This document shows positions 1 to 64,000 of a stretch of 64,000 nt of DNA, in pieces; within the stretch, counting starts at the first letter, position 1; every line of letters starts with the position of its first letter. The position numbers and the translations under genes were made by a program. Under the pieces are notes generated by a model. It was not told the origin of the DNA and made no database searches. It was given only the letters and a program-made list of their open reading frames with translations. The stretch comes from Psychrobacter fozii (GTDB taxonomy: Bacteria > Pseudomonadota > Gammaproteobacteria > Pseudomonadales > Moraxellaceae): contig NZ_QJSU01000002.1 in assembly GCF_003217155.1 (NCBI RefSeq), forward strand, positions 248,001 to 312,000, read 5' to 3'.

Positions 1-156
1 CGACTATGTTCTCTACCATACAAATAGAGTCGTACAACGGCCAATAAATTTTGGGATAAATGATTATACGGTATAGTCGGTACTATTTTAACCAAATATT
101 TTTTAACTAAATATCTAAAACCTAGTCTTTGGATAAAATAAATTGTTCACAGCTAT

Positions 157-738
157 CTAAACGTATAAATCATCGTCATCTGAATGCGCCGCAGCTGCAA
201 CGTCATCAAGACCAGTCGTGACATCTGCATTTAACTTGACCAAAAACTTCAATTTTTGTGTCGCATCAATCGCCGTTTGCCAATCTTGGCTGTCATAAGC
301 ATGGCTAAAGCGCTCAGATTGTTTTGCGAGACGCTCTGTGATTTGAGGATGTAACTGCTGCAAGGATGGAAGATCTTTGCCTTCAATAGCGTCATCCAAA
401 TCCATTCGCATTTCCATCGCATCTTCTAAGAAGTCTAAGTCTGCGATTGAGTGCTCTAGATTTTGAGCTTGATCTGCTATATCTAATAGATAACTAGCAC
501 GACTATCAGGCGAGCTAAGCGTTTGATAAGCTTGATTGATCAGTGCTGAATATTTTTCAGACTGTAGTTGTGCTTGAGCAATGTCAGCCTGGTTTTTAGC
601 AACGTTATCAGGGTGATAACGTTTTTGTAGCAGACGTAGATGTTGATCGAGACTGTCTTGATTGACTTCAAATTGTACTGGTTGCTCAAATAAAGCAAAG
701 AAGTTATCAAACTGTGCTTCTGGTGTGATGTCTGTCAT
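157..738 (-). CDS. hscB: Fe-S assembly co-chaperone HscB
   Basis: A 193-residue J-domain protein. HscB delivers IscU to the Hsp70-type chaperone HscA and stimulates its ATPase during Fe-S cluster transfer in the cytoplasm. The N-terminal J domain carries the HPD motif at residues 42-44 (context RYHPDN), followed by the C-terminal helical IscU-binding part, which fits the family in length (about 170-200 residues). It is the last isc gene visible on the minus strand, 129 bases after iscA. The usual partner hscA would be expected beyond base 1; no coding sequence is seen in bases 1-156. The start has AAGG upstream. Identification by motif and operon position is firm. Confidence 0.93.
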   Translation of the reverse strand: MTDITPEAQFDNFFALFEQPVQFEVNQDSLDQHLRLLQKRYHPDNVAKNQADIAQAQLQSEKYSALINQAYQTLSSPDSRASYLLDIADQAQNLEHSIADLDFLEDAMEMRMDLDDAIEGKDLPSLQQLHPQITERLAKQSERFSHAYDSQDWQTAIDATQKLKFLVKLNADVTTGLDDVAAAAHSDDDDLYV

Positions 739-867
739 ATCATACGCCTTGCTTTTTATTTGTTTGAAATGTCTGTCTGTTGATACTCTATTACTGAGTC
801 TATAATCCGGATTGTAGCGTAGACTGTTTAATGTTTTTCGAGCGTAAATGTTGGAAGGTTTAGGTCA

Positions 868-1188
868 TTAAACCGTAAATGACTCACCGCAACCACATTC
901 GCCTTTTTGATTAGGGTTACTGAACTTAAAGCCTTCGTTAAGACCTTCTTTTTCATAGTCCATCAACAAACCATCTAAATATACCAAGCTTTTAGGATCG
1001 ATAAAGATGCTAACGTCTCGGCTTTCATAACGTGTGTCATTTTCGTCAGGTGTATCTACAAACTCTAAAACATAAGCTAGACCTGAGCATCCCGCTGTGC
1101 GGATACCAACTCGAATGCCTTCACCTTTGCCGCGATTGTCCAAAAAGTCTCGAACATGCTGAGCGGCGCGTTCTGTCATTTCAATCAT
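868..1188 (-). CDS. iscA: Iron-sulphur cluster assembly protein IscA
   Basis: A-type Fe-S carrier/scaffold of about 106 residues. The three conserved cysteines are visible: one in AGCSGLAY (residue 34) and two in the C-terminal CGCGESF (98 and 100), matching the positions known for E. coli IscA. An ATG at 1200 would add four residues, but the ATG at 1188 has GGGAG five bases upstream, inside those four codons, and gives the usual family length, so 1188 is chosen. It lies between iscU and hscB, and a hairpin separates it from iscU. Acts in the cytoplasm in cluster delivery. Confidence 0.92.
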
Positions 1189-1297
1189 GCCAACTCCCAT
1201 TGACTATTAATTATAAATATCAATAAAAAAATCTGTATAGACTGGCAACTGAAATTACGAGATTGCCAAGATAATATGCTAGCGGCTCTTAGAAAAT

Positions 1298-1335
1298 AAA
1301 AGGTGACAATTACATAAGTGTCATTGTCACCTTTT
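1298..1335 (-). terminator. Hairpin between iscU and iscA
   Basis: A 13-base perfect inverted repeat (1298-1310 with 1323-1335) with a 12-base loop. On the minus-strand transcript it is followed by TTTTATTTT, so it looks like a weak intrinsic terminator or a 3'-end-protecting stem inside the isc operon. It could lower iscA-hscB expression relative to iscR-iscS-iscU. Confidence 0.6.
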
Positions 1336-1412
1336 TAGCATCAGCAGCTGTTTAACGTGTTGCTACTATAGCGCTGCTAATACCACACAGTGCTAGGCTA
1401 GTAGGTTTAGCC

Positions 1413-1823
1413 TTAGATAACAGCTTCTTCAGTTGCTGCTGCTACGCCATGCTTACCTTTATAGTCGCTAATAGCGGCTTTAATAGCATCTTCTGCAAGT
1501 ACAGAGCAATGCACTTTTACTGGTGGTAATGCCAATTCTTCAGCAATGTGACTGTTCTTGATTTCGCCAGCTTGGTCTAGGCTCTTGCCTTTTAGCCACT
1601 CAGTAACAAGTGAGCTTGAAGCAATAGCTGAACCGCAGCCATAAGTTTTAAAGCGTGCATCTTCGATAATACCGTTATCATCGACTTGGATTTGTAGACG
1701 CATCACATCACCACATGCTGGAGCACCGACCATACCGGTACCAACATTTTTGGCGTTTTTATCAAGGTTGCCAACGTTGCGTGGGTTTTCGTAATGATCA
1801 ATAACTTGGTCGCTATAGGCCAT
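1413..1823 (-). CDS. iscU: Fe-S cluster scaffold protein IscU
   Basis: Scaffold on which [2Fe-2S] clusters are built with sulphur from IscS, then released by HscA/HscB. The 136-residue product has the three ligand cysteines at 37 (APACGD, with D39), 63 (YGCGSA) and 106 (VHCS), plus the LPPVK chaperone-recognition motif at 99-103, all at the positions known in E. coli. The start has AGGAG eight bases upstream. It is third in the isc operon, 149 bases after iscS. The C-terminal 10 or so residues extend slightly beyond the E. coli protein and are Ala/Glu rich. Confidence 0.96.
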   Translation of the reverse strand: MAYSDQVIDHYENPRNVGNLDKNAKNVGTGMVGAPACGDVMRLQIQVDDNGIIEDARFKTYGCGSAIASSSLVTEWLKGKSLDQAGEIKNSHIAEELALPPVKVHCSVLAEDAIKAAISDYKGKHGVAAATEEAVI

Positions 1824-1845
1824 GGGGTTTTCTCCTAGTTAGATA

Positions 1846-1883
1846 ATGAGTAGTAGCTGATTGATTTGAACGCTGCTACTCAT
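1846..1883 (-). other. Stem-loop in the iscS-iscU intergenic leader
   Basis: Two 12-base arms (1846-1857 and 1872-1883) pair apart from one position, with a 14-base loop, a few bases before the AGGAG of iscU on the transcript. No T-run follows, so it is not a terminator. It may stabilise the processed iscU mRNA or affect iscU translation; this is inference. Confidence 0.4.
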
Positions 1884-1972
1884 TGATAATTGGGGTCAAA
1901 CACTTAATCGTAATTGTCTGATCAATCGGTTAATGGCTATGTTCGATAGCCATATCTTCGTTTTTGGTAATT

Positions 1973-3199
1973 TTAGTGCTCAGCCCATTCGACTGAATCT
2001 AAATCAACGCCATCTTGGTACATATCCCAAAGTGGTGATAGGGCACGTAATTTGTCAACGGCTTCATGCATTTGCTTGATAACGGTGTTGATATCTTCTT
2101 CAGTCGTATAACGACCAAAGCTAAAGCGGATAGAGCTATGTGCCAATTCATCTGGACGGCCAATAGCACGTAATACATATGATGGCTCAAGCGTCGCTGA
2201 TGTACAGGCCGAGCCTGATGAGACAGCCAAGTCTTTAAGCGACATCATGAGTGACTCACCTTCAACGAAGTTAAAGCTGATGTTCACAATGTTAGGAACG
2301 CTATGCTCTAAGTCGCCGTTTAAGTAAATCTCTTCAATATCTTGTAGACCATCCCACAGCTTTTGGCGTAGTTTCGCTGCATGGGCATTGTCTTCTTTGT
2401 AGCTGTCATTGGCTAGAGCAAATGCTGCGCCAAGGCCAACGATTTGATGCGTAGGCAAAGTACCTGAACGCATGCCACGCTCATGACCACCGCCATGTTG
2501 CTCAGCTTTTAGACGAATACGTGGTTTGCGGCTAACAAACAAAGCACCGATACCTTTAGGACCGTAGGCTTTATGACCTGAGAAGCTCATCAAGTCGATT
2601 TTCATTTCTGCAAGGTCGATCAATACTTTACCCACTGATTGCGCGCCATCCACATGGAAGACCACACCAGCTTCGCGAGTGATTTCACCAATCGCTGTTA
2701 CATCAGTAAGCGTACCAAGCTCATTGTTAACCATCATAAGTGATACTAGGATTGTATCCTCACGTAGCGCTTCTTTAACTTGTTCTGGCAAGATTAGCCC
2801 AGTGCTTGGTTGTGGCTCAAGATAAGTGATCTCAAACCCTTCTTGCTCAAGCTCACGGCAGGTATCTAGTACCGCTTTGTGTTCAATTTTACTGGTAATA
2901 ATGTGCTTACCACGAGACTGGTAAAAATGTGCAGCACCTTTAATAGCTAGGTTGTCAGACTCAGTAGCACCAGAGGTAAAGACGATTTCGCGTGGATCAG
3001 CGTTAATAACTTCAGCCACTTGTTGACGCGCTGTCTCTACTGCTTCTTCTGCTTGCCAGCCGTAACCGTGTGAGCGCGAGGCTGGGTTGCCAAAGACGCC
3101 ATCTACCGTCAGATACTCGCTCATCTTAGCAGCTACTGATTTAGCAACTGGGGTAGTGGCGGCATAATCTAAGTATATAAGGTTGTTATGTTGGCTCAT
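1973..3199 (-). CDS. iscS: Cysteine desulfurase IscS
   Basis: PLP-dependent enzyme (408 residues) that removes sulphur from L-cysteine and passes it to IscU and to tRNA-thiolation proteins. Visible features are the N-terminal [10 protein letters not shown], the PLP lysine K210 in [12 protein letters not shown], and the active-site cysteine C332 in [14 protein letters not shown] on the mobile loop. The ATG overlaps the iscR stop codon (ATGA), so the two are translationally coupled. The length matches group I IscS proteins. Confidence 0.97.
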
Positions 3200-3705
3200 G
3201 CTGGGTTTGCCTCGCTGTTCGATAGAGTAATAGTATTGATGTCTTTTATGGAAATCTCTTTAGTAGAGCTATGCTGACGTTCGGAAACTGACTGCACGTT
3301 TTCCATGTCTAATAATTGTGCTAATGTTATATTATTCAAGTACTGTTCGATATGATTTGACAGTGCACACCATAAATCATGGGTTAAACACATTGTACCA
3401 CCTTGGCAATCACCACGTCCTTCACACTGCATCGCATTCACAGACTCATCGACGGCAGATATGATGCTCATCACATCTATCTGATCCAATGGTTTAGCCA
3501 AATGATAACCACCGGCTGCACCGCGAATACTAGTAACGAGCCCACGTTTGCGAAGTTTGGAAAATAATTGCTCAAGATAAGAGATAGAGATTGATTGCCG
3601 TTTGGCTATATCAGATAAGGATACCGCACTTTCTTGTTGGCTGGTTTGTAGTGCCAAATCTAGTAACGCAGTAACGGCATACCTGCCTCGAGTAGTCAAA
3701 CGCAT
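3196..3705 (-). CDS. iscR: Fe-S responsive transcription regulator IscR
   Basis: Rrf2-family regulator of 169 residues with an N-terminal winged helix-turn-helix (residues 1-60, beginning [18 protein letters not shown]) and a [2Fe-2S]-binding segment with C94, C100 and C106 plus H109, the spacing of E. coli IscR (C92, C98, C104, H107). First gene of the isc operon; its stop overlaps the iscS start. GGAG lies seven bases before the ATG. A sigma70 promoter overlapping a candidate type 1 IscR site lies about 170 bases upstream, consistent with autorepression. The C-terminal 40 or so residues are variable and Ser/Thr rich. Confidence 0.96.
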
Positions 3706-3879
3706 GTGTTATCTCCAAACTGTTATGTCATTTTAGTTAACAACGATCTTAGCGAGATGATATTTGCGATAATTCGTATAAATATACAAGTCACGGATAT
3801 AAATCATAGGGCAGCTAAGTTGTGTCTTATCGTTATTAAACAACAGATGATTGACCCGATGTGTGCAACGATTGGACCA

Positions 3880-3909
3880 ATTATACTTAATCCCGAGTAA
3901 TTTAGTCAA
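3880..3909 (-). promoter_or_regulatory. isc operon promoter
   Basis: Reading the minus strand, TTGACT (3904-3909) is followed after 18 bases by a perfect TATAAT (3880-3885). Transcription would start near 3873, leaving a leader of about 170 bases before iscR. The -35 box lies inside the candidate IscR site. Confidence 0.72.
3893..3909. promoter_or_regulatory. Candidate type 1 IscR operator
   Basis: The 17 bases CCGAGTAATTTAGTCAA fit the core of the published E. coli type 1 consensus YYGACTRWWWYAGTCRR at every position but one (G for C at the fifth base). It overlaps the -35 box of the isc promoter, where bound [2Fe-2S]-IscR would block RNA polymerase. Binding is inferred. Confidence 0.62.
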
Positions 3910-4144
3910 GATTAAAGTGTGGTTGAATGGTTAATCTAGCTTATTACTATGATTGATAAAAACAATGGTATTTAGAAGCGGTCATAAAACCGTTTAGTGG
4001 TGGTGACTATAGAGATTATGCTTAGAGATTTTGAACGTGCTGAGAAACAGAAGATTGTAAGTTTGTGTGCGTACTATGTTGAATGGACTAAGTATTGAAG
4101 TGACTAATTATTGAAATGATTGAGTATCGAGGTAGTTAAGAAGC
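3910..4144. other. Intergenic, nothing recognised
   Basis: AT-rich stretch between the isc promoter and the terminator of the upstream gene. No ORF, repeat or clear promoter seen beyond the isc elements. Confidence 0.5.
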
Positions 4145-4186
4145 AAAAAGCGGCTGATATCCTGTAATGGATATCAGCCGCTTTTT
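4145..4186 (-). terminator. Strong bidirectional terminator hairpin
   Basis: An 18-base perfect stem (4145-4162 with 4169-4186) with a 6-base loop, flanked by A-run and T-run so it can work in both directions. It lies just after the UbiJ-like gene, which it probably terminates, and isolates the isc promoter. Confidence 0.88.
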
Positions 4187-4224
4187 ATTAAGCCATCGTT
4201 CTAAATTATGATATGCCGTTAAGA

Positions 4225-4869
4225 TTAATTCATTAATAACGCAATGATAGTACCAATCATAATGGCAAGAGCAGCGATCGTCACAATAACAAGCATCTTT
4301 TGCTTGCTCTGTAATTCTTTTACGGTGGTTTCAAGCTCACGATTTTTGATAGTAAGGGTGTTTATCTGAGTTTGTTGTTCTTTAATACGTAACTTATAGT
4401 TTTCCTTTTTTTCTGCTAGGTCAGCTTCAGTTGGCTTAGACTTACCTTTGCCACCTTTTATCTTTTTGATCAAGCCTTGAATCAAGCTACCCAAACCGAG
4501 TTGCATGATGAATTGCTTGACCAATTGTACTTGCACAGACTCACCGCGCATTTGTAACTTTTCAGTCGTTTCGCTGTCGTGAGTGGTGATGGCATTGATA
4601 ACCTGAAGGCTGTAGGCATTGATGATGACATCAGGTTCGCTACGGTCGATAGGTAGCTGAGCATCTAACAATACGCCTTTGGTACTAAAAGTGGCAAAAA
4701 TTTCAACATGCGGCAAGTACAAACGCAATGCCACAACAGTGTCTTGCTTGGCAAGTGGATAAGCAGCTCTACGCAGTTCAGGATCTAAACGTAACAGTAA
4801 TGTCAGCGCCGACTCGATGAACACCAGAATGATATTAGAAAAAGAGTGAGACAACGTAGAACGCTTCAT
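4225..4869 (-). CDS. UbiJ-like SCP2-domain protein with tail anchor
   Basis: About 214 residues. The first 120 resemble the SCP2-type lipid-binding fold of UbiJ (ubiquinone biosynthesis accessory factor): FIESALTLLLRLDPELR, then alternating strands ending near IMQLGLGSLIQGLIKKI. After a Lys-rich linker comes a coiled coil (about 145-190, TQINTLTIKNRELETTVKEL) and a C-terminal membrane helix (about 190-212) that could be a tail anchor. A TTG 57 bases upstream is in frame, but a promoter lies across that stretch (TTGACC at 4921-4926, TATAAT at 4898-4903), so the ATG at 4869 is chosen. It is not next to ubiE or ubiB, so a role in ubiquinone synthesis is only a family-level guess. Confidence 0.6.
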   Translation of the reverse strand: MKRSTLSHSFSNIILVFIESALTLLLRLDPELRRAAYPLAKQDTVVALRLYLPHVEIFATFSTKGVLLDAQLPIDRSEPDVIINAYSLQVINAITTHDSETTEKLQMRGESVQVQLVKQFIMQLGLGSLIQGLIKKIKGGKGKSKPTEADLAEKKENYKLRIKEQQTQINTLTIKNRELETTVKELQSKQKMLVIVTIAALAIMIGTIIALLMN

Positions 4870-4897
4870 GTAAATAATCCGTTTTTTTATTTGGCAA

Positions 4898-4926
4898 ATT
4901 ATAGGCAAAAGACAATCAAGGGTCAA
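4898..4926 (-). promoter_or_regulatory. Promoter of the UbiJ-like gene
   Basis: TTGACC (4921-4926), 17-base spacer, TATAAT (4898-4903) on the minus strand. It predicts a start near 4891, about 20 bases before the ATG at 4869, and rules out the longer reading frame. Confidence 0.72.
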
Positions 4927-5311
4927 AATCGACGCAAAATGTGCAGTAATATTTTGCTTATAGTAACGCCTTTATAATAAAAAGTAACGCTAGTTTCTGT
5001 CAGTGGGTCAATTATTACTTTACAATTTGTTAGGCAATAAAGACACGAGTGTTTGTGACTGATGGTGCATTAATGTGACCTGACCAGCGCTAAACGATAA
5101 GATAACATATAGGTGTATCTTTAAGATAAGGTCACATTAGTTGAACCTTGTGCCTTGATAGAACCGTTGCAGATACTTTGCGTAACATTGAGTGTCAAAT
5201 ACGTAGTGTAGTGAACAAAAATATGTAAAATCGCTTGCGCTCCTTATGCTGCCTTGATATAAAGACGATAACAAAGCGAGACCTGTTAATACGTCAGGCA
5301 GGCAGTTTTTA
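4927..5311. other. Intergenic with an 11-base inverted repeat
   Basis: Divergent region between the UbiJ-like gene and hupB. It holds an 11-base perfect inverted repeat, TAATGTGACCT at 5071-5081 and its complement at 5129-5139, 47 bases apart, which could be a pair of operator half-sites. Nothing else is recognised. Confidence 0.35.
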
Positions 5312-5340
5312 TTGCTTAAATGCTATGAGAGCGTTACAAT
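5312..5340 (+). promoter_or_regulatory. hupB promoter
   Basis: TTGCTT (5312-5317), 17-base spacer, TACAAT (5335-5340). It predicts a start near 5347, about 40 bases before the hupB ATG. Confidence 0.6.
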
Positions 5341-5387
5341 GCTTGGCGTGAGCGTTTATTATCCCCCTTAAACTTGAAGGAAATTTT

Positions 5388-5660
5388 ATGAATAAGTCAG
5401 AATTAATTGATAGCATCGCAGACAAAAGTGGTCTAAACAAAACCCAAGCTGGTGATGCATTGAATGCTGTTATGGAAAGTGTTGGTGAAGCGCTAGAAGC
5501 TGGCGATAGCATCTCATTAGTTGGTTTTGGTACTTTCAGCGTAAAAGATCGTAAAGCGCGTACTGGCCGTAACCCTAAGACTGGTGAAGAGCTTAGCATC
5601 CCTGCAAGCAAAGTACCTAGCTTCAAAGCTGGTAAAAACTTAAAAGAGCGCTTGAACTAA
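5388..5660 (+). CDS. hupB: DNA-binding protein HU
   Basis: A 90-residue nucleoid protein that binds and bends DNA as a dimer. The family signature is complete: [16 protein letters not shown] at the start, [19 protein letters not shown] in the DNA-binding arms, and a lysine-rich end. AAGGAA lies upstream of the ATG. Monocistronic, with its own promoter and terminator, and placed just before ppiD as in many gammaproteobacteria. HU-beta rather than IHF is chosen from the sequence ([11 protein letters not shown]); the subunit type is less certain. Confidence 0.95.
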
Positions 5661-5778
5661 GCCATACTATTATCAGTAAGCGCTGTGTCATGACGTAATA
5701 TACGAATAAACATAACGTTTACCAATAGTAAAGTAGTAGATGATTTATAGCATGGTTCAACGCCATACTCTAAATTAT

Positions 5779-5810
5779 AAAAAAGCACCTAATATTTGGG
5801 TGCTTTTTTT
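5779..5810 (+). terminator. hupB terminator
   Basis: Stem AAAAAAGCACC / GGTGCTTTTTT with an 8-10 base loop and a T-run. Lies about 120 bases after the hupB stop. Confidence 0.82.
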
Positions 5811-6044
5811 ATTGCTATAGTTTGTATCATACAACGTGAATATTTTGAGTCTACACCAAAAATCACGTATCATAGGGCGCGCGATAGATGCGTTGTTGAA
5901 ACTAGGCTGCTTTAGTCAGTCTTGTCCTTCTATATAAAATGCACGCGCGCTTACTTTTACCATTGCCTGCTTAGATAGCATTGATATTCATATTAATATT
6001 ACAATGGTTTTTCATCAATATAGGTTAATACAGCAGAGATAACT
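5811..6044. other. Intergenic before ppiD
   Basis: No ORF and no clear -35/-10 pair seen. GAGATAACT before the ppiD ATG serves as a modest ribosome binding site. Confidence 0.35.
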
Positions 6045-7919
6045 ATGGATAAATTGCGCGATTTCTTAAAAAGCTGGCCAGGTCGCATTTTATTGATTTT
6101 ATGCCTATCGCCGCTCGCTCTATTGGGTGTCGAAAGTTACTTTGGCGGTGGAGTCGATCCCAACCAAGTCGCTCAGGTAGGTGACGCAAGCGTAGGGCTG
6201 ACCGAATACCAGTCTGCTGTCAATAGCCGTCGTACTGAAATATTAGAACAAGTTGAGGATGCCAGTCTATTAAATGAGGATGTGCTACACGAGCAAGTCC
6301 TAAAAGGTCTTATTGATCGTACGCTACTAGAGCAGCAAGCAGGCAAGCTTGGTATGACGGTTTCTGATGACACAATTAATCGTTTGTTGCGTCAAGAAGC
6401 AGTATTTCAGGATGCTGATGGCAATTTTTCTAACGATCAATTTGCAAACTTTTTGCGTCAGCGCGGTATGACAAAGAATCAGTTGTTTGCTGAATTTCGC
6501 AATCAGTTAAGCTTGGATCAGCTTAATGCTAGTATCGTTGGTACGGCAGTGTATCCAATGCAAGCGGTCAGTCAATTGATTGATTTGCAACTTGAGTCGC
6601 GCAACGTCTGGTTGCATCGCTTTAATTGGCAAGACTACACCGATCAGGTGAAATTGAGTAAAAATGACATACAAGCCTACTATGATGCCAATAAAGAAAC
6701 GCTAAAAAGTGCGGCAATGGTAGATTTGGCTTATCTGCAACTCAGCCCTCAAACCATTCAGGTGACAGACGTTACAAAAGAAGATCTACAGCAGCAATAT
6801 GAAGCTTATAAGCAAGAGCAAGCCATCGTCGATGAGCGTCAAGTTAGTCAGATTCTATTGACAGGTGATAATGCTAAGGCGCGAGCAGATACGGTTAAAG
6901 CGCGTTTAGACAAAGGGGCCTCATTTGTAGCATTGGCTAAATCGGAGTCAGATGATCCATCAGGAGAGACGGGTGGTAGTATCGGTCGCTTTAACCCTTC
7001 TGTATTCGGCAATGACGCGACAGCAGTTGAAAAAGCATTAGAGGGGTTGAGTGTGGGTGACATCACAGCACCTATCAAGACCAGCTTTGGCTATCAAATA
7101 TTTACGGTGACCGAAGACAATGGTAGTAAAATACCGACTTTGGAGAGCATGCGTGATGACTTAACCGCCAAGGCGACAGAGTATAAGCGTCAGGAAATGT
7201 ATGCTGATAAAGTAACAGCGATCAATGATATGGCAGCAGACGGCTTTAGCATTGAAGACATTGCTCAACAAGAGAACGTGACATTGAAGCGTCTCAAAGA
7301 TTACCGCAAAGAGAACAATAAATCAGTACTGTCACAACCTGCGGTGATCAAACAAGCATTTGATGAGTTTACCATTCAAGATCAAGCAGTGACTGCTGGT
7401 ATCGAAGTGGGTAACGGTACTGTATGGGTACAGCCAAGCAATTATCGTCCTACCAAAACGCTTGCTTTATCTGCCGCTACGCCAAGAATTACCCAGATAC
7501 TACGTCAGCAAAAAGCCACAGCATTGGCATTGAAAGAAGCCAAATCGTTGATCGCTGGTATTAAAACGTCAGCTGATATTAGTAAGCAGTCAGTCAGCCT
7601 TCAGTCATTGGGTGCAGTGAACCGTCAAACGACACTATTGACAGAAAAAGAGCGTGGATTGGCTTTCAGTCAGCAAGCGGCTAATAATGGGGTGGTTGCT
7701 GTTGCGAGCGAAACAGAAACGGGTGCTACTCTGTTGGTTGGTGATCGTATCAAGACAGAACCACAGTCTCCATTATCTGATGCGCAAAGAGCGCAAACGG
7801 CTAGTATTATTCGTGATAACTTAGGTCAAGATCAGCTACAAGACTATTTAGATTATCTACGTTTGGTGTATAAAGTTGAGATTAATGAAGCCAATATGTC
7901 AAATGCGCAAGGGCGTTAG
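6045..7919 (+). CDS. ppiD: Periplasmic folding chaperone PpiD (SurA/PpiC type)
   Basis: A 624-residue membrane-anchored periplasmic protein close in length to E. coli PpiD (623). The N-terminus MDKLRDFLKSWPGR is followed by a membrane helix (about 13-30), a SurA-like helical chaperone region (about 35-210), and one parvulin (PpiC) domain at about 260-365 (VSQILLTGD; SGETGGSIGRF; TSFGYQIFTV). It helps newly secreted proteins at the Sec translocon. It follows hupB, a common order. It has its own downstream terminator. The parvulin domain keeps the GG.LG.F-like core, but PpiD proteins usually lack isomerase activity. Confidence 0.93.
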   Translation: MDKLRDFLKSWPGRILLILCLSPLALLGVESYFGGGVDPNQVAQVGDASVGLTEYQSAVNSRRTEILEQVEDASLLNEDVLHEQVLKGLIDRTLLEQQAGKLGMTVSDDTINRLLRQEAVFQDADGNFSNDQFANFLRQRGMTKNQLFAEFRNQLSLDQLNASIVGTAVYPMQAVSQLIDLQLESRNVWLHRFNWQDYTDQVKLSKNDIQAYYDANKETLKSAAMVDLAYLQLSPQTIQVTDVTKEDLQQQYEAYKQEQAIVDERQVSQILLTGDNAKARADTVKARLDKGASFVALAKSESDDPSGETGGSIGRFNPSVFGNDATAVEKALEGLSVGDITAPIKTSFGYQIFTVTEDNGSKIPTLESMRDDLTAKATEYKRQEMYADKVTAINDMAADGFSIEDIAQQENVTLKRLKDYRKENNKSVLSQPAVIKQAFDEFTIQDQAVTAGIEVGNGTVWVQPSNYRPTKTLALSAATPRITQILRQQKATALALKEAKSLIAGIKTSADISKQSVSLQSLGAVNRQTTLLTEKERGLAFSQQAANNGVVAVASETETGATLLVGDRIKTEPQSPLSDAQRAQTASIIRDNLGQDQLQDYLDYLRLVYKVEINEANMSNAQGR

Positions 7920-8010
7920 AGATAACAGTGTTGAAATAAGAATATTAAGTGAAATATAACAAACTTGTTAAATCGCACTTTTCTAAATACCCTTATTAAA
8001 TTTGACGTAT

Positions 8011-8040
8011 AAAAAAGCCACTATCTATAGTGGCTTTTTT
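8011..8040. terminator. Bidirectional terminator between ppiD and purH
   Basis: Stem AAAAAAGCCACTA / TAGTGGCTTTTTT with a 4-base loop, flanked by A6 and T6. It ends ppiD on the plus strand and probably purH on the minus strand. Confidence 0.85.
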
Positions 8041-8142
8041 AATGGCTATTGTTTTTATCATAATCATAAGAATGTAGCATTAACAGCAGTATGCAATTTA
8101 GTACGGCTATTAATGCCAGTTTTCAAAGTGATACCAGACAGT

Positions 8143-9723
8143 TTAATGGCGGAAATGGCGCATACCAGTAAAGACCATTGCAATGCCATGCTCATTGGCT
8201 GCAGCGATAGTTTCGTCATCACGCATAGAGCCACCTGGCTGGATAATAGCAGAGATGCCTACTGCAGCAGCGTTATCGATACCATCACGGAACGGGAAGA
8301 ACGCGTCTGACGCCATAACAGCGCCTTCAGTCGCTAGTCCAGCGTGCTCTGCTTTGATGGCAGCGATACGAGCTGAGTTAACGCGGCTCATCTGACCTGC
8401 GCCAACACCGATAGTGCGTTGCCCTTTGGCATAGACGATGGCATTAGATTTGACGTATTTTGCTACGTTCCAGCTGAACAGTAGATCTGCAATCTGTGCT
8501 TCAGTTGGTTGTACATCAGTAACGATTTTTAGATCATTGGCGGTAATCAAACCAAGATCTTGCTCTTGTACCAATAGACCACCATTAACGCGTTTATAGT
8601 CTAGCTGGATATCGCGTTGATCTGGTGCTGGTAGCTCGCCGCATACCAATACACGTACGTTTTTCTTAGCAGCAGTTGCTTCAAGCACACCGTCTTCGAT
8701 ACTAGGTGCAATAATCACTTCTACAAATTGGTTGTCGATAATGGCTTTTGCTGCTGCAAGCGTCAATGGGCGGTTAAAGGCAATGATACCACCGAAAGAA
8801 GATTCAGGATCAGTGCTAAAGGCTGTGTTATAAGCCGCTACTTGGTCATTATCAACTGCGACGCCACAAGGGTTTGCATGCTTGACGATAACGCAGGCAG
8901 GCGTACTAAAGGCTTTGACACACTCAAGGGCGGCATCAGTGTCAGCGATGTTGTTATAAGACAGTGCCTTACCTTGTAGCTGCTTAGCCGTTGCTATAGA
9001 AGCTTGTTGGCTCTTTAGTGGCTGATTTTCGATATAGAAAGCAGCGTTTTGATGTGGGTTTTCACCGTAGCGTAGGTCTTGGACTTTTTCAAGCTGTACA
9101 TTGAATGTACGTGAGAAGTTTTCTGCTTCTTGGTTTTCGTTCACACGGCTGCCTAAGAAGTTGGCAATCATCCCGTCGTACTGTGCCGTATGTTCAAAAG
9201 CCTTCACTGCCAAGTCGTAGCGTAGAGCCGTTGTCAATGCGGTACCATCACCTAAAGCGGTAAGGATGCGGTCATAATCAGCCGGATCAGTCACGATACC
9301 CACATGGGCATGATTTTTGGCAGCTGAACGAACCATGGTAGGGCCGCCGATATCGATGTTTTCGATAGCATCGTTCATCGTGACATCAGCACGAGCAATG
9401 GTTTCAGCAAACGGATATAAATTCACCACCACCAAATCAATACGGTCAATCGCGTGCTCACTCATGACAGCATCGTCTTTACCACGGCGTCCCAAGATAC
9501 CACCATGAATTTTAGGGTGTAGTGTTTTGACACGGCCGTCCATCATTTCAGGGAAACCGGTATAGTCTGATACCTCTGTCACATCAACGTTATTTTCTGT
9601 GAGTAACCGATAAGTACCGCCAGTAGAAAGTAAGCCAAAGCCCGCTTTAATAAGGCCTTGAGCAAATTCAACGATATTAGATTTATCGGAGACCGATAAC
9701 AATGCAAGTGGGGTAGTACTCAT
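8143..9723 (-). CDS. purH: Bifunctional AICAR formyltransferase / IMP cyclohydrolase PurH
   Basis: Catalyses the last two steps of IMP synthesis. About 526 residues. The N-terminal cyclohydrolase (MGS-like) domain shows [34 protein letters not shown] and [15 protein letters not shown]; the C-terminal formyltransferase domain shows [10 protein letters not shown] and ends MRHFRH as in E. coli. An upstream frame would add 19 residues, but the ATG at 9723 has GGAAG seven bases before it and begins with the family sequence [14 protein letters not shown]. fis lies upstream on the same strand, with a terminator-like hairpin between them. Confidence 0.97.
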
Positions 9724-9729
9724 AAAAAA

Positions 9730-9764
9730 ACTTCCATAAAAAAAGCCTGACGTAAACGTCTGGC
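9730..9764 (-). terminator. Terminator-like hairpin in the purH leader
   Basis: On the minus-strand transcript an interrupted stem GCCAGACG / CGTCAGGC is followed directly by T7, ending about ten bases before the purH start. It could end fis transcripts or act as an attenuator of purH. Confidence 0.55.
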
Positions 9765-9876
9765 AAGGTGATGAAGACAATTATTGCAAACAGTATCACA
9801 ATGGATAATGTCATGAATATTCAATTGCCATGCATAATGATGGTTGTTAAAGATAAGTGCGCTCATAGAGCAAGGG

Positions 9877-10239
9877 CTACATTAAGTCATAAGTTTTGAG
9901 TTTTTTGCGTAAAGTGCCACGGTTTAGACCTAGGATTTGCGCACATTTGGTTTGATTGCCCCGAGTTTTTTCAAGGACGACAGATAAGAGCGGTTCTTCT
10001 ATTTGTTTTAGGATGAGCTCGTATAAGTCGGTGGGTGTCTCATCGCCTAGCATCGCAAAATACTGTCGTACCACACGCTCAACATGTACTCGTAGCGGCT
10101 CATGCGTATTACTCGCATAGCTGTCTACTGACGCATTAAAGTGGTGAGTCGGCTGAGGGTAGTTTTCTTTATTATAATCGGCAGGATGCTCAGAGCTTGT
10201 AGCAAAATGATTGGCATAATGCTGTGCATGAGGCGCCAT
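9877..10239 (-). CDS. fis: DNA-binding protein Fis
   Basis: A 120-residue nucleoid-associated regulator. The C-terminal half matches the Fis family: VRQYFAMLGDE, LYELILKQIEEPLLSVVLE, then the helix-turn-helix GNQTKCAQILGLNRGTLRKK at the end. The N-terminal 45 residues are His/Asn/Ser rich and longer than in E. coli Fis (98 residues), which is usual for this group. It lies upstream of purH on the same strand. The next gene upstream ends at 10445. Confidence 0.92.
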   Translation of the reverse strand: MAPHAQHYANHFATSSEHPADYNKENYPQPTHHFNASVDSYASNTHEPLRVHVERVVRQYFAMLGDETPTDLYELILKQIEEPLLSVVLEKTRGNQTKCAQILGLNRGTLRKKLKTYDLM

Positions 10240-10444
10240 AAGATAATGTCCTTGGGATTAGGGAGAATCAAACCATAAGATATTGTGGGTATTATATCAA
10301 ATTAATGTCGTCTAGCGCTGATATATTGGCAGTTATCTTAGCATTGACGCTATTTACGAAAGCTTATTCTCAATAGTATGAATACAAACTTCTCTGACTG
10401 ATAAGCATTAACTCAATGTTATAAGCTTCAATTTAGCTCAAAAC

Positions 10445-11629
10445 TTAGTACAAGGGGCTGATGCTAACATCGCGGATTTGTGTATTTGCAACGGGTATAG
10501 TAAAGAGTATCTGACGGTTACTGTCTGCAGCCAGTTGGCTTTGCTTACTTAATAGGTAGTCAGCTGGTGTAGCAATAAACTCACCGATTAGCTCATTGCT
10601 ACCATAGACGCTGACTTTAACATTTGGATATAGCTGAGTGCTTGCACTTTGATTATTTAATGTAGCGCTTATATCGCTAAATTTACCCGTCATTTTTATT
10701 TTGCTGGATCTATGATTGGTATTGGTGAGCGTCAGCGCATTTATATCAGCACTGGGTAAGCTACACGAAATAGCTGAACATATTGCTTGGAGTTTTTCAG
10801 CATGAGCAGGGGTTTTTACTAAGGTCTCTAAGTTAAAGATGACATATTGTGCAAAGAGTAATAGTGCCAACACTAAACACCCGAGTATCCATAGTAACGA
10901 TGCTGCTGAACGTTTCCTCGGCGTTGGTATAAATTGCTCTTGAGACTTTCTCACACGCTCATCAATGGATTTGTCTTCGTCTTTAAGTGGTACGCCCATA
11001 TCGAGTAACAGTCGTGATAAGTCTGTTTCGTCTTGTAGTATGTCTTCGCTTTTGTTTTGATCTTTAAGAAGCTTTTCGAGCCATGAGTTGTCAGTCGTAT
11101 CATCGATATTAGCGTGAATATCATTAGAGACGGCTGAACTGATGCTTTTACTGGTTGTTTTAGAGGTGGTGTTTGACGGTTCATCAGATACTGTTGAAGT
11201 ATAATTGGTCTCGTTTATTTGATCCAACCACGCATCCATACTGTCTAGAGAATCATATTCTAAAGAGGTGTCGTCTGGCTCATAGGTATCCATGTCATCA
11301 TGGATTAGTATGTCAGAGGAGATTTTTTTTGAAGGTGGTTTCTTGAGTGCTGATTTAGTGTTATCTGAGCTGTTTTTATTATTGATTTTAGATGTTTGTG
11401 CAGAGTGGTTATGTGGAGTCGACATATCCTTTTTTTGGGTCGTTGCTGTCTCTACTGGAGAGGCTGATATCTTAGAAACATCAGGGTTTACGACAAGATG
11501 TTTGTTGACTAAAAAACTTTGGTGGCATTGATCGCAGATGACTGTTGCATTGTCTCTATTGAGCTGATCCTGCTGTATTTTCAAGCAATTTTTGCAATGA
11601 GGGCACTGGGTCTGTATTGGCGTAGTCAT
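10445..11629 (-). CDS. MJ0042 zinc-ribbon / DUF3426 membrane protein
   Basis: A 394-residue protein of unknown role. The N-terminus has a zinc ribbon with CPHC (about 9-12) and CDQC (about 32-35), the MJ0042 type. A long hydrophilic Ser/Thr/Asp-rich linker (about 50-240) leads to one membrane helix (about 245-268, LLWILGCLVLALLLFAQYV) and a C-terminal DUF3426-type domain predicted to be outside the cytoplasm. In many proteobacteria such a gene sits between prmA and fis, as here. The function is not known to me; the domain assignment is by pattern. Confidence 0.75.
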   Translation of the reverse strand: MTTPIQTQCPHCKNCLKIQQDQLNRDNATVICDQCHQSFLVNKHLVVNPDVSKISASPVETATTQKKDMSTPHNHSAQTSKINNKNSSDNTKSALKKPPSKKISSDILIHDDMDTYEPDDTSLEYDSLDSMDAWLDQINETNYTSTVSDEPSNTTSKTTSKSISSAVSNDIHANIDDTTDNSWLEKLLKDQNKSEDILQDETDLSRLLLDMGVPLKDEDKSIDERVRKSQEQFIPTPRKRSAASLLWILGCLVLALLLFAQYVIFNLETLVKTPAHAEKLQAICSAISCSLPSADINALTLTNTNHRSSKIKMTGKFSDISATLNNQSASTQLYPNVKVSVYGSNELIGEFIATPADYLLSKQSQLAADSNRQILFTIPVANTQIRDVSISPLY

Positions 11630-11811
11630 AGGGTCGAATCCAAAAAAATATGGTTATCAATACCGCTTAGCCACTCAATAAAGGCTGCCTATGATGCTAA
11701 TGCCATCATTCAAAAGCGTTTAAAAATCTATGAGTCATGAGCACGGATAGAGTGGCGTCAAACACAGGGTATCTGACTGCCCTCTATCGTAACAGATGTA
11801 ATTAAATGTTG

Positions 11812-12738
11812 CTAGCCTGTAAATGTACCAGATAGACGTTGCCAATGTTGGTCTTCTTGCGCTGTAAAAGCATGTTTTGCATCAAGAGCAAAATAAGGCT
11901 GATAAGCATCAGTGACTTGGTCAGTTTGCGACTCTATCAAGCCTGCTAGTACGATTCTACCTTTTTGCGTGATTAAAGTCGCAAAATAAGGGGCTAAGCC
12001 AATTAATGGTTTTGCCAAGATATTTGCGACGATAACGTCTACTGGCAAGACAGAATTCTGTGAACAGTAATCTGTAAAATCTTCTGGCAAGAATGCTTGT
12101 AGACGGTCACCAACATCATTGCGTTCTGCATTTTGATTGGTTGCCAATACCGCTTGTGGATCGATATCAACTGCATAGACTTGGCGTGCACCCAATAGTA
12201 AAGCAGCAATGCCCAAAATACCTGAGCCACAACCATAATCAATGACCACTTTATCTTTTAAATCTTGCTCTGTTAGCCAATCTAGACATAAGCGCGTGGT
12301 CGCATGATAGCCAGTACCAAAGGCCAGTCCAGGATCCATAATAATATTGGTCGCGTCAGGGTTCGGTGGTGTTAGCCAATTGGGTACGATCCATAGATTA
12401 TTGGCACATTCGATAGGGTGGTAGTTACTCATCCATTCGCGTTCCCAGTCTTTGTCATCGACAGCACTCAGCCAAACACGGGTGGCTTGTACTTGAGCGG
12501 CAATTTCATGACTCAACTGCTCGACAGCCTGACGGTTGCCAGCATCAGTCGTCGCATCAAACAGCCCTGTTAGGATAACTTCGTCCCATAGAGGCGACTC
12601 ACCAGGTAATGGCTCAAACAAAGGCTGGTCACCTGCATCATCTAAGGCAATAGACAGTGCACCTGCCTCTAGTAGTAGCGCCTCAGCCAAATCGACGTTT
12701 GCTTTTTCACATTGTAAATGTAGTTGTTGCCATGCCAT
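11812..12738 (-). CDS. prmA: Ribosomal protein L11 methyltransferase PrmA
   Basis: SAM-dependent methyltransferase (308 residues) that trimethylates ribosomal protein L11. An N-terminal substrate-binding domain (MAWQQLHLQC) is followed by the class I methyltransferase fold with motif I VIDYGCGSGILGIAALLLGA, the preceding DPGLAFGTGYHATTRLCL and the post-motif VANILAKPL. All are PrmA signatures. It reads toward the zinc-ribbon gene and fis, in the common gene order prmA-DUF3426-fis-purH. Confidence 0.95.
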   Translation of the reverse strand: MAWQQLHLQCEKANVDLAEALLLEAGALSIALDDAGDQPLFEPLPGESPLWDEVILTGLFDATTDAGNRQAVEQLSHEIAAQVQATRVWLSAVDDKDWEREWMSNYHPIECANNLWIVPNWLTPPNPDATNIIMDPGLAFGTGYHATTRLCLDWLTEQDLKDKVVIDYGCGSGILGIAALLLGARQVYAVDIDPQAVLATNQNAERNDVGDRLQAFLPEDFTDYCSQNSVLPVDVIVANILAKPLIGLAPYFATLITQKGRIVLAGLIESQTDQVTDAYQPYFALDAKHAFTAQEDQHWQRLSGTFTG

Positions 12739-12797
12739 AACGATAACCTTAAGCTAAATTAAATGTATATTTTGGATAAATGATGGGGTGTAGAATA

Positions 12798-12845
12798 TAA
12801 AAAGTGAATAGATTACAAAGCTATAAACTTGGCATCTATTCACTT
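12798..12845 (-). terminator. Terminator of the TPR lipoprotein gene
   Basis: A 12-base perfect stem (12802-12813 with 12834-12845) and 20-base loop; the minus-strand transcript continues with T5. It lies 16 bases after the lipoprotein stop and before prmA. Confidence 0.72.
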
Positions 12846-12860
12846 AGATATGTTTTGATA

Positions 12861-13658
12861 TTAACGTAATGCTTGTTTTGCCTCACTGACGACACGTGAG
12901 TTACCTTGTGCCTGTCCTGATTGCAAAATGATTTGCCATAGCGCGCGTCTGCGATTGGCGTCTTGAGAGACACTAAGACCACGGCGTGCCATTGCTTCTG
13001 CTTTACGAGGTTGGTTCTTTTTCAATGCCACTTGTGCTAAATAGAAATATACTGCTGATGATTTGGGTGCTAGGCGCTGTGCACGGGTAAAGCTGCTTTC
13101 AGCATTGGTCAATTGACCTGTTTTGAGCTGATTGACACCTGTCTGCATTAAACTGCGAAACGCTGGCAAGTTACTATTGTTACTGGTCGCTTGTTGCGTT
13201 CGTTGCTGCGAGTTGCTCCTAGCACGTTCCAACAGTTCGCTATGTGACGGTATAGAGGGCTCAGGGACTACGTATTCTTCACGAGAAGGAATAACGAAGA
13301 CGGTGTCAGGCTGAGTCGGTATAGGGTTGGATGGTACAAACACCGGAGACTCTTGCGTCAGTGGATTTGTCGATTCAACGGAACTGCTGTCAGGCTCGAT
13401 AGGATAGTCGCTATCAGCATCCTCTTCATAGGTAGGGGCCTGAGTCTCAGTAGTCGCAGATGTATCAGGCATTTGTGACGATGGGACAGTTTGAGAAGGG
13501 GCTGTCGTCATCGTAGTCGGCGCAGTCTGACAAGCGCTCAAACCCAACATGCTGATAAGTGCGCTGGTTACCAGTATAGCATTGGCTGAGGTAGGCCTTT
13601 TAGGACTACCAATAACGGCTGGCTTGACTGATGTAGCGTGCTTCAGAAATAACAACAT
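12861..13658 (-). CDS. TPR-containing lipoprotein
   Basis: About 265 residues. A signal sequence ends in a lipobox (SMLGLSAC). A long Ser/Thr/Pro-rich linker precedes TPR-like helices near the C-terminus (AESSFTRAQRLAPKSSAVYF, then LAQVALKKNQPRKAEAMARR). The ATG at 13700 overlaps the end of mrcB and has no ribosome binding site; the ATG at 13658 has AAAGG before it and is used. Being directly behind mrcB, it may work with PBP1b as an outer-membrane partner (compare the role of LpoB, which is not homologous by eye). That role is inference from position. Confidence 0.68.
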   Translation of the reverse strand: MLLFLKHATSVKPAVIGSPKRPTSANAILVTSALISMLGLSACQTAPTTMTTAPSQTVPSSQMPDTSATTETQAPTYEEDADSDYPIEPDSSSVESTNPLTQESPVFVPSNPIPTQPDTVFVIPSREEYVVPEPSIPSHSELLERARSNSQQRTQQATSNNSNLPAFRSLMQTGVNQLKTGQLTNAESSFTRAQRLAPKSSAVYFYLAQVALKKNQPRKAEAMARRGLSVSQDANRRRALWQIILQSGQAQGNSRVVSEAKQALR

Positions 13659-13690
13659 GTTGAGACCTTTTGTAATGTTTAAAAGCAATG

Positions 13691-16159
13691 TTAGAACCAT
13701 TCAACGGCACGATCATACCAAGTATCGGCATCGTTTTCATCTTGCTCATCACTATTTTCTTGGCTATCGGTATCAACGGCTTCACCATTTGGAATCTCAA
13801 AGTTACCTTGTTGATTTTGCAGTTGTGACTGCTCGCGTGCACGGTCTTGCTGATATAGACCAAGCGCACAACTGCTGGCTTCTTCTGGTAGATGTGCTGA
13901 CAGTACTGGCAGATAACGGGCATCAGTACAACGCTCATTAGAGAGCTTACCTGAGTTGTTCTCTAACCATAACCATTCAATGCCTTCAGGCTCTGGTAAT
14001 GACACAGGTGTCAGCTTGAGACGATCCATATAATCAACCCAAACTGGTAATGCACCACTACCACCGCTTAGACCGATAGGTTTGTTATCATCACGACCAA
14101 CCCAAACCACACTGACGTAGTTGCCACTATAACCGGCAAACCAAGCATCTCGAAAGTCGTTTGTGGTACCTGTTTTGCCCGCCAAGTTTAAATTGCTACC
14201 AAGTGATTTTGCACGTTTAGCAGAACCAGTTGCGACCACTTGCTGTAGCGCGTAATTTGTGAGGTAATTGGTCTCAGGCGGGATGCTGCGCTGAGTATTG
14301 AGTCCAGTACGCTGCAAGATACGGCCGCGATCATCTATCACCGTACGAATACTATGAATAGGGGTGCGAAAGCCACCAGTCGCAAAGACTTGGTATACGC
14401 CAAGCATATCCATCGGGCTAAGATTGACAGAGCCTAGCAGTGCTGAAGGATATGGTGGTATGTCTTCTTTTACACCCATACGCTTCAACTGTTTGGCAAA
14501 GGTATCAATCCCAAACTCCATGCCCAAGCGTACCGCCGCTTGGTTATATGACTGTGATAGCGCAGTGGTAAACGGTACATAACCATGATCACGATTGTCG
14601 TAGTTTTTCGGGTTCCATTTAGTACCGTCACTTAAATTTACCGTAATTGGTGAGTCATCTACCGAGCTTGCGAGATTGTAGCGACCGCTTTCAAGCGCGG
14701 TCATATAAATGACCGGCTTTAATAATGAGCCGACTTGACGCTTGGCATCAACGGCGCGGTTAAAGCCTGTAAACTCACTACCACTACCGACCACAGATAC
14801 CAGCTCGCCAGTTTCAGGATTGGCACTCACTAGAGCACCTTGTAAATCTTTGGTTTTGCTGCTCTTGCGACGTAGTTCACCCAGTTTTTTATCAACGGCC
14901 TTGTCTGCTGCCAACTGCGCAATAGGGTCTAACGTACTGATAATAGTGAGACCTTCGTTTTTGAGGTCATCAGAATAATAAACAGTGTTCAGTTCACGTT
15001 TGACGATATCCAAAAAGTCAGGGAACTGGCTCTTACCCTCAACAGGTTTTTCAACGATATCGAGCGGTCGTTCGATCGCTTTATCATAGTCTTCTTGGCT
15101 AAGTGACTCTACGGCCAGCATATTACCAAGGACAATGTTACGGCGTTCTTTTGAGTCATTTGGGTTGCGACGTGGATTATAGATACTTGGGCCTTTTGCC
15201 ATACCCACAAGCATGGCTTGCTGATCTAAGCGTAGCTCTTTGAGTGGTTTGCCAAAATAAAACTGTGAGGCCAAGCCAAAACCATTAATAGAGCGCTTAC
15301 CATTCTGACCTAAGTAAATCTCGTTTAGATAGGTCTGTAGAATTTCGTCTTTGCTGTAATGCAATTCAAGTAGTACAGCCATTAATGCTTCGTTGGCTTT
15401 GCGTTTCAGCGTACGGTCTGAGTTGAGATAGAAGTTTTTGATCAACTGCTGAGTAATGGTCGAGCCGCCCTGTCTAGAGCCACCAGAAAAGTTATTTATT
15501 ACGGCGCGTGCAATACCGCGTACAGATACCCCTTTGTGCTCGTAAAACGCACGGTCTTCCGTGGCGATCAACGCGTCGATGAGTGGCTGTGGCACGTCAT
15601 CTAATGAGACGACCATACGATCTTCATTGCTGTCTGGGTAAATACCGCCAATGTTGACAGGCTCTAAGCGAATGATGCCACTCTTGGCAGGTAAGGTGCT
15701 CTGTACCGATGAAATCTTATTACCATTAATAGTCATTTTGATGACTTGCTCTTTGTCCACATCATTGGCGCTATAAGTAAAGCCACGCGTATGGATAAAG
15801 TAGGTATTACCTGATTTATGATAAGTGCCAGTGCGATCATAAGCTTTGTTGCTTTGATAATTAAGCAGTTCTAGCCAAGTTTTCATCGTATCTGTATCAA
15901 CACTAGCACCTTGATATAACTCAAGTGGCTGTGAGTATACTTTGGCAGGAATATCCCAGCGCTTACCCTCAAACTTATGGGTAATGGTACGATCAAGTTT
16001 GATTAAGTATAGCGCGAGCAGCACCATACCCGCGATAATGACAATTAATATAAGACTACTAAATACCAAGCCGCGCTGCTGTGATGGTAGCGTGCTGACA
16101 ATAGGCCTAGCAGACTGTGGTAACTGGGTATTTGGTAGCTTGGAATTGGATTTTTGCAC
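13691..16159 (-). CDS. mrcB: Penicillin-binding protein 1B
   Basis: Bifunctional peptidoglycan glycosyltransferase and transpeptidase (822 residues) at the inner membrane. It has a cytoplasmic tail, a membrane helix (about 30-52), a UB2H-like region (about 70-155, KVYSQPLELYQG), a GT51 domain with the catalytic ATEDRAFYEHKG and GGSTITQQLIKN, and a transpeptidase domain with SxxK (GSLLKPVIYM), SxN (SQSYNQAA) and KTGTT. The UB2H region and length identify PBP1b rather than PBP1a. The C-terminal tail is Asp/Glu rich. The stop lies about 30 bases before the TPR lipoprotein start. Confidence 0.94.
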   Translation of the reverse strand: MQKSNSKLPNTQLPQSARPIVSTLPSQQRGLVFSSLILIVIIAGMVLLALYLIKLDRTITHKFEGKRWDIPAKVYSQPLELYQGASVDTDTMKTWLELLNYQSNKAYDRTGTYHKSGNTYFIHTRGFTYSANDVDKEQVIKMTINGNKISSVQSTLPAKSGIIRLEPVNIGGIYPDSNEDRMVVSLDDVPQPLIDALIATEDRAFYEHKGVSVRGIARAVINNFSGGSRQGGSTITQQLIKNFYLNSDRTLKRKANEALMAVLLELHYSKDEILQTYLNEIYLGQNGKRSINGFGLASQFYFGKPLKELRLDQQAMLVGMAKGPSIYNPRRNPNDSKERRNIVLGNMLAVESLSQEDYDKAIERPLDIVEKPVEGKSQFPDFLDIVKRELNTVYYSDDLKNEGLTIISTLDPIAQLAADKAVDKKLGELRRKSSKTKDLQGALVSANPETGELVSVVGSGSEFTGFNRAVDAKRQVGSLLKPVIYMTALESGRYNLASSVDDSPITVNLSDGTKWNPKNYDNRDHGYVPFTTALSQSYNQAAVRLGMEFGIDTFAKQLKRMGVKEDIPPYPSALLGSVNLSPMDMLGVYQVFATGGFRTPIHSIRTVIDDRGRILQRTGLNTQRSIPPETNYLTNYALQQVVATGSAKRAKSLGSNLNLAGKTGTTNDFRDAWFAGYSGNYVSVVWVGRDDNKPIGLSGGSGALPVWVDYMDRLKLTPVSLPEPEGIEWLWLENNSGKLSNERCTDARYLPVLSAHLPEEASSCALGLYQQDRAREQSQLQNQQGNFEIPNGEAVDTDSQENSDEQDENDADTWYDRAVEWF

Positions 16160-16627
16160 TGATATCGCACCATTTTGGGATAAAAAACTGCTTCATAATG
16201 ACGCAAAATGACAAATTTTTCAATCTATCATCGTCAAAGTTAGCATTCATTGGTATTAAACTATGAGCATTGAGACTGCTTACAGCATTTGCTTATAGTA
16301 TAATCTTTATTAAAATATTCACATGAATATAAACGCATCAAGAGCTTTTAATTGCTTTTATAGATGCCATATAGAATAGTCGTTCACGATAGCAATTTAA
16401 TCTTGCTACAACGATGTGTTTTTTATGAATTATCCGCTGTTATTGTTGCGTGTTACTTTATGCTAGCAACGCCAAGAGACTTCTAGAGTTACTGTTTTAT
16501 TTGGTTCTATAACCTAGGCATTGAGTACCGTTAACAATAGCAAGCTGCCCGCGAAGCGAATTTACTTGAAACGAACTTGAAACGAATAGGGTTCGAGCAA
16601 ACCTGTCTAAAGGAAGTAAGCGCGATT
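16160..16627. other. Divergent intergenic region
   Basis: Region between mrcB (minus) and the P-type ATPase (plus). It contains a TATAAT (about 16298) but no matching -35 box, and no FNR box that I can see. No repeat recognised. In-frame TTG at 16577 of the ATPase frame lies here and is not used. Confidence 0.35.
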
Positions 16628-19492
16628 ATGTCTAGTGTCCCTCCATCAATAGCCTCTACCCCAAACCATCATTATGAAGACAACTCGATCATTGAAGGTC
16701 TAGTGCTGCCACTTGCGGGCGATTGCTTTCATTGCGGCGATCCTGTACCGCAGCCGCCATTCTATGCCGAGATACTGGGTCAATCACGTGAGATGTGCTG
16801 TATGGGCTGTCAGTTGGCAGCGCAGAGTATCGTAGAGGCAGGGCTTGAGCAATATTATCTGGATCGCTCGGAGATTAGTCGTACGGCAAGCTTGCCTACT
16901 CAAATGACTCGCCTTGAGGCTTATGATCATGACGAGATAAAGCAGCAGTTTGTGTATGCGCAGGATGGTATGTCGGTGGCAGAGTTGTCTGTCAATAATC
17001 TGCGTTGTGCGGCGTGTACGTGGTTGATTGAATCACGTCTCGACGAGTTGGATGGTATCAGTAAATGTCAGGTGAATTTGACCAACCAACGTATGCGGGT
17101 GATTTGGAACGAAGACAAGCTACCGATTAGCCGTATTCTAGCCGTTATCAATGAAATCGGCTATGAAGCCAAGCCTTATCGTCAAGACACGCATGAGGCC
17201 ATGCTGGCACGCCATACTAATCAAATGCTGCTGCGCCTTGGTATTGCTGCATTGGGTTCGATGCAAGCAATGATGTATGCCGTGGCGCTATATTTTGGTG
17301 AATATAGTGACATGCTGATATTGCAGCGTGATTTTCTACGTTGGGTCTCATTGTTCGTCAGTACGCCTGTATTCTTTTATGCTGGACTACCGTTTTTTAC
17401 ATCAGCATGGTCAGCGGTTCGCGCCCGCCAAGTTAATATGGATGTGCCTGTCAGTATTGCGCTAATTGTGACTTTTTTCGCCAGTCTATATGCCACGATT
17501 ACTGGGCAAGGGGAAACGTATTACGATTCGGTCAGCATGTTTATTTTCTTCTTATTAGCAGGCCGTTACATCGAGCATAATGCTCGCCTAAAAGCTGCGA
17601 CTATGGCCAATGATTTGGTGGTGGTTGAACCGGTGTTGGTGCAAAAAGTTGCGGAAGATAAAGAAGCTGCTGAGCGTATTTTGCAACAGATTTCGCAGAA
17701 TATGCTCAATGAAACGGCTAATAAGTCAGAAGATGGCACTGCTGATATTTCACGTGATAATGTGAATGTGGACCCTATAAGCAACCAAAAACTATCAAGT
17801 GCTATGCCTAATTTTATGAAGAGCATAGATGATAATGTTCATGAGTTAACCGCACGTATTGCCCAAGACTGGCAGCAATCGCGTAATCAGCGATTCTCTT
17901 TATCAAAACAAGAATCAAAACCAGAGCCAACAACAGGCGTCAGCGTCGAAGATAAAAATAGTACACAAGACAAAAAAATGGTGACCGCTCATAGCTTGCA
18001 AGTGGGTGACATCATCATGGTAGAAGCGGGATCTGAAATTATCAGTGATGGTATTTTGCTCAGTCCAACCGCCACAGTCTCGCAAAGCCTGCTGACGGGT
18101 GAGGGCGACTTGATTATCAAGACCCAAGGCGACTATATCGTTGGTGGTGCGCAAAATGACAGTCAGCCATTTGAGATGCTGGTCACCGCATTGCCAGAAG
18201 ATAGCCAGATAGGCTTGATAGATAGACTCATGAACCGCGCCATGAGTGAAAAGCCAAAACTGGCACAGCAGGCAGATAAGCTGGCACGTTGGTTTGTGGC
18301 GCGCATTCTAGTATTGTCCGTCTTGGTGTTTATTGGTTGGTATATCGTTGATCCAAGCCAAGCTGTTTGGGCTACCGTCGCAGTATTAGTTGCAACTTGT
18401 CCTTGTGCCTTGTCTTTGGCGACACCTATTGCCCTGACGGTATCGACGAATCGGTTGGCGAGCTATGGATTTTTAACGACGCGTGGGCATACGCTGCAAA
18501 CGCTCGCTGAGATTACTCATGTGGCCTTTGATAAAACAGGTACGCTGACTTATGGTAAGCCGAATTTACTCAATATCGAATTAACTGATCCTCTGAGTCA
18601 AAAAGAGACAGAAGGTTTAGTATTAGCTGACCAAAAAGATAAAGTCTTAGCCATCGCCGCTGCTCTAGAAGTGGGTAGTCGGCACCCAATTGCCCATGCA
18701 TTGCTTACTGCGGCTTATCAATTGCACCTGCCAGCCACGCAAGCACTACAGCATTATCCAGCGGGTGGGGTAGAAGCAATGATCGATGGTGTGTTATATC
18801 GAATTGGTCATGTGGATTTTGCCTTAGACAACACCAATGATGCTAGTGCAAATAATGATATAACCATTGATTTAGTAGCGCAACGAGCCAGCTCAGCGGT
18901 AGTCTTGTCTCGTCAAAATAACGATTCAGACGATTGGCAGGCGCTGGCGTGTTTTTACTTTAATGACAAGGTGCGTGACAGTGCCAAGTCGATGCTTGAT
19001 ACACTGAAAGCACTAGGCATTGAGTCTGTGATGCTAACTGGTGATCCAAGTCCGCAAGCGTTAGTAATGGCGAAAGGTTTGGGTATGGAGTCTGCCTATA
19101 ATGGTTTATCACCAACCGATAAGGTCAACCATATTCAAAAATTGCAGTCTGAAGGTGCAGTAGTGCTGATGGTTGGTGACGGTATCAATGATGCACCCGT
19201 ACTGGCAGCGGCAGATGTCTCGACCTCGATTGCTGGCGCGGCAGATTTGGCGCAAGTATCGAGCGATAGTATTATCTTAAATGGTCAAATAGAAGCTATT
19301 ACTGCGGCCAAACGTATCGCTGATAAAACAGAGCGTATCATCAAACAAAACTTTCGCTGGGCACTGGTATACAACAGTATTGTGTTGATACCAGCAGCGT
19401 TAGGCTACGTGCCACCATGGCTCGCTGCTATTGGTATGTCACTCAGCTCATTGTTTGTGGTATTGAATGCTTTGCGCTTGAAGCGTGCTTAG
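16628..19492 (+). CDS. ccoI: CcoI/FixI-type copper P-type ATPase
   Basis: A heavy-metal P1B ATPase (about 954 residues) of the kind that supplies copper to cbb3 oxidase assembly. An N-terminal Cys-rich metal domain (CFHCGDPVP and CCMGCQ) precedes an HMA domain with CAACTW (about 126). Further motifs are the membrane CPC (about 590), DKTGT (about 634), the HP motif SRHPIAHALL (about 684) and GDGINDAP (about 851), ending GMSLSSLFVVLNALRL. A hydrophilic insert of about 115 residues (about 338-455) lies before the actuator domain, and the actuator motif reads TGEG instead of TGES. The ATG at 16628 has GGAAG upstream and replaces the TTG at 16577. No cbb3 oxidase genes are in the window, so the copper/cbb3 role is a family inference. 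Confidence 0.83.
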   Translation: MSSVPPSIASTPNHHYEDNSIIEGLVLPLAGDCFHCGDPVPQPPFYAEILGQSREMCCMGCQLAAQSIVEAGLEQYYLDRSEISRTASLPTQMTRLEAYDHDEIKQQFVYAQDGMSVAELSVNNLRCAACTWLIESRLDELDGISKCQVNLTNQRMRVIWNEDKLPISRILAVINEIGYEAKPYRQDTHEAMLARHTNQMLLRLGIAALGSMQAMMYAVALYFGEYSDMLILQRDFLRWVSLFVSTPVFFYAGLPFFTSAWSAVRARQVNMDVPVSIALIVTFFASLYATITGQGETYYDSVSMFIFFLLAGRYIEHNARLKAATMANDLVVVEPVLVQKVAEDKEAAERILQQISQNMLNETANKSEDGTADISRDNVNVDPISNQKLSSAMPNFMKSIDDNVHELTARIAQDWQQSRNQRFSLSKQESKPEPTTGVSVEDKNSTQDKKMVTAHSLQVGDIIMVEAGSEIISDGILLSPTATVSQSLLTGEGDLIIKTQGDYIVGGAQNDSQPFEMLVTALPEDSQIGLIDRLMNRAMSEKPKLAQQADKLARWFVARILVLSVLVFIGWYIVDPSQAVWATVAVLVATCPCALSLATPIALTVSTNRLASYGFLTTRGHTLQTLAEITHVAFDKTGTLTYGKPNLLNIELTDPLSQKETEGLVLADQKDKVLAIAAALEVGSRHPIAHALLTAAYQLHLPATQALQHYPAGGVEAMIDGVLYRIGHVDFALDNTNDASANNDITIDLVAQRASSAVVLSRQNNDSDDWQALACFYFNDKVRDSAKSMLDTLKALGIESVMLTGDPSPQALVMAKGLGMESAYNGLSPTDKVNHIQKLQSEGAVVLMVGDGINDAPVLAAADVSTSIAGAADLAQVSSDSIILNGQIEAITAAKRIADKTERIIKQNFRWALVYNSIVLIPAALGYVPPWLAAIGMSLSSLFVVLNALRLKRA

Positions 19493-19519
19493 GGGTGACT
19501 CTAAGACACGAGGTAGTGT

Positions 19520-19659
19520 GCAGTGGCATGGGTGACTGCACGATAGACGCTATGATGGCTATGATGGCTTTGATGACTGTTTGCTACGACAGTCGCTTCA
19601 TCGATGGTCTCGGTATCTGTCACGGGCGCAAATGCAGCAGGGGTGTCTAACGTGAGCGT
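19520..19659 (-). pseudogene. vgrG fragment (relic A)
   Basis: About 140 bases near-identical to vgrG at about 29550-29689, including a run of 45 identical bases starting GACAGTCGCTTCATCG. It corresponds to the N-terminal third of VgrG (residues about 308-355) on the minus strand. It has a 9-base duplication (ATGATGGCT twice) relative to vgrG and no open frame beyond it. It ends a few bases after the ATPase gene, marking the border of the accessory region. Confidence 0.85.
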
Positions 19660-19786
19660 TTGTTTTTTAACCTGAATTCGGGATAAGCCACATTGTAAAT
19701 CATTGATACATATTTATAATATGGCGACCTGTCCTTGCTAATTCATGTTTGCTTGCCTTGCGTTTAGTATTGCTTATTAATTGCTT

Positions 19787-20488
19787 CTATTTTAATTCTG
19801 GGTTATATAAAGATATATCAGTTCTGTCATCATCTTCGCAAAAGATCATCTCTACCATAACGTATTTAGATTGTTTCTGCTGCACAACACATTCTGTATA
19901 TTTTATAATCTTTGGACTATCTAGCAATTCTTGGAAGAACTGAGGAGGGTTATCTGCACCACTTACATCTATCATCTTATAGATAATATTTTTCTGAAAA
20001 TTACTAAAAGCTTCAGTAGGTTTTTGAGGTACTGCTACGTAAAATAGTTTGCCAAAATATTGATCTTTTTCTTTCTCAAAAGAATAATGAATAAAAGTAT
20101 TATCGGAATATTGAACTAAACCATAAAAGCTATTAAGGTCTTCATTTATATTTTCCCCCTCAATTTTTTCAACTTGCATATCATCATAGAATGAGGTCTT
20201 TAACTTCTCTGTATTTAATTGTGGCAAAGAAAAGCGTGTCTGGGATTGCTTTGCCGGCGTACTTGTTACTCTTGGCTCCCAATCAACGAAAAAATTATTT
20301 TCTATTTCGTCTATATCTCCATCTATTGCTGGATACTGTTGATTGGTTGATACATTATCTGTATTTGAAACAGTGTTGTTAGTGCTTTTATTTTGCTCTA
20401 TGCCTTTGATTTCAGCTGATTTGTTATCACAAGCTAGTAATGAGGGACTAAATAATAAGGTAATAATAAAAAATCTTAATAATTTCAT
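19787..20488 (-). CDS. Putative immunity lipoprotein (copy 1)
   Basis: A 233-residue lipoprotein with signal sequence and lipobox (SPSLLAC, Cys at 20). After an Asn/Ser/Thr-rich linker the C-terminal part closely matches the product of 25821-26513, e.g. VSGADNPPQFFQELLDSPK versus ISGADNPDIFFQELINSPK, then VVQQKQSKYVMVE. AGGAT lies before the ATG. It follows a broken metzincin gene whose frame runs 41 bases into it, just as copy 2 follows an intact metzincin. The repeated order suggests a periplasmic immunity protein to a metzincin effector. It has outlived its effector, as an orphan immunity gene could. Confidence 0.6.
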   Translation of the reverse strand: MKLLRFFIITLLFSPSLLACDNKSAEIKGIEQNKSTNNTVSNTDNVSTNQQYPAIDGDIDEIENNFFVDWEPRVTSTPAKQSQTRFSLPQLNTEKLKTSFYDDMQVEKIEGENINEDLNSFYGLVQYSDNTFIHYSFEKEKDQYFGKLFYVAVPQKPTEAFSNFQKNIIYKMIDVSGADNPPQFFQELLDSPKIIKYTECVVQQKQSKYVMVEMIFCEDDDRTDISLYNPELK

Positions 20489-20891
20489 AATCTATCCTGT
20501 AAATTCTCGTATCTTTTTGCATTTTATACCATTGATATCTAGTGAATGACATACGCTTTTTGCTTTTTGCTTTTTGCTTTTTGCTATTTGTTCTTTTACT
20601 AATGGCTTGCCAAGTGTAATCCATCACTTTATCACTAAAGCTTTGATAGAACTTATATTGGTTGGCAGAGTGGGGCTCAAATATATGAGGCAATGATAAA
20701 CTATGGCCAATTTCATGAACTAAAGTATCAAGATTCTCCCAAGCGTTTTTAAAAACGACAGCAACATTACCCGTTGCCAATTGTGTTAAACGTTCAGCCA
20801 GATGCTGACCACCCAATGCCGTTTGGGTGAGAGTCGGGGTGTGGTGTTGATAGTTATGCTGTCCAGATTGCGCATGGGTTTGTGGCTGGGT
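20448..20891 (-). pseudogene. Chimeric relic: vgrG fragment fused to metzincin C-terminus
   Basis: Bases 20771-20891 match vgrG at about 28683-28803 (TALGGQHLAERLTQLATG). At a short sequence shared by both genes (near CCGTTGCCAATTG) the match switches to the C-terminal domain of the metzincin gene at 26523-27902 (NQYKFYQSFSDKVMDY). An open frame of 122 codons from 20816 spans the join. It keeps a zinc motif, HEIGHSLSLPH, but the glycine normal in HExxHxxGxxH is serine, the N-terminal effector domain is gone, a 7-base tandem repeat interrupts the C-terminus, and the original stop is lost. Most likely non-functional. Confidence 0.8.
20555..20582. repeat. Heptanucleotide tandem repeat (GCTTTTT x4)
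   Basis: Four perfect copies of GCTTTTT, inside the metzincin relic near its C-terminus. As seven is not a multiple of three, changes in copy number shift the frame. Confidence 0.9.
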
Positions 20892-20904
20892 TGTAAGGAA
20901 ATAA

Positions 20905-20991
20905 TAAAAAAACCACCCGAAAGTGGCTTAAGTAAAATAATAAAAGACTAACCTTACTCACCATCAAATTGCCAAATCACCTCACCCCAGT
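20905..20991 (-). terminator. Terminator and conserved tail (copy 1)
   Basis: A short hairpin (CCAC / GTGG with loop TTTCGG, followed by a T-run on the minus strand) preceded by a relic open frame ending NNNWGEVIWQFDGE-stop. The same arrangement occurs at 25711-25790. It lies after the last gene of the 21130-25462 cassette and probably ends its transcript. Confidence 0.6.
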
Positions 20992-21129
20992 TGTTGTTTA
21001 GTTAGTCTGGCATGAGCTGGCTTTTCTTAAGATAGGCTCAGTTATATTTTTTGGTAGGTGTAAACCAGTAGGCTGATTTGGCTAGGCATTATTTTATAAA
21101 ATAGTCTTAGGTTTGTATTCAACTTCAGA

Positions 21130-22017
21130 CTATTTCATATACTCCCAAAAATCAGGGGTCTCATAACTTTCATCGATAGTATAGCCCTGTTCTTGCAAAT
21201 CAAGCTCTTTCTTTAATCTACTAGTTAAAGACAGTTTAATCATGTCCTCATAGGCTTGTTTTAAGGCGGCTCCTTCAAGTTTAGAGCCGCCTTCTATAAG
21301 ATTGACACCAGTATATCCAGCAGTGTTAAACGCAAACCTAAGCATATACTGCTCTTGTCCGATCTCGTTAATTTCTGTCCTATCGACAGTTATAATGACG
21401 ATGATACCATCAAGATATAAATTATAGTACAGGCTTTGATCTGGGTTGCTGTTAAATAAGCCAGACCACTCTTCATAGCTTAGAATATAACTAGGATCCG
21501 TGACTTCATTGAATTGCTTTATAGACCTAAGATTATCTTGTTTTGAGATACGAGATGCATAGGGAGCGTAATACTGTTGCCAACCTTGTTGGTTGATTTG
21601 AGTCAATAATTCTTTATAGGCTAAGTAAGCTTCCTTTGGTTCCACAAATTCTGCTTTGTTTAAGCTAGCATTAATACTTATACCTATAATACCTTTACTT
21701 ACGTTATTGTTTTTAGAGTTTCCCAATACGGAAAATGCGTTATCCAAAGTTAAAGTATGATTCTCATGAGCAATATTTACTGATCCTAGATCAGGAGGCG
21801 TCCAATCCAAATCAAAAAAGCTCATTCCAGCAGGTTGGATGTCTACATCGCCACCAGTATAAGTGTTAAAGTCTTTGATTCCTTGCTGATCAAAGTGAAG
21901 AGTGACATTTTGTGGTGTGGACATAGATTTATTCTCTTGTTGTGTGTATTGAAATAAGATAAAAACAATCGCCACGATAACCGCTAATATAACTGCTTTA
22001 AAGGATAGTAATCGCAT
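21130..22017 (-). CDS. Exported protein, putative immunity (paralogue of 22090-23151)
   Basis: A 295-residue protein with an N-terminal membrane helix (about 5-24) and a periplasmic remainder. Not recognised from a named family. It shares a layout with its neighbour at 22090: a strand region, then a segment with AY...L...QQGW, then EEW and YY.LY.DG..V.I.V.R (here YYNLYLDGIIVIITVDRTEI), so the two are probably old paralogues. It is last in a four-gene minus-strand cassette led by a metzincin. Periplasmic location and position suggest immunity or accessory function; this is inference. Confidence 0.55.
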   Translation of the reverse strand: MRLLSFKAVILAVIVAIVFILFQYTQQENKSMSTPQNVTLHFDQQGIKDFNTYTGGDVDIQPAGMSFFDLDWTPPDLGSVNIAHENHTLTLDNAFSVLGNSKNNNVSKGIIGISINASLNKAEFVEPKEAYLAYKELLTQINQQGWQQYYAPYASRISKQDNLRSIKQFNEVTDPSYILSYEEWSGLFNSNPDQSLYYNLYLDGIIVIITVDRTEINEIGQEQYMLRFAFNTAGYTGVNLIEGGSKLEGAALKQAYEDMIKLSLTSRLKKELDLQEQGYTIDESYETPDFWEYMK

Positions 22018-22089
22018 TATTTTCCCCCTTCATTACTGCTAGGAAATATCCAAGAGGTTTCTCAACCATTGCCCTAAGTTGCAATAATT

Positions 22090-23151
22090 CTAAGCAGAGT
22101 GGGGTTGATCTGCTAGGCAACGTCCACGAGCCTGACTGGACATTTCAGGTTTAGTCTCCGGTTGGTTTTCGTAGTAGGGTGTCATATCTTCACCAGCCTC
22201 TTGACGCTTAATGAACTCTTCGTAAGCTATCTTATAGGGGTCAATCGATACAAACTTTCTGGTATCAATCCCTGTTTCTTTAAGTACAAGGGGTAGAGTA
22301 TAGTCAGGTTGATCTTGCTGAATCTTCAATCCCATTTTGATGGCTTTAGTCTCGAAAAAAAGTCTAGCTTCAGGTAGTCCACCATAAAGTTTACTATATT
22401 CTTTAGTCAAAGATTCATCGTAGTTATTAGGGATTATTTGTTTTATTAATTCTGACTCATCGAAAACATCTAAGCTAATTAGGTAATGACGGCTGCCTGT
22501 TTCAGGGTCACTTTGCCTATTTATTCTAATATTCATAAATACATCTTTACCATGGCGCAGTTGCCATACTTGTAAATCACTGAGCTGCATCCATTGCTCA
22601 AAGTTTAAAGGATAGGTGTAATCAAGGTTAAAGTCACTTCCACCTTCTTTTGTGGCAAATGTAAAGCTGTCTTTAGGGCTTAAACGAGGTTCACTTAAGC
22701 TTTTAGCATAAGTCCAGCCTTTATCTTGTAGTTCTTTAAAGAAAGACATTATTTTCTGATAAGCATCTTCGTCTGATATGCCGCTTACTTTTTGGTTGAA
22801 TAAAAAACCAAGATTGATTTTCGAGAGTTTGTAATTTGCTTTTTTGTTATCGTCGTAAGCTAAAATCGACATAACACCGTCAATACTTAACTCACCATTA
22901 GGGTATTTAATAATGACAGTAGGCTCTTTATATCTTGGAAAGTCATAACCTTGAAAAGTAACGCTCATAGGCTGAGCGTCAGCTTCTTGAAAAACTTTAT
23001 ACTCAGGGTTAGCATCGTATAACTCTTGAGCAGTCATATTTAAAGCAATTTCTAGAGGTTTGTCAGGCAGTTCACTGTGTTTTGCCTGACAGGCTACCGT
23101 TAAAAAGATAAAACTGAAGCAAACTAAAACACTTAAAATCTGCTTGGGCAT
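22090..23151 (-). CDS. Lipoprotein, putative immunity
   Basis: A 353-residue lipoprotein with signal sequence and lipobox (IFLTVAC, Cys at 21). Not recognised from a named family. Central segments resemble the product of 21130-22017 (EDAYQKIMSFFKELQDKGW; LNFEQWMQL). The C-terminal 40 residues are hydrophilic and Pro/Glu rich. It lies 34 bases after the 23186 gene and 72 before 21130, in the same transcript direction. Periplasmic lipoproteins next to T6SS effectors are often immunity proteins, which is the basis of the suggestion. Confidence 0.55.
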   Translation of the reverse strand: MPKQILSVLVCFSFIFLTVACQAKHSELPDKPLEIALNMTAQELYDANPEYKVFQEADAQPMSVTFQGYDFPRYKEPTVIIKYPNGELSIDGVMSILAYDDNKKANYKLSKINLGFLFNQKVSGISDEDAYQKIMSFFKELQDKGWTYAKSLSEPRLSPKDSFTFATKEGGSDFNLDYTYPLNFEQWMQLSDLQVWQLRHGKDVFMNIRINRQSDPETGSRHYLISLDVFDESELIKQIIPNNYDESLTKEYSKLYGGLPEARLFFETKAIKMGLKIQQDQPDYTLPLVLKETGIDTRKFVSIDPYKIAYEEFIKRQEAGEDMTPYYENQPETKPEMSSQARGRCLADQPHSA

Positions 23152-23185
23152 AATACTAACCCTGTTTTTGAGTCAAAAAATACAA

Positions 23186-23893
23186 CTAATGAATTGTTAG
23201 GTTACTCAACATATCAAACCTACAGTGCTCAAGTTCATGAGTAGTATTTCGCCCCCACAGCTCAAAGAGCAAACCATTAAAGCGAACATAAGAAAAATAG
23301 ATATCAGTATCTTTTAACTTAATATCGTTTTTAACTTTTTCACTGTAGTCACTATACAACTCATTTAATATCTCTTCAGATTTTTCGCGGTCATCTAAAA
23401 CTAGGTTGAGGGTCTCGAGCATGCCAAATCTATCGAGTGCTATGAGCTCATGACCATACTGTTTTCTAGCATGCACACTGTTAAAATGGTAAGAAATACT
23501 ATTAAGTTTATTATTACCACCTATATCTAGTAAATGTAAATCTCCATTTATTTTTCCCAGTTCAATACGCCGATCAAAATGATTTCTATGAGTTAGCTGA
23601 GTATATAAAGGCGATTTCTCAAACCGCTCTAAAAATAAGTCTTTATCCATCACGTCGATAAATTTGTCTCTTTGCACACCAGTGTTAATAACTTTTATTT
23701 TTTCTTTAGCATAGCGACTACGTTTATATTCGACGCAGGGGGCTAGGTTTGTAAAATCAGGACTATCTAAATAAATACTTCTATAAGCGTCAAATTTTGA
23801 GTCAAATACTGGTTCTATCGGTTGCGCTCTGATTTGAACAGATAGGCTTAATAAAATAATAGTACTGAATAATTGAAAGTGTCTTATATACAT
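23186..23893 (-). CDS. Secreted protein, putative immunity to the adjacent metzincin
   Basis: A 235-residue protein with a cleavable signal peptide (cleavage after about residue 23, IRAQP). No named family recognised. Charged and mostly soluble, with two cysteines in the mature part. It starts 33 bases after the metzincin gene stop, the position occupied by a lipoprotein behind the other metzincin. Its C-terminus has no clear match to that lipoprotein. Likely to act in the periplasm as the direct partner of the 23927 metzincin; inferred from position. Confidence 0.55.
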   Translation of the reverse strand: MYIRHFQLFSTIILLSLSVQIRAQPIEPVFDSKFDAYRSIYLDSPDFTNLAPCVEYKRSRYAKEKIKVINTGVQRDKFIDVMDKDLFLERFEKSPLYTQLTHRNHFDRRIELGKINGDLHLLDIGGNNKLNSISYHFNSVHARKQYGHELIALDRFGMLETLNLVLDDREKSEEILNELYSDYSEKVKNDIKLKDTDIYFSYVRFNGLLFELWGRNTTHELEHCRFDMLSNLTIH

Positions 23894-23926
23894 AACAAAG
23901 CCTACTTTTTGGTTTAATTACTGATA

Positions 23927-25462
23927 TCAATACACGCTTCTATCATTACGTATAATATCCCATTGCCACTTAAATGAAGCGAGATTATGCTCATAGAAAT
24001 CATTAAATTGAACGTCTTGATAAGTGCCTAAATTGTCGATTTTAGTATCATAATCCATTATATTATCAGTATACCCTTGGTAAAACTGATGTTTGGCTGA
24101 GCTAGTAGTCTCAAAAGTATGCGGTAAACCTAAGGTATGTCCTAGCTCATGGATAGCAGTTAGTGCATGAAGCTTGCTGCCGTCATATTTGTACATCACC
24201 CCTAAATTCCCTGCTTCATCTATGTAGCATGGCTCAGGGTTGCATGACTGGTTATGTATTTCCTTATAGTCCCAAGTTGCTATACCAGCGGCATCTGGGG
24301 TAACGTAGTTTGTAAAGACTAGGAAAGTTTTTTTGTGATTATCTGAATCAATATACAGTCCATCTATTGAATTATTGTTTGTCGTTTCTCTTAATATAGC
24401 TGCCATCAGCTTAGCTAAATCATCAGGAAAAGCATCCCCTTCGCTCTCCGTCAAATCTCTTATAGATGGTGATGGGTATTGTGCCAAAAACCCATTTATT
24501 AAGCTTAATGCCATATCCTTATTTATTGCAAAACTGGCCTTTTGTGATTTTTCATATTGTTGTTTTAAATCGGCAATATTTAAAAGCTTGATTTTTTCAA
24601 TTTTTGATGTGATACAAGCCTGTCGAAGTAATGTCTGTGCTAGATAGTCTTCAAGGTATTGAGGGACTGTAACGCTAGTATTACCAAGTACGGAAGAAAA
24701 CTTATAGGGCACTATTTCACATGTCTTTGGTATGTTTGGATATATCATAAGTAAACCAACGATACGCTCTGCGCCTCTCAAGCTTGCTTTAATTTGAATA
24801 GATCCTGGCAAGCCATCTGTAACATTCGATTCAATTTTGAAAGTAGTGCTTTCATCTCGATATCTATGAATGGTTTTAGATTGGAAGACGCTATTAGAAG
24901 AGTTTAAAACATCTGGAGACAGCCGACCTCCTTTTATCAGATCACCCAAACTTATAGAGTTAGGCGTTATGGTTATGCCAGGACTGGTTATAAACTCGAT
25001 TATAGTGCCATCATTGGTAAGTTCTGAACCATCGTCGCTATTTTCTTGATCTATTTGTAAGTGTAAGTCAATTGGAACACCTTTTAGAGTGGTTGAGTGA
25101 GTTGGTATTATCGATAACCATGCAGGGATATACGGCTCGCCATTCGTCGGCTTGATATTGGCAAGCTCTTTTACATCCGCTGTATCAGATGAGCTTAAGC
25201 GTGTGTATTCTTTAATTAATTCACGAACATCACCACGATATAATTGAGTTTCAGAATCCTTATTTTCTATAACTTTTAGATAATCATATACATATTCATC
25301 TCTCAACCAATCAAAGCCATACAAACCGTTATATTTTGTCAGCGTAGGCCTTCTGAAATGTATTAGAAAGTCTCTAAGGGTAGGTCCTGTTATTTTTACT
25401 ATTTGGTTATTGGTACCCGTTGTGAGCTTCTTAGTAGTACCTTTAGATTTATTTCCTACCAT
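23927..25462 (-). CDS. Metzincin-type metalloprotease, putative T6SS effector
   Basis: About 511 residues, no signal peptide. The C-terminus has the zinc motif HELGHTLGLPH (about 438-448) and a Met-turn NIMDY about 20 residues on, the pair that defines metzincins. The N-terminal 250 residues align with those of the 26523 metzincin (FLIHFRRP, YGFDWLRD, YIPAWLSIIP), a domain that probably serves T6SS loading. The in-frame TTG at 25477 is replaced by ATG 25462, giving MVGNKSKGTT like MSKKSNGTTG in the homologue. It heads a cassette of three exported proteins. Lack of a signal peptide with exported partners suits a T6SS effector acting in the periplasm; activity is untested. Confidence 0.72.
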   Translation of the reverse strand: MVGNKSKGTTKKLTTGTNNQIVKITGPTLRDFLIHFRRPTLTKYNGLYGFDWLRDEYVYDYLKVIENKDSETQLYRGDVRELIKEYTRLSSSDTADVKELANIKPTNGEPYIPAWLSIIPTHSTTLKGVPIDLHLQIDQENSDDGSELTNDGTIIEFITSPGITITPNSISLGDLIKGGRLSPDVLNSSNSVFQSKTIHRYRDESTTFKIESNVTDGLPGSIQIKASLRGAERIVGLLMIYPNIPKTCEIVPYKFSSVLGNTSVTVPQYLEDYLAQTLLRQACITSKIEKIKLLNIADLKQQYEKSQKASFAINKDMALSLINGFLAQYPSPSIRDLTESEGDAFPDDLAKLMAAILRETTNNNSIDGLYIDSDNHKKTFLVFTNYVTPDAAGIATWDYKEIHNQSCNPEPCYIDEAGNLGVMYKYDGSKLHALTAIHELGHTLGLPHTFETTSSAKHQFYQGYTDNIMDYDTKIDNLGTYQDVQFNDFYEHNLASFKWQWDIIRNDRSVY

Positions 25463-25710
25463 GGTTGTGTATCTCAATATCTAATTATTAAAAATAGTTC
25501 GTAAGTAAGTTACGACATTAACGGGGTGCTGCGAAGAGTATCTTTGTTCAAACTAAGTCAGATATGGCCTGTTGAATATTAGACCATTCAACCTTGTTAG
25601 ATATTGGTATCTGCCCCAAGTGAACTAGCCTTCGATAAAATAGCTGTGTTTTAGGTTTAGTTATGAATGTGATACAGGGGTAGGGGATGTCATTGTTACT
25701 TATGTATCAT
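25463..25710. other. Intergenic before the second metzincin cassette
   Basis: Region between the metzincin start and the conserved tail/terminator at 25711. It includes a small inverted repeat around 25571-25592 (TTGAAT / ATTCAA). No clear promoter seen. Confidence 0.3.
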
Positions 25711-25790
25711 TATAAAAAACCACCCGAAAGTGGTTTGAAGTAAAAAATAGTCTTATCTGTCATCGAACGGCCAAATGAACTGCCCCAGTT
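25711..25790 (-). terminator. Terminator and conserved tail (copy 2)
   Basis: Hairpin AACCAC / GTGGTT with loop TTTCGG and a T-run on the minus strand, preceded by a relic tail ending GQFIWPFDDR-stop in one frame. Homologous to 20905-20991. It lies after the copy 2 lipoprotein and probably ends the vgrG-metzincin-lipoprotein transcript. Confidence 0.62.
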
Positions 25791-25820
25791 AATGGTTGGA
25801 TAGTTTGATGTTGCCTTATT

Positions 25821-26513
25821 CTAAGATTTAGATTTATATAAAGACAAATCTGTTCTATTATCAAACTCACATGATGTCAAATCCACCATCGCATATTTCG
25901 ATTGTTTTTGTTGCACAATGCAGTCCCTATATTTAGTAATCTTAGGGCTGTTTATGAGTTCTTGAAAAAATATATCAGGGTTATCTGCCCCGCTTATATC
26001 TAATATTTTGTATATGATATCTTCATCGAGTCTATTAAACGGGTCATGTGGTTGATATTTCCCAGCTAAGGTAAACCTCTTCACAAAATATTTATTATTA
26101 ACTTTATCCAATGAGTAATCTAAGATAGTGCCATCGTCATATTGAATGACAACAAAAAAGCCATATGCCGTTTCGTCAAATTGTTTACTATTTATTTGGT
26201 TTAAATTATATTCTTTGTGGAATAATTTTTTAGTTTTTTTTACATTTTCGTCAGGCAGAAAAAATGGTTCATGAACTTGCTTTGCGGGGGTTTTAGTGAT
26301 GAAAGGAGCTGGGTCTGTTGTATTGAAACCCTGTTGTATTTGGGGTTCAGTCTTAGATGTTGATATGCTCTCAGCGCTATTCTGTTCATCCAGTATTACA
26401 GTAGGTTCGATCACTTTACCTGAATCTAGAGTGAGTGAGTCAGAAGAGGTGGCGTCACAGGCAGCAAATAATGCAGTAATTACTAGAGTAAGTGCAAGCT
26501 TTATTGTTTTCAT
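25821..26513 (-). CDS. Putative immunity lipoprotein (copy 2)
   Basis: A 230-residue lipoprotein with signal sequence and lipobox (ALFAAC, Cys at 19). The C-terminal 65 residues match copy 1 at 19787-20488 closely (DIIYKILDISGADNP; CIVQQKQSKYAMV; NRTDLSLY), while the N-terminal linkers differ. It starts nine bases after the stop of the intact metzincin gene, so the pair is co-transcribed behind vgrG. AGAGG lies before the ATG. An outer-membrane or periplasmic lipoprotein that protects against its own metzincin is the best guess. Confidence 0.65.
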   Translation of the reverse strand: MKTIKLALTLVITALFAACDATSSDSLTLDSGKVIEPTVILDEQNSAESISTSKTEPQIQQGFNTTDPAPFITKTPAKQVHEPFFLPDENVKKTKKLFHKEYNLNQINSKQFDETAYGFFVVIQYDDGTILDYSLDKVNNKYFVKRFTLAGKYQPHDPFNRLDEDIIYKILDISGADNPDIFFQELINSPKITKYRDCIVQQKQSKYAMVDLTSCEFDNRTDLSLYKSKS

Positions 26514-26522
26514 ACAGACCTC

Positions 26523-27902
26523 TTATAGTTTGTATACACTGGGATCTTTTTGCATCAGGTACCATTGATACCTCGTAAATGAAATAAGTTTATTTGGATT
26601 GCTAGGTGCAATACCTGTTTGCCATTTATAGTCCATTACTTTATCACTAAACCCTTGATAGAATTTATATTGGTTAATAAGATTAGGCTCAAATACGTGC
26701 GGTACTCCCATACTATGGGCTACTTCATGAACTAAGGTCTCGTAATCGTCTAAACCTGATTTTAAAACGAGCGCAACATTACCTGTTGCAAATTGTCCAG
26801 TAGAAAAATCAGCAGGTGCTTTACCGTACAAGTCTTTTACATCAAAATCTAATAGAAAAAGGTAAGTCTTTTTATGACCTTTTTGATTAATGGATAAAGC
26901 ATTACCATTTTGGTCTCTATGTTTTCCAAGTCCATATTTATCATACGCATTAATAATGCCGTCACTTACTGATTCTGGAGTATGGCTATTTGTCTTTGCA
27001 TGTTTTATATAAGACTTTATATGTGTGTCGGTATCAAATTTATTCAAATCGAATGGCTCTGTAGTTTTAATCTCTGCTCTTATAAGTGCTTGATTGAATG
27101 AATTGTACTTTAAATATGACTCTATAGATTCTAAAGATTTTTTATTTATACCTGTAGATGTCTTAACAGGTACTAGTACTAAATCAGCTTTGTACGTCTG
27201 ATCGTTTTTATGCACCATTAATTCTCCTACTAAGTCTTTATCGTTAGCAGAAATAGCATAAACAGCGATACTTTCATGTCTGCTAAGTGGTTTTTTGTTT
27301 CTCACTCCCTTAACCAGTACAGCTCTTTTAAGAACATAGTCTTTTCGGCTCTTACTGTTAGTCTTATCCACTACAGTCGTTTTATATCCTTGTTTGATAA
27401 ATTTTTTAATTGGAATGCTTGAAGGCGAGACAGTAAGTTTACTTGGATTTGAAGATACAAACTTTAATTCTGTATATTTACTGTTCTTGAGTTGAGATGT
27501 ATCTCCAATTAGTTGTTGAAGCTCAATATCTAGTTGTATTCCATCTTTGTGCATAGAGGAGCCACCTCTATAAACACTGCTGGTTGTATACGGGAAGATA
27601 GCCAACCATGCTGGTAAATAATTGTATTTATGTAATAGTGGTGAGTACATAGCATCTTTAAGGTAAATATCGTTAAAATTAGAAATATTACCTTTAAATA
27701 ATGCTTTGCGAGTACGCCTACCTGTTGTGGGTTCTGTTACCTCTTCCATAGGGTATCTATCAGTATCTCGTGGATAATCAAATCCATAACGTCCAGCCAT
27801 ATCCTTTGGCTGTCTAAAATGAACCGTAAACTCACGACGGCTTATTCTAACTACTGCGAACGGATCAGATGGGCCAGTAGTGCCATTAGATTTTTTACTC
27901 AT
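26523..27902 (-). CDS. Metzincin-type metalloprotease, putative VgrG-linked T6SS effector
   Basis: A 459-residue protein without signal peptide. The zinc motif HEVAHSMGVPH is at 392-402 and the Met-turn KVMDY at about 421-425. The N-terminal half (HFRQPKDM, YGFDYPRD, YLPAWLAIFP) is shared with the 23927 metzincin. It starts ten bases after vgrG and is followed nine bases later by a lipoprotein, a tight vgrG-effector-immunity order. A metallopeptidase effector (Tpe1) is reported for the Acinetobacter baylyi T6SS, which makes this role plausible; whether this is its homologue was not checked. Substrate unknown. Confidence 0.75.
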   Translation of the reverse strand: MSKKSNGTTGPSDPFAVVRISRREFTVHFRQPKDMAGRYGFDYPRDTDRYPMEEVTEPTTGRRTRKALFKGNISNFNDIYLKDAMYSPLLHKYNYLPAWLAIFPYTTSSVYRGGSSMHKDGIQLDIELQQLIGDTSQLKNSKYTELKFVSSNPSKLTVSPSSIPIKKFIKQGYKTTVVDKTNSKSRKDYVLKRAVLVKGVRNKKPLSRHESIAVYAISANDKDLVGELMVHKNDQTYKADLVLVPVKTSTGINKKSLESIESYLKYNSFNQALIRAEIKTTEPFDLNKFDTDTHIKSYIKHAKTNSHTPESVSDGIINAYDKYGLGKHRDQNGNALSINQKGHKKTYLFLLDFDVKDLYGKAPADFSTGQFATGNVALVLKSGLDDYETLVHEVAHSMGVPHVFEPNLINQYKFYQGFSDKVMDYKWQTGIAPSNPNKLISFTRYQWYLMQKDPSVYKL

Positions 27903-27912
27903 AGTTTCTACC

Positions 27913-30612
27913 CTATTGCTCTTTGTTTTGCCAATCCAGCTCTAGATGAACTTCAATCTCATCTTCGCTATTAGAATGGAAGCGTTCTGACCGTCCGTCT
28001 TCATCGGTCACACCTTTAAACTCTTCGCCTGTTTGTTTGTTCGTCGCTGTATAAGGTGTGTTGGCATAGGGCTCATCATCGTCATCCAAAAACTGATATG
28101 CCAAACTATACACTCCATCCATCAGCGTCTTTTTCTCAGGAATGATGCTCGGCAACCCCGCCAAACTCAGCCCATCCATCCCGCCGCTATCACGACTATG
28201 CTTACCAGCCTTCTCCGTAAACTGCATCGCCGCAATCGTAATATCCGCGCCATCTAGCGTGATACTCGCACCGCCCGCCGTCAGCGTAATCTTATTCGTT
28301 GCCACTATCTCAACTTCTTTAGTTGAGGATGACATATTCACATCTTGCTTCGCTGTCGCTTCAAGCTTCCCTGTATGTGCAGACAGCATAATATTGTCCT
28401 TGCCATTGGTCATACTAAACTGACCATCAGCGACTATCGTCAAAGACTCACTACTGACCTGATGATGACCATCACCACTGCTCACCATCATATCTTGCTG
28501 AGTGGTCGTTATCATCTCACCCATCGATCGCTGAATCAGCGTATCGTCACTGACATAGCTCGTATCAGCAGCGCTATCTATCAGCGTATAGGGCGCTTGT
28601 TGATGGGTTTTGGTGTGCTGATCCTCTGCGATACTTTCTAACTGGGTCTTAATCACTTTGTGGTCATTGATATGACGTCCCAGTCCCGTTGCCAGTTGTG
28701 TTAAGCGTTCAGCCAGATGCTGACCACCCAATGCCGTTTGAGTCAGAGTCGGGGTGTACTGTTGATAGTTATGCTGTCCAGATTGCGCGTGGGTTTGCGG
28801 CTGGGTGGAGAATACTAAGGCTTCGCCCGACTTGATATTGATTTGAGCACTGGTATTGGCATTGATGCCTTGACGTTTACTACTGGCGCCATCACTTTCA
28901 GCATTGATAATTCCCATCTTGAGCGTGGCAGCCACTTGACCATCATTGACGTTCAGCTGTGAGTACGCTTGCTCCGTTCTATGATCGGTAATCCACTCTG
29001 ATAAACCGTTGCCCGTGTTGCGATAGCCGCTCTCGACTGCTTGTTCATTGTCCGTAGCAAATAGGCTAGGGCGCGTGCTAGACAATAAGCTACCAGTATT
29101 GATTAAGTGCTCACCATCACCGATAGACTGCATCAGGGTCTGGTCGTCAGTTCTATGAGTGAAGTGACTGCCATAGTTGGCTCCTGCTTGGGCTTCTAAT
29201 CGATTGATAGGTTGGGCAGGACTGTCAAGCAGATAGCTTTTGGTCGGGGTCATATGATTGCGACTGTCGGTATCGCTTTGAGCATCTGTGATACCGGTCA
29301 TTGGCGGTAGTACGCGTTTGCTATATAAACTACCGACCCACGGCGTGTCTGCGGTAATCAGCCGCAGCTGGGTCAAGTGAATGCCTGATTCTAGTGTTGA
29401 GGCATGGCGTTCATGATGGCGACGACTGATGGTCAGCCCTGTCACATGTGCCAGACTGTTGCGCGCCAAGTGAACGATATGGGTGGCGCGATAGTGCTGA
29501 TTGAGATGGTTGTGATCGACCAGTATAAAGGTATCGGCAACATTCAAATCAGTGGCATGAGCAAGTGCATGATAGACGCTGTGATGGCTTTGATAACTGT
29601 TGGCTATGACAGTCGCTTCATCGATGGTCTCGGTATCTGTCACGGGCGCAAACGCAGCAGGGGTGTCTAGCGTGAGCGATTGGCTACTTGCTTGATTGTC
29701 TTCTTGAGCGCTATTTTCATCAGTACTGGTGTTTATGGCAATATCAGCAGACTGAGTAGGGTGTGCGACACTCGCACTGTTAAAGCGTTGCATCGTCACG
29801 GAGCTTGGCTGAGTGATGATTTGCTCACTCAGTGCCAATACTGGCGCATGTACGCGGTCGTGTAATACTTGCTGATAGCGTATCGCACCAATGTTTGTGC
29901 TGATGCCCTCGCTATCGCTTGGAGAGGCTGTCGTGATAATGAGCTTTGGCGGTGTATGTTCGTCCGTTTGCTCATGACGCAGATAGGCTGTCAGTCCTTG
30001 ACGTGCAAGCCGCTCACAAATATGCGTCCAGTCACTGATTTGCCATTGGGTCATGCGTGCAGGTGTCCAGCTAGCGTCTTCACCACTGCTGCTATCATCG
30101 ACGGTCTCTATCTCTAGAGTAGCAGTGCGTTCTGCCACCATGGACTGTACTGATAAGTCAGTGTCTATATGACAGCGTTGGTGTTGATGCAGGCGATAAG
30201 TAATGGGCTGTGCGAGCAGACGATAATAGCCGTAGCTGCCATCGTGATCCAGTTGATGTACGGCAGTCAGGTATAAGTGGCGGTAGTGTAGACCGCTCGG
30301 GGTATCGAAGCTCAAGGTAAGCGGAGTGCCGATTAAGTAGGTGAGCGATGTAAAAGGCGGGTGGTGACGCTCATGAATATAGACATGAAGCAGGTAAGTG
30401 TCGATACCGTGCTGCTGATATTGCTCATTCCCATTGGGGTTTAGCTGGGCAACGATATCATCTTCAGAAGATGCTTGAATCAGCTTATTCTGCCACGCTT
30501 TATGGTCATTGATGTCTTGACGAGCACTCGCATAGGGAGCTTGTGTACTGCCTTCACTGGCATAGAGCCTGTCAGGATGCATGGGGAGTACAGTATTGGT
30601 CAAGCGTAACAT
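27913..30612 (-). CDS. vgrG: VgrG spike protein with C-terminal transthyretin-like domain
   Basis: T6SS spike protein of 899 residues. The N-terminal gp27-like part (about 60-400) is followed by a shortened gp5/OB region in which AGANYGSHFTHR and TGSLLSSTRPSLFA match the usual pattern but the typical GRVKVQFxW segment is not visible. Then comes the helix region of Acinetobacter-like VgrGs (GGQHLAERLTQLATGLGRH), a DUF2345-type beta-helix (about 680-820, with many alternating repeats such as NKITLTAGGASITLDGADI) and a C-terminal transthyretin-like extension (about 835-899, YQFLDDDDEPYANTPYT), a type of domain that recruits effectors in other systems. AGGGA precedes the ATG. The metzincin follows ten bases later. 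Confidence 0.87.
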   Translation of the reverse strand: MLRLTNTVLPMHPDRLYASEGSTQAPYASARQDINDHKAWQNKLIQASSEDDIVAQLNPNGNEQYQQHGIDTYLLHVYIHERHHPPFTSLTYLIGTPLTLSFDTPSGLHYRHLYLTAVHQLDHDGSYGYYRLLAQPITYRLHQHQRCHIDTDLSVQSMVAERTATLEIETVDDSSSGEDASWTPARMTQWQISDWTHICERLARQGLTAYLRHEQTDEHTPPKLIITTASPSDSEGISTNIGAIRYQQVLHDRVHAPVLALSEQIITQPSSVTMQRFNSASVAHPTQSADIAINTSTDENSAQEDNQASSQSLTLDTPAAFAPVTDTETIDEATVIANSYQSHHSVYHALAHATDLNVADTFILVDHNHLNQHYRATHIVHLARNSLAHVTGLTISRRHHERHASTLESGIHLTQLRLITADTPWVGSLYSKRVLPPMTGITDAQSDTDSRNHMTPTKSYLLDSPAQPINRLEAQAGANYGSHFTHRTDDQTLMQSIGDGEHLINTGSLLSSTRPSLFATDNEQAVESGYRNTGNGLSEWITDHRTEQAYSQLNVNDGQVAATLKMGIINAESDGASSKRQGINANTSAQINIKSGEALVFSTQPQTHAQSGQHNYQQYTPTLTQTALGGQHLAERLTQLATGLGRHINDHKVIKTQLESIAEDQHTKTHQQAPYTLIDSAADTSYVSDDTLIQRSMGEMITTTQQDMMVSSGDGHHQVSSESLTIVADGQFSMTNGKDNIMLSAHTGKLEATAKQDVNMSSSTKEVEIVATNKITLTAGGASITLDGADITIAAMQFTEKAGKHSRDSGGMDGLSLAGLPSIIPEKKTLMDGVYSLAYQFLDDDDEPYANTPYTATNKQTGEEFKGVTDEDGRSERFHSNSEDEIEVHLELDWQNKEQ

Positions 30613-30709
30613 AGTTATGTCCCTATTCTTTGCGCAATGGCATCATGTTTTTTGAGCGCTGGCATCAAAACATAAGTGTTTGTCTGCCATTGTCATGCAT
30701 ACAGCCGTG

Positions 30710-31534
30710 TTATTCGGCGAGGGTAAATTCGATACGGCGATTACGAGTACGCCCCTCTTCATTGTCATTACTGGCGATGGGGTCTGCGTCCCCTTTACCC
30801 GTAGTGCTGAGACGTGCTGCACTGATATTTCGACCGATGAGGTATTGCTTGACCGCTTCTGCACGCTTATTTGATAACACCAAGTTCGAACTAGGGTTGC
30901 CGACATTATCCGTATGTCCAGTGATGGTCACGGGCTTATCACCGACCCGCTGTAGTACGCCTGCCATATCGTCTAAAATGCCAAGCCCCATCGGGGTTAG
31001 TGTGGTGCTACCTGATTCAAACTCAACGATACGATTGCCTAATGTGTCGTCGAGGAGACGTTGTTCACCCTCTACGACAACCAGTTGATTGTCCAGTTGA
31101 TAGAGGTCGGTTAGACGGGTATGAATGCGATTTTGGATCGCTTGTTTTTGTTCAAGACTGCTTACTTTGCCATGTAAGCTAATGGTCGTACCATGGATGT
31201 CGATACGGCCTTGGCTAATATTGGATATGTCGCTATCGATAATGGCAGTGGCTATCTGTTGCCAATTGGTCGGTATGCTAATGTTCGAGCGCACTTCGAT
31301 TTCGTCTCTGACCGTTTTATTAGGATATTGTGCTTTTAGTTTTTCGAGCAATTGTTGCTTGTCTGAGCTGGTAGCGACCACACCTTTGATGACGACTGGT
31401 ACGTTGCGTGATAGACCATCATCTTGTGCTGCAAAGACAACCGCACTGAGAGGAAGTATCATCGCGGATACTAATAGTAGTTTCTTGGAGTGACCAGCAA
31501 GCTTAGATGGTAATGTTTTGGAGAGGACTTTCAT
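30710..31534 (-). CDS. OmpA-like periplasmic protein of the T6SS locus
   Basis: A 274-residue exported protein. The N-terminal signal region (about 1-37) ends VVFAAQ; BON-like modules follow (about 45-150), then a C-terminal OmpA peptidoglycan-binding domain (about 165-274) with TITGHTDNVG and NLVLSNKRAEAVKQYL. It lies between tagF and vgrG, as OmpA-family genes do in Acinetobacter T6SS clusters, and may tether the membrane complex to the cell wall. Gap to tagF 85 bases, so it probably shares the tssM-tagF transcript. Confidence 0.82.
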   Translation of the reverse strand: MKVLSKTLPSKLAGHSKKLLLVSAMILPLSAVVFAAQDDGLSRNVPVVIKGVVATSSDKQQLLEKLKAQYPNKTVRDEIEVRSNISIPTNWQQIATAIIDSDISNISQGRIDIHGTTISLHGKVSSLEQKQAIQNRIHTRLTDLYQLDNQLVVVEGEQRLLDDTLGNRIVEFESGSTTLTPMGLGILDDMAGVLQRVGDKPVTITGHTDNVGNPSSNLVLSNKRAEAVKQYLIGRNISAARLSTTGKGDADPIASNDNEEGRTRNRRIEFTLAE

Positions 31535-31619
31535 TGAAGTGCCTTTTAATCTTTATATTATTGAGCAGTTATTAAATACAGAGGCCTGATATACACGGTC
31601 ATCAGTTAATCATGAATCA

Positions 31620-32600
31620 TCATTGTGCCAAAAATGTTTTTTTAAACAATTGCCTAGTATCATACAGGTAGAGACTGTCTTGTAACAAGACTTTATTGAA
31701 GCGGGTCAGCCCGATATCTTCTTCAATATATCCTTGTGTCCAGTCACTATCAGCGATGACAACCCAGCCTTCAGGGTAGCTGTCCTCACTCTCCGATATC
31801 TGACTGAGTATATGTCCGTCAGGTTTCGTAAAGCTCAGTAGTAGACGATAGCAATTAGAGGCACGGTAGAGATAGGTGTTCAGATAGAGCTGATGTGGTT
31901 GATAAAACCCACTGATTAAATCATGCCAAAAAGTAGCCATATGTATCGAGGCAGCTCTATCGGAAGTGAGTGACCAACAGATGGCTTTGTTCAGACCATG
32001 AAAGCCTTTCGTGAATGTCGGTAAAAATAATAATCCAGTCGCGATAATTTGCTGTATCAATTGCGACTTATCGATGTTCATCAATATGGCGATATCGTGT
32101 AGAGTCGTGGTATTGATAAAATCGTAATAGTGCGTACTGGCATTATTGTCAATCGTGAGCTGGCTATGACCGAGATATTCCATCAAGTCAGTGCTGTCTG
32201 TCTTAGACTTGGCTACGCTTATAATTTCGTAAGTTTCATTCCAAATGCTAGCAGACTTAATGGGCAAATAATTCATCCAGCTTTTAGGTTTGTCGATATG
32301 TAGGACACCAAAACCGATCAGTGGATAGTTTCTATCGCTACTGTCATGACTGGGAATCAGGACGCCAGTGATAATTTCATTGGTTCTGGTATCCACATGA
32401 CTAAAGTTTAAAAAAGCCGTTTTATTGGTCGTCGTCCTGTCTACTAATCTGTCACTAAATAGTGTTTCCGAGCTTACTAGGGCCTTACTGACCCATTCGT
32501 CAATCGCGTTGGTCTCTGAGATATGAGCACGTGCCCGCACAAAGTCTCCGCGTGCAGGCAGCTTGCCAAAATATACTAAAGGTAAAAGCTCAGGAGTCAT
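31620..32600 (-). CDS. tagF: T6SS-associated protein TagF
   Basis: A 326-residue protein with the TagF N-terminal signature (YFGKLPARGDFVRAR) and the RNYPLIGFG segment near residue 90. In other systems TagF is a post-translational repressor or modulator of T6SS firing. No signal peptide. Its ATG overlaps the last bases of tssM by four (32597-32600), so the two are translationally coupled. The C-terminal 150 residues are more variable. Confidence 0.86.
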   Translation of the reverse strand: MTPELLPLVYFGKLPARGDFVRARAHISETNAIDEWVSKALVSSETLFSDRLVDRTTTNKTAFLNFSHVDTRTNEIITGVLIPSHDSSDRNYPLIGFGVLHIDKPKSWMNYLPIKSASIWNETYEIISVAKSKTDSTDLMEYLGHSQLTIDNNASTHYYDFINTTTLHDIAILMNIDKSQLIQQIIATGLLFLPTFTKGFHGLNKAICWSLTSDRAASIHMATFWHDLISGFYQPHQLYLNTYLYRASNCYRLLLSFTKPDGHILSQISESEDSYPEGWVVIADSDWTQGYIEEDIGLTRFNKVLLQDSLYLYDTRQLFKKTFLAQ

Positions 32601-35600
32601 GGGGTTTGCTCCTGAGTTTCTGCTTCGGCTGAGTCATTATCTGTAGAGGTGTTAGTCGCAACAGGGGTATCAGCTTGTGCATTGCCAGCGTCATTAGCAT
32701 TAGTAGTAGGCGTCAAGTTTAAGATGTTGGATGGCGTCGTAGGAGTTGTATTATTCTGCCCACCGCTTGGCGTTGTCACGTTGGTTGTCGAACCATTGGT
32801 AGGCGTACTATTATTGGCAGCATTACTATCAGCAATAGGGGCTGCTGTACGTGTGACACCCAGAGCGATAATCTCATCGGGTAACTTCATACCATTGAAT
32901 GGATTGGTAGAGCGACCCTGAGTAGCATTGCTGCTATTACCACTGATGATTCTAAAGCGTACAGAGATAGTGATGCCATCACCTGACCATGCCATCTCAA
33001 AGATATCGTCGCCAAGCTCAGTACGTCTTGCACTATTGATGAGGCGTTCTACACCGAAGCTACCAGCTTCTTCAAAGACGGTAAAGTCTCTGCCATCATA
33101 GTCCTTGGCTCGAATGCTCGCACCAGGTTGGCTGCTTGGGTTCGGCCATACAAAGGTCGTCCAAGCTTGGGTACCCATGCGATAGCGTAGCTGCTGACCA
33201 TCAACCACAATCGTATACTCGGTCAGGCCGCTGACAGGTAGTGGCATGATTTGGAAAGTAGTTTGATTGGTAGAGCCACCATTGCCAGCAGCACCTGTCG
33301 TACCAGCAGTATTGCTACCCGTATAGTTAGTAAAGTAACGACCAAAATCAGCGACAAATTTCGGGTTAAGGCCTAGGCCTGCACCATTCCAAATCTTACT
33401 AGAGATTTGGTCACCACGGCGAATGATAAAGGGCGACAACGTCTCGTTGACGAATTTTGCCACATAACCGTCTTCACCAAAGAACTGACCAATCTCTGCG
33501 GGTGTTGCCTCTAAATTTGCATTGGCAGTAAATGGATATTTCTTTTCTAAATTATCGAGGAAAGGCTTACGTACTTGTGCTTTCCAGACTTTATTAATCT
33601 CCGCTTTAGTGGGAGTCAATAGCATATTAAATGAGCGGGTTAGTGGCTCACTTAATAACGGTCGAACGAGTTGTTTGATTTCAGAGTTGGCTTGGCTCAG
33701 TATCTGCTCGTCCAAAATCTGTAGAGATTTGGTCAACTCTGAGCCGTCAGGGCTGAGAGTCTGCGAAGCAAATAACAGAGCATCAGGACCGATATCATCA
33801 CTACGAGCGATATTATTAAAGCGCGTTCTAACATCACCTAAACTTGCCAAATAATTGTCTAATAGCGACAAGTCTTGATTGTCTTCTCTTGGTGTTACCA
33901 AGGCATGTATAGAGGAGAACTCTTGAGCAATTACCCCTGACGGTGCTTGTGCTGTAGGGGTCGCTGTGTCACTGGTACTACCATTGTTGCCTAGCGCTGC
34001 TTCTGCCTGTCGCAGCTCAGCAGGGCTTTGACGCAGTATGGTCTGCTTGAACCAATTGACAAATGAGCGTCGAGATTGACCACCATTGGCTGCCGCTGGA
34101 TTGGCCGCTTGGTTATCCCATTGTGTCTGACGATCGACGGTTTCAAACAGTGTCTTTAATGGTGACTCTGTGGGGTTAGACAGCTGATTCAACAGCACAG
34201 CATGGTCATCGAATCCTTTGCTATCACGAACATATACTTGCGATAAAAACCGTTTCCATTCGCTGATGTACTCTTGCTTATAACGGTTGACCAAATATTG
34301 TCGAATCTGTTCAGGACTGCCTGTTAATGTAAGGTCATTTTGACTGCTGGTTGCTAGCACCCAGTCATCTGCTACCACTCTAGTAGTAGCGGCTTTGTCT
34401 ATCTCATCACTGACGAAAGAATCCCATGCTTGCTTGGTAAAAGTACCCGAAATTACATAGCTGCCCAGTAGCGCTTCACTGTTGGTGTCTTGCGTAATTT
34501 GGGCAACGGTAACGGATGGGAAGCGGGCAGAGGAGCGCATCTTAATTTCAGAGTAGACGCGATCACGAGCAGGTTGACCTTTGCTAACTTTCGATAGATT
34601 GGTACGTGTTTTGTCTACCAATCCCAAATCATTTTGGATGAGTGGAAAGGCAGGGTCGTCGGCATGAGCCAGTGTGAAACTCAAGATACGCTCAGCTTGG
34701 CGAATCATTTTGTCACGTGGCATATCTGCACGATTGGCTTCAAGCCAGTTACGCCAAAATCGTGTCATCTGATCACTCAAGTGACTGGTCTCTAAGTTGT
34801 CATGATTGCCAAGCATGAGGTAGGCTTTGAGGGCATTATAAGCGTCTTCAACATCCGTAGGATCTGACTGAATATACGCATCATTAGTCGCGGCTTCAGC
34901 GGCATCGTCAGCGGTTGAGTCCTCTGTACGTACTTCTAGCTGGTCAGTATTGCTGTTCACCTCGGTCAAAAACTGTTCTATGTTCTGTTTGGTGGGTGCC
35001 AACACGATAATGCTGATACCGTTGTAATACTCTGCTAGCAGTTTGTCTTTGAGTTTGTCACCTTGATACAGACCAAATCTTAAAGACAATGGCTTGTCTT
35101 CTTCATAACCCTCAAGTTGCTCTATTCTGCTTTGTAAGATATTAAGCGACTCGAGCTGAGATTGTAGGTCGCCATTAGCGTTCTTTTGTAGCGCTGCGAC
35201 TTGTTGTAAGTCAGCCACGACGCGTTCAGTGAGTTGTTTATTGTTGGCATAAGACCATGTCCATAGACCAACTGCCGCGCACAGTGTTACGACAGCTGCT
35301 AAGGTTGCAATCGCACGGTGACTGCGTCTATTACGGTTTTTGTGCTGCTTGACCAAGTGCTTGTCTTTTAAAATAACTTTTGAAAATAGGTCTTGTAAAA
35401 AATAAGGCTTGTCTGCGGCTTCTTGCTGCGCATTGAGCGGGATAGCAGGTGGACGCAAGTCGTAATTCTGCATCATTTGCAGCGTCATTTGACTGCTAAC
35501 TTGTCCCTCTTGCAATGCGCTCGTAAAGTAAAATCCGCGAAGGATAGGCTTAAACTGGAAAGGGTTGTCCTCAAACAGAGCATGCATCAGCGTTCGTATC

Positions 35601-36646
35601 ATTGGGCGTAATGACTGAAACTCCATAGGGAATGTCATCAAGCTAGGAGATACGGTCCGCTGATGACGTAAAGACAGTTTCGTCGTGCTCAAATCCTTTA
35701 GACCATTTACCAATATGCCAAAATGCTCTTCGAATACATCGGTCATGTTGATATTGTCTGGATCTTCAGGGTAGGGGATGGTCGCACCCCATACTTGATT
35801 ACGCTCCTCTTGCTCATAGTCATTAAAGAAGTCACGAAAGCCTGAGATCAAATCCATCTTGGTAAAGACGACGTAAACCGGTGCATAGACTTCTAACTGC
35901 TCAGTCAAATCTTGGACACGGCTGCGTAAGTTTTTGGCCAAATCTAATGCATAGTTTGGATCGTTTTTGGTCAATTCAGCGATACTGACAGCGATGATAA
36001 TGCCGTTAATCGGTGCTTTAGGACGGTTCTTTTTGAGTAGGCTTAAAAACGACAGCCATTCTGAGCGATCTTCTTCATAAACAGAATAGCGCCCTGCAGT
36101 ATCAAGTAAGATGCCTTCAGTTGAAAAAAACCAATCACAGTTACGTGTACCGCCGACCCCTTTAACAGACAGTTTGTTGGTTTGCTCCATAAATGGGAAT
36201 TTTAAGCCAGAATGCAGTACGGCTGAGCTTTTACCTGCTGCTGGATTACCAATGACCATATACCAAGGCAATTCATATAATGCTGCTTTGCCCGTTTGAT
36301 CACCAATTTTTGATTTGCGGATGGTTTTGATTGCATCTTGCATTTGCTGACGTAGCGCTTGTACTTCTTGGGTGTTTTCATCTTTGGCTGTAGGAGTACC
36401 ATTTTCATTGGTACCCTCACCGCCATTATCTTCTACCAAATTTGCAAGCTCATCTGAGGCTTTTTTGCGCTTTTTCCACAGATAGTAGGCAAGCGCTCCT
36501 AACACCGTAAAGGTGATTAGGACGCCAATAATAATGAAAAAGGTTTTGATAGGGACGTAGTCGTATAGCAAGACTAAGGCGACTATGATACCCAAGGCTA
36601 ATAGCACTCTTGGGTTATAGATAAGATGAAAAAACCTTGAAAACAT
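32597..36646 (-). CDS. tssM: T6SS membrane complex protein TssM (IcmF)
   Basis: A 1349-residue inner-membrane protein of the TssJLM trans-envelope complex. Two N-terminal membrane helices (about 13-55) precede a cytoplasmic NTPase-like domain with Walker A GNPAAGKS (133-140); a third helix is at about 447-468, and the rest is periplasmic. The last 100 or so residues are Thr/Asn/Ser-rich low complexity and make it longer than typical TssM (about 1100-1300). AGGT lies before the ATG. First gene of a probable tssM-tagF-ompA-vgrG-effector transcript. Confidence 0.95.
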   Translation of the reverse strand: MFSRFFHLIYNPRVLLALGIIVALVLLYDYVPIKTFFIIIGVLITFTVLGALAYYLWKKRKKASDELANLVEDNGGEGTNENGTPTAKDENTQEVQALRQQMQDAIKTIRKSKIGDQTGKAALYELPWYMVIGNPAAGKSSAVLHSGLKFPFMEQTNKLSVKGVGGTRNCDWFFSTEGILLDTAGRYSVYEEDRSEWLSFLSLLKKNRPKAPINGIIIAVSIAELTKNDPNYALDLAKNLRSRVQDLTEQLEVYAPVYVVFTKMDLISGFRDFFNDYEQEERNQVWGATIPYPEDPDNINMTDVFEEHFGILVNGLKDLSTTKLSLRHQRTVSPSLMTFPMEFQSLRPMIRTLMHALFEDNPFQFKPILRGFYFTSALQEGQVSSQMTLQMMQNYDLRPPAIPLNAQQEAADKPYFLQDLFSKVILKDKHLVKQHKNRNRRSHRAIATLAAVVTLCAAVGLWTWSYANNKQLTERVVADLQQVAALQKNANGDLQSQLESLNILQSRIEQLEGYEEDKPLSLRFGLYQGDKLKDKLLAEYYNGISIIVLAPTKQNIEQFLTEVNSNTDQLEVRTEDSTADDAAEAATNDAYIQSDPTDVEDAYNALKAYLMLGNHDNLETSHLSDQMTRFWRNWLEANRADMPRDKMIRQAERILSFTLAHADDPAFPLIQNDLGLVDKTRTNLSKVSKGQPARDRVYSEIKMRSSARFPSVTVAQITQDTNSEALLGSYVISGTFTKQAWDSFVSDEIDKAATTRVVADDWVLATSSQNDLTLTGSPEQIRQYLVNRYKQEYISEWKRFLSQVYVRDSKGFDDHAVLLNQLSNPTESPLKTLFETVDRQTQWDNQAANPAAANGGQSRRSFVNWFKQTILRQSPAELRQAEAALGNNGSTSDTATPTAQAPSGVIAQEFSSIHALVTPREDNQDLSLLDNYLASLGDVRTRFNNIARSDDIGPDALLFASQTLSPDGSELTKSLQILDEQILSQANSEIKQLVRPLLSEPLTRSFNMLLTPTKAEINKVWKAQVRKPFLDNLEKKYPFTANANLEATPAEIGQFFGEDGYVAKFVNETLSPFIIRRGDQISSKIWNGAGLGLNPKFVADFGRYFTNYTGSNTAGTTGAAGNGGSTNQTTFQIMPLPVSGLTEYTIVVDGQQLRYRMGTQAWTTFVWPNPSSQPGASIRAKDYDGRDFTVFEEAGSFGVERLINSARRTELGDDIFEMAWSGDGITISVRFRIISGNSSNATQGRSTNPFNGMKLPDEIIALGVTRTAAPIADSNAANNSTPTNGSTTNVTTPSGGQNNTTPTTPSNILNLTPTTNANDAGNAQADTPVATNTSTDNDSAEAETQEQTP

Positions 36647-36713
36647 GCGTGCTACCTAGTGTGGTCTTAAGATAATAAAATGAGTATTTTCAATAATAAA
36701 GCGTCACCAAAAG

Positions 36714-38408
36714 CTATGATTCAGACTGCTGAGAGGCATCTGCTAACCAAAGCATGGTGCAATGCTTATGTTGAGTAATCAAAAATACGCTGTCTGACTC
36801 TTGTTGGTCATTTTCGACTAAGTCTACGAATAGCGATAAGCTAATAAATGGCTTTAACCAGTGATTCAATGGCATATAATGCCCTAAATGACGTTCGTTT
36901 ACTAGAGCGCCTTGCGCTATAAATGCGCCAAGAAAATTCATGTATACCGACATGTCATAAGGTTGGTTTGATGGATTAATGTCTGATATGGCTGTAATAC
37001 TGAGGTCTGATAGTGCAACATTAGTTTTGGAATCAGCATCATCTGCTTTTGTTGTCGGTTTGTTGACAGTATTTAGTGCTGCCGTATTGGTCGGTGATAG
37101 TGACAGCGCATTATCGATTAATAATTTTTGGATCGTCGTTAGATGATTAAGGTAGTGGCGGTTATTACTTAGACGATTAGAGGTATGACCTTCCTTATCT
37201 CTATCACTGGCTTTGGGGGTATCTATCTCAGTTAATAGAATACGGGTACTGGTATCTATATTCAGTAAATCCTGAGCCGCTTCATTAAAAAATACCAGCA
37301 GAGCGCCAGCCTCAGTAGGAATGACATTGGCCGTTTGATTGGAATGCAGTTCAGAGTCCAACCACTCCTCACTAATCTGCGAATCTGCAATGAGCATCAA
37401 GCAAATGTCAGGGGCAGCTGATTGCGACAAGGAGATGATATGTCTATTTATAAACTCGGCAGGATTGACCGTTGTTGCCTCGCTTACTCTGTCATTTGTT
37501 GCATCGGTATCATCAGTCGCGATAGTGGTAAAAGAGAGTGCGGCTTCAGGAATACCGTAGGTCGCTAACTGTTCTGTTATTACTGAGATAAGAGATGCTG
37601 AGTCAGCGCTGGCAGGCAAGCACAAATAGATAGGCAAGTTGGACAGACGGACAGTAGGGGCGGTCGCCATTGTCTCATCGCGATTGCCTTCTTTGGCGCT
37701 AACTAAGTAATGCTGCTGCCATTCGGGATGAATATGGGCAGCCGAGTTGGACTGCATGTTGTCTTGCTGATGATGCTGATAAAAATGTTCACCGAGTACA
37801 GACCATATCTCATCGCTCAAAGTAAGCTGCTCATGAATCAATGAGCACAAGCGCAAAGTTGTGTCATTCAATCCGGCCATACGCTCTGATCTGGATTCGT
37901 CTTCATCGGAGGTATCAATATCCCAGTCGGCGTCTTCCAAATCCTTAGATATATACTGATATGGTAGCGATGCTGCATCGGTAAGTCTGGTAATCGGTTT
38001 TACTAGTATCGGCAAGCCATCGAAATCTGTCAGCTCATCACTTAATAGTGTCAGGTCTTCGTCGTTGTCAATAACTTCAGACCAGCTGTCTCCTTCAGGC
38101 AGGCAAACACGGCTAAATATAAATACTTGATAAGTATCGGGCTGCTTGGCACTTTCTGTTTTATTTGATATGTCATCAAGGGAATCAGAGTTCTTGCTGG
38201 CTTGCTTATCTAGCTTTTTTTGCCACCATAGGAGTGCCATGATAGTACCAAGTAACAGTAAAGGAATGGCAACGAACCACAGTAATAAGCCAGATGAAGT
38301 CAGCTGTCGGGCATTGTCTTTGAAGTACATCCAAACCAAAATGAGATAAATGCCTAAAAACGCTCCTAAAATAAAGCGACTGTACGACAGTATTTTTTTT
38401 GCAGCCAC
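36714..38408 (-). CDS. Membrane protein of unknown function in the T6SS locus
   Basis: A 564-residue protein with two N-terminal membrane helices (about 8-28 and 38-60) and a large soluble part, likely cytoplasmic given both helices lie at the N-terminus. Not recognised. The soluble part is acidic and Ser/Thr rich, with no enzymatic motif seen. The start is GTG with GGGAG 11 bases upstream. It ends 67 bases before tssM and reads in the same direction, so it is likely in the T6SS transcript. Acinetobacter T6SS clusters hold lineage-specific genes near tssM that could be equivalent; similarity was not checked. Confidence 0.6.
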   Translation of the reverse strand: MAAKKILSYSRFILGAFLGIYLILVWMYFKDNARQLTSSGLLLWFVAIPLLLLGTIMALLWWQKKLDKQASKNSDSLDDISNKTESAKQPDTYQVFIFSRVCLPEGDSWSEVIDNDEDLTLLSDELTDFDGLPILVKPITRLTDAASLPYQYISKDLEDADWDIDTSDEDESRSERMAGLNDTTLRLCSLIHEQLTLSDEIWSVLGEHFYQHHQQDNMQSNSAAHIHPEWQQHYLVSAKEGNRDETMATAPTVRLSNLPIYLCLPASADSASLISVITEQLATYGIPEAALSFTTIATDDTDATNDRVSEATTVNPAEFINRHIISLSQSAAPDICLMLIADSQISEEWLDSELHSNQTANVIPTEAGALLVFFNEAAQDLLNIDTSTRILLTEIDTPKASDRDKEGHTSNRLSNNRHYLNHLTTIQKLLIDNALSLSPTNTAALNTVNKPTTKADDADSKTNVALSDLSITAISDINPSNQPYDMSVYMNFLGAFIAQGALVNERHLGHYMPLNHWLKPFISLSLFVDLVENDQQESDSVFLITQHKHCTMLWLADASQQSES

Positions 38409-38822
38409 TTATCTAAACTCCCTATTTGTTGGGTTGTTATTATCATTGTTACTATGTAGATAAACTTGCTAGGCAGTATTTTAGGGCATTCATAGACTAC
38501 TTTCTACTATATTTGATGACTTTATTTTACTTATATGTCATTTGCTTATGGAAGGAGTGCGTAATCGATGACGGTCTACTCAAACAAAAAATATCTATAA
38601 AAATAAGGTATATAAAGGGTTGTAAGTGAGAATTTATAAGATAATCTCAATATAAAATGACTTATAAATAAAAAAGCAAACGGAAAGATAAGAAAATTAA
38701 CGTAATTAAGTCAGCTTTATTTTAAACGGTGGTCATTTGTCTATATAATACTTGCGCAATACCAATAATAAACGCCTGTTTGTTTTTGTTTTCATCGCCT
38801 TAACTGTCGTTGCTGCTTCTTT
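38409..38822. other. Divergent T6SS promoter region
   Basis: Very AT-rich region between the two T6SS half-operons. TATAAT at 38744-38749 with a weak -35 (TTTAAA at 38721-38726) could drive tagX-tssJ-tssK. No hairpin or regulator site recognised. Confidence 0.4.
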
Positions 38823-39872
38823 ATGATTTACTGGACTGTGTCTGCATTTACTATTGTCTCTATCATCATGATTATCATGCTGTTTGATAGGCAGCTGTGC
38901 GCGCGACTGTTTAATAAAGTAGCTGTTCGTTTTCAGCGATTATTCAGATTCAAAATTAAGCGCTTAGCCGTCAAACCACAAGAAAAACCATTCCGTTCTC
39001 GTATCCGGCAGCTGAGTAGTATGGCTTCGCGTATCGATGTCTCTCGTGTCCCGGTTATATCAGCACTGTCGGTATTGATTGTCATGGCAACCGCTGGTCT
39101 TTGCTATGCGCTGATTAACAATCATTCTCTGGCGGTATACCATGCGAAAGATACCGTACCCAGCACTACCAGCACACAAATCAGCCAATTACTGATAGGA
39201 GAGCGATTGCGTCCGCCACCAACACCACCAGAAGAGCTATTCGATGAGCTTGATGCTGAGATTGCGAGTTATCAAGCCAGCAAAGCGGATGTGGACTATT
39301 GGCCGGATGCTCAGACGGATGTGAGTCAGATAGATAGACCGCTGATGATGCCTGAGCCTGACTTGTCTAACTTAAATGCGTTAGATCATAGTACTGGCTA
39401 TTCAGGTGACATGTTGGCTTCACATTTGAGTGGGGGTCATATCAACATCAAGAATGCTGACCGTAATTGGAAAAAGATGAACTCGGAATTTGTTCAACGG
39501 CTGTTGACTGTGTATAAGGTAATGAGTGATCAGTATGGCTATGATATGGTTCTTTTAGAAGGGTATCGCAGCCCTGAAAGGCAAGGCAGACTGCTCAAAA
39601 AAGGAACGCATGTGACAAAAGCAGGCTCATATAAGAGCTATCATCAGTTTGGTTTGGCAGGTGATAGTGCCTTTATCAGAAACGGTAAGATTGTCATAAC
39701 TGAAAAGGATCCTTGGGCGATGCGGGGCTACAAATTATATGGTAAAGTAGCCAAGTCTGCCGGACTTGTGTGGGGTGGTGACTGGCGAATGATGGATCTT
39801 GGGCATGTTGAGCTACGTAAAAAAGGCGTACTCGGTCGCCCAGAAATGGCAGAGATTTTGACCAGTCAATAA
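38823..39872 (+). CDS. tagX: TagX-like peptidoglycan peptidase (M15 family)
   Basis: A 349-residue membrane protein: one helix at about 3-22, a basic segment, a second helix at about 80-97 and a C-terminal M15-type zinc peptidase domain (about 215-345). Visible zinc-site residues are in SYHQFGLAGDSAF (His and Asp) and DLGHVEL (His), with LLEGYRSPERQGRL ahead of them. In Acinetobacter baumannii TagX is an L,D-endopeptidase needed for T6SS assembly through the cell wall. It starts the tagX-tssJ-tssK-tssL gene set. No clear ribosome binding site precedes the ATG. Confidence 0.82.
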   Translation: MIYWTVSAFTIVSIIMIIMLFDRQLCARLFNKVAVRFQRLFRFKIKRLAVKPQEKPFRSRIRQLSSMASRIDVSRVPVISALSVLIVMATAGLCYALINNHSLAVYHAKDTVPSTTSTQISQLLIGERLRPPPTPPEELFDELDAEIASYQASKADVDYWPDAQTDVSQIDRPLMMPEPDLSNLNALDHSTGYSGDMLASHLSGGHINIKNADRNWKKMNSEFVQRLLTVYKVMSDQYGYDMVLLEGYRSPERQGRLLKKGTHVTKAGSYKSYHQFGLAGDSAFIRNGKIVITEKDPWAMRGYKLYGKVAKSAGLVWGGDWRMMDLGHVELRKKGVLGRPEMAEILTSQ

Positions 39873-39903
39873 TGATAATAATATTTCAAGGTAAATTGAA
39901 AAT

Positions 39904-40584
39904 ATGGACAGATGTATGACATTGCCGACAGCGTTAATAGCCACTGCCTGTTTGTTAAGTGGCGTGCTCACAGGATGTAGCACGGACAGATTTAGTCAAT
40001 CAACTGATAAAGCCTCTGAGCTGGCTGGCGAGTCTGGTATTGGTGATAAGATAAAAGACATCATTAGCAGTGACAATGATGATTTACAGAATCTCAAAGG
40101 CCAGCTAGAGAAGCAGCAGCAACAGCTAGAGACAATGCTTGCCGAGCAGCAGGCGTTGCAGCAACAGCTAAAGCGTCAGCAGGTCACATTGACGATCAAA
40201 CCATCGGCCAATGCCAATGCGGGACGCGCAAAGCAAGGTACAGCGAGTACTGCTTATATTGCGTTTTTGGAAGAAGAAAGCGAATTCACTGACATCGAAT
40301 CGCTAGCAGCGAAAGAGGTCAGTGTCGTGCCCAATCGTGAGAGTAATTTGACATTGAATATTCCACAAGATGCACGCTTTATCGCAGTAAAAGTGGGATT
40401 GAGATACACCAAAAAGCGCTCACAGTTCCTTATTCCTATTACCAGTCTCAACTTTGATACCCCACTTACTCTAAATATTGGCGCATGCGATGTGAGTATC
40501 GTAGAAGGTATCAGCCCAGAGCAGGCACCCACATTTACCACCAAACTTAAATATTATCAGCAGCCGCTTGTCAGCTGTTCGTAG
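39904..40584 (+). CDS. tssJ: T6SS outer-membrane lipoprotein TssJ
   Basis: A 226-residue lipoprotein with lipobox (GVLTGC, Cys at 25). A Gln-rich coiled coil (about 65-98, EKQQQQLETMLAEQQALQQQ) sits between the lipid anchor and the beta-sandwich TssJ domain (VTLTIKPSANANA onward). TssJ normally follows the lipid anchor directly and is about 150-180 residues. It binds TssM in the periplasm. AAGGT lies before the ATG; a second ATG four codons in is less likely. Identification rests on position between tagX and tssK plus fold pattern. Confidence 0.78.
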   Translation: MDRCMTLPTALIATACLLSGVLTGCSTDRFSQSTDKASELAGESGIGDKIKDIISSDNDDLQNLKGQLEKQQQQLETMLAEQQALQQQLKRQQVTLTIKPSANANAGRAKQGTASTAYIAFLEEESEFTDIESLAAKEVSVVPNRESNLTLNIPQDARFIAVKVGLRYTKKRSQFLIPITSLNFDTPLTLNIGACDVSIVEGISPEQAPTFTTKLKYYQQPLVSCS

Positions 40585-40593
40585 GAGATTGTC

Positions 40594-41940
40594 TTGAGTA
40601 AACATAAAGTACTATGGGGCGAGGGGCTATTCTTACGACCTCAGCATTTTCAGATTCAAGACACCTATCATGACTCGCAGCGAGCATTGAGCATGATGCT
40701 GATGCATCCCTATGCTTATGGCGTATCGGATGTGCAGATTGACAAACAACTTTTGGAAAGCAATCTATTAAGTTTTCAGAGTATTTATGCTGTACTGCCA
40801 GATGGCACGATATATCAGGCTCCTCGTACCGATGCGTTGCCAAAAGCCATTACGCTAGATACTCAAGACAATGGCGATGAAGTTTTTGTATTTTTGAGCT
40901 TAGAGATTGTCCATAGTGGTGGTAGTAATATACAGACCGACCACAGTGACAATCCCGCTCGCTATGTCAGAGGTGCTGTTGAGGCGCAGGATTTGTACAG
41001 CCAAGCTGCTGAAGCTGTTATTGATGTCGTTAAGTTATCACCTAGCTTACAGCTAAGTCATTCCGTGCAAGCGCCTAGTCAAGACACCGTGTCTCTACTG
41101 GTTGCTAAGCTAGTGCGTACGACCCAAGGTGTTTATCAAGTGGACGATGATTACATCGTGCCGAGCGTACATATTACGAGTAATGCTGCGCTTGTGAGTC
41201 AGGTCTATCGTTTGATGACCATGATTAATACTAAGTCTACTTCGCTGTACGATCATCACCGTCAGTCCAACAATGACTTACTAGAATTCCGCTCTTCAGA
41301 TATTGCTTCCTTTTGGTTGTTACATACGCTGAATACGGCATATTCTCAGTTGAGTCATTTATATAACAACGCTAAATTACATCCAGAGCGCCTCTATGAA
41401 GCACTGTTGAATGTGGCCAGTCAGTTAGCAACTTTTAGCTCATTATATAAAGTAGGCGATTTGCCTGCCTATCATCATGATAATGCCAATGAGTCATTTG
41501 TGAGTATTATTCTGATCATTCGTGAGCTGCTCAATACGGTCATTGCGAGCAACTTTATATCGATTCCATTGCGTCAGAATAAGCCGTCTTACTATACTGG
41601 TGAGCTGGGCAGTGACAAGATTACGCGTGGCTCACAGCTGTATCTGTCTATTAGCTCGTCGCTACCAATGCATGAGCTCATCGATATCGTACCGCGCCGC
41701 TTTAAGATTGCGACCCCTGATTCAGTAGAGAAACGAGTCTTATCCGCGCTTCCAGGCTCACCTGTGTCACACGTTACTCAAGTGCCTAGTGCGATACCTG
41801 TGAGACCTGGATTCAGCTACTTCACTATTGAGCCGGTAGGTGAGCTGTATGACGAGATGCTAAAGTCTGAATCTATCTGTATTTATGTGCCGAATGGCTT
41901 TGATGACTTGAAAATTGAACTGATGGCTATCGTACAGTAG
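40594..41940 (+). CDS. tssK: T6SS baseplate protein TssK
   Basis: A 448-residue baseplate component linking the sheath baseplate to the TssL/TssM membrane complex. The N-terminal signature KVLWGEGLFLRPQHFQIQD is characteristic. The start is TTG, supported by AGGAG six bases upstream. It begins nine bases after tssJ, so the two are co-transcribed. Length agrees with the family (about 440-450). Confidence 0.95.
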   Translation: MSKHKVLWGEGLFLRPQHFQIQDTYHDSQRALSMMLMHPYAYGVSDVQIDKQLLESNLLSFQSIYAVLPDGTIYQAPRTDALPKAITLDTQDNGDEVFVFLSLEIVHSGGSNIQTDHSDNPARYVRGAVEAQDLYSQAAEAVIDVVKLSPSLQLSHSVQAPSQDTVSLLVAKLVRTTQGVYQVDDDYIVPSVHITSNAALVSQVYRLMTMINTKSTSLYDHHRQSNNDLLEFRSSDIASFWLLHTLNTAYSQLSHLYNNAKLHPERLYEALLNVASQLATFSSLYKVGDLPAYHHDNANESFVSIILIIRELLNTVIASNFISIPLRQNKPSYYTGELGSDKITRGSQLYLSISSSLPMHELIDIVPRRFKIATPDSVEKRVLSALPGSPVSHVTQVPSAIPVRPGFSYFTIEPVGELYDEMLKSESICIYVPNGFDDLKIELMAIVQ

Positions 41941-42010
41941 TCTCTTTAATCGCTATTGTCGTTTTCAACTTTGAGTGTAGCTTTATATAAACAGGCAAAG
42001 TGCTTCTACT

Positions 42011-42072
42011 TAACGACTATTAATGTATTTATATACCAATGTATCTATTAGTCTATACATTAATAGTCGTTA
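42011..42072. repeat. 18-base inverted repeat between tssK and tssL
   Basis: Two perfect 18-base arms (42011-42028 and 42055-42072; TAACGACTATTAATGTAT and its complement) with a 26-base spacer. No T-run follows, so not an intrinsic terminator. It lies 92 bases before the tssL ATG. Confidence 0.88.
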
Positions 42073-42164
42073 AGGATTTCTATTCGTCAGTGCTTTTAAA
42101 TCAGTATTCGAAAACCAGCATTTGCAAATTAGTATTCGCAAAATAATAAGCATTAGGAACAATC

Positions 42165-42977
42165 ATGTCAGGGAATAATTCAACGGGTTCTGCGCCTTCG
42201 CTATTAGATTCAGGTGAGGTAGCCTCAAAAGTCTCAGCAACGGGCCTTGATAAACGTATCAGCAGCCAGTCGCTGGTTGATATCATGTATGACGGCTTTT
42301 ATTTGGTGTTTTTACTGCGGAATCACTATTTCAGTACAGAGCCACGCAAATTTCGTCAAAAAATATATGATTTTTTAGATAAGTTCGAGATGAATGCGCG
42401 CAAAAAAGGATTTCTGTCAGAGGATATCCATGAAGCCAAGTACGCGTATTGTGCGCTGATTGATGAAACCATCATGACATCGCAAGAGCCAGAGTTTCAA
42501 ACTCTAAAAGATTCTTGGGAGCTCAATCCGTTGCAATTGGATTTGTTTGGCTCACAAGTCGCTGGTAATGAGTTCTTCGACCGTCTAGATGGGCTGCGAG
42601 AGCAGGGGGAGAAGCGTCTGCCAGCCCTAGAAGTTTACCACTACGCAATGCTGCTTGGTTTTCAAGGAAAGTATCGTTTAGAAGCCCCTGAAAAAATCCG
42701 CTATCTTATCTCACGACTGGGTGATGAGATTGAACATCTACGCGGTAACAAAAACGAGTTTTCACCATTTTGGGCGATTCCTGATCAGATCAAACATACG
42801 CTTACGAGCGAAACGCCATTATGGATTATTTTGGCGGTGATGGCGGTATTATTGACAGTGATATTTGCAACCATGTGGCAATTTACCAATAGTTTCTCTA
42901 ACGAGCAGCTGTCCGCCTATGATAATGTGATTCAAGAGAACAAAGAGCAGGCTCATATTTCGATTTTCTTACCTTAA
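42165..42977 (+). CDS. tssL: T6SS membrane complex protein TssL (DotU/IcmH)
   Basis: A 270-residue tail-anchored inner-membrane protein. The cytoplasmic DotU-type domain (about 35-220) has FYLVFLLRNHYF, AKYAYCALIDETIM and FFDRLDGLREQGEKRLPALE; one membrane helix (about 227-247) precedes a short periplasmic tail. There is no OmpA-like extension. AGGA is six bases before the ATG. It is 224 bases after tssK, with an inverted repeat between. Confidence 0.93.
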   Translation: MSGNNSTGSAPSLLDSGEVASKVSATGLDKRISSQSLVDIMYDGFYLVFLLRNHYFSTEPRKFRQKIYDFLDKFEMNARKKGFLSEDIHEAKYAYCALIDETIMTSQEPEFQTLKDSWELNPLQLDLFGSQVAGNEFFDRLDGLREQGEKRLPALEVYHYAMLLGFQGKYRLEAPEKIRYLISRLGDEIEHLRGNKNEFSPFWAIPDQIKHTLTSETPLWIILAVMAVLLTVIFATMWQFTNSFSNEQLSAYDNVIQENKEQAHISIFLP

Positions 42978-43044
42978 TGACAGTTATGCTGTGGTAAGTA
43001 TGTAGAAGCTCTGAATTGATTCTACGAGCAGACAGCAATATAAG

Positions 43045-43100
43045 AAGGGCATTAGTATGGTTACTATTTTATATAGCGACTATTACTAATGCCCTTTTTT
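43045..43100 (+). terminator. tssL terminator
   Basis: A 13-base perfect stem (43045-43057 with 43084-43096) and a T-run after it, with a 26-base loop. Lies 67 bases after tssL. Confidence 0.7.
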
Positions 43101-43172
43101 GTGCGCATAGTATCTATTATTTGATCTGTATTGTCCGTCTTGCATATATAGATTAAGAAAATAGCAGACATA

Positions 43173-43203
43173 AAAAAACCCTCATCAAATTGATGAGGGT
43201 TTT
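43173..43203 (-). terminator. tRNA-Asn terminator
   Basis: Stem AAAACCCTCATCA / TGATGAGGGTTTT with a 3-5 base loop; on the minus strand it is followed by T7. Located about 54 bases after the tRNA 3' end. Confidence 0.85.
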
Positions 43204-43256
43204 GGCAAATGCCATAATCGAATTAATAATAATTCGAAAAATTTACTACTAAAATG

Positions 43257-43332
43257 TGGCTCTCCAACCTGGGCTCGAACCAGGGACACACGGATTAACA
43301 GTCCGTTGCTCTACCAACTGAGCTATTGGAGA
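43257..43332 (-). tRNA. tRNA-Asn (GTT)
   Basis: A 76-base minus-strand tRNA with encoded CCA. The 7-base acceptor stem (TCTCCAA / TTGGAGA) is perfect, the D-loop reads AGCTCAGTTGGTAGAG, the anticodon loop CTGTTAA gives GTT (Asn), and the T-loop is GGTTCGAGCCC. It sits between the T6SS genes and the aminotransferase gene, at the right edge of the accessory region. Confidence 0.97.
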
Positions 43333-43529
43333 ATAGGTTGTAAGTATTAAATACGTTTACAACGAGCTTAGAAAGTCTCTAACGAGTTCTTGCTAAGTGG
43401 GGCGTATTCTAGCAAAGATAAAAAATACGTCAAGCTTTTTTTGCATAATTTTCAAAGTTTATTCTTTTAAGTAGGTAATAAGGCATTTTTCGAGGTGGTT
43501 TCCCAAAGATCAGTCATTAATAGGCGAAT

Positions 43530-43564
43530 AAAAAAGACGCCACATACTTTCCATGTGGCATCTT
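43530..43564 (-). terminator. Terminator of the aminotransferase gene
   Basis: On the minus strand GATGCCACAT / ATGTGGCGTC with a 7-base loop, followed by T6. It lies 56 bases after the stop codon. Confidence 0.82.
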
Positions 43565-43619
43565 CTCTAAGTGCTATTTTAATCTATCAATATATTTCTG
43601 AGCTTATCGTCTTTGAAAT

Positions 43620-44822
43620 TTATTCAGCAACGTCTAAGTCCGCAACTGCTTGCTCGATACGTGACAAGGCATCTTTTAGTGTGGCTTCATCAGTGGCGTA
43701 CGAGATGCGCATGTAACCGCCAAGGCCGAATGCATCACCAGGAACGACTGCCACGCCAACTTTATCTAACAACCATGCTGAGAACTCTGTGCATGATGAC
43801 AGGCCAGCAGCTTTGATGAGCGGTACGATATTTGGATATACATAGAATGCGCCATCAGGACGCAGGCAAGTAATACCTTTAATGGCATTTAGACCATTTA
43901 CGACCAAATCACAGCGCTGTTCAAATGCCGCTACCATGGGTTCTAATACGCTTTGGTCGCCACTGATAGCCGCTTCGGCAGCGACTTGGCTGATAGAAGC
44001 TGGGCATGAGGTAGATTGTGATTGTACCTTTTTCATGGCACCGATTAGTTTGGCAGGGCCGCCAGCATAACCAATACGCCAACCTGTCATTGCATACGCT
44101 TTTGAGACGCCGTTCAAGATGATCGCACGGTCTTTCAACTCAGGTGCAGCATTCAAAATATTGTAGAACTTGTCGCCCGTCCAGCGGATATGCTCATACA
44201 TATCATCTGAGGCTACATAGACTTGTGGATGTTTTTTCAAGACTTCAGCAATGGCTTTTAGCTCATCTAACGTATAAATCATACCCGTTGGGTTAGATGG
44301 GCTATTCAATACCAATATTTTGGTTTTATCAGTGATAGCTGCTTCTAGTTGGTCGGCAGTTATTTTGAAGTCTTGCTCAGCAGGACATTTGACAATGACA
44401 GGTACGCCTTCTGCGATGATGACCATGTCAGGATAGCTGACCCAGTAAGGCGCAGGAATGATAACTTCGTCACCTGGATTGATAAAGGCTTGGGCAAGGT
44501 TAAAGAATGATTGCTTACCACCGGCCGATACTAAGATTTCGTTTGGCTCATAGCTGATGTCATTGTCCCGCTTAAATTTTTCAATAATGGCTTTTTTTAG
44601 CTCTGGCGTGCCATCAACAGCAGTGTACTTGGTAAAGCCATTATTAATGGCATCAATCGCTGCTTTTTTGATGTGCTCTGGTGTATCAAAGTCAGGTTCG
44701 CCAGCGCCTAAGCCGATAATATCTTTGCCCGCAGCTTTCATCTCTTTGGCTTTATTGGTAATGGCCATAGTCGGTGACGGTTGGATGTTGTTGACGCGGT
44801 TAGACAGTTGTATCTCGCTCAT
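43620..44822 (-). CDS. Aspartate aminotransferase-type PLP enzyme
   Basis: A 400-residue fold-type I aminotransferase of the class I subgroup common in bacteria other than E. coli AspC. It begins with a substrate-side motif (GLGAGEPDFDTPEH), has the PLP-contact NSPSNPTG, and the PLP lysine in GVSKAYAMTGWRIGYAGGP. A final arginine motif (GYMRISYA) would bind the substrate carboxylate. The likely reaction is aspartate plus 2-oxoglutarate to oxaloacetate plus glutamate; aromatic acceptors are possible. AAGGA lies six bases before the ATG. Monocistronic. Confidence 0.9.
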   Translation of the reverse strand: MSEIQLSNRVNNIQPSPTMAITNKAKEMKAAGKDIIGLGAGEPDFDTPEHIKKAAIDAINNGFTKYTAVDGTPELKKAIIEKFKRDNDISYEPNEILVSAGGKQSFFNLAQAFINPGDEVIIPAPYWVSYPDMVIIAEGVPVIVKCPAEQDFKITADQLEAAITDKTKILVLNSPSNPTGMIYTLDELKAIAEVLKKHPQVYVASDDMYEHIRWTGDKFYNILNAAPELKDRAIILNGVSKAYAMTGWRIGYAGGPAKLIGAMKKVQSQSTSCPASISQVAAEAAISGDQSVLEPMVAAFEQRCDLVVNGLNAIKGITCLRPDGAFYVYPNIVPLIKAAGLSSCTEFSAWLLDKVGVAVVPGDAFGLGGYMRISYATDEATLKDALSRIEQAVADLDVAE

Positions 44823-45028
44823 GAGGTATCCTTTTTGTATTAGAGTAGAGTGGGTGAACAGCTGATATTGATTGTATAACGTGCTACATGCAACCAGTAC
44901 ACGATATTGTAGGCGTGTCGAATATGAGATGGTTTTTTAAGCCGTTGAGACTATAAATAATACTGAATAATAAATGTGCTTTGATTGTAATATTGTAGCA
45001 TCTAGGTATTTTGCTGTCCCAAGACGCC
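44823..45028. other. Intergenic upstream of the aminotransferase
   Basis: AT-rich, no ORF accepted and no promoter pair clearly seen. The following stretch to 45218 is a degenerate repeat copy; 45219-45486 before the SDR gene is also AT-rich and shows nothing else. Confidence 0.3.
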
Positions 45029-45218
45029 AAGACGTATATTCAACTCAAACCACATCTAATTAATAATTATTCAAATGAGCTAACAATGGCTAAATTTTGC
45101 CAAATAGCTGTTTCATATCTTTGTGTTATTCGAACTGTGTTGTCTGCGCTGTTTATCTCGATTAATTACCCTTTATCGAATTTTCACCAATATTTTATAG
45201 AATGAGAGAGACGTCTTA
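45029..45218. repeat. Degenerate copy of the 170-base MITE-like repeat
   Basis: Shares a core with the element at 46233-46404 (ATGGCTAAATTTTGCC, then AAATAGCTG, then TCTGCGCT) and a similar right end (GAATGAGAGAGACG versus GAAATGAAGACACGG). Ends are approximate. A 64-codon frame inside is not regarded as a gene. Confidence 0.55.
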
Positions 45219-45486
45219 ATAATAGGAATTAATGTCATTATTCATAGCGTTATCATTGGCTAGATAAACCGAGTGTATTTGTACTTCTATGCTCATTTTA
45301 ATTGCGAAGTCACAACAATAAACCTGTATCGACACACTATAATTATTTAGATTTCTTAAATAAAATAGGCATTAGCTTAATGAAATGCGATTAATGTTAT
45401 ATAGCAAAAAACAATAACAACTGAGTATGTAACATCTGGCTAAGCATCGACTTATACATTATAAAAAATAACAAAGGATACTGACA

Positions 45487-46224
45487 ATGACAAATTCTCC
45501 CAAGAAACAACATATTCTCATTACTGGCGCAACGTCAGGTATTGGCAATCAATTAGCCAAAGATTATTTGTTAGACGACCACCATGTCTATGCTGTTGGC
45601 CGTGATGATGCCGCATTGGCTGAGCTAAAATCATTGGGTGCTGAGACCATTGATTTAGACCTCATGGATCGAGAACAAGTAATAGAAGCTTTTGATAAAA
45701 TAGATGTGGTTGACTTGGCGATTTGCGGTGCTGGCATGTGTGAATATTTAGATATGCCTAATTTTGATAGTGCGTCATTTATGAAAGTTATGTCAGTGAA
45801 TATGGGGACATTGTCGCACGCTATTGAAGGCGTTTTGCCTAAGTTAATTGCTTCGAAAGGCTGCTTGGTTGGTATTGGTTCAGCGTCCGCTTATGTACCT
45901 TTTGCCCGTGCTGAGGCTTATGGCAGCTCAAAGGCGGCCATTCATTATCTAATGAAGACTCTACAGATTAGTCTTGCACCGCATGATGTATCGGTCAGCT
46001 TAGTCGTGCCTGGTTTTGTCGAAACACCAATGACCAAACAAAATGACTTCCCTATGCCCTTTATTCAGACACCAGCGCAGGCAAGCCAAGCCATCCGTGA
46101 CGGTATAGCGAGCGGGCACGATGTGATTGAATTCCCGAAGAAGCTAACCTTGCCATTGAAGGCGTTGGGTACATTGCCAGATCTGGTCTGGCAGCAAGTC
46201 AGTGGAAAGCTTAATAAAAAATAA
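45487..46224 (+). CDS. Short-chain dehydrogenase/reductase
   Basis: A 245-residue SDR oxidoreductase with the NAD(P) motif TGATSGIG near the N-terminus, the NNAG-type position changed to ICGAG, the catalytic Ser in GSASAYVPFARAEAYGSSK and the YxxxK motif (YGSSK). Substrate unknown. AAGGA precedes the ATG. It is followed by a flavin oxidoreductase, a DUF1365 protein and a cyclopropane-fatty-acid synthase, an association found in many bacteria and tied to membrane lipid modification. A MITE-like repeat on each side separates it from its neighbours. Confidence 0.85.
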   Translation: MTNSPKKQHILITGATSGIGNQLAKDYLLDDHHVYAVGRDDAALAELKSLGAETIDLDLMDREQVIEAFDKIDVVDLAICGAGMCEYLDMPNFDSASFMKVMSVNMGTLSHAIEGVLPKLIASKGCLVGIGSASAYVPFARAEAYGSSKAAIHYLMKTLQISLAPHDVSVSLVVPGFVETPMTKQNDFPMPFIQTPAQASQAIRDGIASGHDVIEFPKKLTLPLKALGTLPDLVWQQVSGKLNKK

Positions 46225-46232
46225 CTGATACT

Positions 46233-46404
46233 AGGGCGTGTCTTCAATGCACCCGATAGTCATCTAAATGGGCTAAAAATGGCTAAATCTTGCCAAACAT
46301 CGTCAAATAGCTGGTTAATATCCCGATATTATCTGCGCTATTTTTCTTGTTTGACGGCAATTTATCTCATTTTTATCACCATTTTTGAAATGAAGACACG
46401 GCCT
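46233..46404. repeat. MITE-like element, intact ends
   Basis: About 170 bases bounded by 14-base inverted ends AGGGCGTGTCTTCA (46233-46246) and TGAAGACACGGCCT (46391-46404) with one mismatch, and with TA at each outer edge, as for elements that duplicate TA on insertion. No coding capacity. Lies between the SDR and the flavin oxidoreductase gene. Confidence 0.72.
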
Positions 46405-46467
46405 AAAGAGTCGTTCAAAATAAATCGCTAAAAACAAGTCGTTAAAAACCTACAAAGGAACGCATGT

Positions 46468-48207
46468 ATGTCGTTTATCCGCCGTAAACGTAAGAACACA
46501 GAAACAGTCTCTAACGAAACCAGCAACGTTTTGAAAAATAGGTCTAGCGTCCAAACTAAAAAGCGTATCGCTATTATTGGCTCGGGTGTGTCAGGATTGA
46601 CTTGTGCTCATTACCTTGTGGCACAACATGATGTAACAGTGTTCGAAGCCAATGATTACATCGGCGGGCATGTGAATACGATTGATGTGACACTCCAAGA
46701 TGGCAAAAAAGCAAAAACGGGCAATGTGGAAACCAGTGCGATAGACACGGGATTCATTGTTTTTAACGAGCGTACCTATCCTAACTTCTTTCGGTTGTTA
46801 TACGACTTAAAAGTACCGTTCCAATCTACAGACATGAGCTTTTCGGTAAAAAATACCGCACGTCATTTTGAATACAACGGTCATACGCTTAACACTTTAT
46901 TGTCACAGCGCAAAAACGTGCTCAATCCAAAATTTTGGCGATTTATCAAGGATATCTTACAGTTCAATAAGCACATCAAGCAGCTACGTCAAGACTACGA
47001 AGTGGCACGTGCTCGAGGGCAAGATGTCAGCGTCTTCACCGAGCAAACACTTGGTAACTACCTTACACAGAAAAACTACGGCAAACTGTTCACAGACAAC
47101 TATCTGCTGCCAATGGTTTCAGCTATTTGGTCAACCAGTCTGGATGAAGTACAAGACTTCCCATTGGTGTTTTTTGCACAGTTCTTTGACAACCACGGCT
47201 TGCTCGATGTGGTCAATCGTCCGCAGTGGTTCACGATTAAAGGCGGCTCAAAACAGTACGTCAATAAGTTAGTGCCACGCTTTATCAAAGCAGGTGGCAA
47301 GATACGAGTCAATAGCCCAGTACAGTCTGTGGTTCGTGATGGTGAGCAAGTATTATTGACGGTTCAGGATAAAGGTAACGCTGATAACACGCTCGAAAAC
47401 CTTGTATTTGACGAAGTTATCTTTGCTTGTCATGCAGATACTGCGCTGAAGGTTTTAAAAGATGCCAGTACAGAAGAGTCTGAAGTGCTGGGACATTTCC
47501 GTTTTACCAAAAATACCGCCGTACTTCATACTGATACCAGTGTTTTACCTAAGAGGACACTGGCATGGGCAAGTTGGAACTACTTAATAGATGAAACGGT
47601 TTCGGGCAGTGTTAAGAATAATGAGAATAATGAGCAAGCGGCTGGAAACGCACAAACCCCTGCTAAGCCCGTACTGACCTATCATATGAATATCCTTCAG
47701 CGACTCACCAAGCAGCATAATTATCTAGTGACGCTTAATCCAGAAACCGTTGATAAAAATATCGATGACAAGCAAATCATCAAAAGCATTGACTATAGCC
47801 ACCCAGTATTTGACCTTGCGATGATTGATGCTCAAACCAAATGGTCTAGTGTCTCTGGTAACGGCTTGCATACGCATTTTTGCGGTGCCTATTGGTTCAA
47901 TGGCTTTCATGAAGATGGCGTGCGCAGTGGTCTACGTGTCTGTCAGGCATTGGGCCATGGTATTGAGATAAAAGACGACGTTGATCCGACTCACTTGCCT
48001 GATGCTGATAGTGCTCATACGCCATTCCGTTATAAAGACATGCCAGTAAAGGCAGATACCAAGTTACGTAAACTTAATAAGCGTGAAGTCATCACAGCGA
48101 CCACCAATCAGGAGCTGGTTGAGTATGCTGAGCGTTTACAGTCTACTGTCATAGACGGTGGTCAGAAGAAAAAACGTGGCTTATTTGGTTATCGTAACTC
48201 GAAGTAA
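46468..48207 (+). CDS. FAD/NAD(P)-binding amine oxidase-like protein
   Basis: A 579-residue flavoprotein. The dinucleotide motif IAIIGSGVSGLTCAHYL near residue 35 and VFEANDYIGGHVNT mark the amine-oxidase/desaturase-like family that pairs with DUF1365 and cyclopropane synthase genes. The N-terminal 30 residues are basic and precede the FAD domain. AAGGA lies before the ATG. Substrate unknown; its position in the cluster suggests oxidation of fatty-acyl chains. Confidence 0.85.
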   Translation: MSFIRRKRKNTETVSNETSNVLKNRSSVQTKKRIAIIGSGVSGLTCAHYLVAQHDVTVFEANDYIGGHVNTIDVTLQDGKKAKTGNVETSAIDTGFIVFNERTYPNFFRLLYDLKVPFQSTDMSFSVKNTARHFEYNGHTLNTLLSQRKNVLNPKFWRFIKDILQFNKHIKQLRQDYEVARARGQDVSVFTEQTLGNYLTQKNYGKLFTDNYLLPMVSAIWSTSLDEVQDFPLVFFAQFFDNHGLLDVVNRPQWFTIKGGSKQYVNKLVPRFIKAGGKIRVNSPVQSVVRDGEQVLLTVQDKGNADNTLENLVFDEVIFACHADTALKVLKDASTEESEVLGHFRFTKNTAVLHTDTSVLPKRTLAWASWNYLIDETVSGSVKNNENNEQAAGNAQTPAKPVLTYHMNILQRLTKQHNYLVTLNPETVDKNIDDKQIIKSIDYSHPVFDLAMIDAQTKWSSVSGNGLHTHFCGAYWFNGFHEDGVRSGLRVCQALGHGIEIKDDVDPTHLPDADSAHTPFRYKDMPVKADTKLRKLNKREVITATTNQELVEYAERLQSTVIDGGQKKKRGLFGYRNSK

Positions 48208-48247
48208 TTTTAGAATTAAAATAGAAAACACCACTAAAGAGAGTGCT

Positions 48248-49201
48248 ATGTCTAACGAAGACTACTCGTCTAACAACGCCTTACCACATCAGTTGTTCCA
48301 TGGGACAACATGGCACAGCCGATTACTGCCAAGTGTGAATAAATTTGTCTACCCGTATCGCTATTGGGGAGTCAATATCAGCGCACTAGCTGCAGGGCAG
48401 GAGCTTCCTGAAGTCAGTAAAAATATTTTTGCAAAAAATAGCCTTATAAAGAAACTGCCATTACAAAGGCTTTTAGCAAAAGGATTACCATTATTTTCAG
48501 CAAATAAAAAAGCCTTGCAGCAGTTTTGCCCAGATGATTATTTGCAGAAATTAGAGGGTTTAAGCGGCAATGAAGATAACGACAACAACGAAGGTACCAA
48601 TAGCAATGTTGATTTAAATCCTACTCAAGCACTCAGCCATCGTCTGCGTGATGCTTTCGTTGAGTATTCAGGTAGCGCACCGACTGGCGATATGATCGGT
48701 TTGCTAGTCTGTCGTAATGCAGGCTTGTACTTCAGCCCAGTCAATTTTTATTTAGGATTTGATGCGCAGCAGACGCCAACGCATCTGCTAGCTGAAGTAA
48801 CCAATACGCCATGGGATAAGCGTCATTGTTATGGGTTTTTACTCGATGGTGAGGAGACGGAGTTCTGTCATGATAAAAATTTTCATGTCTCACCTTTTAA
48901 TCCCATCGATCAGCTTTATCGCTGGCAGGTTAAGGTAAAAAAACAGCCGGATAACTGTTTGCAGGTTCGTATCGCTATTAATATCAGTGATGAGCGTGGT
49001 GAAGTGCTAAAAACAGGCATAAAAATGTCAGGCGTACCAATGATTGACGCCTCTATCCGAAAAAGCTTACGACAAAATCCAGTGATGAATCTGACTTCTT
49101 TGACTCGTATCTATTGGCATGCTTTTAAACTTTATGCCGTCAAAAAAGTCCCTTATATTAATTATGATGAAAAGCTAGCAGACAGCCAACAGCAAAAATA
49201 A
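48248..49201 (+). CDS. DUF1365 family protein
   Basis: About 317 residues. DUF1365 signatures are visible: LFHGTTWHSRLLPSVNKFVY near the start, then NPIDQLYRWQ and FHVSPF, ending NLTSLTRIYWHAFKLYAVKK. The upstream frame from 48158 overlaps the preceding gene by 50 bases; the ATG at 48248 has AGAG upstream and begins MSNEDYSS, so it is preferred. In related clusters this protein accompanies the flavin oxidase and cyclopropane synthase. Molecular function is unknown. Confidence 0.82.
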   Translation: MSNEDYSSNNALPHQLFHGTTWHSRLLPSVNKFVYPYRYWGVNISALAAGQELPEVSKNIFAKNSLIKKLPLQRLLAKGLPLFSANKKALQQFCPDDYLQKLEGLSGNEDNDNNEGTNSNVDLNPTQALSHRLRDAFVEYSGSAPTGDMIGLLVCRNAGLYFSPVNFYLGFDAQQTPTHLLAEVTNTPWDKRHCYGFLLDGEETEFCHDKNFHVSPFNPIDQLYRWQVKVKKQPDNCLQVRIAINISDERGEVLKTGIKMSGVPMIDASIRKSLRQNPVMNLTSLTRIYWHAFKLYAVKKVPYINYDEKLADSQQQK

Positions 49202-49289
49202 AACAGCTCAAAAGACAGCCATTAACAATCCAAAAATCTCATGAATGTTAGACCAACCAATAAAGCATTTAGACAAGGATAAATACACG

Positions 49290-50744
49290 ATGCCAGCCAG
49301 ACTGACCGATCGAGCACCTGTTTCAACATTAGAGAAATTAACTGCACAGATGAGTAAAGTGGTCAATGAGAGCGCTGTCTTGAAACCCGTCAGTGGCGGG
49401 GTCAATAAAGTGGCAAGGAAGTTGATATTTCGCGCGTTGCAGCATATACAGTTTGGTAGCCTTACTCTCATCGAATCTTTCGGTAATCAAGCACCTAAGA
49501 CTAGCTGTTTCGGCAGTGAGTCTAATACGGTAGCCAGCAGCTCGGCAGTGGGTCGTCACTCTTTACATGTCACCTTGACCATCCATGATCCTGCTGTCTA
49601 TCGACAACTGCTACTTGGCGGCTCTATTGCGCTAGCAGATAGCTATATCAACGGCGAGTGGGATACGGATGATTTGACGGGTTTGATTCGGTTGGCAGCT
49701 CGTAACTTGGCCGTATTGAATAAACTAGAGAATCGTTTTGCAGGTGTCAGTAAAGCCTTTGAAAAAGCCAAGCATCAACTGCGTAGCAATGATAAGTCTG
49801 GCTCCAAGTCAAATATTCTAGCCCATTATGATTTGGGCAATGACATGTATCAGCGTTTTTTAGATGACACAATGATGTACTCGTCAGCGGTATATCGTAC
49901 GCCCGATGTGTCTCTTAGCGATGCCCAACAGCATAAACTGGCACTCATTTGTCAGCGTCTACAATTGACTGCTGATGACCATGTGATTGAAATTGGTACT
50001 GGTTGGGGTGGTTTTGCTATTTATGCTGCCAAACACTATGGCTGCAAAGTCACCACGACAACCATCTCTGATGCGCAGTATGGCGAGGCGCAGCGCCGAG
50101 TCGAAGCAGCTGGGCTGTCTGATAAAGTGACATTACTCAAGCAAGACTATCGTGAGCTGACAGGGCAGTACGACAAATTAGTCAGTATCGAGATGATTGA
50201 AGCAGTTGGTCATGAATATTTACCGACGTTCTTTGCTAAATGTAATAGTTTGCTCAAGCCAACAGGATTGATGGTACTGCAGGCAATTACCTTTAACGAC
50301 CAAAATTATCAAGACTACGTCAATTCGGTCGATTTTATTCAGACGCACATATTCCCAGGCGGCTGTCTACTATCTAACCAAGAGCTCAATACACAATTTA
50401 CTGAGCAGACTGACATGGTTATCAAGCAGCTTCATGACTATGGCTTTGATTATGCGCATACGCTCAGAGATTGGCGCTTAGCATTTATGTCGCAGCGTGA
50501 AGAGATAGTTGCGCTTGGTTATGATGAAGCGTTTATCCGCCTGTGGAACTTTTACTTTTGCTACTGTGAAGGTGGGTTTTTAGAGCGGACTATCGGTGTG
50601 GTGCAGTTGACAGCAGTGAAGCCAAACAACATCGATATAATGCACTTCTCTGATTTGCCAGCTGCCGTCTTAAATCATAAAACAGTTTTGAACGATGAGA
50701 CAGTCTTTAATGATGAAAACATGGCAGACACCGCGACTGTGTAA
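49290..50744 (+). CDS. cfa: Cyclopropane-fatty-acyl-phospholipid synthase
   Basis: SAM-dependent methyltransferase (about 484 residues) that adds a methylene group across double bonds of membrane lipid acyl chains. Family motifs are YDLGNDMYQRFLDD, VIEIGTGWGGFAIYAA (SAM site), SIEMIEAVGHEY and FYFCYCEGGFLERTIG at the C-terminus. The frame is open from 49245, but the ATG at 49290 has AAGGA upstream and is preferred. Member of the SDR-FAD-DUF1365 cluster. Confidence 0.9.
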   Translation: MPARLTDRAPVSTLEKLTAQMSKVVNESAVLKPVSGGVNKVARKLIFRALQHIQFGSLTLIESFGNQAPKTSCFGSESNTVASSSAVGRHSLHVTLTIHDPAVYRQLLLGGSIALADSYINGEWDTDDLTGLIRLAARNLAVLNKLENRFAGVSKAFEKAKHQLRSNDKSGSKSNILAHYDLGNDMYQRFLDDTMMYSSAVYRTPDVSLSDAQQHKLALICQRLQLTADDHVIEIGTGWGGFAIYAAKHYGCKVTTTTISDAQYGEAQRRVEAAGLSDKVTLLKQDYRELTGQYDKLVSIEMIEAVGHEYLPTFFAKCNSLLKPTGLMVLQAITFNDQNYQDYVNSVDFIQTHIFPGGCLLSNQELNTQFTEQTDMVIKQLHDYGFDYAHTLRDWRLAFMSQREEIVALGYDEAFIRLWNFYFCYCEGGFLERTIGVVQLTAVKPNNIDIMHFSDLPAAVLNHKTVLNDETVFNDENMADTATV

Positions 50745-50951
50745 ATGTTTTGATGTGGATATGGTTTCGTTTTAGCGCTCGTAAGGTCTTATAACGCATT
50801 AACCGTTTGAGACCTATGTGCTGAGATATTTTATATTTTATGTTGTTTGAGTGGCACGTTTATCAAGGAAACCTGAATAGCATGTCACCGCTAACGCCTC
50901 ATCGACATTATAATTTTCTACGTTTTTATTCATTTTATAAGAGGTAGTATC

Positions 50952-51362
50952 ATGGGTTACGTTTTCATTTATCTCGCCGCTGTGGTTATCTTTTTGGGTG
51001 TCGATGCTGTATGGCTGACGACCATGAAAGGCGCCTTTTATGAGTCACGTATCGGTCATTTATTGGCTGATGAGCCAAACATGATGGCTGCGGGCGTGTT
51101 TTATATGTTTTATATATTGGCACTTTGTATTTTGATTCTGTATCCACAAATCAAAGCAGGCGCTTCAATTGGTCATATTTTCTTGCTTGGTGGTTTGATT
51201 GGACTGATGGCATATGGAACGTATGATTTTACTAACTTGGCACTGTATAAAGGCTTTACCTTAGATACGGCGTTGGTAGATTTTGTTTGGGGTGGTATTT
51301 TGACTGGTTCAGTGAGCGCTACTGTTGCATGGTTGGCTTATCGCTTTCATTGGCTCAGCTAA
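50952..51362 (+). CDS. DUF2177 membrane protein
   Basis: A 136-residue protein with four membrane helices (roughly 3-20, 43-62, 72-92 and 106-128). DUF2177 features include FLGVDAVWLTTMKGAFYE and TYDFTNLALYKG. Function unknown. AGAGG is nearby before the ATG. It follows cfa after 207 bases and is often found with the cyclopropane cluster. Confidence 0.85.
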   Translation: MGYVFIYLAAVVIFLGVDAVWLTTMKGAFYESRIGHLLADEPNMMAAGVFYMFYILALCILILYPQIKAGASIGHIFLLGGLIGLMAYGTYDFTNLALYKGFTLDTALVDFVWGGILTGSVSATVAWLAYRFHWLS

Positions 51363-51439
51363 ATATTATTGGGTCATCAAATCTGTCATACTGGCATGCA
51401 AATATATACAAATAAAAATTTCTAAAAATAAGGATTATC

Positions 51440-51985
51440 ATGCCGCAATCTAACACTAGCACATCCGCTCAAAAAGCTCCCTTAAACAGTGAGCTATACA
51501 TGTCGATACTCATGACGCCCGATATGGCGAATTTCATTGGCAATGTGCATGGTGGTGATTTGTTAAAGATGCTTGATCAGGTTGCCTATGCCTGTGCCAG
51601 CCGGTATAGCGGTAACTATGTCGTGACACTGTCTGTCGACCAAGTGATGTTTCGAGAGCCTATCTATGTGGGTGAACTGGTGACCTTTGCTGCCAGTGTC
51701 AACTATGTGGGAAATACGTCGATGGAGATTGGCATTCGTGTTGAAGCGGAAGATGTGCGTGGTCGTACTGTCCGTCATACCAACAGCTGCTACTTCACGA
51801 TGGTCGCTATCGATGATAAAGGTAAGCCAACCGCAGTGCCACCACTTGAGATTAAAAACAACCTGCAACAGTGCCGTGCTGATGCTGCGTTAGATCGTAA
51901 AAACTTGCGTATGCAAAGCTCGCATCGTCCAAGCTGTGAGTTAAAAGAGATGGTCGGAGAGTTGGATGGTGAGCATGAACGTTAA
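51440..51985 (+). CDS. Acyl-CoA thioesterase (hot-dog fold)
   Basis: A 181-residue cytoplasmic thioesterase of the YciA/acyl-CoA thioesterase II-like hot-dog type. Shows MTPDMANFIGNVHGGDLLKM (with the catalytic-side Asp and HGG) and VDQVMFREPIYVGELVTF. The C-terminal 45 residues are hydrophilic. AAGGA lies before the ATG. It probably hydrolyses acyl-CoA; chain-length preference unknown. Confidence 0.85.
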   Translation: MPQSNTSTSAQKAPLNSELYMSILMTPDMANFIGNVHGGDLLKMLDQVAYACASRYSGNYVVTLSVDQVMFREPIYVGELVTFAASVNYVGNTSMEIGIRVEAEDVRGRTVRHTNSCYFTMVAIDDKGKPTAVPPLEIKNNLQQCRADAALDRKNLRMQSSHRPSCELKEMVGELDGEHER

Positions 51986-52131
51986 AATAATGGGAGTATA
52001 GGTAGTGAGTTAATTTACTCTTCCTAAGTTCCTAAGTATGTATCCCAGTTATCTTGAGATGGTCACTTTGAGTCGACTATCTCGTTGAGTATCTAAATAT
52101 CTATGTTTAACACGTCTGTATCGAGGCTACT

Positions 52132-53250
52132 ATGAGTCTGAAGCCGCCAGAAACCAAATTGCAAGCCACGCCTATCGCTCAACCAACCACGCGAATTGCG
52201 CGTGGTGCTGGTATGGATAGTGTAGATCCTAATCATGTTGCTAATGTTGCTAATGTTGCTAATGTTGCTAATGTTGCTAATGTTGCTACCGATGAAAGTG
52301 AGCCACACTCTGGCTCATTGACGACGGTATTGATTGCCGTCGGGGCTAACCTCGTTATTGCTATTGCAAAAACCGTTGCAGCAGTTATGACAGGTTCTGC
52401 TTCTATGATAGCGGAGTCCGCGCATTCTTGGGCAGATGCAGGCAACGGTACCTTGCTCATTGTCGCAGAAAAAAAGGCAGTCAAACCTGCGGATAGCAGT
52501 CATCCATTGGGTTACGGCAAGGAATCTTATGTCTGGTCTATGATTGCCGCCTTTGGTGTGTTTATGGCAGGCTCTATCGTCTCCATTTATACGGGTATCA
52601 CCGAATGGAATGCGGCGGAGAGTGAGACCAACTATACCATCGGTTTTATTATATTAGCGGTCGCGTTTGTGCTCGAAGGATTTTCATTAGGGCAGGCTTA
52701 TTTACAAAGTAAAAAACATGGTGAAGCAATTAATGTCAGTGCCATCGGTTATGTGATCAATACATCTAACCCAACGTTACGTGGTGTGTTCTTCGAAGAC
52801 TTGGCCGCTGTCATTGGCTTGGCGGTTGCTGCTGCTTCGATGGGCATGCATGCTTATACTGGACAGCCATTTTGGGATGCATTAGGCTCTATTATCGTTG
52901 GCATATTGTTGGGCGCTGTAGCCATATTTTTGATTAGCCGTAACCGTGACTTTTTGGTTGGCTACAAAGTATCAGAGCAAATACATGGCTATGCGTTAAG
53001 TGAGTTACTGAATCATGCAGATATCGATAGTGTCTCGTACTTACATCTAGAGTGGGTAGGACCCAAAAAAATATTTATGGTGGCGGCAGTCGACATCGCC
53101 GGTAATCAAAAAGAGAGAGAAATCGCTCATAAGTTTGAAGCTATCGAAAACCAATTTCGCAAAGACCCACTGTTTCAAGAAGTTATCTTGACACTATCCG
53201 TACCAGACGCAGATGTTTTGACTTTACCAGATATAGTTACTCCATTATAA
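52132..53250 (+). CDS. Cation diffusion facilitator family transporter
   Basis: A 372-residue transporter with five or six membrane helices. The metal-site motif HSWADAGN and the family segment SHPLGYGKESYVWS place it near the SLC30A9-like branch of the cation diffusion facilitator family, probable zinc or other divalent-metal efflux. The first 60 residues are a soluble tail containing Val-Ala-Asn repeats coded by tandem 9-base units. GAGG lies five bases before the ATG. The cytoplasmic C-terminal domain has SDVEL-like strands (about 290-365). Confidence 0.86.
   Translation: MSLKPPETKLQATPIAQPTTRIARGAGMDSVDPNHVANVANVANVANVANVATDESEPHSGSLTTVLIAVGANLVIAIAKTVAAVMTGSASMIAESAHSWADAGNGTLLIVAEKKAVKPADSSHPLGYGKESYVWSMIAAFGVFMAGSIVSIYTGITEWNAAESETNYTIGFIILAVAFVLEGFSLGQAYLQSKKHGEAINVSAIGYVINTSNPTLRGVFFEDLAAVIGLAVAAASMGMHAYTGQPFWDALGSIIVGILLGAVAIFLISRNRDFLVGYKVSEQIHGYALSELLNHADIDSVSYLHLEWVGPKKIFMVAAVDIAGNQKEREIAHKFEAIENQFRKDPLFQEVILTLSVPDADVLTLPDIVTPL
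52234..52287 (+). repeat. 9-base tandem repeat in the CDF transporter gene
   Basis: Five perfect copies of AATGTTGCT (52243-52287) after a diverged one (CATGTTGCT, 52234-52242), coding for repeated Asn-Val-Ala. Copy number changes keep the reading frame and alter the length of the N-terminal tail. Confidence 0.93.
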
Positions 53251-53380
53251 AACTGTTACTGCGTTAACCTCGCTTGAAGTATTCAATATACATTTATACT
53301 CGGCTGCCTTATACTATCTTTTAATTTAATCGACTATAGTCCACTAAAAAGTAGCTAACAAACCATAGGGTGATAATTAT

Positions 53381-53959
53381 ATGAGAACTTTATTTAAGAG
53401 CGCTATACTGAAGAACACCGTATTTGCTGTATCTTTAAGCATAAGTGCGGTCAGTTTGATGGCGGTGCCAACGCTATCTGTACAAGCGGCAGTACCGACG
53501 GATGCCTCTCTATTAAAACTCATCAAGGTCACTAAGGTCGTTGAGATGATGAATGACATGTCTAGTGACAGTGGCATCACAGATCAAGTGACGCAGTCCA
53601 TGTTATCTTCGCTGCCGATTGATAATTTGAGTACAGATCAGCGCCAACGTTTAGAAGGTATTGTCAGTAAATATAGTAAAGAGATGACAGACAATAGCGA
53701 CAGGGACAGCGTGAATCAACAAGTTATCAAGGTTTATATGGAGACAGCGAAACAGCACTTTGACCAAGCAGAGGTTGATGCACAGATAGCATTTTATAGT
53801 AGTAAAGCAGGTCAAAGTATTATTGATAAACAGCCTGCTATGATGAAAGATTATATGACAAAAGTGATGCCTATCGTTATGGATTCTACGATGGAAAAGG
53901 TGCAAGATATTATGCCAAGAATGGCTGCAGATATTAAAGCCCTTAAACTTGAAGAGTAA
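53381..53959 (+). CDS. DUF2059 secreted protein
   Basis: A 192-residue protein with a signal peptide (about 1-37, ending SVQAAVP). DUF2059 features: LLKLIKVTKVVEMMNDM and QIAFYSSKAGQSIIDKQPAM. A periplasmic helical protein of unknown function. Its terminator is shared with dps on the other strand. Confidence 0.85.
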   Translation: MRTLFKSAILKNTVFAVSLSISAVSLMAVPTLSVQAAVPTDASLLKLIKVTKVVEMMNDMSSDSGITDQVTQSMLSSLPIDNLSTDQRQRLEGIVSKYSKEMTDNSDRDSVNQQVIKVYMETAKQHFDQAEVDAQIAFYSSKAGQSIIDKQPAMMKDYMTKVMPIVMDSTMEKVQDIMPRMAADIKALKLEE

Positions 53960-54024
53960 TGTATGACCTTATTAGCCTAGAATCATTCATTCCAAAAATC
54001 GTTGATATGAAAGTCTACAAGCAT

Positions 54025-54055
54025 AAAAAAGGTCGCCACATCTGGCGACCTTTTT
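54025..54055. terminator. Bidirectional terminator between the DUF2059 gene and dps
   Basis: Stem AAAAAAGGTCGCCA / TGGCGACCTTTTT with a 4-base loop, A-run and T-run on both sides. Serves the DUF2059 gene (plus) and dps (minus). Confidence 0.88.
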
Positions 54056-54126
54056 ATGCTTTAAACTTACGTTTCAAATGCTCGGTAAGGTATCTGACTA
54101 TTACTTGCTAGGATTACTTATTAAAG

Positions 54127-54609
54127 TTACTTACTAGGAGCGTTTGCACCGATGAACCATGCATCTTTGTCAATGATACGACTGGCTTCTGTAAACAAAT
54201 CAGCAGTATCTTCGTCACCTGCATCGCCAGCAGTAGCGATTGCTTTACGCAATGTTTCGGCTACTTTCTTATAGCGGCTAGTCAATTCACGAACATGTTG
54301 ATCGACTTCAGTGATATCTGTTGGGTAGTCGTCTAAGATAGACTCTTTTACCACACGACTGGCCAAACCGTTTGGTTGACCGCCCAAAATTACAATACGT
54401 TCGGCAATAGTATCTGACACTTCAAGGATACGGTCCGACGTATCATCTAATAACTGATGCACACCGATAAAGCCAGTACCTTGTAGATTCCAATGACACT
54501 GCTTGCCATCTAACGTTAAATCGATGACGTTGGCTAAATTTGCATTTAACAGCTCTACCATGTTTTTGGCTGTTTCGTCTGATATTCCACTTGCGTAACG
54601 TTCTCTCAT
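54127..54609 (-). CDS. dps: Ferritin-like DNA-protection protein Dps
   Basis: A 160-residue dodecameric ferroxidase that stores iron and protects DNA from oxidants. Visible ferroxidase-centre residues: His in GKQCHWNLQG, then the DDTSDRILEVSDTIAERI helix with Asp and Glu. GGAG precedes the ATG by six bases. A candidate OxyR or other regulator site was not confidently seen. Convergent with the DUF2059 gene. Confidence 0.93.
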   Translation of the reverse strand: MRERYASGISDETAKNMVELLNANLANVIDLTLDGKQCHWNLQGTGFIGVHQLLDDTSDRILEVSDTIAERIVILGGQPNGLASRVVKESILDDYPTDITEVDQHVRELTSRYKKVAETLRKAIATAGDAGDEDTADLFTEASRIIDKDAWFIGANAPSK

Positions 54610-55011
54610 ATCTTACTCCATTATGTATTTTGTTTTATTGAATTAAATATTTAGCTTATTGTTATTTGATAGATTGTATCGGTACTGCTTGTTGATTCGT
54701 TATAAATAATAGCAGCTTAAATCGTTATTGGAACCCTCAAGCGTTAGGCTTTGTTGAGTGGTCGTGTAAGGAGTTTGTTAACCATGAAAAGCTTTGTAAA
54801 TATAGCCAAAATCATGTGAGTTTTTTATAACTGTCTTAGACTTTTCGCCAAAACAGGCGTATACAATATCGTTCTTATGCACCCATATATAAGCTGGAAC
54901 TGGTATCCATTAGCATCATGTCCAACCTATGATTGTCCTTTAAAAACCGACACTCAGACCCCATATTGTTATAAACCTTACCTCATTATAAGAATTAGGA
55001 AGAAAGCCATT
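54610..55011. other. Divergent intergenic between dps and uvrB
   Basis: A TACAAT (54862-54867) could be a uvrB -10 box, but no well-spaced -35 is visible. No LexA-type box was recognised. In-frame codons upstream of the uvrB ATG lie here. Confidence 0.35.
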
Positions 55012-57123
55012 ATGCGTATGCCTGAACCGCGTTCATCGCGTCAGTTAAATCAATTGGCCACTCAGCTCCAAGGCGAGGCTGAAATTAGTGGTGTCAATGC
55101 GTCAGGGACGCAAATATCAAGTCGTGCTTTTGAGATGGTTACCGACTTTGAGCCGGCAGGCGATCAGCCACAAGCGATCAAAAAGTTGGTCAACGGTATC
55201 AATTCGGGTATGAATGAGCAGTTGCTATTGGGTGTGACAGGTTCTGGCAAGACATATACCATGGCGAAGGTCATCGCTGAAACGCAGCGTCCAACCATTA
55301 TCATGGCGCATAATAAAACGCTTGCGGCTCAGCTATATGGTGAGTTCAAATCGTTCTTCCCTAATAATGCGGTTGAGTACTTCGTCAGTTATTATGACTA
55401 CTATCAGCCTGAAGCTTACGTTGCAGCAAGTGACACCTTTATCGAAAAAGACAGCGCCATCAACGATCATATCGATCAGATGCGTCTCTCAGCCACGCGT
55501 GCCTTACTAGAGCGTCGTGATGCGATTATCGTGGCGTCAGTATCTTGTATCTATGGTTTGGGTGATCCTGAAAGCTATCTAAAAATGCTACTGCATGTGG
55601 TCGTGGGCGATAACATAGATCGTACGGCGACGATTAAGCGTCTAGTAGAAATGCAGTATATGCGCAACGAGTTGGATTTTGGCCGTGGTACGTATCGCTT
55701 GCGTGGTGAGCTGCTAGATATCTATCCGGCTGAGTCTGAGCAGTTGGCCGTACGTGTGCATTTATTTGACAATGAAGTGGAGAAAATCACTTGGTTCGAT
55801 CCATTAACGGGCAAGACCGTGCGTAGCGTGCCACGTATTACCATTTATCCAAAATCACATTACGTGACGCCGCGTAATAAGCTAGAAGCTGCTAGCCATA
55901 CTATACGTGCGGAGCTAGAGCCACGATTGGAATATTTCCGCGAGAATAATAAGCTCATTGAAGCGCAACGCCTCAAAGAGCGTACTCAGTATGATCTTGA
56001 GATGATACAGCAGCTCGGCTACTGTAACGGTATTGAAAACTACTCGCAGCATCTGTCTGGTCGTCCATCAGGGGAAGCGCCGCCAACGTTGTTTGATTAT
56101 ATTCCAGAAGACGCACTGCTGTTCCTTGATGAGTCACACGTGACCGTCTCGCAAATTGGGGCGATGTATAAAGGCGATAGATCACGTAAAGAAAACTTGG
56201 TCAATTATGGTTTTCGTCTACCAAGCGCAATGAACAACCGCCCGATGAAGTTTGAAGAGTGGGAGCGTATCAAACCCAAAACCATTTATGTGAGTGCCAC
56301 GCCAGCCTTATATGAGTTAGAGCACAGCGAGCAAGTCGTTGAGCAGGTGGTGCGCCCAACGGGTTTGATTGATCCAGAGATTGAAATACGTCCCGTATTG
56401 ACGCAAGTCGATGATGTGCTATCAGAGATTACCAAACGCCGCGAAAAAGATGAGCGTGTATTGATTACCACATTGACCAAGCGCATGTCAGAAGATTTGA
56501 CCAGTTATCTCAAAGAATATGATGTCAAAGTCGCGTATTTGCATTCTGATATCGATACCGTCGAGCGTATGCAGATTATTCATGAGCTGCGTACAGGTGT
56601 GCATGATGTACTGGTCGGTATCAATCTGCTGCGTGAGGGTTTAGATATGCCTGAAGTCTCATTAGTAGCGATATTTGATGCAGATAAAGAAGGTTTCTTG
56701 CGTTCTGAGCGTGCCTTAATTCAGACTATTGGACGAGCCGCACGTCATATCAATGGTAAAGCCATTCTATATGCGGACCGCATTACCAACAGTATGCAAA
56801 AGGCGATAGACGAGACTGACCGTCGCCGTGAAAAACAAGTGGCGTTTAACCTTGAGCACAATATCACGCCGAAAGGTGCTCGTCGTAGTATTACGGATAA
56901 AATCGATACCGGTGACGATCAGAATGCCAATGACAATCAAGTTATTCCAATCAAGAGCAATCTGCCTGATGTCGATATTAGCATCTTACGTAGCCCTGAT
57001 TTGCTTGCCAAAGAAATCAGCCGTCTTGAGAAGCTCATGAAACAGATGTCTCGTGATTTGAAGTTTGAAGATGCGGCAAAAACGCGTGACAAGGTATTAG
57101 AGTTAAAAGCACATTTAATCTAA
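55012..57123 (+). CDS. uvrB: UvrABC excision repair protein UvrB
   Basis: Helicase-like subunit (703 residues) that checks DNA damage and loads UvrC. Shows Walker [14 protein letters not shown] (near residue 77), the beta-hairpin region after [13 protein letters not shown], DEBox-like [13 protein letters not shown], helicase motif [12 protein letters not shown] and the C-terminal UVR domain ([19 protein letters not shown]). The frame is open from 54877, but the ATG at 55012 has AGGA upstream and gives the normal length. Ends in a terminator. Confidence 0.97.
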
Positions 57124-57157
57124 GGTATGATTTGGCTTTTATTCGATGTTAGAAAAG

Positions 57158-57188
57158 ATGAGTTACATATTCTGTAGCTCATTTTTTT
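57158..57188 (+). terminator. uvrB terminator
   Basis: A 10-base stem (57158-57167 with 57173-57182, one G-T pair), 5-base loop and a T7 run. Confidence 0.75.
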
Positions 57189-57408
57189 GTGCGTCATTTG
57201 ATATCAGAATCCTTGTAATAATAATCGATGCCACTTACCATATCAGCACTTATGCAAGTGAGTCTCTCCATTCATAAATCATATCATTCCAAATAACGGA
57301 AGTAGTGACAGATAGTCGCAAGTACATTGTTTAATAAACTTGGCAAGTCTAACACTGACACTGCGCATTCAATATTTGGTATGGGTACTAACTAGGCGTA
57401 TTTATATT

Positions 57409-58461
57409 GTGCTTACCAATAATTTAATAGAATTAAACTCTAACGAAAACTCACTAGGCATGGCTGAATCTGCCAAGCAAGCAGTCATAGATTCTTTAGA
57501 CATCGGCTTTCGTTATCCAGACGATCAACGAGCTGCTCTAATTAGTCGAATTTCTGATATAAACGGTGTGACAGAAAGCCAAATATCTCTAGGCTGCGGC
57601 TCAAGCGAAAACATCCGTACGGTTGTACAGATGCTGCAAAACACAGCTTTGAGAGAAGGCAAAAAATTCCAAGTGGTCGTACCGCATCCAACCTTTGCTT
57701 ATGCTGAATTATATGCGACCTCTATTGATGTACCTGTATTAAAAGTACCGTTAACGCCTGAAAGCTATTCTCTCGATTTGCAAAATATGCAAAAAGTGGC
57801 TGATGACTTTGACGGAATTAGCTTGTTTTATCTCTGCAATCCTAATAATCCAACTGCGACGATTACTGATACGAATACGCTTAAAGAATGGGTAGGGGCG
57901 GCACCAGATAATCATTATTTTTTATTAGATGAAGCATACTCAGAGTATGTGACCGATTCAAATTTTGAGAGTGGTGTTACCTGGATACGAGAGGAATACT
58001 CAGAAAATATTGTTGTGGCTCGTACTTTTTCAAAACTGTGCGCGCTCGCAGGCATGCGTGTCGGCTATGCAGTTGCTAGCCCACAAATGACTGCTAAGCT
58101 AGAGGCATTTATATCAATTGATAATACCAATTTATCAGGTGCTGTTGCCGCGATGGCGACCTTAGGTGATGACGAATTTTTGGCATTGAGTTTACGTAAT
58201 GCCAACCAGTCCCGCCAGATGGTCGAGCAGACGTTAGATGAGCTTGGCCTGCGTTATTTACCATCGCAGGCCAGCTTTATATTCCATGAGATAAAAGGTG
58301 ATGTGCAAACCTATATCGATAGAATGCGTGAGCATGGTATAGCGGTCGGTCGTGAGTTTGCGCCTATTAGCGGGTTCAATCGCTTGACGCTTGGTCGACC
58401 TGATGAAATGGCGGTATTTATCGAGGTGCTTAAGTCATTTCGTGAAAAAGGCTGGGTGTAA
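57409..58461 (+). CDS. Histidinol-phosphate aminotransferase-like PLP enzyme
   Basis: A 350-residue aminotransferase of the HisC-like subgroup. Motifs: LNSNENSLGMAESAKQAV at the N-terminus, LGCGSSENIRTVVQML, CNPNNPTATI, LLDEAYSEYV and the PLP lysine in ARTFSKLCALAGMRVGYAVA. The start is uncertain: GTG at 57409 puts the family N-terminus at the start, while a TTG at 57340 adds 23 residues. No his genes adjoin, so substrate is unknown. It reads in the same direction as uvrB but separated by a terminator. Confidence 0.82.
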   Translation: MLTNNLIELNSNENSLGMAESAKQAVIDSLDIGFRYPDDQRAALISRISDINGVTESQISLGCGSSENIRTVVQMLQNTALREGKKFQVVVPHPTFAYAELYATSIDVPVLKVPLTPESYSLDLQNMQKVADDFDGISLFYLCNPNNPTATITDTNTLKEWVGAAPDNHYFLLDEAYSEYVTDSNFESGVTWIREEYSENIVVARTFSKLCALAGMRVGYAVASPQMTAKLEAFISIDNTNLSGAVAAMATLGDDEFLALSLRNANQSRQMVEQTLDELGLRYLPSQASFIFHEIKGDVQTYIDRMREHGIAVGREFAPISGFNRLTLGRPDEMAVFIEVLKSFREKGWV

Positions 58462-58635
58462 TTTTCATTGGATTAAGCAGGTAGTTTGCACCTCATTTTT
58501 ACCAACCTTAAACGCAGTTTTACACATTACCCCTTAACAAACATCCTTCCATCTAATAGGATAAGCAAGCACAGTATATAGCTGTTTTTGACTCATCAAG
58601 ATCAAAAAATATCGAATAAAAAGGACATAATTATA

Positions 58636-59019
58636 ATGGACGTTAAAGCATTATTTAAAAAGGGCATAGAAAAACAGTTACTGGATGTGGATGACTATAT
58701 ATTTAAGCCTGAGCTGATAGAGATGACGGTTGAAGAAGGGGAGTTGACCTGCGTGCTAAACAGCGATGGTAGTGTCAATATTTTCTATACTAAAGCGGGA
58801 ATCACCGACGTCAGAGCAGCGGCTCGAAAGCATCCTTTTACTTCTTTTGCAACTGAGCTACATCATGGAATTTATGATGATGTCATTGACGATGTCGTAG
58901 GTAACGTAAATGATATTATAGACAGTCATTCTAAGTATTTTCGTCGCAGCAAAGTCTTGCCTCTTACGCCTGCATTAGGAGGCAATGATGCCGTTATTAC
59001 AGAGGCTGATAAGTATTAG
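58636..59019 (+). CDS. Hypothetical protein
   Basis: About 127 residues, not recognised. Soluble and acidic, with no signal peptide or membrane helix; secondary structure looks mixed. An earlier ATG at 58588 would add 16 residues, but the ATG at 58636 has AAGGA about 11 bases before it and starts MDVKALFKKG. Monocistronic. Confidence 0.6.
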   Translation: MDVKALFKKGIEKQLLDVDDYIFKPELIEMTVEEGELTCVLNSDGSVNIFYTKAGITDVRAAARKHPFTSFATELHHGIYDDVIDDVVGNVNDIIDSHSKYFRRSKVLPLTPALGGNDAVITEADKY

Positions 59020-59140
59020 GTTTAACTGATTATGCTATATACTGATCATGACTCTTGTTCAAGAAATAATGTGTTCTATAGCTGGTGAGAGTCAAGATTG
59101 ATTAGCGGTCGTGTTGGCTTAATATAGATATTTTGGATGA

Positions 59141-59635
59141 TTATTCTTTTATCTTTTCCATTTCACCGAGTCGACCTTTATACATTTCAAAAATAACGTT
59201 TGGATTCCAGTCATCCATCTCAGTTTTGCCATGTCCAAGCGACATCATGGTCATCAGTGTTTCATTATTTATATAAAACTCGCAATGCCAGACTTGCTGA
59301 GTAAAGTGGTTTTTTGGCATATATCTTTCTGTTTCTGCGGCATAAACTAAACTACCGTTTCTTTCAAAATAGGCTTCTTGATAATAAGTATCTTCGCTAT
59401 AAGACTCTATTTTGATAATTCGATTGTTGTTATCTAAATTACAGATTCGCCAAAACTCTTTTTTCTTACCAAAGTCAGTGACAACATCTACCTCTATACT
59501 GCATTTTGATATATTTTTCTTAAATTCTGCATTGGTATCTGTTCGTAGTTTTTCTTTTGTATTATCTTGACTGTGTGTATGACCATTGACAGTTCCAAAC
59601 AATGTCATAGCTAATGCTAATAATATGTGTTTCAT
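59141..59635 (-). CDS. Hypothetical secreted protein
   Basis: About 164 residues with an N-terminal signal peptide (MKHILLALAMTLFGTVNGHT). Not recognised. It contains SIEVDVVTDFGKKKEFWRIC and a Trp-containing C-terminus. The frame is open five codons further up, but the ATG at 59635 begins the signal peptide; neither start has a strong ribosome binding site. It may be read through from the upstream lipoprotein gene past the terminator. Confidence 0.55.
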   Translation of the reverse strand: MKHILLALAMTLFGTVNGHTHSQDNTKEKLRTDTNAEFKKNISKCSIEVDVVTDFGKKKEFWRICNLDNNNRIIKIESYSEDTYYQEAYFERNGSLVYAAETERYMPKNHFTQQVWHCEFYINNETLMTMMSLGHGKTEMDDWNPNVIFEMYKGRLGEMEKIKE

Positions 59636-59660
59636 AGTGGTTCGCAACATTAGTATATAA

Positions 59661-59696
59661 AAAAGGGCTAGGTTATCTATGATAACCTAGCCCTTT
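59661..59696 (-). terminator. Terminator of the 59725 lipoprotein gene
   Basis: Stem AAAAGGGCTAGGTTATC / GATAACCTAGCCCTTTT with a 3-base loop; T-run on the minus strand. Confidence 0.87.
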
Positions 59697-59724
59697 TCTT
59701 ATCAATAAGCCATTAATAAATAAC

Positions 59725-60123
59725 TTATTTAACCAAACTGGTATAGCAGCTTTGTAGTGATTTAGCGACCACGTTAGCGACCAATTCAGTGCGATAGCTT
59801 GAGTCTATGGCTGCATTACCCAATTCAATCATGGTTACTTGTTGAGGGGCTTGCTCACTGACGCAGCCACAGACGTTGGTTTTAACAGTTTCTTGCTGAG
59901 CATCAGTCATCGCAACACTAGCAACGCGCCATGCATTTTGTTTTTCGATTTCGCTGCGGCATTGCGTATCAATGGCTGATGTAAATATATTCATACCAAT
60001 ACTACTTGCAGTCGTCATGGCTGTGCTAGCAGTCGTGCCTGTAGTCGTGCCAGTACCTGTTGATGTACAGCCAGCTAGAGCAAGAGTGGCAAGCATAGCG
60101 GTCGAAGCTAGGAGTTTTTTCAC
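59725..60123 (-). CDS. Small lipoprotein, function unknown
   Basis: A 132-residue lipoprotein with lipobox (ATLALAGC, Cys at 19) and a Thr/Gly/Ser-rich linker. The C-terminal part holds three or four cysteines (DTQCRSEIEK, NVCGCVSEQ, SCYTSLVK) that could form disulphides in the periplasm. Not recognised from a named family. A clear terminator lies behind it. Confidence 0.7.
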   Translation of the reverse strand: MKKLLASTAMLATLALAGCTSTGTGTTTGTTASTAMTTASSIGMNIFTSAIDTQCRSEIEKQNAWRVASVAMTDAQQETVKTNVCGCVSEQAPQQVTMIELGNAAIDSSYRTELVANVVAKSLQSCYTSLVK

Positions 60124-60176
60124 AGAATTTTCCTTTGAAGTTTTTATGAGTTTTCAAGATTGATGTTTGATAGGAA

Positions 60177-60244
60177 TTAGGGCGTGTTGACTATTCAGCA
60201 ATATCACTGACAGTATCTATCTGCGAATGTTCAACACGACTTAA
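60177..60244. repeat. Short MITE-like repeat
   Basis: About 68 bases with ends TTAGGGCGTGTTGA and, in inverted orientation, TTAAGTCGTGTTGA (12 of 14 matching). Non-coding. It shares the GGGCGTGT start with the 46233 element but has a different interior. Confidence 0.5.
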
Positions 60245-60353
60245 TGTTTGCTAGTCGGAACTAGTCTTCTCTTTAGCAAGTCGTATATTATCAGCAAAAT
60301 ACGTTAATAACACTATCAATGCTTACTTAAGAAAAATCAAGCCACTTTTTATG

Positions 60354-60575
60354 TTAATCCAGCCACGCATAAGGATGGTAATAAGCGTAGACTTTGTAAC
60401 CAATATATCCAGTAATCATTAGTAAACTACCGACGACAAATAACCATGTGGTGATGTGCTTCCATGAAAAGTCATCAAAACTGTTATTGAATGCTGCAGA
60501 AATACAGGCAATGAAGAGCATGATGCAGCCTGACAATAGTATGAACTCATAAATATTTATTCCAAGATTCGGCAT
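60354..60575 (-). CDS. Small membrane protein
   Basis: A 73-residue hydrophobic protein with two membrane helices (about 8-28 and 42-62). Not recognised. Convincing as a gene mainly for its hydrophobic pattern and its place between two small genes. Confidence 0.5.
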   Translation of the reverse strand: MPNLGINIYEFILLSGCIMLFIACISAAFNNSFDDFSWKHITTWLFVVGSLLMITGYIGYKVYAYYHPYAWLD

Positions 60576-60743
60576 GCTATGCCTCCAACATAAACTTTAT
60601 CTTACTTTAACGATTTGAATAGATAAAGTAGATGAAATTTGCATGGAGTATTTGTGTATTTGGCGAAGGTGTCGCTCTTTTGATCTTGCAACATAGTAAA
60701 AAATACTGATCTAAATAGATTTTAACTAGAGGTAAAATCTCAT

Positions 60744-61058
60744 ATGAATCGTAAGTTACTTATCTTATGTGTCTTAATTGCTTTGATACCTAGCCTGTTT
60801 TTTATAAGAAGCATATATGTAATGTCTGATCATCATATACAGCAATGTCATTGGAAAAGCTCTGGATCAAAAGTCATGGGAGATGCATTTAGTTTTGATA
60901 ACTATATTCGGCTTGAAGGTAATGTAATTTACTTAGGTAAGCAACCAACAGCACAAATAATGCTTAGAAAGTATCGTCCATATGCTGATAACATCATTAT
61001 AGTTAGCGATATAGATTATTTTGAGTTGGAGATATATTATGAAAAAGGCTGTCATTAA
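60744..61058 (+). CDS. Small exported or membrane-anchored protein
   Basis: A 104-residue protein with an N-terminal signal or anchor helix (about 4-24) and a soluble remainder with two cysteines (QQCHWKSSG and the final residues). Not recognised. GAGG lies before the ATG. Confidence 0.6.
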   Translation: MNRKLLILCVLIALIPSLFFIRSIYVMSDHHIQQCHWKSSGSKVMGDAFSFDNYIRLEGNVIYLGKQPTAQIMLRKYRPYADNIIIVSDIDYFELEIYYEKGCH

Positions 61059-61099
61059 ATAGCAAAATCAAATGTATATATGCGCTGCTAAGTTGACAT

Positions 61100-61138
61100 A
61101 AAAAAACCAGCAAAGACAAATGGTCTAAGCTGGTTTTT
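61100..61138 (-). terminator. Terminator of the 61160 gene
   Basis: Stem AAAACCAGC / GCTGGTTTT with a second internal pairing (AGACAAATGGTCT) and T7 on the minus strand. Confidence 0.78.
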
Positions 61139-61159
61139 GATACTACTTAATAAGTACTT

Positions 61160-61675
61160 TTATACATTTTTGCCATGTTGCTTTTGCTGAATTTCTTTCG
61201 CTAATTTGTAGCATTCATTGATATGGTCATTAGCAATTTTTTTGAAAATCATATAACCCATGGTTGCTGCAACCATTTGACCACCCAATGGAATAAATTT
61301 TGTCACTTGTTTGGCAGCGATACGACCACCGAAGCCTTGTACTGTCTTTTTCACGATACCACGTGTCGCCATTAGTCCTGCAAAGTCAACGGTACGGTCT
61401 TTTAAAGCGCCCCAATGAACGGCTCGTGACTCTAAATCAACAGCTGACTGACGATCTTCAATTAAACCAAAGCGTTCACTGATATCAGGTAATAGCTGGG
61501 TAAGCATGCCAGCATCCACAGCGACATCAAAGAAAGGCACAGGAACGATGGCAACACCAGCAGAGTACTTAGCGCGTTTTTTGACCAGCTTTTGACATTC
61601 TTTTTTTGTTTGTTCGAGGTCTAAGCTAGGATCTATCGTATTTGGTAGTTTTTCAGCGTTTGGTGTGGTTTTCAT
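61160..61675 (-). CDS. DUF697-like membrane protein
   Basis: A 171-residue protein. After a hydrophilic N-terminus comes KKRAKYSAGVAIVPVPFFDV, then LPDISERFGL, features of the DUF697 (YcjF-like) family, and a C-terminal Gly-rich hydrophobic region (FIPLGGQMVAATMGYMIF). Two membrane segments are likely. Function unknown. Confidence 0.65.
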   Translation of the reverse strand: MKTTPNAEKLPNTIDPSLDLEQTKKECQKLVKKRAKYSAGVAIVPVPFFDVAVDAGMLTQLLPDISERFGLIEDRQSAVDLESRAVHWGALKDRTVDFAGLMATRGIVKKTVQGFGGRIAAKQVTKFIPLGGQMVAATMGYMIFKKIANDHINECYKLAKEIQQKQHGKNV

Positions 61676-62016
61676 AAAGGTTCCTTATAAGTAATTGAAG
61701 TAAATAATTAAAACAAAGCACTCTAAAATATCGAATTATAGTTTTAATGAATAACAAATATCTCAGTTGCTATCTATTTTATGGATTTATAAGAGTCATA
61801 CAATCATTGCTTTGTAGCAAAATGCATAAAAATACAGTCACTGTGCACCGTTTTTGTAAACTGGCTGTCTTGTAAAGTATAAATATAGTCTAAGAATGAA
61901 CTGTAATATATAGCTGCTCAGATAGGATTGATAGTAATGCCATACATAAAAAATGATAAACCGTTCCGCTAGAAATGACCATTGTGACCTTTTGCTAAAG
62001 CCAGTAGAATACACCC
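61676..62016. other. Intergenic between the DUF697 gene and recJ
   Basis: AT-rich; no ORF, repeat or clear promoter seen. Confidence 0.35.
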
Positions 62017-63828
62017 ATGCTAAATTTAACCCCCCGTTATACCAGCACTCGCATCGACGAGTTGCCCACCGCGCTGCAGCCACTTGCTGCTCAATCATTA
62101 ACGCTTGCCCGGCTATATGCTGGTCGAGGTATCACTGAGCCCGATGAGCTTGAGACAGGACTATCAGGTCTACTGCCTGCAGAGATGCTACATGGTGTGA
62201 CTGAGGCAGTGCGCTTGTTAGATATTGCCATTGATGATGGTCAACGTATCCTGATTGTGGGTGACTTCGACTGTGATGGCGCAACCAGTACCGCATTGAT
62301 GATGCGCGCGCTCACAAAAATGGGCGCAGTCGTTGATTTTTTAGTGCCTGATAGGTTTAAGTACGGTTATGGACTGACACCAGAGATTGTCGAGTTGGGT
62401 ATCGAGACTTATCGACCCGATATGATAGTGACGGTGGATAATGGTATATCAAGTCATGAGGGTGTGGCTCGTGCGCAGGCCGATGGCATCACTGTCATTA
62501 TTACTGACCATCATCTGACGACTAAACAGACACCGCCTGCCGAGGCTGTGGTTAATCCCAATCAGCTTGGTTGTGACTTTACCAGTAAGGCACTGGTTGG
62601 GGTGGGCGTGGCATTCTATGTGCTGGGACGCTTAGCCAAGCTGCGCCGAGAGGCCGGCAAGTCCACCGTACAAGTCAGTCAATATTTGGATTTGGTAGCG
62701 CTTGGGACGATTGCTGATGTTGGGGTACTAGACAAAAACAATCGTATCTTAGTACATCATGGGTTGAACTCTATCCGTCAGGGGCGCTGTTGCCTAGGTA
62801 TCTTAGCGTTACTTGAGCAGGCAGGCCGTGACCCTAAGCAGTTGCATGCACAGGACTTTGGCTTTGTCTTGGGACCACGTATCAATGCAGCTGGGCGCAT
62901 GGACAATATGCGCATCGGTATTGAGTGCTTATTAACGGAAGACTGGAGTACGGCACAGCGATTGGCGCAAGAGCTTGAGCAGTTGAACCGTACCCGTCGT
63001 CAGGTAGAGGGTGAGATGCGGACGCAAGCAGATAATATTGTGGCAGCGTTGGCAGTGGAGACGGATAACGATATAGATAAAGCCAGTGATGTCATTACCC
63101 AAAGTAAGCCTGAAAAGGAGGCTGTTAATGGTGCTAAAAGAAGCATTGTTTTATATCAAGACGATTGGCATCAAGGCGTGATTGGTATCGTTGCGGGACG
63201 ATTAAAAGAAAGCCATTATTTGCCTAGCATTGTCTTCGCGCCAGCAGATACGGCTCGCACAGGTAACGAGGACGCTATAAAAGGCTCCGCACGTTCTATC
63301 GCTGGCGTGCATGTTCGTGACGCGATTGAGCAAGTGGCTGAGCGTTACCCTGAGTTGATTACTCACTTTGGTGGTCATGCGATGGCAGCAGGTTTGACGA
63401 TTAAGCGTGGCAATTTTGATGGGTTTGTGACAGCTTTTGATGAAGTCATGGCAGAGATGAATGATGACGTTTTCGCTGAGCAGAAATTCACAGATGGGGC
63501 ATTGCAGGCGAGTGACTTTAGCTTATGGTTTGCTGAGCACTTAGCGGATGCCAGTATTTGGGGTCATGGCTTTGCACCACCGATATTTGATGGGATATTC
63601 GAAGTGCTAAGTTTTAAGGTTTTAAAAGACAAGCATCTGAAACTGTCGTTGCGCTATCCGGATGTGCAATATCCAATTGAAGCGATTTACTTTAATTTCG
63701 ATAGCGATGTATGGGATTACCGTGCGCAACAAGTACATTTATTATTTCAGCTAGACATCAACGAATGGAATGGCAAACAAAGCCTACAGCTGATGGTAAA
63801 GGACTTAGCACTGGTCGAAAAAGCCTAA
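62017..63828 (+). CDS. recJ: Single-strand DNA exonuclease RecJ
   Basis: 5'-3' single-strand exonuclease (603 residues) of the DHH family, used in recombination and mismatch repair. Motifs: GDFDCDGA (near residue 82), TVDNGISSHEGVARA, the DHH motif in IITDHHLTTK (near 163), GPRINAAGRMDN and GGHAMAAGL in the DHHA1 domain. A hydrophilic insert at about 350-375 is not typical. No strong ribosome binding site before the ATG. The C-terminal OB-like domain follows (KLSLRYPDVQYPIEAIY). Confidence 0.95.
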   Translation: MLNLTPRYTSTRIDELPTALQPLAAQSLTLARLYAGRGITEPDELETGLSGLLPAEMLHGVTEAVRLLDIAIDDGQRILIVGDFDCDGATSTALMMRALTKMGAVVDFLVPDRFKYGYGLTPEIVELGIETYRPDMIVTVDNGISSHEGVARAQADGITVIITDHHLTTKQTPPAEAVVNPNQLGCDFTSKALVGVGVAFYVLGRLAKLRREAGKSTVQVSQYLDLVALGTIADVGVLDKNNRILVHHGLNSIRQGRCCLGILALLEQAGRDPKQLHAQDFGFVLGPRINAAGRMDNMRIGIECLLTEDWSTAQRLAQELEQLNRTRRQVEGEMRTQADNIVAALAVETDNDIDKASDVITQSKPEKEAVNGAKRSIVLYQDDWHQGVIGIVAGRLKESHYLPSIVFAPADTARTGNEDAIKGSARSIAGVHVRDAIEQVAERYPELITHFGGHAMAAGLTIKRGNFDGFVTAFDEVMAEMNDDVFAEQKFTDGALQASDFSLWFAEHLADASIWGHGFAPPIFDGIFEVLSFKVLKDKHLKLSLRYPDVQYPIEAIYFNFDSDVWDYRAQQVHLLFQLDINEWNGKQSLQLMVKDLALVEKA

Positions 63829-63871
63829 AAAAATTAGTCTATCGGAAGCGTTGCGTTGCGCCTTACTACTC

Positions 63872-64000
63872 TTAATACTTCCATTCCAATGTTGGAAATT
63901 GCCAATCGTAGCGTATCGCCATCATGCGTAAGGTAAAAATCGTACTCATGGTGGCGATATCAGTAATCCAATCTGTCACGCCTAAATTGCGTAATACAAA
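63872..64000 (-). CDS. Probable UPF0126-type membrane protein, 3' end
   Basis: A frame running off the right edge and ending in TAA at 63872-63874. The last 42 residues include VTDWITDIATMSTIFTLRMM and end LEWKY, with AIRYDWQFP near the end, resembling the end of UPF0126 (TRIC-like cation channel) proteins. Only the C-terminus is visible, so the identity is tentative. Confidence 0.5.
   Translation of the reverse strand, partial: FVLRNLGVTDWITDIATMSTIFTLRMMAIRYDWQFPTLEWKY

Follow-up and report, generated by a model that had tools for sequence, protein, structure and literature searches.

Zinc metallopeptidases that the type VI secretion system (T6SS) delivers to the periplasm, with an envelope-exposed immunity protein encoded downstream, are known from the C-terminal metallopeptidase of VgrG2b with PA0261 and from the Tpe1/Tpi1 pair, and immunity proteins of the VgrG2b type are periplasmic, lipoproteins or membrane-anchored (PMC6899460, in the excerpts drawn on here, as with the other accounts cited below). 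The experimentally supported metallopeptidase effectors of T6SS in the open-access literature consulted are of this VgrG2b/M91 gluzincin type. A PAAR-RHS-M91 effector pair of Salmonella Dublin, SED_RS06335/SED_RS06340, affects competition (PMC8867033). An in silico listing for Acinetobacter (A. guillouiae and A. bereziniae) joins vgrG, DUF4123 and an M12 metallopeptidase in a cluster called VGN2 (PMC6838775), Salmonella SPI-6 encodes a 243-aa Reprolysin_4 candidate effector with an immunity candidate that bears a signal peptide (PMC10469887), and in Listeria a TIMP-like lipoprotein is cleaved and released (PMC8235301). The excerpts of the open-access literature consulted, PMC11148199 included, held no characterised T6SS metzincin with the N-terminal domain described below.

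Here we analyse a window of 64,000 nucleotides from Psychrobacter fozii (contig NZ_QJSU01000002.1) in which vgrG, protease genes and genes for exported proteins lie together on the minus strand. Our main reading, to which we give a probability of roughly 0.8, is that the two intact proteases, A and B, are antibacterial cargo effectors of the T6SS, members of a new family acting in the periplasm of target cells, and that the exported proteins encoded downstream are their immunity proteins. The features concerned are as follows.

27913-30612, minus strand: vgrG, 899-aa spike protein that contains a DUF2345 region (Pfam) and ends in a transthyretin-like extension (profile matches in the PDB)
27913-28125, minus strand: coding part of the transthyretin-like tail of VgrG, where the stand-alone protease is proposed to dock (alignment of extensions)
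26523-27902, minus strand: protease B, 459 aa, proposed T6SS metzincin effector (open reading frame, motifs, homologues L048, L049, L050 and L039)
27201-27842, minus strand: residues 21-234 of protease B, its N-terminal domain, of an undescribed family
25821-26513, minus strand: partner B, 230-aa lipoprotein, proposed immunity protein (lipobox FAAC, Asp at +2)
25717-25736, minus strand: terminator-like hairpin 3' of the vgrG-B-partner unit (near-identical copy at 20910-20929)
23927-25462, minus strand: protease A, 511 aa, proposed T6SS metzincin effector (open reading frame, motifs, relative in L010)
24734-25381, minus strand: N-terminal domain of protease A
23186-23893, minus strand: partner A, 235 aa, exported by motif, proposed periplasmic immunity protein (partner-family membership)
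22090-23151, minus strand: lipoprotein, 353 aa, of a non-cognate exported family, possible orphan immunity gene
21130-22017, minus strand: membrane-anchored or exported protein, 295 aa, in a third family with 22090-23151 (clustering)
20910-20929, minus strand: terminator-like hairpin 3' of the A unit
20770-20891, minus strand: vgrG fragment, its DNA 93% identical to 28685-28806
20607-20784, minus strand: what is left of a third protease (C), a catalytic tail with 74% identity to that of B
19787-20488, minus strand: partner C, 233-aa lipoprotein (lipobox; 40% identical to partner B)
19521-19662, minus strand: second vgrG fragment, 93% identical over 105 nt and 85% over 142 nt

A preliminary description of this DNA had placed two intact protease genes at 23927-25462 and 26523-27902, and open reading frames are present at both, that of A starting from an ATG at 25462 or, if an upstream TTG is used, at 25477. 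It had also put one protease gene ten bases behind vgrG (27913-30612), which is true of B: its start codon lies 10 nt past the vgrG stop, and the partner B gene begins 9 nt after protease B. Scanning 19400-28000 gave 11 terminator-like sites against 5.0 expected and 28 promoter-like sites against 31.4 expected, the latter uninformative. TssM, TagF, TssK and TssL are encoded in the window, and the 3.5-Mb genome has one intact vgrG and two fragments, all inside this stretch. The broken third copy and its homologous lipoprotein are both present as described, but the copy proves to be a vgrG-protease chimera, an open reading frame at 20448-20816 in which a vgrG fragment is joined to a B-like catalytic tail over about 15 shared bp, and it is followed by the B-type lipoprotein partner C.

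Proteases A and B are 28% identical over their full length, HFRxP, YGFDxxRD and PAWLxIxP included, and the HExxHxxGxxH motif, Met-turn and common N-terminal half first reported for them are found in both (HELGHTLGLPH...NIMDY in A, HEVAHSMGVPH...KVMDY in B). Three His and one Glu of HExxHxxxxxH do not vary among 15 aligned homologues, the Gly is kept in 12 and is Ser in 3, and the Met-turn reads M-D-Y in 14 and L-D-Y in one. Both A and B fall below every curated cut-off of the M12, M43 and M10 Pfam families; 11 of the 15 members touch Reprolysin_5 (E up to 0.01), one passes Reprolysin_3 (25.1 against a cut-off of 22.4), and weak profile matches to matrixins and pappalysin are confined to the surroundings of the zinc site. 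Comparison by sequence with the PDB gave weak matrixin matches for A and no match for B, and a structure model of A from an 8-row alignment was poor (mean pLDDT 39). PHROGs held nothing for A, B, partners A and B or the L046 protein, and tblastn found no match on plasmids (A and B) or phages (A only). No protease matched Peptidase_M91 (Pfam), which, with the invariant third His of the extended motif, sets them apart from the VgrG2b/Tpe gluzincins, and we read their sequences as metzincin-type and distinct from VgrG2b and Tpe1. By crude hydropathy, A and B have no N-terminal hydrophobic stretch, nor does any of the 13 proteases assessed (10 full-length, 3 minus the PAAR part), in agreement with the claim that they lack signal peptides.

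As proposed here, A and B share with VgrG2b and Tpe1 a zinc metallopeptidase, T6SS delivery, a periplasmic site of action and downstream immunity, but in VgrG2b, a gluzincin of the thermolysin-like MA(E) type, the third zinc ligand is Glu, whereas the extended motif of A and B offers His (HExxHxxxxxH) and a Met-turn is present; PA0261 and Tpi1 are likened to the partners here by description only (PMC6899460). The Salmonella Dublin pair resembles our family in having a PAAR-linked metallopeptidase, its immunity protein being membrane-bound, and differs in its RHS carrier and its M91 (VgrG2b-type) domain with HEXXH (PMC8867033). VGN2, likened by description, possibly belongs to the same family as loci L044 and L053, although its account, as excerpted, gives no partner or N-terminal domain, unlike the A and B loci (PMC6838775). 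The SPI-6 candidate has an M12B-type motif and, like A and B, is bicistronic with an exported candidate immunity gene, but at 243 aa, and compared by description, it could hardly hold the N-terminal domain too (PMC10469887). In the Listeria pair a metzincin gene precedes a lipoprotein gene, as in B, but the protease has a signal peptide, phage-type regulation and a Gram-positive host (PMC8235301).

Of 299 genomes sampled from the family (Moraxellaceae), 11 contain homologues, and the N-terminal domain alone, used as query, led to just these 11 and to the positions already found with the whole protein. At 16 of the 21 loci with this domain there is vgrG sequence no more than 2.5 kb away or a PAAR fusion, the adjoining vgrG being a fragment in three (G089, G150 and G178 C4 632); three are unlinked (G067 C36, G216 C52 and G216 C65, where 6 kb, or the whole distance to the contig end, is free of T6SS markers) and two are cut by contig ends. 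Elsewhere in the genus, three genomes have B-type genes immediately behind vgrG sequence, a fragment in one of them, and a fourth has an A-type gene in that position; at L010 a relative of protease A comes immediately after a vgrG tail. Together with the confinement of the genome's vgrG sequence to this stretch, such recurrence suggests an association beyond chance. The outcomes that the preliminary description had named as adverse, homologues mostly remote from T6SS genes or equipped with signal peptides, were not borne out. TssC is encoded in 10 of 13 carrier genomes, the window's among them, and was not found in that of L046, in G150 or in G190 (86% complete). In a phylum sample (22 of 398 genomes matched) the 21 genomes other than the window's own match in the catalytic stretch alone, and in an order sample (16 of 341) full-length matches are limited to the window's genome and G113; matches to the catalytic stretch only were not counted as family members.

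The proteases apparently form a small family, not characterised before, that uses several spike-attachment devices. In Pfam the window's VgrG scores 75.3 bits with DUF2345 and 23.0 bits with T6SS_Vgr (cut-off 22.4), and it lies below the cut-offs of the NCBIfam VgrG models. Approximately its last 70 residues form the transthyretin-like extension, whose profile matched PDB entries 6fwv, a collagen adhesin (3.6e-5), 6h56 (0.0024) and 6sjl/6sk0 (0.054). Eight VgrG extensions can be aligned, seven of them adjoining a protease, and by inspection the extension is absent from the three VgrGs that precede DUF4123 genes. Such a gene sits between vgrG and protease in L053 (59.7 bits), L005 (63.9) and L044 (24.6, under the cut-off of 25.8). 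PAAR scores (Pfam, cut-off 27) are 27.2 bits in L037, 27.8 in L041, 27.1 in L093 and 26.2 in L040; L045 was counted as PAAR-fused on a tblastn match alone, with no Pfam match. A direct VgrG-protease fusion in L047, suggested by first residues that to the eye resemble a VgrG beta-repeat tail, was not counted because Pfam and tblastn were both silent.

The N-terminal domain has no credible Pfam or NCBIfam model and nothing convincing among PDB sequences, and to this extent it is indeed little described; six matches to Pfam/NCBIfam, each in a single member (best GlmU, 1.5e-4 in 1 of 14), were taken as chance. The further suggestion that it is a T6SS delivery (marker) domain, recognised by VgrG, an adaptor or PAAR, fared less well. 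Its N-terminal position, its occurrence throughout the members and the several stand-alone members directly behind vgrG would fit such a role. However, it is retained within PAAR-fused proteins, where delivery is covalent and docking superfluous, at DUF4123 adaptor-type loci, and in the 1988-residue protein of L046, whose genome has no TssC match. The metzincin part lies in the same or next frame at 19 of the 21 places with the domain in 299 genomes (the other two, truncated G067 C124 and G216 C94 at a contig end, are undecidable), and no other toxin domain was recognised at the 21 places. Loading tracks the VgrG tail instead, with extension and no adaptor at seven loci and adaptor and no extension at three. 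We therefore consider a delivery role for this domain unlikely, and the transthyretin-like tail of VgrG is the better docking candidate. More tentatively, the family may represent a self-contained polymorphic-toxin module: an undescribed domain of about 215 residues, always metzincin-coupled and possibly serving latency or substrate recognition, with at least three T6SS delivery routes, one giant protein outside a detected T6SS and an immunity family that is mostly fast-diversifying. The invariant F-D of the domain is one that we take to resemble metzincin aspartate-switch prodomains.

As originally described, an exported protein directly follows each intact protease: partner B (25821-26513) has the lipobox FAAC-D and partner A (23186-23893) a hydrophobic, signal-peptide-like N-terminus, and partner C (19787-20488) has LLAC-D. 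In the family, an exported protein (lipobox or hydrophobic N-terminus, localisation by motif) comes after 15 of 17 intact proteases and is missing behind L042 and L046; broken or contig-cut genes were excluded from the 17 (copy C, L004/L045, L005, L009, the first of L040, L043, L052, L053, L054 and L093). The partner A family comprises 15 proteins from vgrG-linked and PAAR-fused loci. The protein at 22090-23151, with relatives near vgrG sequence in L048, L049 and L050 (by inspection), clusters solely with that at 21130-22017, and the two were rejected as partners of A, being a separate third family. Four tandem partner-like genes lie near a PAAR-protease in L093, and tandem partners in L051, L054 and L038; these groups look like immunity arrays. 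Pfam and NCBIfam offer no credible model for the partners, and a model of partner A (pLDDT 66.6) gave no clear match in the PDB (best Foldseek E 0.12; best VIA Z 4.5, within the tool's stated noise range), a result that speaks neither for nor against a TIMP-like or other known fold.

Protease and partner types correspond. B-clade proteases go with family-1 partners and A- and PAAR-clade proteases with family-2 partners, and in G000 and G178, which carry both clades, every gene has its own partner type. Over 13 pairs, the distances between proteases track those between their partners (r 0.97, permutation p 5e-5; L044 and L047 left out because their partners cannot be aligned with the rest). Within subsets the values are r 0.99, p 0.026 for B alone (5 pairs), r 0.47, p 0.013 for A together with PAAR (8 pairs) and r 0.05, p 0.44 for A alone (5 pairs); the 13-pair correlation is carried largely by the two-clade split. 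Protease B is under purifying selection (dN/dS 0.15-0.26 in 6 comparisons of four B genes from four genomes), and for partner B dN/dS is 0.31-0.40 (6 comparisons, four genomes). T6SS linkage at 16 of 21 loci, exported partners at 15 of 17 genes and co-diversification at the clade level together support the effector-immunity reading that had been put forward.

We envision a scenario in which protease B is carried on the co-encoded VgrG, likely docked at the transthyretin-like tail, and stays out of the producer's own envelope because it has no signal peptide. The spike would bring it into a neighbour's periplasm, where the zinc-dependent metzincin would cut an envelope protein, and the partner would bind the protease and so shield producer and kin. 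Partners B and C, as lipoproteins with Asp at +2, are probably at the inner membrane facing the periplasm; the partner of A and its relatives would be soluble or lipidated periplasmic proteins. The N-terminal and catalytic domains may be swapped as one toxin unit between delivery devices, namely placement after a tailed VgrG, placement after VgrG and a DUF4123 adaptor, or PAAR fusion, and recombination could leave behind catalytic-tail remnants such as copy C, extra partner genes and vgrG scraps.

Adjacency and export would also fit a partner that is a chaperone, and the gene order and lipoprotein nature match the Listeria metzincin/TIMP-like pair (PMC8235301); the partner could instead help or activate the protease in the periplasm, or be cut by it. 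Partner C, however, is still an open frame behind a broken protease, and extra partner copies pile up without proteases, both of which suit protection better than help; we judge a helper, activator or substrate role improbable. The dN/dS of 0.27 between partner C and the 91% identical partner in L054 is no proof against a helper, since the protease of the G067 copy may be whole beyond the contig end. A target among eukaryotic cells or in the environment, in nutrient or predator defence, has to be weighed as well: bacterial metzincins are commonly secreted against host proteins, and one relative (L046) is partnerless in a genome without TssC. Unless the protease can poison its own producer, the exported partner that accompanies almost every copy and the partner arrays are difficult to account for, and we judge the eukaryotic or environmental reading very improbable. 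Slightly less probable still is decayed mobile debris around vgrG with no present function; debris does exist in copy C and the second vgrG fragment, and broken relatives occur in L004/L045, L005, L052, L093 and, as its first protease, L040, but A and B are full length and the B genes of four genomes keep dN/dS at 0.15-0.26. We favor the model in which A and B are antibacterial effectors and their partners confer immunity.

A separate metzincin family with at least two families of natural partners would add to the envelope proteases known from bacterial competition and would be a source of proteases and inhibitors already paired by nature. If the polymorphic-toxin-module reading is true, the specificity of protease inhibition could be read from such natural pairs. 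One toxin module with several loading mechanisms would also mean that docking determinants are separable from toxin determinants.

The T6SS-linked cassette set occupies the minus strand between positions 30612 and 19521 and has the following order:

from 30612, minus strand: vgrG
26523-27902, minus strand: protease B
next, minus strand: partner B, an exported protein
25714-25749, minus strand: terminator-like hairpin
23927-25462, minus strand: protease A
next, minus strand: partner A, an exported protein
21130-23151, minus strand: two genes for exported proteins of a third family
20907-20942, minus strand: second copy of the hairpin
from 20891, minus strand: vgrG fragment (20770-20891) joined to a protease tail
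next, minus strand: partner C, an exported protein
19521-19662, minus strand: second vgrG fragment

G+C content is 35-37% across 20001-28000 versus 45-50% across 28001-36000, the stretch that holds vgrG and T6SS genes. The window encodes TssM, TagF, an OmpA-domain protein, TssK and TssL; the contig also has a TssC gene, at another location. A D-Ala-D-Ala carboxypeptidase-type protein is also encoded between T6SS genes, at 38823-39872 (Pfam Peptidase_M15_4, 40.9 bits). The two terminator-like elements are near-identical (83% over 36 nt), close successive cassettes and may provide homology for cassette shuffling.

Altogether, the sequences are best explained by a T6SS metzincin effector-immunity family, at a probability of about 0.8. 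The preliminary description had read the cassettes as effector-immunity pairs and this reading holds up: vgrG sequence within 2.5 kb or a PAAR fusion was found at 16 of the 21 places that carry the shared N-terminal domain, and a same-strand lipobox or N-terminally hydrophobic protein follows 15 of 17 intact proteases, the exceptions being those of the homologous loci L042 and L046. Among the linked places, the neighboring vgrG sequence is a fragment in genome G089 and only a C-terminal piece in G150 (at a contig end) and at G178 C4 632 (34 and 63 residues), and the PAAR part of L045 has tblastn but not Pfam support. Neither type of linkage was found on contigs C36 of G067 or C52 and C65 of G216; contig ends interrupt the remaining two places, G067 C124 and G216 C45. 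Homologues occur in 5 of the 105 genomes sampled for the genus, 11 of the 299 for the family and 3 of the 369 for the class, this last count including the window's own genome, and the phylum sample held no full-length member outside that genome. A second collection yielded one locus from Moraxella lacunata and one from Gilliamella. TssC is present in 10 of the 13 carrier genomes and was not found in G150, G190 (86% complete) or G537.

Clustering of thirty candidate exported proteins gave one family of 15 members, comprising the A-type and PAAR-type partners, and one of 8 members with those of B and C type. The remainder are two pairs, one formed by the two extra genes of the window and one from Gilliamella, and three singletons. 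The two large families share faint similarity at most (profile E 4e-4 in this set of 30 sequences). All members of the 8-member family are lipoproteins by motif, and seven of the eight have Asp at +2, which by the E. coli rule specifies inner-membrane retention. Protease and partner distances are correlated (r 0.97, 13 pairs, p 5e-5, omitting L044 and L047, whose partners do not align), and the strength of this overall value stems from the split into two clades: r is 0.47 for the A plus PAAR clade (p 0.013), 0.05 for A alone (p 0.44) and 0.99 for B (p 0.026). The window's genome and G178 carry both clades, every gene with its own partner type; in these two genomes the match therefore needs more than species descent to account for it. 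dN/dS is 0.15-0.26 for the B genes and 0.31-0.40 for their partners.

Protease A has 511 aa and protease B 459 aa, with 28% identity over their length. In an alignment of 15 homologues, the three His and the Glu of the zinc site are invariant, as is the D-Y after the Met-turn methionine, and the Gly of HExxHxxGxxH is replaced by Ser in three. The Pfam M12, M43 and M10 models match protease A in its catalytic region only, all below their cut-offs, and none matched protease B; 11 of 15 members touch Reprolysin_5 and one passes the cut-off of Reprolysin_3. Against the PDB, the family profile matched pappalysin and matrixins around the zinc site only (best E 3.5e-4). The label "metzincin" thus designates a probable membership based on motif and weak homology rather than on a fold, and structure predictions add nothing firm to the case made from sequence.

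The half common to A and B upstream of the catalytic part (residues 21-234 of protease B) has no defensible counterpart in Pfam, NCBIfam or PDB sequences. Searching the 299 genomes of the family with this domain alone returned the same 11 genomes and 21 places, all of which the whole-protein search had also found; a metzincin part follows in the same or next frame at 19, and of the other two places one is truncated and one continues past the end of its contig. The domain had been proposed to mediate T6SS delivery, a proposal that we do not retain because the domain persists behind PAAR domains (L037, L040, L041 and L093), at loci that include DUF4123 genes (L044, L053 and L005) and as the last part of a 1988-residue protein in L046, from a genome without a TssC match. 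The latter protein (L046:4161-10127) begins with a ComEA-like helix-hairpin-helix motif and ends with the domain-plus-metzincin module; its middle has no match in Pfam, NCBIfam or PHROGs, and no obvious partner gene lies beside it. VgrG ends in a transthyretin-like extension at seven loci with vgrG sequence immediately next to the protease (the window, L048, L049, L010, L036, L039 and the first protease of L040); by inspection, this extension is absent from the three VgrGs that precede DUF4123 genes. Its profile matched a collagen-adhesin domain (3.6e-5), VgrG2b (6h56, 0.0024) and a T6SS VgrG (6sjl/6sk0, 0.054) in the PDB. This pattern, a correlation over ten loci, is what would be expected if the extension or an adaptor, and not the N-terminal domain, served for loading. 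Within B, dN is 0.158 in the catalytic part versus 0.097 in the N-terminal domain, in a single comparison.

Several known systems bear comparison. VgrG2b and Tpe1 are members of a family of gluzincin type whose immunity proteins are exposed to the periplasm (PMC6899460), and a PAAR-RHS effector of Salmonella Dublin is, like them, of M91 type (PMC8867033). An in silico listing for Acinetobacter includes VGN2, with vgrG, DUF4123 and an M12 metallopeptidase (PMC6838775); this protein is possibly of the same family as those of L044 and L053. In Salmonella there is a candidate of Reprolysin_4 type, which is short (PMC10469887). A metzincin-lipoprotein pair in Listeria resembles the present cassettes in gene order but differs in biology (PMC8235301). 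The terms zinc, metallo and protease are absent from the main text of an A. baumannii catalogue (PMC6833914).

At the third protease copy, a 122-bp vgrG stretch (20770-20891, 93% identity) continues into a protease catalytic tail, at a junction where vgrG and protease B are near-identical over about 15 bp. The simplest reading is that an internal deletion occurred in a former vgrG-protease C-partner unit, leaving partner C. The second vgrG fragment (19521-19662), downstream of partner C, corresponds to a vgrG region preceding that of the first fragment, and hence the order is scrambled. The two homologous exported proteins at 21130-23151 are likely an orphan immunity pair; by inspection, relatives are encoded next to vgrG sequence at L048, L049 and L050. 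Tandem partner genes behind a single protease or protease tail were also observed at L051:4974-6462, L038:1793-3542 and L054:2750-4183. The L093 contig is filed as viral and is chromosome-like in appearance. At L093:29-2810, four partner-like genes for exported proteins of 210-217 aa stand in tandem upstream of a ClpV-like gene, so called from its likeness to that of L037, and of a PAAR-metzincin gene split by a transposase gene that by eye is of IS30 type. Orphan protease tails with partners occur in L037 and L040 as well. Such remnants and tandem partners are what the turnover of effector-immunity cassettes would be expected to leave behind.
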